Below, piece by piece: positions 1-64,000 of a stretch of DNA of 64,000 nt. Under the pieces are notes generated by a model. It saw only the letters and a list, made by a program, of their open reading frames with translations, made no database searches and had not been told where the DNA came from. Source of the DNA: Mesostigma viride. Taxonomy: Eukaryota; Streptophyta; Mesostigmatophyceae; Mesostigmatales; Mesostigmataceae. Numbering within the stretch: position 1 is the stretch's first letter; every line of letters begins with the position of its first letter. A program made the position numbers and the translations under genes. The DNA lies in contig RPFO01000154.1 of the NCBI GenBank assembly GCA_009746045.1, positions 8,261,693 to 8,325,692 of the forward strand. Direction: 5' to 3'.

Positions 1-1859
1 AACTTGTCCAAATCAGGGATCTCCCGTGGTGCATACTGAGTGTTGACTGCCTTGATGACAGCATCCATACCAGGGACAAGACTGGAGAGAGGGATTTTAA
101 AGTGGTCCAGAGGAACTGCACCCACCCCTGTGACACTGAGCTCATTAGCTGAGATAAGCACCCCAGGATAGGATACAAAAGGTTCCCCCAACAAGGTGTT
201 ACCAGAGTACCCCTCCACCACCTGGAAGGGTGTCTGAATACCAAGTATAGGGAGCATCACTTGTCCCACTACATCCAGTGAGCTTTGGCCTGAGAAATCC
301 TGCACCCGTGCCCAAAATGAAGGTGCAATCTCAAGACCAGGGATGGCTTGTGCACTGATCACACTGACCTGTGCCTGAGTGTCTATTGCCAGGGTCCAGG
401 GGTCCTGACTAGTGCACACAGCTGAGACTTTTGCCAACCCTTCGGCCACAGCAGCTTGTTGCTTATGTGACCTGTGTAGTGCTTGCAAGGCGACTGCCAA
501 TCTTGACCTCAGAGCGGGAGGGTTGGCAGACAATTTGGTGCCTTGGGGCTGAGCTAATGCTTCCAACCCAGCTACCTCGTGCCTGGTTAAGCAATCCCCA
601 GGTTGTGAAGTGGGCCTGGCTTCACTGAGGGTGGAAGGGTTCACAGAGGGTGCTGTGGTGCTGTCAACAGCAGTAATTGGTGGCTCAGGGCTACTGCTGG
701 GCATGCTGGAGTTGCCAGATAGAAGTAGTGAGTCCATGCTTAAAGACTCTTCCCCAGGCACGTCTGCCATGGGAGAATAATACTTCTTAATTCTATGACA
801 GCTCACCCTGTGACGCTTCCCATTGATATTGTGCTTGACCTCCACGGTCTTGCTGTTTTTGGTAAATCCACGGATGGTAACTGGACCTAGCCAAGTTCCA
901 ACCTTACCAAAGCTGTTTTCCTTGTAATAGAGAACTTGATCACCTTTTTGGAATACTGGCCTGGGATGGGTTTTATCTTTTTCTGCCAGTTTTGCTGAGG
1001 TTTGTGCACGTGCAGTGTTGTACAGTGCTATCACCTCTGGGGGATATACACCTGCCTGCAGGCCTGCTGGGATTACTTCACCCCACTTGGCATGCAAGAC
1101 AGGTCTCATGTTTAGGGTTGTGCACATTTCATGACACCAGAGTGCCCTGTCACAATAGACCCCTGAAGTAGCATCCTTGGAAGGATTTTTGGCTAGTAGG
1201 GTTTTGACAGATCTGATGGTTCTTTCAATGACCCCCTGACCCTCATGATCTTCCAGCCCAGCAATCTCTATTGCTTCACACCCTTCCAGGTCAGTCAGAC
1301 AAGAAAATTGTTGATCAAGCAAAATTCTGTCAACTGGGTAGAATCTGGGTAAAGCAATCATGAGTGCAACACGTAGCTGCCCTGCAGACATGTCAGGTAG
1401 GGGTTCCATTACTGTGAACCTGGACCATGAATCTTTTAGGATCAGGTAGGGTTGGACATCTTTGTTGATGTGCATCACATCCCCCACTATCATGCCCCTA
1501 GTGGTGGAAGGAGTTGCAGTATGCCATTTTTGAGGTTTGGGGCTATTGAACTGACATTCTTGACAGTGTTGTCTAGCCAGTTTTACTGCATTCCTGAGTT
1601 GTTTTCCATGCTACTACCCCCCAGCCGTCTGGCCAGTTCCTCAGCCACTGTTTCATGACCCATGGCTAGGTGCAGCTGATGAGCAAGCTCCTTGATATCT
1701 ATGGAGTTGTCAACAGTAGGGGTTAGTGCTTTTATGTAAGGTTCCAGGACAGGGTGTTGGGAGGACAGTAAGGTTGCTGCCTCAAAATCAATTATGCCCT
1801 GGCTGCCATCCCCAATGGTAATGAGATCATCATCCTCAGAGTAAGCAAGGTGACAGAAC

Positions 1860-2294
<435 letters not shown>

Positions 2295-2304
2295 TGTATT
2301 GATG

Positions 2305-2517
2305 GAGAGGACAGTATCTTTGCTGCCTCAAAACCCACCATGGTTCGGTAACATTTTCGTTTGTTTGCTTGTAATGAGAGGGCAGTAGCTGTGCTGCCTC
2401 AACACCAACCATGGTTTGTTAACCGTTTCGTTTGTTTGTTTGTAGTGAGAGGACAGTAGCCGTGCCGCCTCAACACCAACCATGGTTTGGTAACAGTTTT
2501 GTTTGTTTGTTTGTGTT
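2305..2517. repeat. 71-bp minisatellite, three units
   Basis: Three consecutive units start with GAGAGG(A/G)CAGTA near 2305, 2376 and 2447. Each contains TGCTGCCTCAA or close variants, CACCATGGTT-like and GTTTGTTTG motifs. It sits in the upstream part of the Copia-like element and has no evident coding role. Confidence 0.8.
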
Positions 2518-3001
2518 CTGTTAGTGTTTCTTGTTATTGCCTCCCGGTGCTGCTTGAGCGTTAGCACCAGCCAGGTCTTTACCCGCAAGTACATGCGTTT
2601 GGTAATGGCTTCTGCCACTACTGCATGCGTTATTGATTATGTGCGGCGGCTGGGCAAGCTCCATGTCTAGGGAGTTGACAGCAGTGGGTTTGATTAAGGG
2701 CCCTCAGCCCTGACATAGAGAGGATCAACAGTCTCCCTAGAGGGTAGAGGCTGTGCTGCCAAGAAAGCAACAATACCCTTACACTCATCCCAAATAAAAT
2801 GGGGAGATCTGCGTTCAAAAGACATGACATTCATTCAGATAACTCACGTTGGGGTGGACGGTGATACTTGTCTCGTTTGCATATGCCGTCCAGCCTAGGC
2901 CGCCCACCGCCGGCGATGGGGATAGGCCAGGAGTGCTTTTATCACATAACAGCTGGAGCGTTTCTATGCTCCTCATGCTGCAGCGATAGCTTTCTGTTTG
3001 G

Positions 3002-3304
3002 TTATGATATGTTGAAAAGATAGCCACCGCTCTTGAGCATTATAGCAGAGCATGCATGAGGAAAGAAAGCAACGGACTTGCTTACGCTGGAAGCCCCAGG
3101 GGCCGGCGCGGGGCCGGTGCCTCCTGGGGGGTTGTTTTCCTGCCGCATTGCCGCTGCCATGGCTGCTCCAGCAGTGGGTGCTGCTGTCGCAGCCGCCGGG
3201 GAAGAGGGTTGGTCGGTGCCCCGTAGGGGAACCGGCTCCGCCACCGGCTGGCGCACAGGGGAGGGGGGTTGTTCGGACTGCCTCGCGGCAGCCGGACCCT
3301 CCAC
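3002..3304 (-). CDS. Ala/Pro-rich open frame, possible Gag N terminus (weak)
   Basis: A 100-aa minus-strand frame rich in Ala, Pro and Gln, upstream of and co-oriented with the zinc-knuckle frame at 1860–2294. Composition resembles the disordered N terminus of other Gag proteins in this window, but no motif is recognisable and no open path joins it to the knuckle. It may be a fortuitous GC-rich frame. Confidence 0.25.
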   Translation of the reverse strand: MEGPAAARQSEQPPSPVRQPVAEPVPLRGTDQPSSPAAATAAPTAGAAMAAAMRQENNPPGGTGPAPAPGASSVSKSVAFFPHACSAIMLKSGGYLFNIS

Positions 3305-3456
3305 CTGGCTGGTATTGTCATGGTTGTTCTTTTGTTTTCTTTTTCTTTTTCCTTGTCTTCTTTTTGTTTTGTTGTTATTGCATGCAGGCGCACCGACATC
3401 AGCCGGTGCCCTGTTGTCTGGCGGACGACGCTGATCATCATCGTCGTCCCCAAGAT

Positions 3457-3743
3457 ATTCTGATCAGACACTCCGCAAAGGTGAAAACCTTTGCGTTCAG
3501 TGCCAGGCCGCGGAAAACGCGGAAAACGCGATCTGCAAATGAATCCGACCTGAATCGAACTGGGGACCTCTCGCACCAATTTTGCTGACTATAGGACGGA
3601 CGTCTCCGGTTACCATGGCATCGCCAACTTACACCTACAGTCATCCGCAAAAGTTCTCCTGTCCGGGGAGTGATGCAAGCCTTTCGGATTTGGTACTAGA
3701 TAAATCACTTGAGATCTGTGTGTAGGAGTACTACACACGTGTC
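3457..3743 (-). repeat. tRNA-related SINE, copy 1
   Basis: A 287-bp segment that recurs at 45123–45406 with roughly 90% identity by eye. On the minus strand it has a tRNA-like head: an A-box-like TATAGTCAGCAAAATTGG and, about 25–30 nt later, a B-box-like AGTTCGATTCA. These are the marks of an internal RNA polymerase III promoter. The plus-strand end shares the palindrome-like AGGAGTACTACACACGTGTC. No intact tRNA cloverleaf is evident, so I call it a SINE rather than a tRNA gene. Confidence 0.6.
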
Positions 3744-4559
3744 TGCAAGATATAGTTTCTTTTCTTTTTTTTTCTTTTTTTTTTTTTCCAGTGCCGGTTT
3801 GAACCATTGTTGAGTTTGATGTTGCTGAAGAGCGTTTATAAAATTCAAGTTAGTAAATGGGAATGACCGACTATGTACAATGCTTGAGAACACGGTGTGC
3901 TGAGAGCAATGAATTGCTTGGTTCATTAGAAAATAGGTTTACCCTTTATCAACGTTCCTCTCACTGGCTGCGCCGCCAGTGACCGTTGGGTGCAGACCGT
4001 TGGCCCGAGGCCGCACGATGACAGGTCGCAGTCTAGTCACTGCATCGTGTGATCACAGATCAATGCACGCTGCAGTACGGTCCCTATCTAGGATACTCTA
4101 GTACCGTCCAATGACAGGACACTACGTATACTGGGTACTGACATCTGTCACGTACCCCAGTACCCAAAGTACCTATCTAGGGAAACGTATGCGACTCGAC
4201 TAGCATTCCTATCTGCATAGCCCACGTGGTATTTATATTCACATACCCACGTAGGTTTACAAGGCTTATTCATACGTTGTATTCACAATGCCTTTGAGAC
4301 TTAGTCTACAGCAAAGCATGGAGACTAACTGGCACCAGGGAATCGAACCCCGCCCACAAACCACAAATCTGGGGAAACCTCAGACTGAGATGAAAACCCC
4401 AGATAGACATCTCTCCATCAGAGACAATGTCAGACATTCCCACACCAGAGACATGTCTCACCCCTCAAGGTGTGCTCAGGATGATGTACAATCAAGCTCC
4501 CAGCCTGATATCCAGAGACTTAAGCACCCAGCTCTCAGCTTTTAGACAGATAGACCGAC
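3744..4559. other. No gene; probable 3' end or LTR of the Copia-like element
   Basis: About 0.8 kb without a credible coding frame, directly downstream of the minus-strand Copia-like pol. It contains a TATAAATA-like site on the minus strand near 4236, repeated GTAC-containing words around 4080–4190, and a tRNA-T-arm-like GGGGTTCGATTCC on the minus strand near 4340. An LTR is expected here, but I could not find a matching copy on the other side of the element. Confidence 0.4.
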
Positions 4560-7500
4560 TTAACAGTCAGCATTCATGAGCTTCCTCAGTACATTGTACT
4601 GGGCTGGGGCCTTGTGTGGCAGCTTTGTCAATGCATCAGCAGGGTTCTCCTCGCCAGGGATATGCTTCAAGTAAACCAAACTGGCCAACTCCTTCAGCAG
4701 CAAATAATCCAGGTCCCGGCTTCTGGCCAGCTGCTTGTGAACAAACTAGACCATACCCATGCTGTCTGTTAGCAACAACGTCTCCATCTGCAAGGTCCAA
4801 GGGGTCACTGAAGCCAGCTCCAGCATTAACTCCTTTATGTACAGGCTGGACTGGATCCCCTCGCATATGGCCCTGCATTCTGCCACATCTGAACTGATAC
4901 AGACCCTCTTCTGCAGTCTGCTGTACCAGCTGAACAAACTTGCCCTGCTCTGATAAAAAGCAAACAGAGAAGCAGATCTCCCCCTGACCTTGGTAACCTG
5001 GCGAGCATCCATGGAACTGTCAACAAAGATCTCCAAGGTGATAGGCTGGGCAAAGTCAATCCCAGACAAAATCAGATCAGGGGTACTCTCCACCAACCGG
5101 GCTATGACTCGAGGCTTCTCATCCTCAAGCACCTCATCAGGCATTCTGCTATGGACCATCAAAGACGGACCACAGATGCTGGCAAACCAGGCCCACATGC
5201 CTCTCAACTCAGGTCCTGCAGCCTGGGTGATCTTCTCTGGCAAGGCCTTCACAATGGTCTGTTTATAATCTCCTCCAGCCTGAAGCCTGATACTCCACTC
5301 CCCGTCCCTCCTGAACAGGGTAGCCTGCATTCCACAGAACACTACAGGCTTGTTGGGCTCCTGCCACAGCTCCTTGCCCAGTGAAAACTTGCCACTGATG
5401 ACAGGAATAAACTTCTTCAGCCAGGTCGTGGGGGCTAGCAAATGCAGATCATCTCCATGCAAACTAGCATACACTGGCAGACCCTCCCATTGGGCCAGCA
5501 GCAAACAGGGATCAACTGAAGACACTCTCAAGCCACACTCACTGATCAGAGCTTCCTGCAGCGTGAGTCTCCAGATGATTGGGCTCGACCTGAGTCCTTC
5601 CAGGCCCTTCAGAATAACCAGGAATTGTTGATGCAGCTCCAGCTTCCAGATGGCAGGCACCTCAACACAGTAAGGCTCATCCTGCTTCCACACCCTCCTG
5701 GCCACTTCTGGATCAGATTTTAAAAATGCCCTCTTGAAGTCCAGCAGCACTGATGACATAGCTGCTCCCCTGTTCAGCAACCCCACGTAGAGACATAGCA
5801 AAATTCTCCATGTGTCGTGTAGCATCCCTGGCGTGTATAGCTCCTCTCCTGGCAGACTCCCCGTGCCGTGATACTCATTCAGGACAGGCCTGACATGGGG
5901 CACTGATACCTCATCCACAACCTTCCTCTTCAGCACAAATCTCAAAGCAAGCTTCCTTGATGCTGGGGGACGTCTGTCTGTTGGTGCAGCACACTCAAAC
6001 TGCAACCACTCCTCCAATGCCTTGGAGAAGGCGAGCTTCCAAGCCTCAAACAAAGTAGGCGAGCTCATCTCTTGGACCAGCTGGTCATATGTCAAAGGAG
6101 AGTGTGCAGCAAGGCTCCTGTGAGTTATGCCAATACTGCTGGGGTGCAACACAGCTGGAATCACCAAACTGGCCGCTGGGGGCACCTCCCCTTCATCCCA
6201 TTTTACACCCTTGACCGGCTTGGCCCTGCACCTGACTGGAAATGTTGTCCTGAAATTTTCTAGGGGAATCATCCCCCAGCCATCTCTTCTCAGAGCTGTA
6301 GCTCTGATAGAAATCCCAGGATTGCCCAGAAAATTCTGACCCAAAATCACAGGGCCATCATAGTCCTCTAGGACAAGGAAGGTCACATCCACACCCATGA
6401 CAGGGGCAGTAACCTCTCCCAACACCCTTAGATGCGTCCTACCACTGAAATCAGACACCCAGGGGCAACTTGGTTCTCCGACCAGCAGTTCTCCTGTATG
6501 CTGAGGTCCCATGACAGAAACCTGTGCATTGGTATCTATCTCCATGGCAGCTACCTCAGGTTCATCCAACTGGACAAGCTTGGACACCTTAGGCTCCTTC
6601 TTGGCTCTTTGCAAAGCCTGTACAATATCTGATAGACGCACACCCCTAGGCCTGGTGTCGGGCCGTTCCGGAGGTGCAGCCTGTCCGCCTGCTTGCCCAA
6701 CCACCGTATGTGAAGGTACCCCAGGGGCCGGGCCAGGGTCACCCTGAGGGCTCGATACAGCTGTAGCACCCTGATCAGGAAGCTCCACGTCACCCCCGCC
6801 TTGTACACCAGCGGGCACCTGGAAGAGGTCTCCTTGATTACCTCCCCGGGGACGGATCTTTGACCAGGACAGACGGTGCACTGCTTGGGAGCCATCAATG
6901 GCCACCCAGCACTTATGGCCAGCGGCTTCTACTCGGGTCACCACCCCATCATGCCAGCTGCCACGTTTCCCTGGAAAGCTTGGTTCCTTCCACACAACAA
7001 CCTGTTGTCCAACGTTAGGTTCTAGGACACTCCAGCCCTTGTCTTTCTGCCTCAGCTTGAGGAACTTGGCCTCTAGCTTCTCCTTCCATGCCTGCTCAGC
7101 ATCAGCTGGCAGCATCCTGGTATGCAGCATAAGAGGATTGATGGCAATGTCACCAAAGAACATGGGAGTCCTCAGGTTCAGCCTGTCCTCCACAGAACGT
7201 AGCCATGCAGATGTCACAATGGCAGATGACGTCCTTGGAATCCTCTCCACCAGCAGCACAGTCTTGATCTCTTGGATGGCTCTCTCCACCACCCCTTGCT
7301 GGCCGTGGCTCTCCCTGGGTGTAATCAGCAACTCTGGAAACTCTGGCAGGTTCTCACAGCACTCAAACTGAATGTCACACTGCAACAACTCCAACCCAGG
7401 GTACCTGCTCCTTGTCAACTTCAGAGCAGCAATCAATGTAGGCTTCTCCATGTCAGGCAGGATCTCTAGGGTCTTGTACTTGGTATATCTGTCCACTGCC

Positions 7501-8099
7501 ACCAGCAGCTTCAAACCCCTGATTCTCTGAATATCTACCTGCACATGGCCTGGCTGCAAAATAGGAGTCCTGGCATGAGACTGCTTGGGCTTTCTAGCAA
7601 CTAGCCTGCACTTGCAAGCTTGAGCAACCTGTTGGCAGATGGAGTACAACTCACTTCCTCCCAGCCGTCTAGCAACTTGCAAAGACTGAGCTGCATGGCC
7701 AAACATGGTATGCAACCTTGAGGCAATGTCATACAAGAGAGAAAACCTTTTATTGTCATTATTAGCACTCAAGGTATGTACAGATCCCTTATGTACAGGA
7801 GGCACCAGGGTCGTGCCTGTCAGACTGTCTCCAGCCCTATCCTCATCCTGACCATCCTGTGCCAGTCCTGCACGGTCAGAATGCTTCTGAGATCCACCTG
7901 GGTCCACATCACCAGGTCCTACCTCAGGCTCAGCACCGCCATGGCGGGCACGTTGGCGAGTAACCACTGCAGCTACAGCTGGCATACTCTCTGTGGTAAC
8001 CAAGCTTGCCCCATCGTGTCCAATAGGCTCTTTCACTAGAGCATGGGGCTGCCCCTCACTGCTGTCACTAGCAGCTTCATTACACACCCCTGGGGGCAC
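4560..8099 (-). pseudogene. Copia-like pol: integrase, protease-like, RT, RNase H, with nonsense codon
   Basis: A minus-strand polyprotein frame of about 1,180 codons. Order along the protein: pre-integrase zinc region (LHTMFGH, then a Cys cluster; residues ~130–165); integrase core (Asp in HVQVDIQ, Asp in LQCDIQFE, Glu in GVVERAIQ); a retropepsin-like segment near residue 520 (EIDTNAQVSV, later VILGQNFL); Copia-type RT (VLLDFKRAFLKS, then HGDD near 880 where YVDD is usual); and RNase H (EIFVDSS near 1025, then HIPGEENPADALTK). An in-frame TAG at 4746–4748 interrupts RNase H, but conserved sequence resumes in the same frame to a TAA at 4560–4562, so the copy is decayed. No DSGA-type protease appears before integrase. 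Confidence 0.85.
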
Positions 8100-8132
8100 C
8101 CTCCAGGGTTCAGGGATGTGTGCAGGCTCAAG

Positions 8133-9319
8133 TCAATGATCAGCAGCCTTGCCCTTGCCCTTGTCCTGGGATGGACCAGCCTTGTCCTTGCTGCCACCCT
8201 GAGCTGGCTTGCTCTGACCTTCCTGCCTCAGGTACGAGGGACACTCATTCCTGAAGTGACCCTTCCCCTGGCAGAAATAACATTCCACCTGACTGATGTC
8301 CCGTGAGGTCCCACTGCTGGGCCCAGCCTTGGGAGGACCACCCACCCTCTTGAAGTCAAACTGGGACTGTGGATGTCCCGACTTCGGCGGGGTCCCCCGT
8401 CCAGCCCTTCTGTCACGCCCCCTCCTGGACCTTCCTCGACCCCTTGAAGAGGTCTCAGGCCCTCTCGAGGGCGCTGGGCCCCCGTGGCCCGATCCCCTCA
8501 TGGACTTAACCGTGGGTTCAGTGGCCTCCTCATCACCCTGACGAGGGCGCTTACCACCCACGTACTTGCCGCTGAAACACTCATACAACTGGTCCGTCAT
8601 GGCTGCCCAGCCATGGACCTGTCGCATGTGGATGGTCACATTATCCATGGTGACCGGATCCAGCTGCAGCGACTTGAGAAAGTCGCCCATGGCCATCCGA
8701 TCTGCGACGAAGAAGCCCTTGGCCATGGCGTCCTCCCTCAGCTTGACGAAGTCTTCAAAGGCGTGGACCACTAGCTGCCCCTTGATGGGCTTGTAGTCCA
8801 GGTATTCTTGCTTCAGGTGGGACCCATCTATGGTCCTCTTGTCACTCAGGAACACCTGAGTCGCGTCATAAACGCCGCCCAGGTGTCCCCCGCCGCGTGT
8901 CGCTCCCGAACAAACTTGAACAGCCGCCTCGCCGACTGCCTTATGTAGGCACTAGACGCCAGGATGCGAAGCTTGTCACCGTTGTATATCTCCGTGTACA
9001 AGTTCATGTCCTCTAACATCCTCTCAGCATCCCGGGGCTGCCAATTGTCCTTGATGGACTGAAACTGGCCTAGCACCGCGTACCCCTCAGCCACGGTCGG
9101 TCGCTTAGGCGCCGCTTGATCTGCGGCTGGCGCGTTCTGACCGCCCTGCGATCCTTGGCTCTGATTATCTGGCACCTCAGCCTGGTCTCCCAGCGCCTGG
9201 CCGTCCCCGCGTCCATCGCGTCCACCGCGTCCATCGCGTCCATCTCGTCCATCCAGCCCAGCGCCGCGCCGCGCAAAGCCCATAAAGCCCGCTTGTTGGT
9301 TGATAGCTCCATCATCCAT
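8133..9319 (-). pseudogene. Gag of the Copia-like element (one frameshift)
   Basis: Starts at the ATG at 9319 with a Gly/Arg/Asp-repeat N terminus. An alpha-rich capsid-like region follows (AVLGQFQSIKDNW, then ILASSAYIRQSARRLFKFV). The frame breaks near 8850 and continues as a typical Copia Gag with a basic RG-rich linker and a CCHC zinc knuckle (CYFCQGKGHFRNEC) near 8270. It ends in a Lys/Gly-rich tail at 8133, 34 bp before the pol frame opens. Role: virus-like-particle shell and RNA packaging. The single frameshift matches the nonsense codon in pol: this copy is probably not autonomous. Confidence 0.8.
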
Positions 9320-9421
9320 GATGGCCTCTGTTCAGATCTGCTACAGCCAGCCAAGTGGCCAAGCAGCAATTAAAGCAATATAAGCTACTGAACAAGAAAG
9401 GAAAGTGCCAAGTGTTACCAC

Positions 9422-10327
9422 TCAGGCAAGACCACCACGGCTGGCCCCAGGCGCGTCCTGGTTCTCCTTGTCGCTGTCGTCGTCGCTGTCGCTCACCACA
9501 ATCAGCTCTGGCACCCTGCTACCCGCTGCGCCGTCGTCGACCCGCTGTCGGCCCGCGATGACTGAATCGTCACCGTTGGTAAGTAGACAGGTGACAACCC
9601 GTCGTTGGCACCCCGCGGATTGTATCTTGGCACCTCGTGGTCGCCAAGTGCCTCGTCGCCTAGCCCAGCGACACCCCCTGCTCCCACCTCAAGGTCACTA
9701 TCGTACCCAAGAGGTGCAAACTCTTCCCAACGCGTCACACGAACGCGAAGGGGGGGGCAGTTCCTGAAAAGGAACTTGCTCGCTCCGGAAACCTGCCGAC
9801 TCTTGCCGCGCTGTCCTCCGGTGATCGCTGTCGCCCCGACCTCTGCAAGCCGCCTGTGATGCTCCGCTCCGCGTCGTTCACGCCTAACTGGTCCCGCTGC
9901 AACACCCTCGTCGCCGATTACGCCTGCGAAAGTACGTGGTACACCCGCCCGCTGCTGTCGGCACAAACTCGTGTCGCACTGCGCCAGCTGCCTCCGCAAC
10001 CTCTCCTCGCCTCGCCGCCAACTCCGTCCGCACTCGCTCAGCTACTGCTGTAATCACCGTCTGGATGCCGACCAAACCGTGAAGCTCCTGCTCGAGGTCG
10101 TCGATGCTCCGGTGCTCCGGAATGACGATGGTTTGGACGTGCCGCAGAATTCGCTCCCAATCTTCGACCTGGTCGTCGACGAATTGCACGAAGCTGCGAT
10201 TAACAGGCGGACGATCTGCAAGCAATAAAGATAGATCTCGAACGACACGACGCAATTCAGGCGAAATAGAACCCCCAGCAGACTGCCGAAACCGGAAATC
10301 CTGCTGCCGTTGTTCTTCCTGCACCAT
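9422..10327 (-). pseudogene. Frameshifted ORF upstream of the Copia-like gag
   Basis: A minus-strand coding-like stretch of about 300 codons, ending 103 bp before the gag ATG. The first part (10327–~9950) is helical and charged, with no family I recognise. After a frame change it continues through WEEFAPLGYDSDLEVG. After a second change near 9520 it ends in an acidic tail (VVSDSDDDSDKENQD) and a TGA at 9422–9424. Its position and orientation suggest either an extra leading ORF of the Copia-like element or the Gag remnant of another element. Coding status is inferred from composition and the sensible acidic C terminus. Confidence 0.4.
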
Positions 10328-11193
10328 TCACCACCGGACGAGCTCCTCGCGTCGTCAACGCTGCACACCGCAACCAGCAACGACCCTCCTGGCCGTTCCG
10401 CTGAGACTGGTTGTAATTTGAGTTAACGTTCTTAGCAAACGCAATGTGAAGGATATGGTTGCAATGCAGCAATGTGTGAATATGGTTGGAAACGGAGCTT
10501 TGTTAAATTGGATAATGTTACAGCGCTCACACACTTGAGGCTTGTACACGCGCTTGCCAAGTCAAGGCAAAACACGTGAGGCGGGCTCGCAAGAGATGCC
10601 CAATTGGCACTGGCCTATTGTTTATATACTTGTGCACTGTGCTTGCTAGTCCTGAGCAGCCTAGGAGGCCTGCTCAGTAATAACACCCCGGTACAGTATT
10701 CACTACCTGTACAGCGCCCAGTTCCTATACAGTAGGTCTGCCATACAGGCACAGTGACCACAGAGTACAGTCACCACAGTGATTATTGCATCTGCACCTA
10801 GAAGTCCAGGACTAGGCCTGCGGTACCACCAGACCACAGGTTAAGGTTCCTATTTCCTGCGTACGACGTATTAACCCAATACCGTCGTAGGTTCAGCACC
10901 TAATTCCTGTCAGCCCAGGAATTACTGTCGACCCCATATGTCGTCGGCAAATATTCACGTCCGACTTAGAAGAACAGCCGGCTCGCGCTCGCGCGCGACC
11001 GGGAAGTCGGGACGCCATAACTTTCTTGATACTTGTCGGAATGAACTCGTTCCGGTGCCGCTGGAATCGCAGAGAAATGCCGAATCAGGATCATGCCAAT
11101 GCGCTTGGCGTTAACTAAGGCGGTGTTCGACTCTTTCTCCCGTGACCCGCCTTTGGGGGAGGGGGAAGAGTAGACCGCCAAGACGGGGGCACC
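10328..11193. other. Non-coding stretch between the Copia-like and Gypsy elements
   Basis: No convincing coding frame. Holds a TTTATATA box near 10620 and many CAGTA/GTACAG words at 10680–10800. A polypurine run (GGGGGAGGGGGAAGAG) lies just before the Gypsy pol at 11154–11170. It probably contains LTR or leader sequence, but no paired LTR copy was found. Confidence 0.4.
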
Positions 11194-13689
11194 TTGCGGT
11201 CAGACCCCGCCCCAGTATTTTTGCCAGTATATACCACGCGACTGGGCGAAGCGACCCCACCCTCACCTCCTCGCGTGCGCCCCTTGCTTCTTTTTACAGC
11301 AGGACTCCCAGTGCCTGCGACCGTCACCGACCCAACCCTCGCCACCACCGAGGTTACTGTGACGGTAAAGCTATTTATAGTAGATAACGGTGCTGCCTGC
11401 ACCTTCGTGAGTGATGCCCTTGTACAGCGCCTAGGATTATTAACTCCAGTCCCACATGATGTTCCTGTTGCCATCCACTATGCGGATGGGCGAACGAGTG
11501 TCTCCACAGGAACTGTGAAGCTGCGACCTGTTGTGAACGGGACCCCAATTGATGTCCTTGCCACTGTCGGCCCGATTACAGCAGCCGATATATTGCTAGG
11601 ATTAGACTGGCTGCAAGACAACAAGGTACAGATTAACCATGACACCATGATTGTCTGGTTCCCCGACGGCACCCACTGGCTCCCCGACAGGTACTATGAT
11701 GTTACCCAGGCCACTGTGGTGGACGTTACGCAAGCTGTTGATCCTTGTCATATTCGCTCCCTGGACGAAGTCCTCATGACCCGTGAGGAACTTCGTGAGC
11801 TGGTCAAACAGGAAGGAGAGCTTCAGTGTTTTGTATTGCAGCTTATGGCTGACCCGGCATGCATCGATCCCCTCGTCGCTGCTCTGAACGAGATGGGCAT
11901 AGGATTCACAACAGAGGAACAGGCCTGCTTTGATAAGATCATCGATTCCTCCAAGACGTTTGAGGAGCGAACACCTGCTTATCCCCCGGCCCGCGCTGTG
12001 CTCCATCGCATTCATCTCAAACCAGGTGCGGCACCCACACACTCACCAATGTATAGAATGGGCCCAAGCGAGCTCAAGGAGCTCAAGCAAATCCTCATTT
12101 CCCTGCTAGACTCTGGTCTTATAGAATCCAGTATTAGTCCCTTCTCTGCAGGTGTCCTTCTGGTCCCCAAGCCCAACGGCAAGTGGCGACTAGTTACGGA
12201 CTACCGAAAGCTGAATGATATTACCATCAAGTCAAAATACCCCCTTCCTAGGATAGATGACATTTTCAACAAAGTCCAAGGTGCAACGTGCTTTACTGTC
12301 CTAGATTGTGCAGATGGCTTTTGGCAGTTGCGTATCGCTCCCGAAGATTGCGCAAAAACGGCCTTCGCCACCCCATTCGGCCACTATCAATTCAGAGTAG
12401 CAGCCATGGGTCTCTGTAATTCTCCTGCCAGCTTTCAGATGTTGATGAATGAAGTTCTACGTCCTGTCATGGGCACGTCTCTACTGCCCCAAGTGCCTCA
12501 GGACCTCAAAGACCCAGATCCAACTGCTGCTCCTGTCCCCATTGCACCTCACAAACGACAATGCGCTGTACCATATATGGACGACATCCTCATTTATTCT
12601 CGAACCTTTGATGATCATTGTGAGGATGTACAAGCTGTTCTCGACATTATGGAAGCCAACCATTTGTGGGCCCGCCGAGCCAAGGTTCGTGCTGGCCGAA
12701 GTGTACCATTTCTGGGCCACATCCTGTCCGATAAGGGTGTCGCCACAGATCCTGAGAAAATCGCATCTGTACAAGAATGGCCTGTCCCAACGGACGTCAA
12801 GAGCATTCGTAGCTTCCTAGGAATGGCATCCTACTATAGGCGATTTATCCCCCGCTTTGCAACCATTGCCGCTCCGATTAATCACCTCTTGAAGAAGGAC
12901 GTGCCCTTTGATTGGACGCCGGAGTGCCAGCAAGCCTTTGACCTTCTCAAGTCCCGTCTGACCACAGCCCCGGTGCTGATCTTGCCTGACCCCAGCAAAC
13001 ATTTTGTGGTGGCGTGCGATGCCAGCAAGGTGGCCATCGGCGGTGTGCTACTCCAGGACCATGGAAACGGCCTACAACCGATAGAGTACATCTCACGCAC
13101 TATGATTCCTGCAGAGCGCAACTACCCCGTACATCAACAAGAGCTCTTGGCTCTCGTTTACTGCTGCCATACGTGGAAACACCATCTGCTGGGCGCGCAA
13201 TTTGATGTGGCCTTGAGTGAGACAAATGAGGCAGACCCGTATCGCCTGATAATTCATACGGACCACCGCCCTTTAACACACGTGCTGACACAACCCAATC
13301 TGGTGCCCCGCATGGCCCGTTGGCTGGAATTTCTAGCCCAGTTTGCCCCTTTTAAAATCCAATATGTAAAGGGGGCTGAAAACATTGTCCCAGACGCGCT
13401 GTCCCGGCGCTCTGACTATTTCTTTTACTCTGACATGGACGTGCTGAATACCACGGTGGTCCCCTCTCCTATCCCAATTGTACCATCCTATGGTGCTACC
13501 CCGGACACCGAGGAATATCATGACTTATTTCATGTCCCCATGGCCCTGCCCGACTTGCAGTCCTACTGTCCTCTTGCGCCTGAGGGCAGGTCTATACCTC
13601 CGGTAGGGGGGAGGGATCTGACCCAGAGATTCAAAAACTTTTGCGCGTCCCTCTGTGTCATGTGGCCAAACAGGTTTATAAACCTTTAG
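11194..13689 (+). CDS. Gypsy polyprotein: protease, reverse transcriptase, RNase H
   Basis: An 831-aa plus-strand frame. Near residue 63 is a retropepsin site with the variant D-N-G-A (FIVDNGAACTFVSDAL), followed by the distal ILLGLDWL. The RT spans about 270–520: KWRLVTDYRKLN, then VLDCADGFWQLR with the first catalytic Asp, then PYMDDILIYS near 462. RNase H begins near 600 (VACDASKVAIGG) and carries IIHTDHRPL and VPDALSR. The frame overlaps the integrase ORF by about 50 bp in another frame. The first ATG is simply the longest option; no Gag is visible upstream, so the 5' part of the element may be missing. Family: Ty3/Gypsy. Confidence 0.9.
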   Translation: MRSDPAPVFLPVYTTRLGEATPPSPPRVRPLLLFTAGLPVPATVTDPTLATTEVTVTVKLFIVDNGAACTFVSDALVQRLGLLTPVPHDVPVAIHYADGRTSVSTGTVKLRPVVNGTPIDVLATVGPITAADILLGLDWLQDNKVQINHDTMIVWFPDGTHWLPDRYYDVTQATVVDVTQAVDPCHIRSLDEVLMTREELRELVKQEGELQCFVLQLMADPACIDPLVAALNEMGIGFTTEEQACFDKIIDSSKTFEERTPAYPPARAVLHRIHLKPGAAPTHSPMYRMGPSELKELKQILISLLDSGLIESSISPFSAGVLLVPKPNGKWRLVTDYRKLNDITIKSKYPLPRIDDIFNKVQGATCFTVLDCADGFWQLRIAPEDCAKTAFATPFGHYQFRVAAMGLCNSPASFQMLMNEVLRPVMGTSLLPQVPQDLKDPDPTAAPVPIAPHKRQCAVPYMDDILIYSRTFDDHCEDVQAVLDIMEANHLWARRAKVRAGRSVPFLGHILSDKGVATDPEKIASVQEWPVPTDVKSIRSFLGMASYYRRFIPRFATIAAPINHLLKKDVPFDWTPECQQAFDLLKSRLTTAPVLILPDPSKHFVVACDASKVAIGGVLLQDHGNGLQPIEYISRTMIPAERNYPVHQQELLALVYCCHTWKHHLLGAQFDVALSETNEADPYRLIIHTDHRPLTHVLTQPNLVPRMARWLEFLAQFAPFKIQYVKGAENIVPDALSRRSDYFFYSDMDVLNTTVVPSPIPIVPSYGATPDTEEYHDLFHVPMALPDLQSYCPLAPEGRSIPPVGGRDLTQRFKNFCASLCVMWPNRFINL

Positions 13690-15293
13690 AACCTGTGGGG
13701 GAGCCCCTATTGTTCGGTAAGGCTGCGGCTGACGTTTTCAAGCCAAAAGCCGACACCGACGTCGCCATGCCTGACTCTGACCTCGAGCGGCTGATTAGTC
13801 GTTTCACGGTAACCGAGCCAGAGGCACAAGCCGCTGTAGCTGCTCACCCCCAACGGATGGGAGACTATCCTTGTCGGTTCGAGGGAGGTTTTCTGTACGT
13901 CCAGCTCCCGTCTGAAGCGTGGAAATTGTACGTTCCAGCCTTATGCCGCCCATCCCTTCTTTACGAGCTCCATGACGCTGCTCTGGGCGGTCACAAGGGC
14001 TCCCAGCGACTAGTGGAGATCCTCCGCCGGTCGTACTACTGGCCACATATGCGTCGCGACGCCGAGGAATACGTTCGTACGTGCCAGTCTTGTCAGATTA
14101 TGAAGCCCCGTAATACCGGGTCCCAAGCGGAGCCCCAAGAGATCCCTGACCCATTGCGCCTGTGGGACAGCAATATGATGGACTTCGTAGGCCCATTTAA
14201 GAAGTCCCCTAAGGGCAATGCTCAGATCCTTGTTTTTGTGGATCGCCTTACTAGGCGCTGCCACTTGGTGCCATGTCCCTTGACCCTCACCTCCCGTGAC
14301 TGTGCCCTATTATACCTGCAGAACGTTTTCAGATATCATGGTCTTAGCCGGCAGTTCATTGCTGATCGTGATAAGCTGTTCACTGCCTCTTTCTGGCAAG
14401 AGTTCTTCGCAGCCTTGGGCACCAAAGTACACCTTGGCACCGCCTACTACAGTTCGTCCTCCCATCTGGTTGAGCGTCTTAACCGTGTGGTTGAGGAGGC
14501 CCTCAAGCATTACGTGAGTAGTGATGGTGGTGATTGGGAGGATTACTTACCCCTCATAGAGTTCTCCCTCAACAACTCTCCACATTCTGCTCATGGGATG
14601 ACCCCCTTTCTGCTCGATACTGGACAGCACCCGTTGACTCCCACGGATTTGCTGACTAGTCCCCTTCTTACCCAGGACACACTCAAGCGCAGCACCATTC
14701 AAGGAGTGAATGAGCTGTTGAGTAAGATGGTTAAGTCCCATGAGAGCGCAGTGATCGGCTATCGTGCCGCTCGACAGAAGTACATGGCCCGCATCCGCGC
14801 CTCCCTTGACCGTCGCACTCCGCCTATTCAGGTAGGCGATCTTGTTCTGGTAGAAGGTCCCCAGCTCGGCCGTTTTGCTCACAAGGTCGAAGCTGATCTC
14901 AAGGTAAAACTGCGCCCTCACTTCCTTGGACCCTATAAGGTAGTGGAGCAGCGCGGTGAGGTCACCTTTCGCGTAGCTGTCCCTGAAACATGGGGCACCT
15001 CCGGTGTTTTCCACCGCAATCAACTCAAGCTCTACCACCAGAGTTCGTTTCAGGGACGGGAGACCCCTCCGGCGCCCTTGGAACACAATCCGGAGACGGG
15101 AGACGTGGAGGATGAAGTGGCTGCAATCATTGGCCACCGCGACGTCAAGAAGGGTCGCGGAAACCTCCGCCAATACCGCGTCAAATGGATGTATTCCAGG
15201 ACAGATGTAGAGAACAGTTGGTTCTCCGAGAAAGAGTTGGAAGGGTGTGCCCGTCTGTTGTCTGAATACAAGGCCTCTCTCAAAAACAAGTAA
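13641..15293 (+). CDS. Gypsy integrase with C-terminal chromodomain
   Basis: A 550-aa frame overlapping the RT/RNase H frame. It has an HHCC zinc domain at ~110–155 (LHDAALGGHKG, then CQSCQIMK). The integrase core carries Asp in MMDFVGPF (~178), Asp in FIADRDKLF (~240) and Glu in HLVERLNRVVEEA (~276). Near the C terminus, NLRQYRVKWMYSRTDVENSW followed by FSEKEL matches a chromodomain-like module, which in chromoviruses directs integration to methylated-histone chromatin. The gap to the upstream frame is an overlap, compatible either with programmed frameshifting or with one mutation. Otherwise this frame looks intact. Confidence 0.88.
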   Translation: MRVPLCHVAKQVYKPLEPVGEPLLFGKAAADVFKPKADTDVAMPDSDLERLISRFTVTEPEAQAAVAAHPQRMGDYPCRFEGGFLYVQLPSEAWKLYVPALCRPSLLYELHDAALGGHKGSQRLVEILRRSYYWPHMRRDAEEYVRTCQSCQIMKPRNTGSQAEPQEIPDPLRLWDSNMMDFVGPFKKSPKGNAQILVFVDRLTRRCHLVPCPLTLTSRDCALLYLQNVFRYHGLSRQFIADRDKLFTASFWQEFFAALGTKVHLGTAYYSSSSHLVERLNRVVEEALKHYVSSDGGDWEDYLPLIEFSLNNSPHSAHGMTPFLLDTGQHPLTPTDLLTSPLLTQDTLKRSTIQGVNELLSKMVKSHESAVIGYRAARQKYMARIRASLDRRTPPIQVGDLVLVEGPQLGRFAHKVEADLKVKLRPHFLGPYKVVEQRGEVTFRVAVPETWGTSGVFHRNQLKLYHQSSFQGRETPPAPLEHNPETGDVEDEVAAIIGHRDVKKGRGNLRQYRVKWMYSRTDVENSWFSEKELEGCARLLSEYKASLKNK

Positions 15294-17360
15294 GCTTACA
15301 GAAGTTCCTGGATTGTTGTGCGTTTGGTTGGTTGTCCCCTCCCATGTCAACAGATGTCACCACGCGGCAAAGAACCGCAGAGGACCTAGCCCGCCACGCA
15401 ATCCGGGCGGAAGCGTCCCCGTGAAAGTACCGATTGAGGAAGAATCGGGCTCTGAACCGGAGGAGCATTATGAGGAGGAGCATTATGAGGAGGAGCATTA
15501 TGAGGAGGAGGATTATGAGGAGGAACAGTATGAAGAGGGCCAGTTCGAAGAAGAGTATGAGGAGAACCCTGAGTTCACGCATGCTGAGTCTTACCCGGTT
15601 GAGGCCGACCCGACCTCCCACGAGCAGGCGTACCAACCTGAGCAACCATGTCCAGATGGTCCAGGTGTTCTCCCTCTCCCGAGCATGGAGCCCTCCCCGT
15701 GGATACAAGCGCAGCCCGGCCCGTCACAGCCAGTCGGGTATGTGTTGGCGCCGCCATGGACTCCGCAGGCTTCACCGTATGGTGGCTATGGAATGGTGCC
15801 CGCTGGTTATCCTGTCTACCACCCGTCACCAGATCCATCCGGTTATGCTATGCCTGCACTCGCGAGCCCAAGCGACTTGGCCGATCATGATAACAAGCGG
15901 ATCGACCGGTTGTGCTCTACTATGGAGCAAATGCTTAAGCTTATGACCCAATCGGCGGTAGCCCCTGGCGCCGCCAATCCCACGGCTGGCAACGGCTCCA
16001 TCGCTGGCGTAGCAGTAAGCGCCTCACCCCTGCCTGTGGTCCCGGTACCAACAGTGGCCCCTGAGTCTGCTGTGGCCCCTGAGTCTGTTGTGGCCCCTGA
16101 GTCTGTTGTGGCCCCTGAGCCTGAGTCTGCTGTGGCCCCTGCGCAGTGCAAGAATCCCCCGTCAACCCCGATGCCGAAGGCTGAGCCTGCTTCTTCGGGA
16201 AATCCCGTGTCGGCCACCCCAGCCGCGTCTTCAGCATCGTCGATGCAGTCGCCCACCGCGACCTCCATCCGGAAGACTTCGGAGCTCCCTGGCGCTTCCA
16301 CTGGCCCAAGTAGCGGTTTCGCTTCGCGTCCTGTGGGCCGTGGAGGTGGTAGGGGTATGGCTTTTCAGCGGCCTATGGCATCTTCCATGTTTGTGCCCCG
16401 CTCTGTTGCCCTCAACGCCGGGCGCACTAGGCGAGGGGGATTCGCCTCGGCAGTCCCACGGCCAGTGAAGGAGGCTCCCGATACTTCCTACACGGGAGGA
16501 GGTCCCGCGTCAACTCCAGCGACCGGCGCGGAATCTGTGCGACCACCAACAGGTTTGACATCCCCCACGACCTTGGCCCTAGCCATGGCAGGATTGTACA
16601 ATCTGCCCGAGCCGCTTGGTCAGATTCATATACCCATGCTTCCCAGTGATGAGCATTTCGGTCCGCCGCCCCGAGTTGCCGCGCCCGCGGCCCCTGAGGA
16701 TGCGACTCTGCCACAAGACGTCCCGCCGCCCCCTTGGGGCCTAGTGCCGTTTTATCGGCCGGCAGCAATGTCTATGCATCATGTGATAATAAGGGTCAGG
16801 TACCAGTTTCAGCGGGCTTGGACGGATCCCATCGTCCAGACGGGACAATTCGCCTACCCGGACGATGTGACAGTCGACGCTGTTCAAGGCGTGTACTTTT
16901 ACCGCCAAGTGCCGGGTCTGGAGCACCCTGCACACCTGGAGATAATCACCCAGCTGGAGCCGCTGCGACCTGCCCCTGTCCGACCCTTGGTCACGAACGA
17001 CGACCCAGACGTGCGCGTGACACCTGACCTCGGCCGCACCTGGAGGATTTCACTCGACTCCCTCGGATCATGTGGGTCTACACCGAGAACGGCAAACGAC
17101 ATCGCGTCAGAGACTTCAGATACATGCCACGTTCCGGAGAGCAATTGTTCGAGGTACTGTACCCACCTGAGATGGTGCGTGGTCTGACGATGAGTGACGT
17201 TAATACTATGCGCCTCGCAATCGTCCGTGCTGTGCGACCCTTCCTGCAAAGGTTTCAGTGTGGATTCATTGATTGGGCACGCTTGCACGTGGTGATTACC
17301 CGCCACCAGTATCTTTGGGCTTTTCTGGGCCTGCTGCCGGAGAACGTCTGGGAGGACGTC
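15247..17360 (+). CDS. Third ORF of the Gypsy element, unknown function (interrupted)
   Basis: Follows integrase on the plus strand. The N-terminal part carries a tandem EEHYE-type acidic repeat (about 15460–15560), then Pro/Ser/Ala-rich linkers with VAPESVVAPES repeats near 16050–16130. A helical stretch (RLCSTMEQMLKLM) sits near 15910. A more globular C-terminal region changes frame near 17065 and continues through RHRVRDFRYMPRSGEQLFEV. At 17360 the frame is broken by insertion of the methyltransferase-bearing Gypsy element and appears to resume at 28090. No transmembrane segment, zinc knuckle or envelope motif is visible. It could be a displaced Gag-like protein or an accessory ORF; I do not recognise the family. 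Confidence 0.6.
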
Positions 17361-17503
17361 TGTCGCGTCTGCGTGCCACAATCTCCGGCGCCACCATGGC
17401 GGCTGGCCACTCAGCTTAATTTGGTAAAACCCAAATGAGCTGAGCTGATGTGCCTGCCTTAACTGCATGCCCTGTGGGGTGGGCGAGGACCTGTCCCATG
17501 ATT
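17361..17503 (-). repeat. Extra copy of the first 143 bp of the LTR at the element's 3' terminus
   Basis: Identical over 143 bp to 18642–18784, which is the start of the 3' LTR next to the polypurine run. It lies outside the LTR, between the LTR end and the target duplication, where nothing is expected. Its outer end (TGTCGCG on the plus strand) forms the left terminus of the insertion. Confidence 0.85.
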
Positions 17504-18784
17504 AAAGAAAGGAGGGCTCTCAGCCGAGGACAAGGAACTGTCCCTCGTGCCTGATGACCACCTTATTGCCTCCCCTGCTATAGAATAATGCTTTCACAAC
17601 ACACACTTTGCACAGTCTGATGATGAAGCCGCACATGCGGAATTTATTGAGAAAGTTAATACAATTACAACACGTTGATAGTCTCAATATCGATGCACTC
17701 CATGCTCACGAGCCCGCAGTTAGGCAGCGCTCCATGACATGCTACCGGCCTTGCTCCCAAGGAAAGGGAGAAACACGAAGGCCACTAACGAGAGACTCGA
17801 AGAGACTACACGCTGCGTGAGAGTCCTCTTCGACTATGAACCAAACCATTCGTCATGCCACACGCATGACACACGCCACACTTGTCAGTCCAGCCAGGAA
17901 TGCCAAAACTATCTTGCTGCCTGAACCATGCGAATAGAAACCGCATTCCAGTTGCCGTCCTGGCTTTCTACCACACATGCCAACAAAAGCAGGAAGGCAT
18001 CCCGACAAATCTAAATTGCTACCCTGTTGCCGATCTCATCTCCTAGAGGCTCCGGCATTTCTGTCCCTGGGAATGTCCGACATTGAGTCACGTCCAGCAA
18101 GGTCGAAGCATAATATCCTTCAGACAATCTGCACGCTCACACCTTGCGTGTGAGTGGCCCAGCAAACATTGCGTCTAATCGTTCCTTTCTAGAAGAAATC
18201 CCTTTTTAGGGCTGCCAGCGATTTCGCATTCATTCCAGCGATCTGGCTCCGCACCGCAAATTGTCCTTTTCCATTTTCTGTCCAGTCCTCATAACGTTGA
18301 CCCGCTATTCTACACCACAAAGACACCTGGCCTGTCAATAGCCTCGGCGCTGTTGAAGTCCAGCAGTACAGCTTCAGCTCCAGCTGTCCACTAACACGCG
18401 TATGATCCTCTCGACGCTGCACACTTGTGCTGCCGTCCGCTCAAGTCAGTGCTGCGCGCCCAGCTGTGCCTGGCCCGGCGCGCGTGCACGTACACTTTCG
18501 TCCGCTCTTATGCTGCAAGTGCTAGTGTCCCCCCCGGTCACTAGCCTTTGTCGAAAATGCGTAGAAGACAAATTCCTTGCGCACGTCACCGGTCTTGTGC
18601 ATAGTGGGCGCCCGGATGACATAGCGCGCGTCCGTGACAGCTGTCGCGTCTGCGTGCCACAATCTCCGGCGCCACCATGGCGGCTGGCCACTCAGCTTAA
18701 TTTGGTAAAACCCAAATGAGCTGAGCTGATGTGCCTGCCTTAACTGCATGCCCTGTGGGGTGGGCGAGGACCTGTCCCATGATT
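17504..18784 (-). repeat. 3' LTR of the methyltransferase Gypsy element
   Basis: 1,281 bp on the minus strand. It begins directly after the G7 polypurine run and ends at the position equivalent to the primer-binding-site junction of the other LTR. Bases 17504–18639 match 26954–28089 with about three differences. The first 145 bp (18784–18640) are absent from the 5' LTR. Inside it, at 18636–18645, is the perfect palindrome GACAGCTGTC. Short frames inside the LTR are not genes. Confidence 0.88.
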
Positions 18785-18810
18785 CCCCCCCTCGCTGGCG
18801 ACCGGCCCCA

Positions 18811-21800
18811 TCACGAAGACAGCGATCGTACCAAGACAAGGGCAGCGGTGACCGCAGTCAAGCTGCGGGAGGTAAACTGCGCAGCGGTGCACACTGGACA
18901 AAACCAATCCCCCTCCGGAATGCTGGTGACCACGGGCTGCAAGCACTGCATGTGCCAACCACAGTTACACTGATCACACAATAACATGGACTCCGCCTGA
19001 TCGACCCGGTGACAAACCTGACACTGGGCGTCCTTGACTCGGCGAGATGTGTGCGGTTGGAGGTCGTGGACCAAATTGGGCAGTGAGCAGGGACTGAGAT
19101 TGCTGAGGTTGTCTGTCGTACGGCTCCCGTCGGCGCCCTCCAAAATTGCCACTCCCGATGGTTTGATAGCCACAATGCGCAAAATGGTGGGCCCCGCCTC
19201 CACATCCAAAGTGTGCTTCAGCTGAGTGCGCAGGAAAACATACTGCCCTGGCCTAAACCGCAGCTGGCGAGCCATGTATGCGCCCCCCCGGCGCTGAGCG
19301 TAACGCAGGGAGTCCCTGTGCTGAGCAATGAACAAGTTGTTCATCGCGATGGGCATGACCTTCTTAAAAGTCTCTGCCCTGGCCAGCACCTCAACCAAAA
19401 ATTGCTGAGCGTTGTCGAAGGCCATGGGTTCGGGGTGCGCAACCTGTGCCTCCGTAGGCAAAAGAGGATTACGCCCGAACAGAAGGAAATACGGGGAGAA
19501 GGTAGCGAGAGACTCCTGGGGAGACATGCGATAACCCATGGCAATCCATGCCAACTCGCGATCCCACCTGGCCGACTCCGGCACCTGCAGGCTCCACTTG
19601 CGCAGCGCCTGCTTGACGGTCTGCACCAATCTCTCAGCCAAACCATTGGCCTGAGGATGCTCCCGAGAAGTGCGACGGTGATCAATAAGACATCCATCCA
19701 GCAACTCCTGGAACTCACCCCTGAACTCACCACCCTGGTCCGTGACTACCTCCGCGGGAGCCCCAAACCTGGTGATGATGTCTGCAAAATGCTTCGCTGT
19801 GGTAGCGGCATGCTTGTCAGCAATGGGGATCAACTCAACCCATTTGCTAAAGCTCTCCACGCATACCATGACATAGAGGTTGCCGTCAGGGCTCTCCTGA
19901 AACGGCCCGCACAGATCGACGTGCCAGCGATAAAACAAGCCCTTGATGGGAAGCGACATCAGCTCCTTGGCACCATGATCTGCGCTAAAGTTAGCCTTGG
20001 TTCGAGCACACGGGACACAGCTGGCCACTACCTGGGCCACTGTGTGTCGCATGTTATTCCACCAATAGCTGGTCCGTACGAGGCTGAGCGTGCGATTGCC
20101 ACCCAAGTGACCATACCGCTCGTGGTACGCCTGCACTATAGCAACGCGCTTGTCAGGCGGTGGGACGACCACCCTACGCTTGCCCAACAGCTTGTACAAA
20201 ACCCCATCTTCCCAACCATAGGTTGCAGCCCTGTGCTGCACCCTGTTCAACTCCGTCGCCTTCTGAGCAGGAGTCCAATCGACTGGAGTAGGAGTCAAGA
20301 CAGCACCCTGCACTTGCTCCAAAACTCGACCATCTAGCCAGATATCAGCGGTGTAGCAATCAGCAAGAGAGCTACGCGCTAAGAGAGCCTGCACAGCGAT
20401 CAGCTGCTGCAGAGAAGGATCAATGTCAAAGGACAGAGACCTACCCTCTTCCATAGCGCACACAGCTTTGGATGGCGTGAATGGCGACGGCCGCACCGGG
20501 TCGTCGCTGATGCCGAAGTCCGCCACAGAGTACTCGACACTGCGCCACCACGCCTCCTCCTCATCGTCGGCCGCATACCCAGCAGCGTTCACAAAGACCA
20601 CAGAACCCGACGAGCCCTCGGCACCCATGGCCCGGGCTCCAGTGTGGTCAACAGTGGTAGGCATGGCGTATCGGGATAGCACATCGGCGTTGACATGGTC
20701 CTTGCCGGCCCGATGCACAATGGTCATGTGGTACTCCTGGATAATCATGGCCCATCGGGCGAGCTTACCCGTCAGGTTGGTGTTGGTCATTAGCCACTGA
20801 AGCGGCTGGTGGTCTGTCACCAGAGTAAACACGCGCCCAACTAAATACGGGCGAAAGTGCTTGATGGCCCACACCACAGCCAGTGCCTCCCCCTCATAGG
20901 AAGAATACCGGCTCTCCGCTGGGTTGTTGCTGCGACTAGCATAAGCAATAACGTGCTCGCGCCCATCACCATCCTTTTGCGCCAAGACCGCACCCAGTCC
21001 TACCTTGGACCAGTCGGTATATAACACAAACGGCAAAGCATAGTCAGGGGCGCGCAGAATCGGGGCCGACGTGAGCTCCTGCTTGATTGTCTCGATGGCG
21101 CGTTGCTGTGCGGGACCCCACGCCCACACGCACCCCTTCTTGAGTAACTCGGTCAAGGGCTTCACCTTGCTGCTGAAGTTCTCAATGTAACCTCGGTAAT
21201 AGCCAGCCAAACCCAAATACGCCCGCACCCCTGAGACATCCGTGGGTACGGCGGCCTGCACAATGGATTCGACCTTGGCGGCATCAGGCGTCCGGCCACC
21301 CGGCACAATCTGATGACCAAGGAATGAGAGGGTCCGCTGGGCGAACTTGCACTTCTCAGGGTGCAGCCGCATATTATGCTCCTCGAGAGCCAAGCGAACC
21401 TGCTCCAAGTGCGCCAGGTGCTCCTCAAATGTCGCGCTAAAGACGATTACATCATCAATGTAACAAGCGGCGAAAGGAAGACCTGCAAGCACTTTGTCCA
21501 TAGCTCGTTGGAAAACAGCACTAGCGTTGCGGTGCCCAAAGGGCATGCGCACCCACTCATACAAATTGCCGCCCCCCCAGAATGCAAGCTTCCGCTGATC
21601 CTCCGGCGCAACTGCGATCTGATGAAAGCCGCTACGCAGGTCCAGCGAGGACACAAACTTCACATGAGGAGATATCTTATCCAGGACATCATCCACACGT
21701 GGCATGGGGTAACGGTCCACGGGTGTGTGTGCATTCAGCAACCGCAGATCGGTGGCCATGCGCATACCCGTCCATGCCCCGGTGATAGCGTCCTTCTTGG

Positions 21801-24800
21801 GCGCAACGACAACGGCAGCGGCATAGCTGGAGGAAGATTGCCTGATGATACCGGCATCCTCTAACTCCTTGCATTGCTCGGCTACAAAATCCAACTCGGC
21901 CTGACTCAGGCGATGCTGGCGTCGGAACAAAGGGGTGTCAGTGTCCAATGGAACACGCATGGTCCCACCATTGAAACACCCCAGTTCATCACTTGTGAAA
22001 GCGAAGGCCCCCCTTGCAGTGCCTAGCCACTTTAGCATGGCTGAGCGCTGCGCATCAGAAAGGTGTTCGCCAATAGCCCAGGGGTGCGTATCCGCGGGAT
22101 CACCCACAGCTACCGCATGTGCCTCAAGATGCGGCGCCCTAGCCGCATCGTCGTGGAACAAGGAAAAGGCTGCCACGCCTGGTGTGACACCCACCGCCGG
22201 AGCCTCGCGTGCCGCACGGTGTATTACCCGATGCAGCGTGGGCTCGCCGGCCAGCACGGTGCTGGTCAGCAGGGCGGTCATGAGAATGATAGTCCACACC
22301 TGTCGCAGACGCCACCCCCATGCTGATGAAGTCCCCGTCGCTGCAGGGCGCTTCAGTTTGGCTGCGCGCGCCTCAACCTGCTGAGGCGGATTGGCTGGGG
22401 ACGCCCCCCCAGACTGGCGCACGGCAACCGATGCAAGCAGCACATACCCGACCTGCAACACCGACATAGCCTGGCCTATCAAAGACCAGCGCTCACTCTC
22501 GAGCACGCCCGGCAGCGCCGAGGCCCCGACATGAAAACCCATGCTGGCCTCACGAAATTCTGCGGGTGGCTGCACCAACAGACCGGTGGTAGTGTCCCAA
22601 ACGAGACCCTTACCCCGATCACGGTATGCTGTCGACCCTTGGTAACTGACCAGGGTCGGCAGTGCACACATGGGGCTCCCGACCCGGTTGACGCGTGCAT
22701 ACGGTGGGCGATCCTCGCTATCCACCTTCTGCGTGACTAGGTGGGAAGGCAATGCTACCTCCGCAGACACACTCGGATGCTGCCTTGCTACGGCCCCCAA
22801 GACCGCCTGCACATCGGTCGCACACGCCACGTTGGTCCAATAGGCACGCAAACGATGCGTGAGCCCACCCAGCCCTGCGTTGTCACACACGATGGGCTCC
22901 CCCAGGAGTGCCACGATTGTAGCCCAGTCCTCCCGCACCGCCTGATGTGGGCTGTCACCCGCCACAACGTTCTCAAACAGATACGCAGGCGGATGGGGCT
23001 GACGCGACTGCAACAGTCCCACCACACGCAACAGTTCCCAGAACAGCGCGCTACGCGGATCGGCTAGCCCCCGCCCTTGCCCTGCCTGGCTCAGGCCCTG
23101 GCACTCCCAACCCGCAATTACCAAGTCGATGGCATGATGCCTGCGCAACAACTGCTGCACCTGCACCTCACCGATGGCTCGGATATCTTGAGGACATTCC
23201 CCAAACGGGTCACGCCATGCTGATGGCGGAAACTGCGCGGGATACTCTCGCGACAACACGCCACAGTGACTGAAGTACACCTGACGCGCCTTGTGCGATG
23301 GCTCTACCGCGATGAGTTTACGGCACACGCCGCCTGCGGCCAAAAAGCCTGCAATGCCCCCTCCGATCCCCGCAAACAGTTCCAACACTACCGCACCCTT
23401 GGCAAAATCAGGGGCCTGCGGTAAGATTGCAGCAGAAAAATTACCTTGGGCCTCCGAGACACCCGGTTGCAGCAAAGTGAGGCCATGGCTGGCCATCTGA
23501 GGAATGGTGATGACGGCTTCAGTTACCCGCTTGCGCATAGCCAGCTGCCGCGTGGACGTCACAGCATCCAGCGACCACTGCGTGCGCATCTTGGCAATGC
23601 TCGCCGTTGGCTGGGGCAGCACCGTCCGATGCTTGTCCCACGCCGATGAGCCCGCCGCCCGTACCTCCACCATGCTGACCTCCACCACGCCCGCAGCCGC
23701 GGAAGGGTTGAGGCGTGCAGCCCCGGCTGAAGAACTGAAGCATGAGACCGGCACGCTGGCCCGCTTCAGGCCAGCCCCATCCCAATCAGGGATGTAAGAT
23801 GCCTCCTCCGCCCTATAGTCCACCTGAACCATGGCGCGAGCAAGGACATCCACCCCGAGTAGTGCGGAATATCCACACTTGTTGACCACCAGCGCATACG
23901 CGGACACGGTGGTCATGCTAGAGGCGCGCAACGGATTGAAAATCACGTTGACTTTAACCGCCGTCATAGCGTACGGCTTACTAGCCGGACCCTGCCAACC
24001 TGACACAGACACGGGGCTTTCCACTAAGCCACCGTTCTCGTAGGTCAGGTTCAGCATGGTGGCCAAGTCCGTGCTGATGACTAGCGGCTGAGCACCGCTA
24101 TCAAGCTTGACTGCGCCAACCAACGGACATGTCACCATGTCGCTCCATACATCTCCACAGGCTCCAACTGCTTGGAACGCCATGGACGGCTCACCATTGG
24201 GGTATGGAACCACCGTGGGAACCTGGGGGACTGCACTAGTGCGCTGCTGGCTACTTGTGCTGACCACTCCCGCTTGCACCACGGGCACTGCGGCTTCTAC
24301 CGGCTGGCGCCCGTAGGTGACGGACTCAGAATTGCGCAAGGTGCGCACATCATGCCCATCTGCGAACAACTGGATCTCGGACACAACCGACCCCAGCCAC
24401 TCAACCCCCTTCTGCCCGAAGGTGTCGACCACCTGCCGTGCTGAAAACATGGGTACGTCCACAATGAACGGCATTGGGTACACAGGCGCCAATCGCCTAC
24501 GCTGCTCCAGCCCAGCAGGGTTCGCATGCTCAAAAGCAGATTGCACCCCAGCCAGCGGCATGGAAAAGGACGCGGGCAACTGCCCGGCAGGCAACATGGG
24601 TGCCTGCTGAAAAGAAAGCGGGCTGCGTGCCTGCTTGCCTTTGGTAGCCTCCGCAGCGTTGATCTCGACGTCACCCGGCATGGGCGCCCAGAATGGGTCC
24701 TCCCGGTACACCGTCTCGAATTGGTTGGGGGGCGCCGTCGCCTCCTCACCATGCTTGATGGCAGCCACCTGGGCTTCCATCGAGTCGGTCTTGCCCGCCA

Positions 24801-24849
24801 TCTCGGCGAAGTGGACCGTCTTGATGCCCGCGGCTGGACACTTGTTCAT
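18811..24849 (-). CDS. Gypsy pol: protease, C5 DNA methyltransferase, RT, RNase H, integrase, PHD finger
   Basis: A single 2,012-aa minus-strand frame without stop codons. Protease near residue 250 (VKLDSGAQPLVIS, later ALLGVDVL). A C5-cytosine methyltransferase at ~485–800 with motif I (LELFAGIGGG), motif IV with the catalytic Cys (AGWECQGLSQAG, then DPRSALF), motif VI (LFENVV), an RLR motif VIII (LTHRLRAYW) and motif X (IGQAMSV). RT at ~970–1150 (FVSSLDLRSGFHQI, CYIDDVIVFS near 1128). RNase H from ~1275 (LYTDWSKVGLGAV). Integrase with HHCC (RYGHLGG, then CVPCARTK) and D,D,E in WHVDLCGPF, VVTDQGGEF and GLAERLVQ. A PHD finger at ~1940–1990. Between methyltransferase and RT lies a short hydrophobic stretch (VWTIILMTALLTSTVLA). 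The frame stays open upstream of the first ATG through the zinc knuckle, so translation is probably by frameshift from gag rather than from 24849. The copy looks intact. Confidence 0.93.
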   Translation of the reverse strand: MNKCPAAGIKTVHFAEMAGKTDSMEAQVAAIKHGEEATAPPNQFETVYREDPFWAPMPGDVEINAAEATKGKQARSPLSFQQAPMLPAGQLPASFSMPLAGVQSAFEHANPAGLEQRRRLAPVYPMPFIVDVPMFSARQVVDTFGQKGVEWLGSVVSEIQLFADGHDVRTLRNSESVTYGRQPVEAAVPVVQAGVVSTSSQQRTSAVPQVPTVVPYPNGEPSMAFQAVGACGDVWSDMVTCPLVGAVKLDSGAQPLVISTDLATMLNLTYENGGLVESPVSVSGWQGPASKPYAMTAVKVNVIFNPLRASSMTTVSAYALVVNKCGYSALLGVDVLARAMVQVDYRAEEASYIPDWDGAGLKRASVPVSCFSSSAGAARLNPSAAAGVVEVSMVEVRAAGSSAWDKHRTVLPQPTASIAKMRTQWSLDAVTSTRQLAMRKRVTEAVITIPQMASHGLTLLQPGVSEAQGNFSAAILPQAPDFAKGAVVLELFAGIGGGIAGFLAAGGVCRKLIAVEPSHKARQVYFSHCGVLSREYPAQFPPSAWRDPFGECPQDIRAIGEVQVQQLLRRHHAIDLVIAGWECQGLSQAGQGRGLADPRSALFWELLRVVGLLQSRQPHPPAYLFENVVAGDSPHQAVREDWATIVALLGEPIVCDNAGLGGLTHRLRAYWTNVACATDVQAVLGAVARQHPSVSAEVALPSHLVTQKVDSEDRPPYARVNRVGSPMCALPTLVSYQGSTAYRDRGKGLVWDTTTGLLVQPPAEFREASMGFHVGASALPGVLESERWSLIGQAMSVLQVGYVLLASVAVRQSGGASPANPPQQVEARAAKLKRPAATGTSSAWGWRLRQVWTIILMTALLTSTVLAGEPTLHRVIHRAAREAPAVGVTPGVAAFSLFHDDAARAPHLEAHAVAVGDPADTHPWAIGEHLSDAQRSAMLKWLGTARGAFAFTSDELGCFNGGTMRVPLDTDTPLFRRQHRLSQAELDFVAEQCKELEDAGIIRQSSSSYAAAVVVAPKKDAITGAWTGMRMATDLRLLNAHTPVDRYPMPRVDDVLDKISPHVKFVSSLDLRSGFHQIAVAPEDQRKLAFWGGGNLYEWVRMPFGHRNASAVFQRAMDKVLAGLPFAACYIDDVIVFSATFEEHLAHLEQVRLALEEHNMRLHPEKCKFAQRTLSFLGHQIVPGGRTPDAAKVESIVQAAVPTDVSGVRAYLGLAGYYRGYIENFSSKVKPLTELLKKGCVWAWGPAQQRAIETIKQELTSAPILRAPDYALPFVLYTDWSKVGLGAVLAQKDGDGREHVIAYASRSNNPAESRYSSYEGEALAVVWAIKHFRPYLVGRVFTLVTDHQPLQWLMTNTNLTGKLARWAMIIQEYHMTIVHRAGKDHVNADVLSRYAMPTTVDHTGARAMGAEGSSGSVVFVNAAGYAADDEEEAWWRSVEYSVADFGISDDPVRPSPFTPSKAVCAMEEGRSLSFDIDPSLQQLIAVQALLARSSLADCYTADIWLDGRVLEQVQGAVLTPTPVDWTPAQKATELNRVQHRAATYGWEDGVLYKLLGKRRVVVPPPDKRVAIVQAYHERYGHLGGNRTLSLVRTSYWWNNMRHTVAQVVASCVPCARTKANFSADHGAKELMSLPIKGLFYRWHVDLCGPFQESPDGNLYVMVCVESFSKWVELIPIADKHAATTAKHFADIITRFGAPAEVVTDQGGEFRGEFQELLDGCLIDHRRTSREHPQANGLAERLVQTVKQALRKWSLQVPESARWDRELAWIAMGYRMSPQESLATFSPYFLLFGRNPLLPTEAQVAHPEPMAFDNAQQFLVEVLARAETFKKVMPIAMNNLFIAQHRDSLRYAQRRGGAYMARQLRFRPGQYVFLRTQLKHTLDVEAGPTILRIVAIKPSGVAILEGADGSRTTDNLSNLSPCSLPNLVHDLQPHTSRRVKDAQCQVCHRVDQAESMLLCDQCNCGWHMQCLQPVVTSIPEGDWFCPVCTAAQFTSRSLTAVTAALVLVRSLSS
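18887..19030 (-). CDS. PHD finger at the C terminus of pol
   Basis: Within the last ~70 residues of pol. The C4-H-C3 zinc pattern is complete: CQVC, then LLCDQC, GWH, MQC, and GDWFCPVC. The Trp two residues before the last Cys pair is typical of the fold. PHD fingers bind histone H3 tails (often K4 methylation state). The module occupies the place a chromodomain takes in the neighbouring Gypsy element, so a role in choosing the integration site is the natural inference. Confidence 0.9.
22440..23405 (-). CDS. C5-cytosine DNA methyltransferase domain within pol
   Basis: Part of the pol frame, listed separately because it is unusual. Motif order and spacing (I, IV, VI, VIII, target-recognition region, X) fit the whole Dnmt/bacterial M.HhaI-like fold at about 320 aa. 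The catalytic Cys is kept, but the Pro of the usual PCQ is Glu (ECQ). The ENV Glu that stabilises the flipped cytosine is present. Expected reaction: S-adenosylmethionine-dependent methylation of cytosine C5. Cytosine methyltransferases inside retrotransposons have been reported from dinoflagellates and charophyte algae (de Mendoza and colleagues, 2018). Whether this is the same lineage cannot be judged here. Confidence 0.9.
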
Positions 24850-26657
24850 CAGGTGCCACTTCGTGTCTGCCCCATGCGGCTTCGTGCAGCGGCTTGGACA
24901 CTCGCGACTAAGGTGCCCATCCTTGTCGCAAAGGAAGCAGCCCGATTTGCGCGCATCCGTCCTAGTACCCGTCTGTGAGGACGTGCCCCCCCAGCTCGCG
25001 TCGGGGCGGCAGCGTCTTTGTTGCCGCCAGCGGCGTTACCCTGGGTTGCATCATGCGATGAGGCGTTGCGAGACCCCCCTTGGTTCCTGCTAGCACCGTG
25101 GCCGCCTTGCGGGCGCGCTTGTCTTGTGGCAGACGACTCACCCGACTTGGCCTTGGTCAGCGCGTCGACCTTGGCCTGCAGCTCGGCCACCACCGTGCTT
25201 ACCGAGATCCGGCCTTGCGCGTGTCGTCGCATCATGGCCCTGACCTCAATGCACAGTGACCGCAATCGCCACGGCTGGCCGTTGGGCGGCGTGGGCAGCT
25301 CCATCTCCTTGGAGCCTAGCGCTTGCAGCCATTTCTGACACGCCAGCTTTTCGGACCAGTCCTCCACTTCGCCGGCGAACTCCATGAGGCGCTCGTAAGA
25401 TTGCTCCGGGGTTTCACCCTCGGCTATCTTGAAACTGCGCCACTCACGCTCTGCCTTGATGGTCTCCACCGGGTATTCCTGGCGAAGGAGGCCCCACAGT
25501 TCCTCGGCAGGGTCGACACCATACATGATGTTGTCATAGTCGGGCTGGCCACGCCCGTCGAAGCCGAACCACACGTCCGTGTGACGCGTGTACAGCGAGA
25601 CCTCTCTCCACTGCTCCACCAGCCTAGCCACTCGCCTCAGCGTAAGGCCGTGAAAGAAAAAATGCATGTTGTTCATCACAAACTCATGCATTACAGCGCC
25701 TTGCGTAGTCATGTATTGCAGATCAATCCATGACTTGTACGCGTTGTAGGCCTGCGCCAGCGTGGCCAGATTGCCGGTTGTGGAGAACTTCTCGCGCATG
25801 TCCACCCGTGGTAGGGTGGGCATCTTCGCGCCTTCCGGTATGAGGCGCACCCTTTGCGGGTACTGCACCCCATCGGCATCCTCCGGCGGTCGCTGAGCTG
25901 CGCGTCCCTGCGCCAGCGTGCTTGGTCGTGCTGCCTCCCGTACTCGGAAAGCCAGCGGCGTGGTTATGTCCTCCATGGGCGGAATGCGCCCGATTGGCAC
26001 ACTTGACCACCGTGCAGTCGACCCGCCGGTCAGCGCCCCACCGCCTCGCCCAAACGGAATTGAGGCCCCGCCTGGCAGCATGCGTCCTGGTGCACCCCTG
26101 TGTGGGTCCATCGCGCGCGCCAGCCCTGCCCCGTTCTCCTCGTGCAATCCGTCTCGCGCTTGATCGAAAGGCAGGCGCCTGGGCGCCAGCGTATACTCGC
26201 CCCGTGGCTGACCATCCGCCTCACCAAGCAAGTCGTGTTGGGTTAGCGACCCAGCCAAAACCCCCGGTTCCATCGAAGCCCTTCCCGCCGCATTACCTGA
26301 GGTTGGCGGCTGGTCCCGCTCCCTCGGCTCCGCGGCAACACCACTGGGGCCCGGCATCGATGCCTGCCCGTCCCATGGTGTGGACTGCAGATGACGACCC
26401 TCTACGGCCACCAATCTGTCGGTCACTTCCCGCATCTGCAGCGCCAATTGCTGCTGCAACTGTTGCGACTGTTGCTGCATCTGCGCTTGCATCTGCGCGA
26501 ACAGCGCCACCATACTCAGCGGCGCTTCTTGGTCGCGACTCTCACCCACTGCGGGTACGGCGGGAGGAATCCCGCCATTCGACCCCGGAGCGGACGTGTC
26601 GGCATCTGCTCTATTTGCATCTGCCATGGCTCGAGTCTGCGCTCGCGTCAGTGGCAT
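24850..26657 (-). CDS. Gag of the methyltransferase Gypsy element
   Basis: About 600 aa from the ATG at 26657 (a longer frame starts at 26684, but MPLTRAQTRAMAD resembles a natural Gag start). A disordered N terminus with a Gln-rich coiled-coil segment (QQSQQLQQQLALQMREV) is followed by a capsid-like helical region (AYNAYKSWIDLQY, EWRSFKIAEGETPEQSYERL). The zinc knuckle (CFLCDKDGHLSREC, ~24895–24940) is not in this frame but in the pol frame. The switch fits a −1 slip on the G run near 24984–24990, where gag reads GCT-GGG-GGG. The tail of the gag frame after that point is therefore probably bypassed by frameshifting ribosomes, or the run has lost or gained a base. Confidence 0.85.
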
Positions 26658-26938
26658 GCACCAGCTGACCGATGGGCAAAACAAGAACCAACAAGCCTAG
26701 GTTTCGCTGAGAAGAAGCAACAACCAAAGGCTTTATAACAGGTGTCAAGGATAACGACTCGACTAGCCTGCCAGAAAAAGACAAGAGCCAGCAAATTCTG
26801 GCTAGTTCTATTTTCTTAAAATCTGTCTCAAGACACTTCCTTTACAAACTGTCAGCCAGGCCGTTCCCTGTACTGCTGATGGTTGCTAAACACTAAAGCC
26901 AACGTCTTGGCTTCGAACAGAAGGAAGCAGACTACCGG

Positions 26939-26953
26939 GTAGTCTCTTCGAGT
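26939..26953 (-). promoter_or_regulatory. Putative self-complementary primer-binding site
   Basis: Abuts the inner end of the 5' LTR. On the minus strand it reads ACTCGAAGAGACTAC, the exact reverse complement of a 15-nt site inside the same LTR (27244–27258 and, in the other LTR, 17795–17809). No tRNA-like TGG primer site is present at this position. The arrangement matches self-primed Gypsy elements such as fission yeast Tf1, whose RNA 5' end folds back on the site next to the LTR. If so, the transcript starts near 27258. Confidence 0.6.
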
Positions 26954-28089
26954 AAAGAAAGGAGGGCTCTCAGCCGAGGACAAGGAACTGTCCCTCGTGC
27001 CTGATAACCACCTTATTGCCTCCCCTGCTATAGAATAATGCTTTCAAACACACACTTTGCACAGTCTGATGATGAAGCCGCACATGCGGAATTTATTGAG
27101 AAAGTTAATACAATTACAACACGTTGATAGTCTCAATATCGATGCACTCCATGCTCACGAGCCCGCAGTTAGGCAGCGCTCCATGACATGCTACCGGCCT
27201 TGCTCCCAAGGAAAGGGAGAAACACGAAGGCCACTAACGAGAGACTCGAAGAGACTACACGCTGCGTGAGAGTCCTCTTCGACTATGAACCAAACCATTC
27301 GTCATGCCACACGCATGACACACGCCACACTTGTCAGTCCAGCCAGGAATGCCAAAACTATCTTGCTGCCTGAACCATGCGAATAGAAACCGCATTCCAG
27401 TTGCCGTCCTGGCTTTCTACCACACATGCCAACAAAAGCAGGAAGGCATCCCGACAAATCTAAATTGCTACCCTGTTGCCGATCTCATCTCCTAGAGGCT
27501 CCGGCATTTCTGTCCCTGGGAATGTCCGACATTGAGTCACGTCCAGCAAGGTCGAAGCATAATATCCTTCAGACAATCTGCACGCTCACACCTTGCGTGT
27601 GAGTGGCCCAGCAAACATTGCGTCTAATCGTTCCTTTCTAGAAGAAATCCCTTTTTAGGGCTGCCAGCGATTTCGCATTCATTCCAGCGATCTGGCTCCG
27701 CACCGCAAATTGTCCTTTTCCATTTTCTGTCCAGTCCTCATAACGTTGACCCGCTATTCTACACCACAAAGACACCTGGCCTGTCAATAGCCTCGGCGCT
27801 GTTGAAGTCCAGCAGTACAGCTTCAGCTCCAGCTGTCCACTAACACGCGTATGATCCTCTCGACGCTGCACACTTGTGCTGCCGTCCGCTCAAGTCAGTG
27901 CTGCGCGCCCAGCTGTGCCTGGCCCGGCGCGCGTGCACGTACACTTTCGTCCGCTCTTATGCTGCAAGTGCTAGTGTCCCCCCCCGGTCACTAGCCTTTG
28001 TCGAAAATGCGTAGAAGACAAATTCCTTGCGCACGTCACCGGTCTTGTGCATAGTGGGCGCCCGGATGACATAGCGCGCGTCCGTGACA
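26954..28089 (-). repeat. 5' LTR of the methyltransferase Gypsy element (lacks first 145 bp)
   Basis: 1,136 bp, about 99.7% identical to 17504–18639. It starts on the minus strand with TGTCACGG at 28089 and is followed on its inner side by the primer-binding site. It lacks the 143-bp block plus GC that precede TGTCACGG in the 3' LTR. If the self-priming model holds, U3 is ~830 bp and R-U5 ~305 bp. Confidence 0.88.
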
Positions 28090-28201
28090 CGTCTATCTCC
28101 GCAGCGAGCGCCCTCCCCTGGGTGTCCGTGGAGACGTGCAACGTGACTATACTCGCGCCGTGCTCAACGCCCGAGGAATGTTTCAAGGTGATCCGGAATA
28201 G
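28090..28201 (+). CDS. Resumed C-terminal end of the third Gypsy ORF
   Basis: After the insertion and its CGTC duplication, an open frame continues for 35 codons (VYLRSERPPLGVR…, ending GMFQGDPE) to a TAG at 28199–28201. It is in the phase expected if GTC at 17358–17360 is joined to GTC at 28091–28093. It is short, so support comes from phase and placement rather than homology. Confidence 0.5.
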
Positions 28202-29070
28202 ATAGAAGGCCTTACGCCGCCCGGGATGACCCTGTACTCGTGTAAGGGTCCCGGTAGATAGCCAGCATGGAGGACTGGAAGGATGGAAACCATGGGAATG
28301 ACTCTGTAGAGAGAATTGAGCAGCCAGCAGGCAAGGTAGCGTTCCCGCCCGCACCTTGGCCGAAGGAGGCCCGGCACCGTCTGTGTCGGGACAGTCCCCG
28401 CCGCCTCATGCGATCTCTAGTCAGGTGGGCCGGCCCCCGCCCCTGACGCCCAAGTTACACGAGACGCGTGGTTCTGGCGACTGCTTGATCCTACGGAGAA
28501 CCTCTTGTGATCGAAGTCTAGAAGCTCCAACATGCGATAGGAATTTGTTCGTCCCTTCGGCTCTTACGCCATAACTCCCGCCTTGTGACGAGGGGGAGGT
28601 GTGTTGCATCCCAAGGCAACAATACTGTAGCAGGATAAAGTGATCAACGTGTGACAGTCCGCCGCTGGAAGCAGACAAAATGGACAAGTATTTTTAGAGT
28701 TAGCTGGTGCCGATCGGAGGGGACCGGCCCGGTCACTGTCCGTTTGGTGTGGTAGAAGTATAGTCGTGGCACACTATTTTGTACACTTCTGAGTCGACCA
28801 AGAGTCGTCAGATATTTTGTGTGTGTGCCAAACGACCCTAAGTGTGTGATCTATGTTTGTTCAGGGCCGGTTGGCCCGGTGTCTGTTCGTGTGGTCAAGA
28901 GACAAGTTGTAGCGCGTGGCGGCGACGCACGCCACGCGGTTGTCAAAGTATATGGATGGGGAAGGTGGCCCAACCTTCCCACGCGTTCATGCTTCCTGAG
29001 CCTGCGTCATCCATTTAGTTCTTCCCCCTCTTGTCCCGATTGTAGTTGGCCCCGGACCCGTTTATTATTA
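28202..29070 (+). other. 3' region of the older Gypsy element; no gene
   Basis: No coding frame of note. A polypurine run (ACGAGGGGGAGGTG, 28588–28600) followed by TGTTGCATCC could mark the start of a 3' LTR for the plus-strand Gypsy element. I could not find the matching 5' copy near 10.3–11.2 kb, so this stays tentative. Confidence 0.35.
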
Positions 29071-30789
29071 ACTCGTCGTCTGTCCCAACTCAGTCCTAAT
29101 AATAGGACTGAGTTGACCTTTTTCAACCGTGTGTAGTGACTAGGTGGGGGGTCCATCCAAGATGCTTAGATGTGGGTCTATGGAGTATTTGATGTCCTCT
29201 TGCTGGCAAAAATACTACATCAGTGAAAACTTGACCCAAACTCCTAAAAATTACATGGATGTATGGCACCGTCGGCGAATTTGCATTTTTGTGTGGAAGC
29301 ATGAGTGGCAAAAATTGAATAAATTCCATGTGCATGTTAAAAAAATACAGGCATGTAAACAATATAGTTCTTGACCTGTGGCAAAAAACTGGACTCAATT
29401 TGGCCACTGGCACTGCCTGAAACACGCCAAATACTGCCAGTCCTATACATAGGACTGGGCCATGCTAGCAATTTGCAAGCATGTAAGTGCGGTCATACTT
29501 CTTAGTAGCGTGGCCACAAACCATGTCAATCAGGCCATTTCCCTTCAGGCATAATAGGAAAACATACTTGCATCATCATATTGCAGTTATATTGTACCTT
29601 AGTATGTGTGAAAGCCTATGCATACATATAGGGAATGCGTATGGATACGTAGCTACCAAGGGATGTATTATAAGTAATAACCACCGATATAATGGGTAGG
29701 TTAGTCACATTTAATTGTTCTTTACAAATATGGACATGGATAAAACTGTATGACCTTGCCATGACATGGCCAAGATACCTGCTGGCACATTATGACAGTG
29801 GTTTATCACCAAGATTTTTCACTCACCCGTATAAGCTTGACAGTACCCTTGACGCAGCCCATGACCACACAATCATGCAGTATGAACATAGCAAGAGAAT
29901 AACTAACATCTATGAAAGTGTTTTAACCCATTCAGCACCTAAAACCTTGTACAGCCACGCTACGGTAAGGCAAATGCCTGGTAAGATCATCTAAAAAGAT
30001 GGTTTTAGAGAGGGGCAGGCAACGGTCAAGAAAGAGCAGCAAGACTCAAAACTGACAGCGCATCGCAAGCTTAAACTCATGTAAGAATACCAAGAAACGA
30101 TGAAGCAGCGATATTCCAGCTTTACCTGGCACGGCTGGCGTTACCTTGGCCCAGGCGGTGCCAGCAAAAGTGGCACTTTGTGGCACACAAACCATGACGT
30201 GACAGAGTGGTCGAAATCATCAAATCTTTACTGCCACTAGACTTAATCTACGACAATACATGATAAAAGGTAGAAAGAAACCTATAAACCCTTCGATTTG
30301 ATCCGGGAATCAATTGTAGTAATCCATTCCGTCGACCTGCCTAATCGCAGATTTTTCCAGCAAGAACAGTGCCGACACCCAGTAAATCGCATCCCCGCGA
30401 GGTTAAAATTCACTTGTATCATCTTTAGAACATAAAAAATCTATTTCCTGGGTTTGGCCCGCAAAATCGTCCGAAAACGTAAACTGCATGCATGGGCGCA
30501 AGCCGCCATGGCTAGGTCACGTATTTCCGGAACTCACGTTTCGCGTGAAAATGTACCCTTACCACCTGTACTTTCACCGTACGGTTAGCCGCCCAAATCA
30601 AATCCAAAAAAATCGCAAAAATATGTCCAAGAAAGATCTTTTCAAGTAGTATTTGAATAAATTTTGAGAAAAATTTTCTGCCAAATATTCCGACCGGGGC
30701 GAATTTTCTACAAAACCTCAAAATTAGGTCCTAAAATTAGGACTGAGTTGAACTCAGTCCTAAAATTAGGACCAGGGACAGACGACGAT
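29071..30789. mobile_element. Possible non-autonomous element bounded by imperfect inverted repeats
   Basis: The left end reads CGTCGTCTGTCCC, then AACTCAGTCCTAATAATAGGACTGAGTTGACC. The right end, on the opposite strand, reads the same CGTCGTCTGTCCC followed by two rounds of TCCTAATTTTAGGACTGAGTT-like palindrome. The interior (1.7 kb) is AT-richer than its surroundings, has only short frames, and shows no transposase. A smaller palindrome (AGTCCTATACATAGGACT) sits at 29437–29455. It could be a foldback/MITE-like element or two independent palindromic repeats. Confidence 0.4.
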
Positions 30790-33210
30790 CTTCTTCTTCT
30801 TCTTCTTCTTCTTCTTCTTCTTCTTCTTCTTCTTCTTCTTCTTCTTCTTCTTCTTCTTCTTCTTCTTCTTCTTCTTCTTCTTCTTCTTCTTCTTCTTCTT
30901 CTTCTTCTTCTTCTTCTTCTTCTTCTTCTTCTTCTTCTTCTTCTTCTTCTTCTTCTTCTTCTTCTTCTTCTTCTTCTTCTTCTTCTTCTTCTTCTTCTTC
31001 TTCTTCTTCTTCTTCTTCTTCTTCTTCTTCTTCTTCTTCTTCTTCTTCTTCTTCTTCTTCTTCTTCTTCTTCTTCTTCTTCTTCTTCTTCTTCTTCTTCT
31101 TCTTCTTCTTCTTCTTCTTCTTCTTCTTCTTCTTCTTCTTCTTCTTCTTCTTCTTCTTCTTCTTCTTCTTCTTCTTCTTCTTCTTCTTCTTCTTCTTCTT
31201 CTTCTTCTTCTTCTTCTTCTTCTTCTTCTTCTTCTTCTTCTTCTTCTTCTTCTTCTTCTTCTCTTCTTCTTCTTCTTCTTCTTCTTCTTCTTCTTCTTCT
31301 CTTCTTCTTCTTCTTCTTCTTCTTCTTCTTCTTCTTCTTCTTCTTCTCTTCTTCTTCTTCTTCTTCTTCTTCTTCTTCTTCTTCTTCTTCTTCTTCTTCT
31401 TCTTCTTCTTCTTCTTCTTCTTCTTCTTCTTCTTCTTCTTCTTCTTCTTCTTCTTTCTCTTCTTCTTCTTCTTCTTCTTCTTCTTCTTCTTCTTCTTTCT
31501 TCTTCTTCTTCTCTTCTTCTTCTTCTTCTTCTTTCTTCTTCTTCTTCTTCTTCTTCTTCTTCTTCTTCTTCTTCTTCTTTTCTTCTTCTTCTTCTCTTCT
31601 TCTTCTTCTCTTCTTCTTCTTCTTCTTCTTCTTCTTCTTCTTCTTTCTTCTTCTTCTTCTTCTCTTCTTCTTCTTCTCTTCTTCTTCTTCTTCTTCTCTT
31701 CTTCTTCTTCTTCTTCTTCTTCTTCTTCTTCTTCTTCTTCTTCTTCTTCTTCTTCTTCTTCTTCTTCTTCTTCTTCTTCTTCTTCTTCTTCTTTCTTCTT
31801 CTTCTTCTTCTTCTTCTTCTTCTTCTTCTTCTTCTTCTTCTTCTTCTTCTTCTTCTCTTCTTCTTCTTCTTCTTCTTCTTCTCTTCTTCTTCTTCTTCTT
31901 CTTCTTCTTCTTCTTCTTCTTCTTCTTCTTCTTCTTCTTCTTCTTCTTCTTCTTCTTCTTCTTCTTCTTCTTCTTCTTCTTCTCTTCTTCTTCTTCTTCT
32001 TCTTCTTCTTCTTCTTCTTCTTCTTCTTCTTCTCTTCTTCTTCTTCTTCTTCTTCTTCTTCTTCTTCTTCTTCTTCTTCTTCTTCTTCTTCTTCTTCTTC
32101 TTCTTCTTCTTCTTCTTCTTCTTCTTCTTCTTCTTCTTCTTCTTCTTCTTCTCTTCTTCTTCTTCTTCTTCTTCTTCTTCTTCTCTTCTTCTTCTTCTTC
32201 TTCTTCTTCTTCTTCTTCTTCTTCTTCTTCTTCTTCTTCTTCTTCTTCTTCTTCTTCTCTTCTTCTTCTTCTTCTTCTTCTTCTTCTTCTTCTTCTTCTT
32301 CTTCTTCTTCTTCTTCTTCTTCTTCTTCTTCTTCTTCTTCTTCTTCTTCTTCTTCTTCTTCTTCTTCTTCTTCTTCTTCTTCTTCTTCTTCTTCTTCTTC
32401 TTCTTCTTCTTCTTCTTCTTCTTCTTCTTCTTCTTCTTCTTCTTCTTCTTCTTCTTCTTCTTCTTCTTCTTCTTCTTCTTCTTCTTCTTCTTCTTCTTCT
32501 TCTTCTTCTTCTTCTTCTTCTTCTTCTTCTTCTTCTTCTTCTTCTTCTTCTTCTTCTTCTTCTTCTTCTTCTTCTTCTTCTTCTTCTTCTTCTTCTTCTT
32601 CTTCTTCTTCTTCTTCTTCTTCTTCTTCTTCTTCTTCTTCTTCTTCTTCTTCTTCTTCTTCTTCTTCTTCTTCTTCTTCTTCTTCTTCTTCTTCTTCTTC
32701 TTCTTCTTCTTCTTCTTCTTCTTCTTCTTCTTCTTCTTCTTCTTCTTCTTCTTCTTCTTCTTCTTCTTCTTCTTCTCTTCTTCTTCTTCTTCTTCTTCTT
32801 TCTTCTTCTTCTTCTTCTTCTTCTTCTTCTTCTTCTTCTTCTTCTTCTTCTTCTTTCTTCTTCTTCTTCTTCTTCTTCTTCTTCTTCTTCTTCTTCTTCT
32901 TCTTCTTCTTCTTCTTCTTCTTCTTCTTCTTCTTCTTCTTCTTCTTCTTCTTCTTCTTCTTCTTCTTCTTCTCTTCTTCTTCTTCTTCTTCTTCTTCTTC
33001 TTCTTCTTCTCTTCTTCTTCTTCTTCTTCTTCTTCTTCTTCTTCTTCTTCTTCTTCTTCTTCTTCTTCTTCTTCTTCTTCTTCTTCTTCTTCTTCTTCTT
33101 CTTCTTCTTCTTCTTCTTCTTCTTCTTCTTCTTCTTCTTCTTCTTCTTCTTCTTCTTCTTCTTCTTCTTCTTCTTCTTCTTCTTCTTCTTCTTCTTCTTC
33201 TTCTTCTTCT
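30790..33210. repeat. 2.4-kb CTT/GAA trinucleotide microsatellite
   Basis: Nearly pure CTT on the plus strand for 2,421 bp. The first ~470 bp and the stretch ~32270–32775 are uninterrupted. Elsewhere single-base gains or losses (CTCTT, CTTTCTT) shift the phase about 30 times. It is read as long Leu/Phe/Ser or Arg/Glu/Lys frames that are artefacts. Long GAA·TTC tracts are known to form triplex DNA and to be unstable. Confidence 0.98.
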
Positions 33211-33806
33211 ACTCATAAGTACAGTTCGTCTACTTCTACTCATAAGTACAGTTAGTTAGTTAGTTAGTTAGTTGAGATCCCGCGCCAGTCAAGCCGACAG
33301 AGATTTAGGAAATCCGAGTCCAAATTAGTAGGATGATACTCATTTCCCCTCTCACCTCTTTGGTCCATAATTGGCTAATAAAAAATATACCCATTTCCCC
33401 GAAAAAAATTAGTAGGATGTAGCAATTTCAGGAATCTGCCTCGAATCTTCAGTCGAAAAACCTTGTCTTCGACACGTGGAAACGTATTATTGGTTCAAGT
33501 TAAACACAGAATTGAGATGCGCCAAGGCTTGGCCAGTCGCACGCACGTACGTCAAGATATACGCGGCTGCGCACGTGACAGCGTAAAAGCGCACGTGGAA
33601 AGCAACGGACACAGCAAATGGAGAGATTCCTACACAAAAATGCCGCGTGAAAATGCCGAGCTCACTACAAAAACCTTAATAAGGTAGCTCCTCAGACGTT
33701 TGGTGCTGGCTTGGCAACGGCAAGTTATGCAGGTCGTTCGGTAGCTCCTGTCTCTTGCGTCTCTGCAAAAATGATTGGATCTATCGCTATTGGCTGGAGT
33801 GCCAAT
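33211..33806. other. Spacer upstream of the surface-protein gene
   Basis: Begins with a 27-bp duplication of TCTACTCATAAGTACAGTT-type sequence and a short TTAG repeat (33250–33273). The rest carries only short frames. A TATA-like AAAAAATATACC lies near 33380, rather far from the coding start; no other promoter element is clear. Confidence 0.5.
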
Positions 33807-34802
33807 ATGCGTTTCCTGCTGCTTGCTGCAGGCATTTGCGTAATCAGCATGGTACCGGCAGCATGGGCGGAGGTTGACGCGGAGCCTCCAGAACGAAACA
33901 GTACGCTCACCTACCGCTCCCGCCGTTGCGATTTTGGCGGCCGTTCGGGCGCGTTGAGGCTGTGTGCGCAGACGGACTGCGGGCATGGCAACTGGCTGTC
34001 GCTCCGCATGAACAAGCTTTCGGAGGTGGACGCATCTGGCAGGGACGTGAACAACTCGGTCGCCACATTCGGCACGCGGGTGGTCAGCTGGTCCGACCCG
34101 GTGGTTGTCCAGGTGCCTACCGTGGGCGGGGGTTATGTTAACGCCACATTTATTTCTTTCGACGCGAGTCACCGGGTGGGCAGCCGGCCTCCCGCGTCGG
34201 CGGCGCCGCGGGTAAACTTTACCTTGAACGCATGGATTTTCGACGATGAGGCCTTTGTCTATAACGGGAATTCAAGCGAGACGGTGGAGGTGCCCAAGGG
34301 TTCCCTCAAGTTTAACGTCCAGATCGCGGACTGGCCGTTCTTGAATGCGTCCAATCATCTCCAGTTCAGTGCCGAGGTCACCTCGGGCAGGAACGATAGC
34401 GTGACGCACCGGTCCAACGTGACAGATGCCGGTAGCGCCCGCCAGACGCGCTTTGAGCTGGGCAGTGGGATCTTCCTGCGGGCGCCCAACCGGGCGATTG
34501 TGGACGGTGTGCTGGCGAACGTGAGCAGCGGGCTGACGGAGGAGACCATGGGCTCTGGCATGGCAGGCGGGGTTGTTGCTTGGACGTTTCCCCACTTCAA
34601 TGGCTCGATTCTGTTTGACCCGGTCATCTCTTTTGCAGAGAACACCCCGCCGCCACCGCCTTCGTCTACCCCTCAGCCGCCGCCGCCACCGCCCGCGTCC
34701 ACCCCTCGGCCGCCGCCGCCTTCAAATGGTGCAATGGGCGTCGCTGTTTCTAGGACTCTGTACTGGATTGCTGCCATCGTGGGGTTCGTCGTGTGGTACT
34801 AA
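33807..34802 (+). CDS. Secreted, probably GPI-anchored proline-rich protein
   Basis: An intronless 331-aa frame. I chose the ATG at 33807 because it begins a good signal peptide (MRFLLLAAGICVISM, cleavage after AAWA); upstream ATGs at 33711 and 33771 are in frame but would bury it. The ectodomain has about ten N-x-S/T sites and a beta-rich part with KFNVQIADWPFLN and FELGSGIFLRAPNRAIVDGV. Then come hydroxyproline-rich-type linkers (PPPPPSSTP, PPPPPPASTP; residues ~282–307). The small residues SNGAMG and a hydrophobic tail ending in FVVWY suggest GPI attachment. Likely a cell-surface or extracellular-matrix protein. The fold is not one I can name. Confidence 0.75.
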   Translation: MRFLLLAAGICVISMVPAAWAEVDAEPPERNSTLTYRSRRCDFGGRSGALRLCAQTDCGHGNWLSLRMNKLSEVDASGRDVNNSVATFGTRVVSWSDPVVVQVPTVGGGYVNATFISFDASHRVGSRPPASAAPRVNFTLNAWIFDDEAFVYNGNSSETVEVPKGSLKFNVQIADWPFLNASNHLQFSAEVTSGRNDSVTHRSNVTDAGSARQTRFELGSGIFLRAPNRAIVDGVLANVSSGLTEETMGSGMAGGVVAWTFPHFNGSILFDPVISFAENTPPPPPSSTPQPPPPPPASTPRPPPPSNGAMGVAVSRTLYWIAAIVGFVVWY

Positions 34803-35239
34803 ATGGGCATCATCTAATGTTATTTTTGTCATTTTTTCAAAGCAGCCATTCTAAGGCAGGTCTTGAACTTGCCAGATGACCGTTGGCGGCAGTTACAGCA
34901 ACTTTTGGCTGCCATTCTACACCAGTGGAATTGCGAATATCCACTTCGCTGGAAATAAGCAATGCAAATTTGTGAAAAGTAACCGGGCTGGGGGCGCAAC
35001 AATCAATGTGACAACCTGACATTGACGTTATTTGAGCTGTTGAAAGTGTTTGAATGATTGAATATGAGATATTAATGATTCAAATATTATGTCAACCAAG
35101 ACTGAGGAACGCAAGTGAGAAAACCATTAATGTTGGACTACTGGCATGCCAAACCCACGCATGGCAAAGACCAGTTGTCTAATACCAGATCGTGTCCACG
35201 CACAAGCCACGGGGGCTATGTACCCACTGGCCGCACTAT
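34803..35239. other. Intergenic, no feature recognised
   Basis: Downstream of the surface-protein gene; only short frames and no repeat that I can match elsewhere in the window. Confidence 0.5.
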
Positions 35240-36560
35240 GATAATTGAATTGTAACATAACTCCGTTGGGAATAATAAATTAATTAATCAATTAATAATT
35301 GATAGACACGTGACTGCGTCACGTTAGGAGTAAATGTAGCACATATCCCTGAGAAGGGGTATATGGCCTAGAATACACTCTTGGCTACTTCCTGCAAGGG
35401 TAGGGTGTAAACTACACCTGCTCCATCCATTTCATCCCATGTTCCCCTCCCACTGAGGACTTATGCTCACGTGACTATTAATGAATGAATGAATTAATTA
35501 ATTACACCTCAGTGCTCTGGGTGCACAAAGTGCACCTGCACACCACTATGTATTCCAGCACCTACATAGGGGCACAGACATAGGGGGGAACATCATCATG
35601 ACTGCTTGATGGTTCTGGTGATAAGTGGCATGCCGAGGTATAAGTCCTCCTTGCGGACATGGGCAGTGTATCCTACACGGAAAATTGACCGCAGCATGTT
35701 GGTGACTGCGCCGTCCAACTTGCTGGCAAGGTCGGCGGTGAGAGTCCACGTCTCGGCCCCGTACGTAAGAACAGGGAGGACCAGGTCCTGTTTCTCTAGC
35801 TTGCCCAACCAAGGGCTTGCGCCACAGGGCCCGGTATTGGCGTAAAGCGTGCCAGGCGAGGGGATACGGTGCCGTCCACATCGGCCTCGCAGCTGGGGAG
35901 TAAGCTACCCAGCAACTTGACGCGGTCCCGATACAGGACTCCGAGAGCCATCAAGGAGAAAGAGGTCGGGCGGTGGCTGAGTGAGCCCAATCGCCAGAGC
36001 CTCGGTCTTCTTGCTGACCTCAAGCCCCACCACACGGGCCTCGATTGCTAGGCAGTCAAGCCATGTCTGCACGTGCTCAGTGTTCTCGCTCGAAGAGGGT
36101 GGTGTCGTCTGCATAGATGATGTCCACCAGCCGAATCTCCGTTTTCGCCGGCCCCGCCATGCCAGAAATCGTTGGTGACCTGCACCCCTGGTTCCCTAGC
36201 CACAATGCGAGCAAACCACTTGCGCGCCTGAATCATTACGTATTCGACCACAATAATGAACAGGTAGGGCGATAGCACTCTTCTGTAAAGGGCATGGTGA
36301 CGTGTTCCCGTAGGAAGTGCGCACCGCGGTGGTGGACCCTAGCTTCATACAGGTTGCGGAGGACAGCAATAAGGGGGAGGGGCCGGGATCCGGAACAGAG
36401 CGAGGATGCCCTGGCTAGATACCTTGTCACTGGAAGCGCGGGCGGTGGGGCTTATGATCAGCAAGAAAACGGAGGTCATGGCCATCGGCCGTCCCCGCTG
36501 GGACCACCCCACCCATAGTCCTCCTCTTAATTGCTGGACGGAAGCCCCGTCCCCCAGGTG
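35240..36560 (-). pseudogene. 5'-truncated LINE copy, ORF2 3' part (mosaic)
   Basis: Minus-strand fragments in several frames match the better-preserved LINE at 39333–44480: RT pieces (SPYLFIIVVEYVM near 36250; QTWLDCLAIEARVVGLEVS near 36040) and the post-RT region (LTYGAETWTLTADLASKLDG near 35730). The 3' UTR has the family signature GTGCTACAT…ACTCC…CCCAACGGAGTTATG, split by an inserted palindromic repeat near 35290–35320. A small plus-strand RT piece (GLMISKKTEVMAIG, ~36440–36500) shows rearrangement at its left limit. Confidence 0.7.
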
Positions 36561-36889
36561 ACTCGCTTCAATTAATTAATTAATTAATTTATTTATTAAT
36601 GTGACGGTCAACAGCAGCACGAAGGCGGTTGAGGATCATACACATAAGCAAGAGCACGGCGCTCTGAATGCACACGCCTCGAGATTTTTTTTTCACATAA
36701 ACATTAATTAACGTAGACTAGATTAATTAACGTCCAGGCATAGTTGTCTCACTTCATATTAAATACGTAGACTGCGTATATTAATTAACGTAGACTGCTT
36801 CATGTGAGCATTATAATATAATAGTTGTCTCAATCAATCTTGAGCGCGATTAATAGACACGTGACTGCGTCTTGAGCGTGATCATTAAT

Positions 36890-38880
36890 TAATTAATTAA
36901 TTATCAACATCACTCCGTTGGGAGTAAATGTAGCACATAGCCCTGAGAAGGGGCATATGGCTTTTAATACATTCTAGGCTACTTCATGCAAGGGTGGGAA
37001 TGTAAGCTACCCCTGCTCTAGGTGCCTCAAGGGCACCGGCACCACCATGCTGTCTCAGGTTCAACCCAACTAAGGGGATCCTGGCACGGGGGAGGAAGAT
37101 CATCATGGCTATACAAAAAACTAGAGCGTGGCATCTCAGCAGAGAGCAGCTCTCTGCATGGGCACAGCATAACTAAATAAAACTAGGCATCATCTGGAGT
37201 GTGGCACATCATAGGCACACATGTACATGGTTAAATAATGCTCGTGGCTCAGCTGGTATAGTGCCTGTAGGAGGCGTACATGTACATGGCCACGGCCTAT
37301 CTATTCTACACTGCTACTGCAGTATTCCCCTAAGCTGGGGCGTCTGGAGTCGTTGGGGCCGCGGGGGTCGCATGCCAGGGCTTGTGGCCGACGTAGATGG
37401 CCGCCCCCTTCCAGTACACCGGCTGCCCCGCCTTGGTCTGCCGGAGCTGGAGGTAGGTCGGCCATAGCTCCCGTCGCCGTTGTTGCTGCGCCAGGGTCAA
37501 GTCGTCGTCAAGGGTGAAGAGAGTCTTCTCGAGCCGCTTGCGGCGTCGGAGAAAAGAAATCTTGTCCGCCGGGGTCTTAAAGGTGAGAAGGAGCGGGGGC
37601 GGCCCTGCCTTACCCCGCGCGCGGGGAAGGCGGTGGGCGACCAGGTCGATCTCACCAGTAAGGCCCATGCGACTAAGAATTTCTCTCTCAAACGCACGTG
37701 CAAGCTTCTCGGAATTCTCACCTTCCTCCATGGCGAGGTTCTTGACAATGACGTTAAGGCTGCGCTTGGCAAGCTCGGCCTCCTCGCGGAGGTCAAGCGT
37801 CTGCCGCTGGAGCTGGGGTGCGACGGCGGAGGTGGTGGAGGTGGTGTGTTGCTTAAGCATGTCCGCCCATGCAGGTGGTGATGGGAGGATCATCGCCGGC
37901 CAGGCCAGCCGGGGCTGGCTTGGCGGCAATGGCCTTCACCGCCTGGGCGGTGAGGCCTGCGGTGTTCTGCAGAACCTCGATAGCGATGGCGTTGTCCTTA
38001 AGACGCTGGTCGATGTCGCGGAGCTGGGCGGTGATGGAGTCGGTGGAGGCGGAGGGGGGGGGGGGGTGGTGGAGGCGAGGAGGGCGGCGGTGGCGGTGGG
38101 GATGGTGGGGAGCTCAGCAGCCAGCGTGCCGCCAATTGCCGCCACATCTGCAGCAATGGGCGTCACGTGCTGTGAGAGGGCGGCGTGGAGGTGGTGCCAC
38201 GAAGGTGGATTCGGTAATGGGGGCGGGGTGCAGAAGGTCCTCGGCCGAGCGCTTAGTGAGGGTAAAGAGAGCTGCGAGCTGAAGGCGGGGGCGAGACCAG
38301 CCGGCCATGTTGGTCGACGAGTCTGATACGCGGTGGGAATACCGGCCGTCAGCTCCGTTGCGGAAATTAAAAGCTGGGTGTGGAAATTGAGTTGCTGGCA
38401 CAGGGCCAGCAGTGAGGCGTGTGACCCGTAAAACACGAGCTCCAGTATTTTGATGGGTGGCATGTCGAAAAAGGCAGGCCTGTTGGCGTCGAAGGCGGTA
38501 AAGAGCCTGTCGACGTCAAAATCACGCTCAGACCAGCCAGGTTCGCCTGGGCGACTGCGCTTTGGGTCAGGCGATGCAGAGGGCGAGGAGAGCCCGGGAG
38601 GGTTCTGGGCGACCACCAGTGCGCGACTAGTGTCACCACCGCCGTCCGGCCCTGATGGCGAAGCTGCAGCCGGAGCTGCAGACGTATTTTCATTGCCGAG
38701 CGCAGCCGTCAGGCTGCGTTGCGTCAATGGGCGTTTGCTCATCGTATATTGCGTAATAGCGTCGAAAAATTATATCAGCATGTGCGTCTTAGAAAGACGA
38801 AGCGATTGTGATATTCACGACTAAATTCGGTGCTCAAACGTGAAAGTTATGAGCTCCGCCGTCAGCCATGGCTACCTCGT
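36890..38880 (-). pseudogene. LINE copy with ORF1 and 3' UTR but no ORF2
   Basis: The 5' leader (38750–38880) resembles that of the complete LINE at 44330–44480. ORF1 starts at 38742, changes frame near 37933 and ends at 37330. The N terminus is Pro/Ala/Ser-rich; the C-terminal half (LNVIVKNLAMEEGENSEKL, VAHRLPRARGKAGPP, QQQRRRELWPTYLQLRQTK) resembles the RRM plus C-terminal domain of L1-type ORF1 proteins, which bind RNA as trimers. Directly downstream lies the family 3' UTR (CCCTTCTCAGGGCTATGTGCTACAT…CTCCCAACGGAGTGATG) and an AATT-rich tail. No ORF2 is present, so this is an internally deleted or ORF1-only derivative. Confidence 0.65.
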
Positions 38881-39002
38881 GGCTCGTGGCTCGTGGCTCG
38901 TGGCTCGTCGAGCGTGATCATGACCTTGAAAAAAGAAAATTATGACTAACACATAATGGATAGTCCTTGCGGTTTCACACAGTTGCTGCTGTCGTGAGAA
39001 CT

Positions 39003-39332
39003 ATCTAGCTTTGATGAGAACATACTATGCACTGCTCCGCCGCTGGTGGAGCAACCCCGCCCTACCCCGGATCGTCAAGCGTGACCTCTTCAAGGTCGTC
39101 ATTCTGACGATCCTGACCTATGGCACCGAGACGTGGACACTGGCGCAGGAGCTGGAGCAACGACTCGACGGCAACGTCACCAAGATGCTGCGAAAGGCCC
39201 TTAATTAACATCCCCTTTGGTTTGCACATTAGTAATGAGGATTTGTACGCTGATTTGCCCTATGTTTCCCACATTATTAGGCACAGGCGCCTGGGCCTAG
39301 CCGGGCACCTGGCCCGCACAGATCAGGTAGAT
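39003..39332 (+). pseudogene. Older LINE copy, left part (interrupted by a later LINE)
   Basis: A plus-strand fragment of ORF2 downstream of the RT core: LLRRWWSNPALPRIVKRDLF, TILTYGTETWTLAQELEQRLDG, then LGLAGHLARTDQVD at its right limit. The match breaks off at ATCAGGTAGAT (39322–39332) where the antisense LINE begins. The expected continuation (TSDRLAG…) starts after the same 11 bp at 44481–44491. Confidence 0.8.
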
Positions 39333-39476
39333 TAAAAAATTAAATTAAATTATAACATGTCTCCGTTGGGAGATCATGTAGCACATATTCCAGGTTGGAT
39401 GGGTGGTGTGGAGGAAGCCGCGTAATCGAACTAACCTACCTCTAAGCTATATCTAGTCTAGAAAAGCCTATCTACG

Positions 39477-42400
39477 CTACTCATCAAAACGGCTCCTCCG
39501 TTTGGGGGGAGGCGGCTTGCCCACAGGGGCTGGCGTGTGCGCCTTGACAATCTTCTTCCACCGCGTCTTGTCCTGCATGGCAGTCCAAAGACGGGAGAGA
39601 GAGTGGATGCGGTACTCAAACTGGGCTGGGACCACAAGGTCGTCCAGCAACATCTGGGTATAGGTCATGGCATGTTTCCCTACCTTTTTAGGAATGTTCT
39701 TGGGGCCAGGCCAGGTCAAAATGTGCCGCCCCGGTTGGCCGAGCCGCTGGGGACCGGCCAGACCAAGGGCGGTGTCGACCTGGCTGGTGCGAGCAAGATG
39801 TCCTACAAATGCTATCCTACGCTGTCTAATCTCGTCCGAAATACGCGGCATACCGTGATACAAAGACTCTAAGGACCTACGCTGAGAAAACCCGACATTC
39901 AGGACCTGTCGGAGCATCCGGGTACCGTGCCGTCTAGCTTGGCTGCCAGTGTTGCCGTGAGTGTCCATGCCTCGGCGCCATACGTGAGCACCGTGAGGAC
40001 GAGGACCTTGAAGAGCATGCGCTTGCGGTGCTCGTCCAGGCCCTTGGAGCGCCAGTAGGTGTTGAGCGAACGGAGCTTGGCCCAGGAAAGGCCGATGCGG
40101 GTGTCCACATCGTCGGCAGTGTCCGGAAGCCAACTCCCCAACAGCTTGAAGCGGTCGCGGAGTGGGACCTCCGTCCCGTCTAGCAGGCGCGGCAGCGGTG
40201 GGCGACTGGAGGCCCCAATCACCATCGCCTCAGTTTTGACACTAATCTCCAACCCCACCGCCCTCGCCTCCAGGCCCAGACAGTCCAGCCAGGTCTGAAT
40301 GTGCTCGGGGCGCGCGATGAGGGTGGTGTCGTCCGCATAAATCAGGTCAGCCAGGCGGTAACCCGTGCTAACCCCGCCGTGCCCACGCTCGTTAAGGATG
40401 TCCAAGCCTGGCTCGAACCCCTTAAGAGCAGTAAAGCGCGCACGTGCCTGGCGCATGACGTGGTCCACGACAATAATGAACAGGTATGGAGACAGGACAC
40501 AACCTTGCCACACCCCGTGGTGAAGGGGGAATGGTGGGGTGGTGCCTTCCGCAGTCCGCACTACTGCCTGTGAGCCCTCATACAGTCGGCGAATGGCAGC
40601 AATAAACGCTGGTGGCACGCGGTCCAGAGCTAGGATGGCCCAAAGAGCCTCCCAGAGGACCGTGTCAAAGGCCTTGATATAGTCAACAAAAATGAGGACC
40701 AGCGGCAAACTGTCAGGGGGAAGGCGACGCACCTCCTCCATCAACCGGCGCGCGACAAACACAGCCATGACAGTGTTACGACCACTACGGAAACCCATCT
40801 GAGACTCACCCAGGTGTGGGTCCAGCGCGGCGCGGAGCCTGTGCAGCATCATGCGCATGAAGACCTTCAGCGCGGCGCTCTGGAGGCAGACACCCCGGTA
40901 GTTACCGGGGTCAGCAGCAGAGCCCTTCTTGTACAGCATGACGCGGATGGCCGTCTGCCACTCAGCAGGCGGAGGCTCGTCAGAGAGCAGGACACGGTTG
41001 CAGAACGCCAGCAGAAGATCCCTAACCGCCAGATCAGGGGTCTTCAGCAGCTCAGCAGAAAGGTGGTCGGCACCGACCGCCGCATCGTACCGCAGGCGAG
41101 CAAGGGCGCCGTCCAATTCCTCCAAAGTGAAGGGGTGGACGACGTCGTTGGTGGCAAGGCAGCCCTCCTTCAAGGCGGGGACTTGGTAGTCCGCGGCCGA
41201 GGAGGGGGGCGCTGGTGGCGGCGGGGGTCCGGCGACCCCGAGGCGGGCGGCCGTCTCGGGGTGAAGCGGCGGGGGGGGGCGCGAGCCCCACCGGTCAAGG
41301 AAACATTGTGGGCCAACCAGCGGTCAAGGCTTACCGGCGCCGTGCCGTCCCCCGTGTGCTCCACCGGGGTGCGCTGCCGCCGGCCGCCGAGCCGGTCGAG
41401 GTGGTACCACATGTCCTTGCCCTGGTTGCGAGCCTGGCAGGCCTTGGCATCCGCGATGCACTGGGCCGCCTCCGCGTCCTGAGCGTGCTCGTAGGCCTCC
41501 ACAAGGGCGGCCTTGAGCAATGGTTTCTGCAGCGGGTCCCGGTTACGCTTGAGGCGGTGCCGGGCGGCCAAGACCTTGGGGTCCTGGCGGTAGAGCGGGC
41601 CGGGGCGGCGGCGGGGCATGACCGGCAGGTGCCGGGCCGCCAGCAACGGGGCACGGGCCGCAAAGCCCGCAAAAATGGCTGCGTTGGGGGCACCATTGTC
41701 CAGCTCGTCGACGTCCGCCCGGGCGTCCAGTGCCGACAGGTACTTCCGTCGGCACCAGTTCCGCTCGTGCTCGGCGTCCGTCCAGTCCTCAGGATCTCCC
41801 TTGACCGGACGTAGAGCAGACCAGTCAGGGCGGACCACTGGGGCGCGGCGCGCGGGGACGTGGAACCGGAGCCGAAGGGTCGCGCGCACCAACCGGTGGT
41901 CAGAGCACACCGTGGGCGTGTCAAACACTCGGGTGTCCAGAACCGAGGTACACCTGGGCTGCCGTACCACCACGTAGTCCAGACAGGCCTGACGGCCGTT
42001 AGGGCCACGAAAAGTGACCAAGTCCTGGGAGGGACGTTGGAAGTGGCAGTTGACAGCAACCATCCCGCTATCCCGCAAAAAGGCAGAAAACAGGGGAGTG
42101 TTGTCATTAGCAGCAGTGTCAGCAGGCGCAAAGCGACTGCCAGCAGTACCCACGGGGAGCGTGGCATTGGCGTCTAGCAGCATAACCAAAAAGTGGCGGG
42201 CCGGGGTGGCCCCCTCAAGGCTATGCAAGTCCTCGAAGAACTTCTGGCGTTCCAACGCAGGTAGACCACTATGGGGTGCGTAGCCCACCCCCACCGTGAG
42301 GTGGTGTTTAGACCGCCCCTCGACGGAGGTGAAGTGTGCTACCATAAGGCGTGGCGTTAGAAACTTAAGCGTGCTGAGGCTAGCAACTGCCAGCGGCGAA

Positions 42401-42771
42401 CACAAAAGACCAACACCACCTTGGCCAGACGTACCGCTGCCAGCGAAGAAAAACCGCCAGCCACCCGCCAAGCGATCAGTGCTCACCATGCCAAGTGGCA
42501 CCGTGCGGCGGTGTTCCTGGACGCCTAATATAGACACACGATGCTCAATGCAAAATGCGACTAGCTCCTCTACCCGGCAGCTATGGTCGTCATCTAGCAA
42601 TGTGCGGGTGTTAAAAGTGGCAAGGGCCAAGGATGCCTGCTGGCCCACCAGGGGAGGACGACGATGGGTGATGGGGGTGGATGCGGCGGGGGGTGGAGGT
42701 GGGGGTGAAACGGAGGGGGGAAGGGAAGCGGTAGAAATAGTGCTTTTCATCGCATTTATTTTGTCCTGCAA
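39477..42771 (-). pseudogene. LINE ORF2: AP-like endonuclease and reverse transcriptase (two frame breaks)
   Basis: An N-terminal exonuclease-endonuclease-phosphatase domain (ATFNTRTLL, ILGVQEHRR, MLLDANATLP, CLDYVVV, CSDHRLV) in the frame 42771–41170. A frame change near 41250–41170 leads to the RT (RYDAAVGADHLSAELL, PGNYRGVCL, MGFRSGRNT, FVDYIKAFDTVLW, VWQGCVLSPYLF, YADDTTLIA) down to 39899. A second change near 39925 leads to a C-terminal segment (RQRRIAFVGHLARTSQVD, PGRHILTWPGPKN) ending at 39477. Role: nicks target DNA and reverse-transcribes its own RNA there. Catalytic residues are kept (YADD), so decay is recent. Confidence 0.88.
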
Positions 42772-43024
42772 GCGTAGGATGCGAGCCTGCCGCTTGCTCG
42801 GGTATTCGGGGTTGGGGCTGATTGCACAACGCCGAGGCGTAGGTAATCTAGCAAACGTTGGGTTTTACGAATCTGACATTTGACAGATGAGGTTGTGGCC
42901 CGAAATACCGGCACCACCATGGCTTTCACCCGACGGTTAGGTCGAGGCATGGTAGTGGAACGGGACTGTTTAGAGGCTGTCCCCGAAGCCTGTTAGCCGC
43001 GAGCCGACGAGGAAGGTTGTCTAC

Positions 43025-44186
43025 CTACTGTCTACCAACAGAGGCAGCACCCTTCTGGCTAGACACCTGACGAGACTCCGCTCCGGGGGTGTTAATCGGA
43101 ACACCTGTAAGCCTTGCCCACAAAGAATGCTGCGAAGGAGCCATCCTGAAGCAGACGCAGCTTAATGCGCTTACCCGGGGTCTCGTGCTCTTGGTCTCCT
43201 GGACGATGGGCTGTTCCACACCGCGCTCCTCGCCTTCAGTTGAGCCGGCGTGTAGTCCTCGTCGAGGCTGAAGTCACCACGCTGGAGCAGACGACGTGCT
43301 CCCAGCACGAGGCGTTTGTCGTGCATGGAGGCCATGGTGACGACGACCAGGCCCAGAGGGCCTGGCAGCCGAATGGCACGTTCAATGGCAACACGGTTCT
43401 GGAGCTGCAGCTTCCCCAGAAACGCTGGGCCGCGCAGCTCCTCGGCAAGTGAGTGTGCTGTCTCCTGTGCTCGCCTTTCTGGAAGTTTTGATTACCATAT
43501 TGCGTTGGCGTTGCTGCACTGCATTCTGGGTGACCGCAGCGGTAGCTGCAGACTTGGCCGCCTGTGAACGATGGTGGTCAGCTGCTTGCCGGTGACATCG
43601 GCAAACGTGGTAGTTTTGGCAGGGGCTGCCATGGCTTTCTTCAGCTCCAGCATCGTCTCCTTCAGGACCTTAATGTCGCCCTGCACGGTCGTAAAAGACT
43701 GTGCGAGGTCCTGCAGCGGCACGGTAAGATCGGTCGCGGGGGCTGGCCTGGCGATGGGTGTCGCCGGCAGCTCGACAAGTTCAGAGCAGCACGAAATAAG
43801 ACATGCAAGACGGCAATCCTTGGGCTCCAAAATCAATGGTATCCGAAGGAGCGTCCATAACCTGGCCGGTGCGAGGGTGGCGAATCGGGGCGTTGTGTTC
43901 GTAGCGGAGCTGCAGCACGCGTCGCACCTCGGCGTCGCTGAAGCCGAGGAAGGCAGCGATGTCGTCCAGGCTCAAACGTGCGCTGGCATGTAGAATGAGG
44001 AAGAAATGGAGTCCGGCAAGGAGGTTTCAACCGCTATCGGAGTTGCTTCCGAAGTCGCTGCCGAAGTCTTGGTGCGCTTGTTAGCGGCTTTCTTGGCGCG
44101 GCAATGTCGCTGGCGATTTTGTTTGCAGCAAGTTTGTCATCGATAGACTCGTCAGCAAGAACTGAAGACGATGCGGGGGCCTCCAT
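43025..44186 (-). pseudogene. LINE ORF1, frameshifted RNA-binding protein
   Basis: Begins at the ATG at 44186 (MEAPASSSVLADESIDDKLA). It passes through several frames: a helix-turn region (SLDDIAAFLGFSDAEVRRVL), a coiled-coil-like piece (TTVQGDIKVLKETMLELKK), an RRM-like stretch with RAIRLPGPLGLVVVTMASMH, and a C-terminal module with FSLDEDYTPAQLKARSA near 43250, as in L1-type ORF1 proteins. At least three frame changes make it non-functional here. It precedes ORF2 by about 250 bp. Confidence 0.65.
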
Positions 44187-44480
44187 GGCTACGTTTAATA
44201 GCACCTAGACGATGGCAGGGGGCGCAGGCGCACGGCTCACGTGCGTGGTGCCGCCATAACGTGCAGAAAAATAGCGATATCTGCTGGGCAGGCCGCCGGC
44301 GATAACTTTCGAAATCCTGGGCGATGGCTGCCAAAAATTAGATCAGCGTGTTCGTCATCAAAAAGCGAGTCTGTAGCAATTTACCCGACCAAATTTCATG
44401 CCCGGAATCAAAAGTTATGAGCATTCTCGGCATCCATAGCTCGGCACACCGTAAACCCACTCAGATCCGGCCGCATATGC

Positions 44481-45045
44481 ATCAGGTAGATACCTCAGAT
44501 AGACTAGCTGGCACCAAGCCCGCCCAGCCTGGGCGATATGTCCTCACCTGGCGTGCCCCCGGCCGCGCGCGGCAGGGCCGCCACCCGTGGACTTTTCGTG
44601 ATAGACTCGGCATGGACATGTGCTACACTAGACGTGACGGGCTCACCCCCGGGCAGCCTCCTGGTTTGTCTGTAATATGGAGGCAGTTGGTGCGCAAGGA
44701 TAGATGGCAAGTAGTGATGAAGGAGACCACCCCCAAGCCTGTGGGGGCTCCGCGTGTGACCAAGTATGGCATTCATAGCGATTCGGGCCGCGGTGCCCAC
44801 ACCCCTGTAACTAGGACCTAGATAGCTTATACCATCCATTCCATCACGTGTCTATTAATTAATTAATTAATTAATTAATCCATTCCATTATTATTATTAT
44901 TATTATTAATCAACATCACTCCGTTGGGAGTAAATCCATTCCATCCCTTGCAGGAAGTAGCTTAGAATGTATGATAGGCCATATGCCCCTTCTCTGGGCT
45001 ATGTGCTACATATACTCCCAACGGAGTTATGTTCCTAATTAATTC
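44481..45045 (+). pseudogene. Older LINE copy, right part with 3' UTR
   Basis: Continues the plus-strand fragment at 39003–39332: TSDRLAGTKPAQPGRYVLTW matches the same region of the complete LINE (LGLAGPQRLGQPGRHILTW). The frame ends at 44821. The 3' UTR carries GGGCTATGTGCTACATATAC then TCCCAACGGAGTTATG. TTAA and ATT repeats at 44850–44910 and a duplicated UTR piece near 44910–44940 indicate internal rearrangement. Confidence 0.75.
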
Positions 45046-45079
45046 CATCCCATGTTCCCCTCCCACTGAGGACTTATGC

Positions 45080-45122
45080 TCATGTGACGCAGTCACGTGT
45101 CTATTAATTAATTAATTAATAC
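45080..45122. repeat. Palindrome GTGACGCAGTCAC with (TTAA)n tail
   Basis: TGTGACGCAGTCACGTGTCT followed by TTAATTAATTAAT. The same palindrome recurs near 35308, 36855 and 45492, in both orientations, usually beside an AATT-rich tail and beside LINE 3' ends. Confidence 0.6.
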
Positions 45123-45406
45123 TATTCTGATTTGGCACGCCGCAAAGGTGAAAACCATTTGCGTTCATTGCCGGTCCGCGGAAAACGCGATCTGCAAATG
45201 AATCCAGGCCGGAATCGAACTGGGGGCCTCTCGCACCAATGTTTGCTGACTATAGGACGGACGTCTCCGGATCCTAAGGCATCGCCAACTGACACCTACA
45301 GTCATCCGCAAAAGTTCTCCTTTCCGGGGAGTGATGCAAGCCTGTCGGATTTGGTACTAGATAAATCATTCGAGATCTGTGTGTGTAGGAGTACTACACA
45401 CGTGTC
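45123..45406 (-). repeat. tRNA-related SINE, copy 2
   Basis: The second copy of the repeat at 3457–3743, same orientation, about 284 bp. It has the same tRNA-like head (B-box-like AGTTCGATTCC on the minus strand) and the same AGGAGTACTACACACGTGTC end. It lies directly after the palindrome and TTAA tail at the end of the LINE cluster. Confidence 0.6.
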
Positions 45407-45778
45407 CACTAATACTATGCACTTGCATGGATCGACTTGTACTCCCACCGAATGCTAATGAGCATCCGTCCATTGCATTGATTCATGCCCCGTGACGCAG
45501 TCACATGACTTTTTATGATGATTGAAAATTACTATTCATGCTAGTCAGTGGTTGTCCCAGCTCAGCTTTGCTCGGACCGGCTCTTGTGCTTATCCGGCTG
45601 CGCTGCCCCACACCCCCATTCTCGCCTTCCTGGTGCCTAACATCATCGCCACCACTAGATGAATAAATTAATTACACGTAGACTGTGCCACTAGATATCT
45701 AGGCCCATAAATAGTTGTTCCCCTTCGTTCACCACCCACCACCAATCCATCTATGCTGATGTGCCGCAGCTGCGTTAC

Positions 45779-46864
45779 TTAATCCTCGCCTTCCTTCCCA
45801 ACGTCCTCGCCACCGGCAGCCAACCGGGCCCTCTGCCGCCGCCTCTCCTCTTTCTCCTCCCTGCGCTTCCTCTTCTTCTCCTTCTCCTTTTCTTTCTTCT
45901 TCTTCTCCTTCTTCCTCTTCTTCTTCTCCTTGCGCTCCCGCCGGCGCGCCTCTTTCCTCTCCCGCCGCCTCCTCTCCTTGTCCTCCGACTTGCGCCGATG
46001 CTCACTGCTTGCATCAGCCCCTAGACCTCCCGCTGGGCCCCTCTTCCCTCTACCATCCTCGTCACTACTGCTACTACTGTTGCTGCTCCTGCTGCTGCTC
46101 CCACTGTCGCTGCTACTGCTGCCACCGAGTCGACCACCCTCCAGGCGCCACGCAGGCCGCGGCTTCGCCCCTTCCCTCCCATCCCCAGTACCCGCATGCA
46201 CAACATCAACACCCTCACCAGCTGGGCCATAGCACACCCTGCCTTGGACTGATCCCTGCAGACCGCTACCGTCCGCAACCAAGCCCATGCCTACCCCTCC
46301 CTCAGCACCCATGGCACCCCTCCCCTCGGCCTCCACAGCGTCCATCAGCGCGTCGTAATCCGGGAAGGACAGCACCTCGGCCCCTCCGCGCCCTGGACCG
46401 TCGCCTCCCAGACCCCTTCCGTAACTGTTGCCAACGTTGCCACCACCCGCATGTGTCCCCTCGGCAGAGCCCCCAGGGACCGCATCAAAGAGATCCGCCG
46501 CTCGCACCCGTGGTGGACCGGAAGATGCAGAGGGCGGCAAGGGAGGCAGGGCAGGACCTGCCAAGCGCCCACCACGGGTGGTACCCATGGCAGCATAATG
46601 TGCAGGAAGAGGTGCAGGGCCCCTCTGTGCTGTTGATTGAGCTATCAACGCTCCGTTCTCTCCAGCGCTCACTGCGGCGTCCCTGCCGAGCGTCCCTGCA
46701 GGTCCAGGCGCTGCGCCGGAGCCGGCGTTGCTGCCTGGTCCGGTCGTGGAGGTGGCGGCGGAAGGAGCCCCTGCCGTCCCAACTGTCCCGGCCTGTGCTG
46801 CCTCCCCCTTGCCAGGCCTGGCCTCCTTGTCGTCGTCATCGTCGGAATCGTCCTCAAAGATGAG
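45779..46864 (-). CDS. GPATCH1 homologue exon 12 (last)
   Basis: Acceptor CTGCGCAG|CTC; begins [15 protein letters not shown] directly continuing DLFK from exon 11. Contains Gly-rich linkers, a Ser-rich run (~46050–46130) and a Lys/Arg/Glu-rich tail ending [11 protein letters not shown] before TAA at 45779–45781. Such tails are typical nuclear-speckle targeting regions. Confidence 0.92.
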   Translation of the reverse strand, partial: LIFEDDSDDDDDKEARPGKGEAAQAGTVGTAGAPSAATSTTGPGSNAGSGAAPGPAGTLGRDAAVSAGENGALIAQSTAQRGPAPLPAHYAAMGTTRGGRLAGPALPPLPPSASSGPPRVRAADLFDAVPGGSAEGTHAGGGNVGNSYGRGLGGDGPGRGGAEVLSFPDYDALMDAVEAEGRGAMGAEGGVGMGLVADGSGLQGSVQGRVCYGPAGEGVDVVHAGTGDGREGAKPRPAWRLEGGRLGGSSSSDSGSSSRSSNSSSSSDEDGRGKRGPAGGLGADASSEHRRKSEDKERRRRERKEARRRERKEKKKRKKEKKKKEKEKEKKRKRREEKEERRRQRARLAAGGEDVGKEGED

Positions 46865-49800
46865 CTGCGCAGACGGAGAGGTGGTAGAAAGAGAGGTGGA
46901 GAGGCAGAGAATCAAAGAGAGGCAGAGAATCAAAGAGAGGTAGATTAAAAAAGATGAAGAGGTCACGGGGAGATTCTGCGTGGAGGTTAGACGCAGAGAT
47001 CAGAGGGGGGACATGGGGAGCTATCGCAAGAAGGATGGATGAAGGGGGTGCGATCAGCAGCGGTAGGTGGTAGGCAAAGAATCGGTGAGGTGTATGGGGT
47101 GGGATGGGTGAGCGAGGGGGAGAGGAGGGGGGGTATGCCGTGGTGCCCAGTTGGTTTGCTGGACAGACCCTTGGTGTGCCGGCACTTGCCGTGCTGTGTG
47201 CACAGGGCTTGTTGGGTCCTTCAGCGCCTTATGCTGGGCTTATTAGGGTTTGTGTGCAACTGCAGCTATGCCTGGTAATGCATGCGCACATGAGCAAGCT
47301 CATCGACGAGACAGGGGAATGCTTGAGCCACACCATCCTAGAACCACCCCACGTCACAATCACACCATGCGAGCTAGGATCGGCCCTTGGGGACCATCCC
47401 ACATTTGATTAATCAACCCTTGGGGACCATCCCACATTCGGTGAATCAACCTAGTATGCTTCATGAATGGTGTACGCTGGCAGCAGCTGCGGACGCCTGG
47501 GCATGGGTACCCAATCCCTATCATAACAACTTACAGATATTTGGATACAAGCGGATACAGGTTGACAGCCCATATGGCATAGGGCAGGCCATGCCGGGAT
47601 GAGGGGTTGGGGATGAGGGGTTGGGGAGGCGAGAAACAAACTATCGAAACAGCAACCAAGATATTACAGGCTGGTGGGATTCATGGAAAATTGTGATAGG
47701 TTGTGGACCGGAAGCAGCAGCACGAGGTGTACCCAAGGAATACGTTCCCTTTTTCCCTTGTCTAACGTACACCCACAAAGCGAGCAAGCGCCAGCACGGA
47801 CACGTACCTTGAACAAATCCAATGGCCGTTCCTCAAACAACCCCTCCTCGGGTGCCACACTAGCCCCTCCATCGCCCTCCCTCCCACCGCCACCGATGCC
47901 TGCTTGCCCGCCACGCTCTCCATCCATCCCTCCCATCCCCCCGTCCCCCTCGGCACCCCCCAGTAGCAGCATCGATGTGGGTCCCCCAGGATCTCGCCCT
48001 GGTCCTGCGGTTTCCCGATACGCCGCGGCCGCCTCCTTCGCTGTGGGCCCATCGGGGCTGGAGCCAGCAGCTGCGGCTGCGGATGCCAGGATCTCTTGCC
48101 GGGCCATGCGGGCCGCATCGGCGGGCGACGCACCCACCGACGTGAACTGGAGCGTGAGGAGGGCCTCCGCGCTGGCAGTGGCGGCGGGCGTGGGCGCACG
48201 GGGCTTTGGCCGTGACTGTTGCCATAGAAAGGAAAGGGAAAGGGGGGGTGCTTTAAGCCAGAAGGTGTCTTAAACATGGGGGTGAGACCAGCGTCCGCTC
48301 CACAGGGGTTGAACATTACGGGTCAGGGGATAGCCTTCATGGAAGAGCTGATACTACCTCCAGTGCATTGAAATAGAAGTATCATAGCATAAACCACTAG
48401 GTTCGCGGAGGCGCCCCCTCGGACACTGGTAAGTGGTGGACTCAAATCACTCCATAGTTCGAGTACTGTCATGTTACTACGCGCGAACAGGAAGGTTGAG
48501 TAGGAGGAAGAGCGCGTACACAGCGAGGAAAAGCACAGACTGGACGCAGCGGAGGGGCAGCTAGCCGCCAGGTTCAAGGGCCAGGCATACGCAAACGCAG
48601 GGGAAATGGGTGTATTTAATATTGGGTGTTTCTTTATTTCTGATGCATAGCTCGGCCCCTAGAAAAAGGAAACGTAATTTCAAGTTCAGCTAACTTTACT
48701 GTTGACAAATCGGCAGAAAATAGTCGCATATCACAGATGCTGGGTGCAGGCATAAGCATAACTGCCAAGCACGCCCATGCAATGTCATTTGCTGGTTCAG
48801 AAGACGAGCCATACCTTCCGCAGCCACTCGCTTTGGTCATAACCCACTCACCGAGTCGTAAAACTGGCCTTGCCCTGCCCAACCAACCAATAAACCAACG
48901 ATATCACTACCTGCCGAGTCACCCCTGACGTCTGTACCCCCCCCCACCACCACCAAAAATCCCAGATTGTAAGAAAATACAAATAAAAATTTTGGTGATA
49001 CCCCTCGCTCCTTCCCACGCAGTCCTACCCACCCCAAACAGATAGCGCCAAGTACCGCGCGCCCCTACCCATGCACTCCTAGCTACTCAGTCCTATGGAC
49101 CACTTGCCTCTACCCATGCAACCCTACCTACTCAGTCCTCCTAACCACTCACCCGGCCCCGGTACGGGTCCTGCACCCCCAGGCGCTTGCACAGCAGCGG
49201 CGCGGGGCCCCACGGCTCTTCCTCGCGAACAATGGCGTCCGGCGCGCTGGCGGAGGCGCCCACGCTTCGTCCAAAGCCAGTGAGCTGGTCCTGTGGACAG
49301 AAACCGCCGAGCCAAAGGGACAAATGCCAGCATCCCACGAGCCAAAGGGATGTCAGAATCCCACCCGGAAGGTTGAGCATCCCCTGTGTATTGTTAGCAT
49401 ACACGGTCAGCTGGTCCTCTGCACGCGGCCCCTGCATGCAGAAGGCGACCGCTGCGTGCAAAAGGAGCGTGAAACGGGGAAATCATGAGCTAATAACGTA
49501 TCCTGGGGCATGGGCAACATGTACTGCTTCGCTTCACCGCCGCGTCGAAAGGGATACCAGAATTTTACCCAAAGTAAGCCAACTTATAAGTGTTGGTGTG
49601 GATGGTGCTTGTGCAATGGATATTGTCAGCGTTTATAACCAACAGGCAGCGTTTAAGAACAAGGGCAAGCCCCTGAATAATTGGTATAAAACTGGCTTTT
49701 GGTTCTCAATTCTCAAGTTCTCAGAGGGCGGGGGCCGGGATTAATTAAGAGGCACCTTGAAATTCAATAAGAGGCGTGCCTCTATCAAGATATATTTTCG

Positions 49801-52800
49801 GAGGCGAGTTTCAATTGGTGTTAATTTGTAGTATTGTACGACAACATGTCAAGGGTGACGGAAAGTACTGAAGTCGCCGTAGTAATGCGGAGACGTTTCT
49901 AGATGGCGAAATTAAATATGAGGTGTACCCTGGGTGTACCTCCAGCGATATCGGTGATTTGAATGGTAGAGCAGTGGTGGTACTGCACGGCGGTATTGGG
50001 CGGAGTTCCCCGTCTGGCAAGCGGATTTTGCATCTCACGTTCAGAAAAGGGCTCGGGTACACGACGCGGCACGACGTGGTAAAAAGGCTCGCAGAAAAGA
50101 ATCCTAGGCGCCTAGGCGACTATTTGGTGCCGCGTCGGCCTTGACGTTGTTTGCTCCGTTCGATCTGCATCTACGGCGTTCGTGGGTTGTTTTGAAACCC
50201 GGTCGATGAGATTTTACGGAAAAGTCAGGGATATAACTGATCCTTTTTTGACCAAGCGGTGAAAATGTAGAAGTCGGAATGAATTAAACGTCCTCTTGAG
50301 AACTTGAGAACTTGAGAATTTGAGTACTGGACTCGAGACAATCGGTATAAACTTGAACCCTGAATAATCCATCCTGGTAGGGTTGGAAAGCCTCTCTCAA
50401 TGCCCTGGGAGTAGTACTATTTTGTACTATTTTGTACTATTCCACACAAGGGTGTATGCGGTAGTGACAGAATGTTGGGTTAAAGCTGCTAATAACCGTT
50501 ACTGCGTGCAGCGCAAGAAAAACCCCGATTCAAAGGTGCCTGAAGATGCCCTTGACAACCAAACCTGCACAAACACACACTACAGTCACACCATGGCCAC
50601 GACCGTTAGACCCAAAACCATCCCCAGCAGCCACCCACCAATCCAGCGGCCGCAGCCGAGGCTGAAGGCACGCCCACCCGTCCTCCCCCACTTCCCCCCT
50701 TTGCACCGGCCGAAGGCACCTCCCCCGTCGGCGCCATGAAGCGACTCTGGATGAGCGCCTGGGCCACGGTAAGTTGCGCTGCTGGCCCGCCACCTGGCGT
50801 CGCATCCCTGCGGGCCCCAGGCGCGCCTGTCCTGGCGGCATGCGCAGCGGCGACCGCGTGGTGCCCGTGCTGCGTACGCCAGAAGAGGAAGAAGCGGAGG
50901 GAAAGGGCAGCCAAGAGGCAGGCATGGATGCGGGAATGGGTGAGGAAAGAACAGGAGGAAACAGGGGGGGGGGGAAGGAGTACCAGGCACGGGGCAGGGA
51001 AGGAAAGTGAGGGTAGGGGCAAGCGGCAGCGGTTAGCTCAGGCTGCAGGCGAGGGCGACCGACACGGGCAAAGAGCTGGAATGGATGCCTGGTGCCTCTG
51101 CGGGTGTATGCCACGTCTACCATACTCGCGTCGCGGTTATTTCCACACTACCTTGTGGTACCCGCTCCTGGCCGCCCCGTGACCTTGTGCACCGCGGCCG
51201 TGTCCTCGCACTCATCCCCCTGCGTGCATCGTACGAATACTCCACACAGCAGCATCCCTTGCAGCACCACCTTGACCCTCATGCCTCGGCTCCCATTACC
51301 TTGTGCATTGCTGCCGTGTCCTCGAACTCGTCCACCTCGGCCGCGCGCTCCTCCTCGGTTAGCGCGTGCGCCAGCGCGCCCGCCCGCGTCAGCCCGCCCA
51401 CCGTCTTCTGCCGCAGGTAGGCCTCGTAGCTGCACAGCACAGGATGGCCGGCCAAGCCATGCAGGGCAAAACAAGGGGAAACGTGTGAGCAAGGAGTTGA
51501 TGGAGGTACACATCGTAGCCGCAGACAATGGACCGCGGATGCAAGGCAATACAGGACTACAGCAAATACAGGATTGAGAAACGTGGGACGGTTGGCGCAC
51601 GCGTCGTAGCTGTGATCAAAAGATGTGGTTGATGCGGCCATACGGGGCGAAGAGCAAGGGGAAGCTTGTGGATAAGTCTCTGGACCCGATAATCAGATCA
51701 GATACAGCATTGTAGCTGCCAAGGATTGGGTCATGGAAATAGGCCATGCGGGAGTGAGCCATCGCCTGCGATACGTAATGCTCGATACCTGGGATGTGTA
51801 AAGCTAACTTCAGTCAGTTTTATAAAAGGGTTTGCATCCGACATGCCTCGGTGCCACGGAGAGCTAACGGTGAGTAAACACAGCCCGATTGAGAGCCACT
51901 GTGCACCAAACCCTTGCTCGAGACAAGTGTACAAGACTCTTGACAAGCAAATGAAAGGACTACAAAACAGAAGTCGCCTCAACAGGCCTCGGCACAGTGG
52001 GCCGCGATCCCACCACTTGAGCGATTACCTACTAGAAACATTTTATGGGTAGCACACACGCAAGAGAGCCAAAAGAAGCCCGTGACCGGTTGGCATGGCG
52101 TTCCCCTAGCAAAAAGACCCTCTTCCCCCCTGTCTCCATATACACACCAGCAAACTATTATTCACTTTCCCCTCCTAGGAGATACAACCACCGAGGCAGT
52201 GGTAAAGTTTCCTGTAACCAACCGCCCCTGCTTCACCTGTCCGCTCTTTGTTCCCTCGCCTCTACAACAAACCAACGCGAGCAGACAACAAGAGTGTACC
52301 CACCGCGCCTGCTTTGCCGGGTCGTGTGCAAATGGCTGATGACCCATCTCCACCGCGGCCCCCGCGCCGACGCTGGCCGAGTCCATGCGAGAGAAACCAC
52401 CGGCCGTGCCGCCCCCTGTGGGCCCACCCGCGCTGGTGCTGGCATCCGACCCACCCACAAACCTGCCCACCCCCGCCCCTGCCCCTGGTGCGCCCGCCCC
52501 CAGCCTCGCGCCCTCTGCCACACCCCCACCCGCAGCAGCAGCACCACGAGTACTGTCCGTCGCGGGAACAAACGGGCGGCCCCACGCACCCAGTCGCAGC
52601 GGCTGGTCACCACCATCTTTACTACTGGGCCCTGGCACACCACTACCGCCCTCGCTGCCCCCCTTCATCCCCATGAGCCGTGCGCGGTCCTCCGGCGCCA
52701 GCAGAGAGAACACTGAGGATGACGATGACAAAGGGTAGGGGGAGGCGGATGATGTGTGCACTGACTGCGATGAAGCTACAACCCCAGCCGCAACCCCCCC

Positions 52801-55800
52801 ATCGACCCCACCCGTGCTGGCCCGTTTCAACGGGACCTCCCCAAGGAGCCGCCCCCGCTCCGCCGCGTCGAGGCGCTGAGACCCCCACGGCTTTCCCCCT
52901 TGGCTCGACACCTGCCGCCCGTCACTAGCGGCAGGGGCAGGAGCGCCCGCCCCAGAGGCTGCGAGGGGGGTTTGGCCTGGGCCGGGGGCGCCAGCACCAG
53001 GACCAGCTCTTGCCGCCTGCCGCAGCTTGGCTTGCTCTCGCAGGGCCTCGAGGCGCCAGCGGTAATAGGCGGCGCCCTCTCCATGCGGGAGCAAGAAGCG
53101 GAACAAGGGATTGAGCATGGGACCGGCACTACCCCCCTTGGCTGCGGCGCCGAGCTGGCCATCTGCCCTGGTCGCATTGCTGCTCTCCCCCGCCACGGTC
53201 GCAGGGCCAGCATGTTTCTCGTCGGTGTCGGCAATCCCCTGTCGCTGCCGCACCAGCTCCTCGAACGCAGCTCCGTTTGCCAGCACAAACTCGGCGAGCT
53301 TGTCAGCGCAGCGGCGCAGTGCGTCGTCCGCTGGGGGCTCCACGCCTGAGCGGGAGAGGGGATGAGCGTGGGGAGGGGGACAAGGCATGGGGAGATGAGC
53401 ATGGGGAGGGGGACGAGGCATGGGGAGGGGGAGGGTACATGCATGGGGAGATGCACACGGGGAGGGGGACAAGGCATGGGGAGGGGGAGGGTACATGCAT
53501 GGGGAGATGCACACGGGGAGGGGGACAAGGCATGGTGAGGGGGATGGTACATGCATGGGGAAATATGCATGCGGCTGGGACGATGCATGCCCCATAAGGG
53601 TCATACAACACACGCGACCGCAAACACGCAGCTGGTACTTTCACGATCCAACCACTTTGGGGAGCCGTAGGCATACCGGTGAGCCATGGTTCGAACTCGC
53701 GAGGCAATAGGTGCCCGAACGGAACTCGTGGCCATGCAACGACACGACCACCGTTGCTTGTTAACCGCTGCTACGTGATAAGGGAAGAAGCGAACAGATG
53801 ATTAGGAAAGTAGCTATCAAATGAAGATTGTGATAAGGACAACAATTATAATAAGGACACATGCAAACACGTGTCTACCATAACCATGGCTCGACAGGAC
53901 CCCGAGAAAGCATGCTCGGTTGCCCACTTGCCCTTGTGTGTGCCCACTCGCTCTCACCTTTTGGCAGGCCACTCTCGGGTGGCTGCGCCGCCCTCGCGTC
54001 CGTTGCCCTGGCCCCGCTGGCCCTCTCTGGTTGGACTTGCAGCGCGGTGCGCGGCAAGGGGGGGGGCGGCGCGCTCACGCGGTGTTTGTGAAAGCCGGTG
54101 AAGTCCCTTGGTATGTTAGGGGGAGGGAAGCTGCATGACGCGGATGCAAGTGGGTAAGAAGATGGCGTATTTGGTTGACTACAGGATTAGCTTGCATGAA
54201 AAGGCGAGGTTGTGCGAACCGTACAGTAGAACGCGACTGGTTCAGAAGCCCTGCCTGGCTTGACCATCGTCGTCAGAAAGCAACAAACGTAAATACGCTA
54301 GCTGCCCAAATCTGAGATTCCGCGGAACACAGAAAGGAAGAAAGCATAGAAGCTACCAGCAAGGAATCGAGCATAGGACCTTTGGCATGATTTCGCGGCT
54401 GTGTGAGTCTCCCGATCCGAAGGCATCTCACTTAACGTTTCAAAACAGCCCAACTGCGAAAAAACTCTTTACCGGAGAGGGGTGCCAAGATGTCCGATAT
54501 TGCTGAATCTATAGAAGATGACTCACCACTAGACCTAAGTGCGCAGGAGTACTACGCACGGACCTACGCGATATTCTAGTATCGCTTAAGTAGGCAGGTT
54601 GACCACGGCTGGAATCTGGTTGTTGTGTAACGTACAAACCTAGAGGACGTAGCCGAATCTAACTAATATCAACCGATCTTACATCGTCGATCATAGCCCA
54701 ACTAGAACTAGGACCACGACCAGGACTAGGGAATCCTGCCCCTCACAGGAGGGGCCCCTCGCAGAAGGGGTTGACCTTGTGACGCCCAGCATAGAGGCCC
54801 TGCCTACGTAAATAAGCCCTACCTTGCAGTTCCTGGTGATAACCCTACAAAGGCAAAAGTGTCCCTACATTCCCTGACTGAATGCGGCAGTCAGCCCAGC
54901 CCGCTCTGTCCATACCTTAATCCACATGAGCTTCATACGTGTGTCCTCTGGTCAAACAGCAGGAATCACATTTGTACTACAAAGAAAGCTATCAAGAAAG
55001 CGCATTCTATGCATATTGCCACTAACAAAGCCAATAAGAACAGAAACGGCTATGGCCCTTGGGCATGGCGCCCCCCCCCCCCCCCCCGAGGGTCGCTTAG
55101 CAAGATGTGCCACTAACTAGACTGGACAAAAACACATGACGTGGGCTGGTTGAACGCCTCATCGTTGCTCACCTCTTGGTGCCCTCCTGGTTTGCGGCCA
55201 CAATGAACCCATTCACCACGCTCTTTCGCAAAGGCCGGTCCGCTGCCATCATCCCATCACCTGCCCCACCAGCCCTGCTATCGCCACGGCCACCCACACG
55301 GCCACCCATGCCCCGAGACGCATCACGCCTCCCGCCCTGCCCTCGCCCCATCATCCCCGCTCCCCTTCCCCCCTCCTCCTCGTCCCCAAAGTCGTACTCT
55401 GACGCATCCAGGGTCCCATACACGTCCTCGTCCTCCGCGCCCTCCTGGTCAAACACTCCCAGTCCGATGCCTGCACCCAGCTTGCCCATCGTGGGGCGAA
55501 ACAGTCGGCCTCTCGCACCCCCGTCCTTGCCACCGGTGCCGCCGCTGCCACCTGCGGGCATCCTCCCCCCCGCTAAGGACGCCGATCCATCCTTGCCGCG
55601 GTAGGCTGTGCCGACAAACCCACCCAGGGTGTCCGGGGCCGACCCTGGGCCGTCCCGGTCCACCCTGGGGAAACCTCCCACAAAGGGGTCGTAGCCGAGC
55701 CCAAATACATCATTCTTGGGTGTGAGGGTGGATGTTATCTGTGCGCTGTTCGCACGATGGTCGCCGCGCTGGTCAATGTGTGTGGGCGAAGTGTGGCGGT

Positions 55801-58800
55801 GATTTCCGTGGAGGGGGGCGGGTTTGCCAAGCATCCCCAGTAACGCCCGAGCTGTCAGCGTGCTTGAATCAACACCGGAGCAACCCGTTCCCAGTGAAGC
55901 CCGAGCAAGGCAGCAGACGCGGGGCGGCAAGCTTTGTTGTGATGGGAAATAAATCGACAGGTAGCGGGCATGATATTGCATCCGCACCCGTTATCTTGCA
56001 GTACGTCCCTGTGGGGACACGTGAAGTGGACTGAAAAGAGAGGGCGTGTGCATCTCTACGGCCAGGCTCACACAGGCCGGACATAAGGCAAGCTCTCTAA
56101 CTCTTGACCGCAAAACCGTCACTTGTAGCACGAGCCCTGGCGGTTGGCAGAGAGACACAGAGACAATACCTGATCGATATCTGCATCGCCTTGTAGGACT
56201 ATCTACACTCATGAAAACATGCGAGTCCACGGGTGCATCGTGACACCTTGATGTGGGGAACGGTTCTCGACCCATAGATACTAGTACCTGTTCTCGCACG
56301 CTCAGAGTACAGATGGCAACACATACGACATGTTATGCATCAGAGTCACTTTCCAGATAGAGCGCAAGCGCAGATGTCTACAATCTGGAATTAATAAGTC
56401 TTTGTAGCATGGAGCATACACGCGCCAGCCTGCAGGAACTGTCAACAAAACAAACGCAACTGTCAAACAACCCGCTTCTTCCTACCTCTACTGCCTCCTC
56501 GTCCTCCTCGTCATCTTCAGACACCGATTCCGCAATGGCCCCATGTCGCCCCCCACCAACTCCACGGGCGTTGCTAGCATCAGCACTTCCCCCCGCCCCC
56601 GTGTCCTGTCGAGTTGGAGGAATCCCCTCATCCCCTTGCGTTCGAGGAGTCCCCGTGTCCCACCGAGACCGCTTGGACCGGCCGCCAGCGTCCGAGGTTG
56701 GTGGGGCCGGGCCGAGCGTGCGGGGGCGTGTGGTGGCATCAATGGCGGCGTCGAGGGGTGATGCCAGCGCCAGCATGGCTCGGCGCGCCCGCCGCTTCAT
56801 GGCTGCATTGACAGAGGGAGGTTTAAAGAGGAGTGCGGTTTAAGAGGGAAGCTTTGGTCAAGGGACAGGCAGACAAAAAATTGCTGTGAAACATGGAAGG
56901 ATGAACAAAGGGTGCGAACACCACCACACGTACAGTGGGGTCAAATAGCCAGAAATTCCCACAGGGTGTTTGATAGGCAGCCACCCGCGCGTGGCACCAG
57001 CACACTCCCCCCACTCCCCCCACTCCCCCCACTCCCCCCACTCCCCCCACTCCCCCCACTCCCCCCACTCCCCCCACTCCCCCCACTCCCCCACTCCCCC
57101 ACTCCCCCATTCCCCCACTCCCCCCACTCCCCCACTCCCCCACTCCCCCCACTCCCCCACTCCCCCACTCCCCCCACTCCCCCCACTCCCCCACTCCCCC
57201 ACTCCCCCCACTCCCCCCACTGCCCCCACTGCCCCCACTGCCCCCACTCCCCCCACTCCCCCACTCCCCCACTCCCCAGTACTTGCTCCCCACACTCCCC
57301 CCACTCCCCACACCCCCCACACTCCCAGTACTTGCTTACAACAGGCAACAGGCCTGCAACAGCACAGCGGGTGGTCCGGTCATCGGTCATCGGCAAGGGG
57401 CGATTAACTGATCTACACATAGACTGCGTCAGGAGCGATGGATGCGCGACATCATCGGCCTTGCCACCAACATGCGGCCCTGTCGGAAAAGCCATGCGCT
57501 ACTGACGTCAGTTTCAAGCGGAGTCGGGGCGCACATTCCCTGGGTGACAGAGAACACCATAAGTTTCAAGCGGAGTCGGGGCGCACATTCCCTGGGTGAC
57601 AGAGAACACCATAAGTTTCAAGCGGAGTCGGGGCGCACATTCCCTGGGTGACGGAGAACACCAACAAACAAAAGTTAAAATTCTGTCAAGAAGTAATCAA
57701 CAAACACTAGTATAAAGAAGTAATCAACAAAGTTCACCGACAGAAAACGTCGACATAATTGAATATATTTGATGGGGAAAAAAAAACGCGCGCACGCACC
57801 TGCCATGGAGCCCTGCTGCCCCACGGCCCTGCCTGCGCGCCACCCCATCGCGCGCAGCATGCGTTCACCGATGCCCGAGGGTGCGGCCGTCAGCAGCTCC
57901 AGTGGAGCGCCGCCAGGGATCGCGCTGGCGTCCCGCGACGCCTCCTTGGCCGCCTGGCGACATCAGAGTACATCCCATCCCGTCCCACCCCATTCCCGTC
58001 CGGTCCAGTAGGTTCCATGCAGGGAGGCCGATGCCAGCAAGAAAAAGACGGGGTTTGCAGGGATGCCAGAACGGAGGAGAGGGGGATGCCAGAACAGAAA
58101 GCAGGCGGTGCCAGAACAGAAAGACAAGAGGCAGCGACAGGGGGACAGCTGAGGCATCAGTACTACGGCTGAGCAAGGAGATTCCATGCTGGCCGCTATC
58201 ACACAGTCCCACGGCTGAGCAAGGTGAGCCCATGCTGGCCGCTATCACATTGTACCACGGCTGAGCAAGGAGAGTCCATGCTGGCCGCTATTACACTGTA
58301 GCAGGCCAGGGAGTACAACTAGACATGGGAAGCGAGCCCGCGCACAGGGACATGGTCAGGCACTTCTGTTAAGTGCCATGTGCAGGTGCGGCAGACAGGG
58401 AAAACTGTTGCCGTGCAAACCTGTGGGGGGCATGGGACAGGCGTGATAAACCTGTGGGGGGCATGGGACAGGCGTGATAAACAGCAGCAGGCTGCGTGCG
58501 TGGTGCACGGCTTATAGCAAGCCCACACCGCCCTTGTCCTCATCGTACAGGAACCAGTGCGCCCCTGCCGCGCTGCTGTCAACCTGAACGTGTCGCACTC
58601 GCCACCCACCCACGTACACACATACACACATCACACACACACGCACCCACGCACCCACGCACGCACGCACACACGCACGCACGCACGCACGCACGCACGC
58701 ACACACGCACACACGCACACACGCACACACGCACACACGCACACACGCACACACGCACACACGCACACACGCACACACGCACACACGCACACACGCACAC

Positions 58801-60976
58801 ACGCACACACGCACACACGCACACACGCACACACGCACACACGCACACACGCACACACGCACACACGCACGCACACAAACACACCCACCACCCACCTACA
58901 TTAATACACACACATCTCTACACAATCAAGCGTGGGCCCCACCCACCGCGCTGCTGGCCTGCTCGCGACCCGTGAACCCGAAGGTGTCAAACTCGGACCG
59001 CGTCGCCAGCTCGCTGTCCCTCGCCTCCAGCTCCGCCACCTCGTCGGCGTCCATGTAGTCGCGCGCGCTGTGGCTGAACTTGGAGCCGGCGCGGTCGGCG
59101 CGAGAGGACACAAAGGTGGCCGGGGTCCACCCCTCCTTGGAGCCCACCGTGTTGAAGTAGCTGTGGGTGCACACACACGCACACGCGCACAAGGGAAACA
59201 ACGGTTAGGCCAGGGAAACAGGGCGCTGGGTGGTAGTGACTAGGACCCCACCGTGTTAACGTAACCGCCAGGGAGAGAGGGCATGGGGTGGGCCGGGAAG
59301 ATGCAGACATGAGCAAATGATGGATAACGGTAGCCACTGTGTTTAAAGCGGTCACCGCACACACACAAATAGGAGCGTCGGTAGCCGAGGAAGGATGAGA
59401 CGTCGGTTCTTGACCAACAAGACCAGCAACACCAGGCTGCTCAAGTAGCTGCCATCGCACGCACGCAGAAAGAGGTGCGTCGCTAAGCAAGGAAAGTGGG
59501 GCATTGGTTATGAGCTATTGGGGCAGAAGTAGTGATGGGCCATCAGTAGATAGGATGGCATCAGTAGTACTACGGATGGGCCATCAGTCGGGATACACAA
59601 AGCCACCACGTAAAATCACCTGCCACCCATCCACACGTGCACACACACACACACACACACACCAGCGTTGTTAACCAAGGAAGCATGGGGCGTTAATTAG
59701 TGAACCACAGGAGCCGCCATATGCGGGGAGCTGCCAGGCGAAAAATCATGGATTCGAGAGAGGAAGATGCGGGGAATAAAATAGATGATTGACCACGCGG
59801 AAATAACGTGAGGAACCGCATGCAGATGATTAGCAACGTTGAAATAGCTGCCATCTCACACACGAAAGAGACTTTTCAAGCCAGGAAAAGCGGGCACTAA
59901 ATACCAGCGATTAATAAAACCATACTTTATATACATAAACAAAGCCAAACTTGCAAATCCACAAAGTCACCGCATCGAAGCAGCTGCCACCATGCAAGAA
60001 AGGGCATGCTCTTAAGCCAGAAAGCAATTCATCACCTAACAAGGACCGAACAACAGTGACCAGCACCTGCCCCAGAAAGCACCTGCCCCTTAAGCTTTCG
60101 TCTGGCCATTCCTAACGGGACAGCTAGTACAGCAGCTGCACAGACGTGATCAATTACGTTGCTGCAACGCATTCTTTGTCCTCGTGGCTGTCACAAAAGA
60201 CCATATACTGCGCTATTGTATTGATCAAGGACATATAACCTGATATACAGTCATTGATAACGATAAATTACGGAGGTGAGATTGGCATGCAGCATAAGGA
60301 ATGCCCCGAAAAGAAGAAGAACCCTGAAGGAAGTAATTACTGGCGGACCTGATATACTTGCGCACGTAACGTAAATCTCTGCATACATGGATGCACGAAG
60401 ATATTTACAGATAAATTAACAAAAGAACTGCAAAGGTCAACTAAAATAAACAACTGCGTCTCATGACAGTGGCAAACGATAAAGAGAACTTTGTGAGGAA
60501 TTCCATACTTAAGAGGTCCTGAATAAACAGGCAATTTGCTTTCTTTGCACCACATGCTAACCGCTCCTCGTCCAAGCTACTTATTCAGGGCAGGTCAAGT
60601 TAGGTAGCCTATCTACTCTGAATACAAGCTAAGTGCCTCGGTATACCGGCAGACAGTCCAAGTAACTGCAACCCTCAACAACGACACATACGCCGCTCTC
60701 CTAGCCCGCCCGCCGTGCTTATCAACGAAGCACTTGCATGTGATAGTAGAAAATCCTCACATACCCAGCAGAGAAACCGCCTGTAAAAGCGCCATGGAAA
60801 CGACGGCGGCCTTGTTCGTCGGTAGCCTCCTGTTGCCACACGGGCACATTCCGAGCAAGACCCGCCTTTACCACCTCCCGGCGCTGGTGGGGCTTTACAT
60901 CGTCAAGCTCGACGATTGGCACTCCAATTGAAATAAAATCGGAGTCAGAATCCGAGTCGGTGTCGTCTGCTTTCAT
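45779..60976 (-). CDS. GPATCH1: GPATCH1/TOUGH-type G-patch and SURP splicing factor, 12 exons
   Basis: Proposed CDS: complement(join(45779..46864, 47808..48215, 49153..49290, 50639..50758, 51300..51429, 52304..53345, 53958..54130, 55173..55738, 56486..56802, 57800..57953, 58947..59160, 60765..60976)). It sums to 4,560 nt, 1,519 aa plus stop. All introns are GT–AG and every junction phase agrees. Domains follow the order of human GPATCH1 and Arabidopsis TOUGH: the N-terminal [16 protein letters not shown] and [11 protein letters not shown] block; a G-patch ([18 protein letters not shown]) at ~167; GLGYDPF and the acidic EDEDVY block; [11 protein letters not shown]; a SURP domain at ~557–640; [30 protein letters not shown] plus an acidic run; and an RS/K-rich tail. 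At about 1.6 times the length of known members, it has Gly/Ala-rich expansions. Members act in spliceosomes (with DHX35) and, in plants, in miRNA processing. Exon 9 is the least certain. Confidence 0.9.
47808..48215 (-). CDS. GPATCH1 homologue exon 11
   Basis: Acceptor GGCAACAG|TCA; begins [10 protein letters not shown], then [12 protein letters not shown], and ends [10 protein letters not shown]. Donor AAG|GTACGTG, phase 0. It precedes the acidic start of the last exon as in relatives. Confidence 0.88.
49153..49290 (-). CDS. GPATCH1 homologue exon 10
   Basis: Acceptor CTGTCCACAG|GAC; encodes [19 protein letters not shown] and DPYRGR, one of the best-conserved family blocks. Donor CGG|GTGAGT, phase 0. 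Confidence 0.92.
50639..50758 (-). CDS. GPATCH1 homologue exon 9 (least certain)
   Basis: Acceptor GTGGCCCAG|GCG; encodes [15 protein letters not shown] and a Gly/Ala-rich tail. The phase fits both neighbours and the SRF element resembles the equivalent position in relatives. The donor TTG|GTGGGT was chosen among several possible GTs. Confidence 0.6.
51165..51230 (-). repeat. Partial duplicate of the 3' end of exon 8 inside intron 8
   Basis: About 45 bp resemble 51285–51345 (shared CCTTGTGCA and GGCCGTGTCCTCG-type words on the plus strand), including a CACAAG|GT donor-like site. Its reading ([10 protein letters not shown]) mirrors the exon end FEDTAAMHK. Confidence 0.5.
51300..51429 (-). CDS. 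GPATCH1 homologue exon 8
   Basis: Acceptor CTGTGCAG|C completes Arg; encodes [17 protein letters not shown] and [20 protein letters not shown], aligning with the (F/Y)E-x-(F/Y)L-x-x-K block. Donor AAG|GTAATG, phase 0. Confidence 0.88.
52304..53345 (-). CDS. GPATCH1 homologue exon 7 (SURP)
   Basis: Acceptor CGCTCAG|GC. Encodes the SURP module ([18 protein letters not shown], then [20 protein letters not shown]). A long Gly/Ala/Ser-rich region follows, ending in [10 protein letters not shown]. Donor CGCG|GTGGGT, phase 2. SURP modules contact SF1-type splicing proteins. Confidence 0.92.
53389..53570. repeat. 56-bp minisatellite in intron 6
   Basis: Two and a half to three units containing GCATGGGGAGGGGGAGGGTA, then CATGCATGGGGAGATGCACA and CGGGGAGGGGGACAAG. 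G-rich on the plus strand. Confidence 0.85.
53958..54130 (-). CDS. GPATCH1 homologue exon 6
   Basis: Acceptor CATGCAG|C completes a Ser codon; encodes [17 protein letters not shown], the conserved PRDF-xxxH block. Donor AAAAG|GTGAGAG, phase 1. Confidence 0.88.
54350..54580 (-). repeat. SINE-like repeat, divergent relative
   Basis: Lies in intron 5. The minus strand has a B-box-like GCTCGATTCC and a spaced upstream half like the SINE at 3457. The plus-strand end has AGGAGTACTACGCACGG, matching the SINE end except for one base. The middle differs, so this may be another subfamily. Confidence 0.4.
55173..55738 (-). CDS. GPATCH1 homologue exon 5
   Basis: Acceptor GCGCACAG|ATA. Contains FGLGYDPF and [15 protein letters not shown], matching the corresponding conserved blocks, then Gly/Arg-rich expansions. 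Donor AAGAG|GTGAGC, phase 2. Confidence 0.92.
56486..56802 (-). CDS. GPATCH1 homologue exon 4
   Basis: Acceptor CAATGCAG|CC restores an Ala codon. Encodes [15 protein letters not shown], corresponding to the basic helix after the G-patch, then an acidic EDDEEDEE stretch. Donor GAG|GTAGGAAG, phase 0. Confidence 0.88.
57003..57330. repeat. (CCCCCCACT)n minisatellite in intron 3
   Basis: An array of 8–9 bp units (CACTCCCCC with length variants) over about 330 bp. It appears as Pro/Ser/His or Gly/Val/Glu frames, which are artefacts. Confidence 0.95.
57510..57661. repeat. 52-bp tandem repeat, three units, intron 3
   Basis: Three nearly identical units of GTTTCAAGCGGAGTCGGGGC and GCACATTCCCTGGGTGAC, then AGAGAACACCATAA. 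Only one or two differences between units indicate recent amplification. Confidence 0.93.
57800..57953 (-). CDS. GPATCH1 homologue exon 3 (G-patch)
   Basis: Acceptor GTCGCCAG|GCG. Encodes [14 protein letters not shown] and the G-patch core [20 protein letters not shown]-patches bind and activate DEAH-box helicases. Donor GCAG|GTGCGTG, phase 1. Confidence 0.9.
58150..58300. repeat. ~49–50-bp tandem repeat, three units, intron 2
   Basis: Units contain ACGGCTGAGCAAGG and CATGCTGGCCGCTATCACA. A separate 33-bp duplication (AACCTGTGGGGGGCATGGGA, then CAGGCGTGATAA) lies at about 58418–58482. Confidence 0.88.
58630..58885. repeat. (ACACACGC)n microsatellite in intron 2
   Basis: An alternating purine–pyrimidine array of CA/CG units for about 250 bp, a sequence type able to adopt Z-DNA. 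A shorter CA run lies at 59638–59662 in intron 1. Confidence 0.96.
58947..59160 (-). CDS. GPATCH1 homologue exon 2
   Basis: Acceptor CACCCACAG|C. Encodes [20 protein letters not shown] and, further on, [12 protein letters not shown], both close to known members. Donor GCG|GTGGGT, phase 0. Confidence 0.92.
60765..60976 (-). CDS. GPATCH1 homologue exon 1
   Basis: The ATG at 60976 opens an acidic DSDSD run, then the family signature [16 protein letters not shown]. The donor is GG|GTATGTG at 60764; the exon ends after two bases of a Gly codon, completed by C from exon 2. Confidence 0.92.
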
Positions 60977-62859
60977 AATGCAACCTATCCCATTACATTA
61001 TTACTGGCTAAATCGTGTGCGATTACGACATGCTGCACCGCCAATCCTGCCCAAAAATGCAACATGAGAGTTTAAGTCTGAGCTTGTCCGTCACCAGCAC
61101 GTGTAAATTACTTCATGCGAAGTTAGCGAATCCCATGTGGACACTTGTATGGCTTGCTCGAGGAATTCGCATTGTTCAAAACGACTCGTTCAAAAGCTAA
61201 GTGATCATAAGTTCATAAGGTGGAGCAGGACTGCAGGAGTGGAGTGAAAATTGAAGGAAATATACTTGAGAAGGGGCTTGCCTGCAGTGCACTCACTGCA
61301 CACTGCACATACGTAGGTAGTACGCACGCCACTGTTGTTATGCGAAACTGTCACCGGGCTTTTGTAATTCTGCCTACTGTACGATCCCGGGATGAAGATC
61401 TCCGGTCTCCCTACAGTAACAGTTCACTACTGGACCCTCGGCCGTTTCCAAATCTGAAATCTCTGCTGCCAATGTGCGGCGTCAGGCGTGGGCAAGAACA
61501 ACAATAACAATACCAGAACTGCCAGGGTCCTGCTGGAGCCTGCTGGCCACCTTGCAGGTTTTTGGCTTTATGCAAAGGCAGATCTGATTCATGATCAGTG
61601 ATGAGAGCGAAGGACGCGGAACATTATTATTTTGCCTTTTGGACGCATGGACGCTGCCCAGGCTTTGAAGTAAACAAGTAAGGGTTAATTAATTAATAAG
61701 AATTTTTTTGACTTTTTTTTCCGGGTAAATGGGTATTTACATTTTCTATTACATAATCTATTACATAACCAATAAGAATATTAATTAATATGAATTTTTT
61801 TTTACTTTTCTTGACAGGCTTTGAAGTAAACATTAATTTTAATTTGCGGACTGCAGATCTGAGCCATGTAGTAAATGTAGATCATGATACTGCTGTCCAG
61901 TATCTAGTTATTTAGTTAGTCAGTTGTATCCCACTAGTGCTAGCGTGGGCAACAACAACAACAACAACAACTAGTGCCAGCTTGCCAGCCTCCAGCTTGC
62001 CACTTGACTGCGAACGGACCAGCATGATGGCAAATGGCGTTGTAGTAACGACGCGACGACCGATTACCGTAGTGGGCAGAATCTATTTACGAATAATTAT
62101 ATTTCCGAGGGTTTTTGGTCCCGGATTTCCTGTTTCCGAGGGTTTTCCATCCCGGTTTTGCACATTTCCGTGGCCTGGGCCCCGTTTGTGCCAAACGCTA
62201 GTACTAGGCCATTGGCTTTGCTACCCCGCCACGTACTTAGGTAATTGCCCTTTTTCATACCTATCTGTAGTGAGAAATGTGAGTTGATAAATTAATAGAT
62301 ATCTAGGTACCTAGTATGGTTGTCTCATTGAAACCCTAAACAGAGAAAAAGTAGGCTCGAGGCCATGTGATGCGCGGCAAAACGCTGCGCGGCGCGGCGC
62401 GACGCAGGAAACGCCAGCGCGGCGCCCAAAGCGTACCCCGGGTTTCATGATTTCCGGGCCAAAATGAACCCGGATTTCAAGCATTTTCGGGGGGGTATTC
62501 GTAAACATTATTCGTGAATAGATTCTAGCCACTACGGTAGCCTCGTCAGAAATCAATCGTGTTTGCACTTCGCACCCTAAAATTATAATTTGACTCGGTC
62601 AGGTCCGCCAACCTGCTCTTTGCTCGTGGCAATCTCCAAAGGAAACATAGCAGCCCATTGCACAACGTCCTGGCTATGGACCGTCAAGAATGACGAGGTT
62701 TGCACGCTTAGAGTACGCCTAGAAAGGGCGGGGGGATTAAACTGGCATGCCCCATTATACTGATGCGTGCGCCGTCGGCGAGCAAACCTGCTCAATGAAG
62801 CAAGTCCACAGATGAACCACGTGTAACCGTATTTTCCGATCCCGCACATAAGAATAGCT
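60977..62859. other. Divergent intergenic region between GPATCH1 homologue and CFAP97 gene
   Basis: 1.9 kb holding the presumptive promoters of both divergent genes, AT-rich blocks with TTAATTAA words at 61680–61840, a short CAACAA run near 61951–61968, and the inverted-repeat element at 62065–62539. No core promoter motif is clear. Confidence 0.6.
62065..62539. mobile_element. MITE-like element with ~38-bp terminal inverted repeats
   Basis: The left end TACCGTAGTGGGCAGAATCT then ATTTACGAATAAT is matched on the opposite strand at the right end by TACCGTAGTGGCTAGAATCT then ATTCACGAATAAT. The interior has CCGAGGGTTTT and CCCGG words and no transposase. No clear target duplication was seen. Confidence 0.65.
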
Positions 62860-63390
62860 ATGGCTGGAGGCGCCGCTAACGAGGAAGTGGACGAAGGGGG
62901 GGGGGGCAACGAAATGACCGAAGAAGAGGAAATGCAAGCGCTGGAAAGTGCCATGAAGTTGAACCAAGAACTGAAACGGATGGCAGCCATGTCGGTTGGA
63001 ACAAAAAATGGAGCCGGTGGACCGAGTAAAACCAAGAAGCTGACGTTTACAAAGCCTCCCGATACGACACAAGCTCAGAAGTTTGTGCCCGCTGACTACA
63101 CCTTCAGCAACAATGAGATACGGAAGATTAATGTGGAGAACACCGTCCTTGCTAACAAGCTGGCGCACGTTGAAGCCCGCACGAAGGTTACAACGACAAA
63201 GCCTGAAAGTCTGAAGGTAGCGTCAACGGCGCCCTCCGCAGTAAACCGCAAAAAGAAGGAGTCGGAGATCGAGCGCCAAAATGCGGCATTGTACAATCGG
63301 CTTGTGAATGTTAAGCCAACCATGAAGCTGACTCCTCCTGCAACGATCGCGAAGAAAGTTGGCACGAAGCCCGCTCCTGCCAAAAAGTGA
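62860..63390 (+). CDS. CFAP97 (Hemingway/KIAA1430)-domain protein
   Basis: A single-exon 176-aa protein. An acidic N terminus (EEVDEGGGGNEMTEEEEMQ) is followed by a Lys-rich middle and the two-part CFAP97 signature, FSNNEIRKINVENTVLANKL (~85–105) and IERQNAALYNRLVNVKPTM (~142–160). It ends in a basic PAPAKK tail. Family members are axoneme- or basal-body-associated and needed for motile cilia, so a flagellated life stage is implied. The length is near that of the small CFAP97D-type members. The ATG at 62860 begins the whole frame (MAGGAANEE). Confidence 0.8.
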   Translation: MAGGAANEEVDEGGGGNEMTEEEEMQALESAMKLNQELKRMAAMSVGTKNGAGGPSKTKKLTFTKPPDTTQAQKFVPADYTFSNNEIRKINVENTVLANKLAHVEARTKVTTTKPESLKVASTAPSAVNRKKKESEIERQNAALYNRLVNVKPTMKLTPPATIAKKVGTKPAPAKK

Positions 63391-63786
63391 GCTTCTTTTT
63401 ACAAGCGCCGGGCATCTATCAGCAGGACTTCTTGGCCGTTCAAGTAAATGGCCACGCAGATCGTTGTATTGTCGTGCATGAAGCTACAGTTGCACATATT
63501 TTAATGATCATGAGGTTGATGCGTGAATGCATCCACTCCTCTAATAAGATCGTAACTTAATCGTAAACATTATTGTAGGTCATCGATTCGCTCTTAGCAT
63601 TAGCCAGCCATGATTTCAATGAACAAGGCTACACATTTCCATCTCCATCCATGTCCATCATCGCGAACGACTCGGAAACGCAGATAAGATAACGGCAGGC
63701 TCGAGATATTCTCCACATTTCTGGCCTGCACTGGTTGTCTAATTGATTATTCTATATAATTTGTTGTCATTGATTTTTTACCCACC
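63391..63786 (+). other. 3' flank of the CFAP97 gene
   Basis: Probable 3' UTR and intergenic sequence; only short frames, no recognised feature. Confidence 0.5.
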
Positions 63787-64000
63787 ATTCATTCATTCAT
63801 TCATTCATTCGTTCGTTCGTTCGTTCGTTCGTTCGTTCGTTCGTTCGTTCGTTCGTTCGTTCGTTCGTTCGTTCGTTCGTTCGTTCGTTCGTTCGTTCGT
63901 TCGTTCGTTCGTTCGTTCGTTCGTTCGTTCGTTCGTTCGTTCGTTCGTTCGTTCGTTCGTTCGTTCGTTCGTTCGTTCGTTCGTTCGTTCGTTCGTTCAT
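63787..64000. repeat. (CATT)n–(CGTT)n tetranucleotide microsatellite, runs off the window
   Basis: A few CATT units followed by about 46 CGTT units, to the window's right edge. The apparent Asn-Glu-Arg-Thr frame on the minus strand is an artefact. Confidence 0.97.

Follow-up and report, generated by a model that had tools for sequence, protein, structure and literature searches.

The closest described system is KnitGypsy-Dnmt3 of Klebsormidium nitens, in which a Gypsy Pol is combined with a Dnmt3-related domain and the repeats, in the order A-coding-B-A-B, are described as those of a DIRS element; the 2018 report explained the domain by an acquisition within the lineage of K. nitens (PMC5890265). 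The same report describes DNA methyltransferases (DNMTs) in two dinoflagellate retrotransposons, SymbioDIRS-Dnmt3, of DIRS type with A-coding-B-A-B repeats, and SymbioLINE-Dnmt (PMC5890265). DAM and DCM retrotransposons are mentioned for green algae (PMC6338049), and DNMT3 in retrotransposons of streptophytes and dinoflagellates is mentioned in PMC12344493. In the literature searched (titles and the beginnings of abstracts, outside subscription papers and Repbase), the name KnitGypsy-Dnmt3 occurred in PMC5890265 only, and beyond that paper we found neither a DNMT3 nor a PHD finger in Gypsy elements of chlorophytes or Mesostigma, nor split direct repeats reported for Gypsy elements. Such elements present a puzzle, namely a transposon carrying the type of enzyme that hosts use for transposon silencing.

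The window analysed here, a stretch of 64,000 nucleotides from the Mesostigma viride genome, contains a complete retrotransposon with both ends present (17361-28089, minus strand), whose features are listed in Table 1. Its pol frame encodes, in order, a CCHC zinc knuckle, an aspartic protease, a DNMT, a reverse transcriptase (RT), an RNase H, an integrase and a PHD finger. The succession protease-RT-RNase H-integrase, with a DDE (rve) core, is that of a Ty3/Gypsy Pol; the tyrosine recombinase (PF00589) that is the hallmark of the DIRS order had no match in the pol or gag frames, which carry an rve integrase instead. The gag frame was without a match in the Pfam search. Including its overlap with pol, it matches three further genomic copies at 100%, and the overlap is therefore not a defect of this copy alone. 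Scans of the window for Rfam families (at the gathering threshold) and for tRNAs gave no hits. The PHD finger, the gag frame and the split-type terminal repeats are features additional to those listed in a preliminary description of this DNA, which had been made from the sequence alone.

Table 1. Features of the M. viride retrotransposon and its target site, in window coordinates
Feature	Position	Strand	Remarks
Target-site duplication copy, CGTC on +	28090..28093	.	Included in the survey of paired copies
A1, 5' terminal direct repeat, 1137 nt, first letters TGTCACGG	26953..28089	-	
gag frame, stop to stop, 615 codons	24849..26696	-	Relative to gag, pol is read in the -1 frame; overlap 24849-25035
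pol frame, stop to stop, 2074 codons, without stops	18811..25035	-	
CCHC zinc knuckle	24892..24942	-	zf-CCHC (Pfam) with E 0.0018; 18.7 bits, under the curated threshold of 20.8
Aspartic protease region	23791..24111	-	Pfam weak, E 0.1; family profile 68 bits
DNMT3-like C5-cytosine methyltransferase domain	22462..23400	-	Cys codon 23101-23103; Pfam, alignment, predicted structure
Reverse transcriptase	21136..21906	-	RVT_1, E 1.7e-27
RNase H	20632..21120	-	RT_RNaseH, E 2.3e-38
Integrase, zinc-binding H2C2 and rve core	19078..20232	-	E 9.4e-17 and 1.5e-10
PHD finger, C-terminus of Pol	18886..19026	-	PF00628, E 8.5e-9
Polypurine tract GCGAGGGGGGGA, immediately 5' of B1	18784..18795	-	Same rule in the subfamily-2 copy read
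B1, internal short-repeat copy, 142 nt, end GCGACA	18642..18783	-	Identical to B2
2-nt spacer GC between B end and A start	18640..18641	.	Middle of the GACAGCTGTC palindrome, which occurs once in the window
A2, 3' long-repeat copy, 1137 nt	17503..18639	-	99.6% identical to A1
B2, terminal short-repeat copy, end GCGACA	17361..17502	-	Same end in 40/40 scored 3' matches
Target-site duplication, other copy, CGTC on +	17357..17360	.	

By its Pol type, its Dnmt3-related domain and the order of its repeats, the Mesostigma element belongs to the already published KnitGypsy-Dnmt3 kind, as judged against the description of the published copies (PMC5890265). Host and sequence are different. A Pol protein of K. 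nitens recovered among our relatives (P0041), probably of the KnitGypsy-Dnmt3 family, is of the same lineage and has its DNMT before RT; it contains PCQ and EHV, whereas the Mesostigma element has ECQ and ENV. The Mesostigma element also carries a PHD finger, a term absent from the main text of the KnitGypsy-Dnmt3 paper (PMC5890265). The dinoflagellate elements differ in using a tyrosine recombinase or LINE machinery rather than a DDE integrase (PMC5890265).

The preliminary description had proposed that the polyprotein contains a complete C5-cytosine DNMT, in one uninterrupted frame with protease and RT. All of the motifs on which it drew are indeed present, in order, on the minus strand and in one stop-free frame with both of these domains: FAGIGG lies within 23356-23385, GWECQGLS at 23089-23112, ENV within 22963-22983, HRLR within 22837-22857 and IGQAMS within 22459-22482. 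We take these to be motifs I, IV (with the Cys), VI (ENV), VIII (RxR) and X, and their order is that of C5-cytosine DNA methyltransferases; the catalytic Cys is residue 645 of pol. The domain matches PF00145 with E = 9.9e-11 and 42.1 bits (cut-off 22), over profile positions 3-111 of 324 only, while the C-terminal part, outside this match, is backed by the family alignment and the predicted structure. The bounds of the domain agree with those first proposed (22440-23405). Pfam, alignment and structure support a complete-looking domain fused in frame within a retrotransposon Pol. Chance matches to the motifs were considered and are ruled out by the Pfam result, a reversed-sequence control and the predicted fold. 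The DNMT3-type domain in this element with a Gypsy-type Pol is genuine and intact-looking.

Profile comparison places the domain closer to DNMT3 than to other C5-methyltransferases, with scores of 94 bits for DNMT3A chains (the best), 62 for 4onj (which we take to be a plant methyltransferase of the DRM type), 56 for DRM2, 45 for HhaI, 32 for DNMT2 and 12 for DNMT1; DNMT3A is also the best fold match of the predicted structure. Identity to the catalytic domain of DNMT3A/DNMT3B is 24%, with PCN there and ECQ here, and the modelled Mesostigma domain has 325 residues compared with 283 in the DNMT3 chain 6f57_D. In DNMT3A, ADD and PWWP domains are found next to the catalytic domain, whereas neither adjoins the Mesostigma DNMT. 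These scores bear on whether the domain might methylate RNA (the genomic RNA or the tRNA primer) rather than DNA, an idea that draws on the fact that Pol proteins handle RNA and that was raised by de Mendoza et al. for SymbioLINE (PMC5890265). Since among solved structures the DNA enzymes DNMT3A/B/C are the nearest relatives, and DNMT2, an RNA enzyme, has a much lower score (32 versus 94 bits), we regard an RNA substrate as improbable.

The element is built as A1-coding-B1-A2-B2, that is, with split direct repeats in the same order as those of DIRS/PAT retrotransposons. The DIRS elements employ a tyrosine recombinase, which leaves no target duplication, whereas the Mesostigma element has a DDE integrase and 4-bp target duplications. 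It also departs from classical LTR elements, in that A1 is without B and the two ends are consequently A and A-B instead of two identical full LTRs; at the same time its ends, TGTCAC...GCGACA, bounded by a short target duplication, have the TG...CA form of classical LTRs. With the bounds used here, A1 and A2 are set apart by one substitution and two single-base indels, which indicates a recent insertion. No TGG, as in a tRNA-type primer site, adjoins A1 in either of the two Mesostigma subfamilies, in a reading by eye confined to the sequence of the elements.

The repeat order was followed through the M. viride genome (439.9 Mb in 2243 contigs), in which each of the two ends has at least 40 full-length, near-identical matches; the same 2074-codon open frame is found in three other copies. 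All of the best 40 of 763 candidates for the 3' end terminate in GCGACA, and they have 34 distinct flanks, that of the window included (12 of the matches form six pairs with the same flank). These matches were picked by a B2-A2-B1-pol query and so demonstrate the recurrence of B-A-B, not the share of copies that possess it. At the 5' end (40 matches scored of 685 candidates), 38 show a flank followed directly by A1, with 36 distinct flanks (two pairs have a common flank); one of the 38 starts with CGTCAC. In the other two, B precedes A1, one being a tandem unit and the other recombined. Sixteen copies were paired by hand from the two match lists, and 13 of them, the window copy included, exhibit a 4-bp target duplication; the three pairs without it are C2217 (whose 5' flank is common to C1493), C2111 and one C998 copy. 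The internal junctions are equally regular: B1-GC-A2 with the palindrome GACAGCTGTC occurs in 29 of 30 loci, and the A2|B2 junction, CTTTA|ATCATGGG, is identical in 30 of 30. In element orientation, the latter consists of the A end as it stands at A1|coding and the B start as it stands after the polypurine tract.

Some copies are irregular. C224 is A-coding-B only, with the duplication AACC (subfamily 1), and head-to-tail tandem units occur at C111 and C1690:2859142. C133 (B-A-int-B-A) was considered as a trapped linear cDNA, but its 3' flank contains a diverged B repeat and recombination is likelier. Copies of this sort lend some credit to the view that the A-B-A-B termini are an accident of the window copy, produced by unequal recombination or misassembly. 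Against it stand the 40 full-length B-A-B matches and their 34 flanks, the target duplications and a second subfamily of different sequence with the same order and junctions, to which the published K. nitens element, with its identical repeat order (PMC5890265), can be added; we consider such an accident very improbable. An accidental origin of the extra 145-bp repeat was considered as well and rejected, as it is explained by the A-coding-B-A-B order published for the K. nitens element and by the other copies in the genome.

The second Mesostigma subfamily has a DNMT 66% identical to that of the first. Its A-B-A-B order was seen in the one copy read to both ends, in which B2 appears to be ~45 bp short, and the GC spacer between B and A is present in four of four copies. 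Of the EukProt proteins labelled Mesvir1, P0133 matches this subfamily along its entire length (98.9%) and P0155 in 165 of 181 residues (97.6%), while P0146 matches more weakly (69-92%, in pieces). Comparison of the two subfamilies gave a pN of 0.228 and a pS of 0.735 for the DNMT, the synonymous sites being near saturation, whereas pN was 0.378 and 0.396 for two linkers, 0.129 for RT and 0.184 for the integrase.

The junctions of the repeats suggest how copies of this structure could arise. Plus-strand priming at the polypurine tract 5' of B1 would generate a cDNA with B-A repeats, and joining of the cDNA ends (A end and B start) would create the A|B junction of integrated copies. The integrase-type ends, TGTC...GACA, lie at the inner B|A junction, and in the simplest route a circular cDNA would be opened at B|A by the DDE integrase, yielding A-coding-B-A-B and the 4-bp duplication. 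The abutted ends of IS3-type minicircles are opened in a comparable manner and offer an analogy for a GACA-GC-TGTC circle. The repeats and Pol together suggest that elements with a Gypsy-type Pol and a DDE integrase can use DIRS-like split repeats; the circle route, if true, would be a hybrid way of replicating, intermediate between those of LTR and DIRS elements. The combination of target duplications with split direct repeats is new within the literature searched, as is the PHD finger. Chromoviruses carry a histone-reader domain behind the integrase, the chromodomain, in place of which the Mesostigma element has its PHD finger; by analogy, this finger would probably steer insertion to chromatin.

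The preliminary description had stated that fusions of a DNMT with a retrotransposon are known only from a few lineages, and this proved too narrow. Relatives were sought with pol residues 1000-2060 only (RT to PHD, the DNMT being excluded) among proteins of 0.55-1.75 times the query length. Of 311 relatives, the best 120 were used, and 119 of these were counted (P0005-P0123), the remaining one being the already known P0003. A DNMT domain was detected in 109 of the 119 at E < 1e-5 with a profile built from 13 domains, with which none of the reversed sequences scored. Most of the relatives are metagenome proteins without a host name, and the named hosts of proteins with the domain are green algae of several groups, among them Chlamydomonas, Pleodorina, Tetrabaena, Haematococcus, Monoraphidium, Scenedesmus, Chromochloris (Chrzof1), Klebsormidium and Closterium. 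The 10 relatives without a DNMT comprise three from Cordylochernes (a pseudoscorpion, used as the tree outgroup), one from Tetraselmis (Tetstr1), one from Klebsormidium and five unnamed proteins. This breadth suggests a much older association, of which the Klebsormidium case would be the tip. A viral source was also considered and set aside, as one scan of viral contigs gave 29 pattern matches, none of which was confirmed as a related locus.

The DNMT occupies two alternative positions among the 113 domain-bearing proteins: in 29 it lies before RT, as in Mesostigma, and in 83 between RNase H and integrase, the remaining one being a protease-DNMT protein without RT. In a pol tree calculated from RT, RNase H and integrase of 115 proteins (8 of the 123, being incomplete or composite, were excluded), the post-RNase H forms constitute one clade nested among the before-RT forms, with a base support of 0.31 and with two members without DNMT inside the clade. 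In a tree of the DNMTs themselves (54 of 113 domains and 8 references), the same position falls on one side of a branch, with a single change compared to a shuffled mean of 18.7 and a support of 20. For a single capture, this tree offers one DNMT3 reference, a branch of 85% SH-aLRT and long branches, and one bacterial row falls among the retrotransposon DNMTs; any grouping of the domain with DNMT3 itself likewise depends on that one reference and on long branches.

The simplest reading of the two trees would be one capture before RT followed by one relocation; most simply, a DNMT3-type domain would have entered the Pol of a widespread green-algal lineage once and early. Such a history is at odds with the independent acquisition published for the lineage of K. 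nitens (PMC5890265). Separate gains of a DNMT by the elements of Mesostigma, of Klebsormidium and of chlorophytes could also be envisaged, as the two positions in Pol and the thin reference sampling in the DNMT tree would allow; the single nested clade, the single change on the DNMT tree and the fact that all of the domains share one profile speak against it, and we rate separate captures as rather unlikely. The single ancient capture would, if true, revise the published account. The breadth of the lineage and the relocation of the DNMT are new within the literature searched.

The preliminary description had singled out ECQ, in place of PCQ, as an unusual variant. This is correct with respect to DNMTs at large, among which ECQ is uncommon, but not within the retrotransposon family, where ECQ is the majority form of motif IV (62 of 111 rows of the family alignment, against 19 with PCQ). 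The residue before the Cys is Glu in 73 rows and Pro in 23, and the two have switched at least 13 times on the pol tree (89 rows; shuffled mean 19, minimum 15), so the exchange seems to be easily tolerated. Of the 110 complete rows, 96 have an intact Cys-Glu-Arg-Arg quartet. The Cys is absent in 9 of 111 rows, all from one volvocine-type clade (three named volvocaleans, Chlamydomonas, Pleodorina and Tetrabaena, and six unnamed proteins); the pol tree includes eight of these nine and accounts for them by one loss.

This clade provides a natural control, likewise new within the literature searched. Identities were compared within the post-RNase H architecture only, and those of the spacers in five volvocine pairs only. 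At an integrase identity of 0.55-0.65, Cys-bearing elements (95 pairs) have identities of 0.53 in the DNMT and 0.52 in RT, whereas the volvocine Cys-less clade (16 pairs) has 0.31 and 0.70, respectively; the higher RT value at the same integrase identity implies that the integrase, too, evolves somewhat faster there relative to RT. DNMT identity falls between that of its two spacers in four of the five sampled volvocine pairs; the pair P0022/P0024 runs against the trend, with 0.81 in the DNMT versus 0.67-0.71 in the spacers despite the loss of the Cys. In most sampled pairs the volvocine DNMT thus evolves approximately like the spacers, whereas in the other elements its rate is similar to that of RT and integrase. 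In most volvocine pairs, loss of the Cys goes together with a relaxation of constraint across the domain, as expected if selection elsewhere keeps catalysis, and the natural control in this way argues for selected catalysis.

To judge from these patterns of conservation, the DNMT probably functions as a de novo C5-cytosine methyltransferase. Alternatively, it may be kept for a non-catalytic task, for instance to bind DNA or RNA or to act as a spacer within Pol, with methylation irrelevant or lost and the enzyme crippled by ECQ. The prevalence of Glu at the first position of the motif, the persistence of the volvocine clade without the Cys and the fairly conserved DNMT of one Cys-less pair could be read in this manner. 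The isolated KnitGypsy-Dnmt3 domain, furthermore, gave no detectable DNA methylation in yeast, a result that its authors termed inconclusive because human DNMT3B was inactive too; two SymbioDIRS DNMTs did methylate CG in yeast (PMC5890265). The catalytic quartet, however, is retained across deep divergence, and relaxation of the whole domain upon loss of the Cys in most volvocine pairs is the opposite of what a purely structural role predicts; we consider the non-catalytic alternative unlikely.

The preliminary description had suggested that the element may methylate its own DNA or that of the host. A working enzyme could be freed from the Pol polyprotein or kept inside it, and would be delivered together with RT and integrase; its most likely substrate would be cDNA of the element itself, methylated before integration or during it. 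Our preferred account, to which we assign a probability of about 0.6, is that of a young, multi-copy Gypsy-type element, with the open frame, predicted fold, termini and target duplications described above and a DNMT conserved across the listed family; its lineage would have captured a DNMT3 in a single event, the enzyme would be active on the element's own cDNA, this cDNA would pass through a circle and the PHD finger would direct its insertion. A more specific version, in which one ancient DNMT3 capture founded the green-algal Gypsy lineage, a circular cDNA with abutted ends (GACA-GC-TGTC) is opened by the DDE integrase and is methylated before insertion, and the domain began to decay after catalysis was lost in volvocine elements, is put forward tentatively, at clearly less than even odds. 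With more than 100 distinct family proteins and one clade without the catalytic Cys, the puzzle of why a transposon should carry such an enzyme lends itself to testing by comparison and mutation.

The M. viride genome contains 5mC, mostly in CG (PMC6947507). With a CpG o/e of 0.85, the element resembles its surroundings (0.83-0.85), which speaks against heavy self-methylation. A mutational footprint of such methylation, in the form of CpG depletion relative to the flanks, was not seen, although in a young copy it may not yet be visible. Elsewhere in the window, the region 1-9000, with copia-like frames, shows a CpG o/e of 0.36.

The catalytic Cys of the retrotransposon DNMT was lost once, in the volvocine-type clade, whose members are the pol proteins P0003 (from Chlamydomonas), P0022, P0024, P0027, P0035, P0038, P0040, P0042 and P0123. 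In a rate comparison excluding P0123, the divergence of these Cys-less domains proceeds mostly at approximately the rate of the spacers that flank the DNMT in Pol. Within Mesostigma, coordinates computed for L048, a locus of the second subfamily of the element, place the frame change between the protease and the DNMT, as opposed to the gag-zinc knuckle site of the window copy; the shift is -1 in both cases.

An HhaI-like DNMT with an FPCQ motif, distinct from the retrotransposon DNMT, adjoins uncharacterised ORFs at eight loci (L001-L008) in the Mesostigma genome assembly (contigs C1468, C35, C47, C64, C79, C340, C389 and C815). An identical PF00145 score for this type occurs at ten places in the assembly, and six of the seven places fetched lie on contigs of 22-44 kb. 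The eight loci may belong to a mobile element, perhaps one of endogenous virus-like type.

The window also contains other sequences of mobile-element type, a nearly pure triplet repeat of about 2.5 kb and host-like gene pieces, the latter presumably akin to splicing proteins of the GPATCH1 and SURP types. Region 1-9000, where the copia-like pol frames lie, has a CpG o/e of 0.36; the remaining measured stretches outside the element gave 0.83-0.85. The low ratio is what old, methylated DNA would show.

Further features of the window
Feature	Position	Strand	Basis
Copia-like pol frames	3-1610; 4746-8951	-	by eye
Second Gypsy-type pol, chromodomain-like end	11146-15293	+	by eye
Pyrimidine triplet repeat	30750-33210		
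LINE-type endonuclease/RT	39899-42864	-	by eye
Host-like gene pieces	45779-55990	-	resemblance

Across the triplet repeat, several frames are open on both strands.
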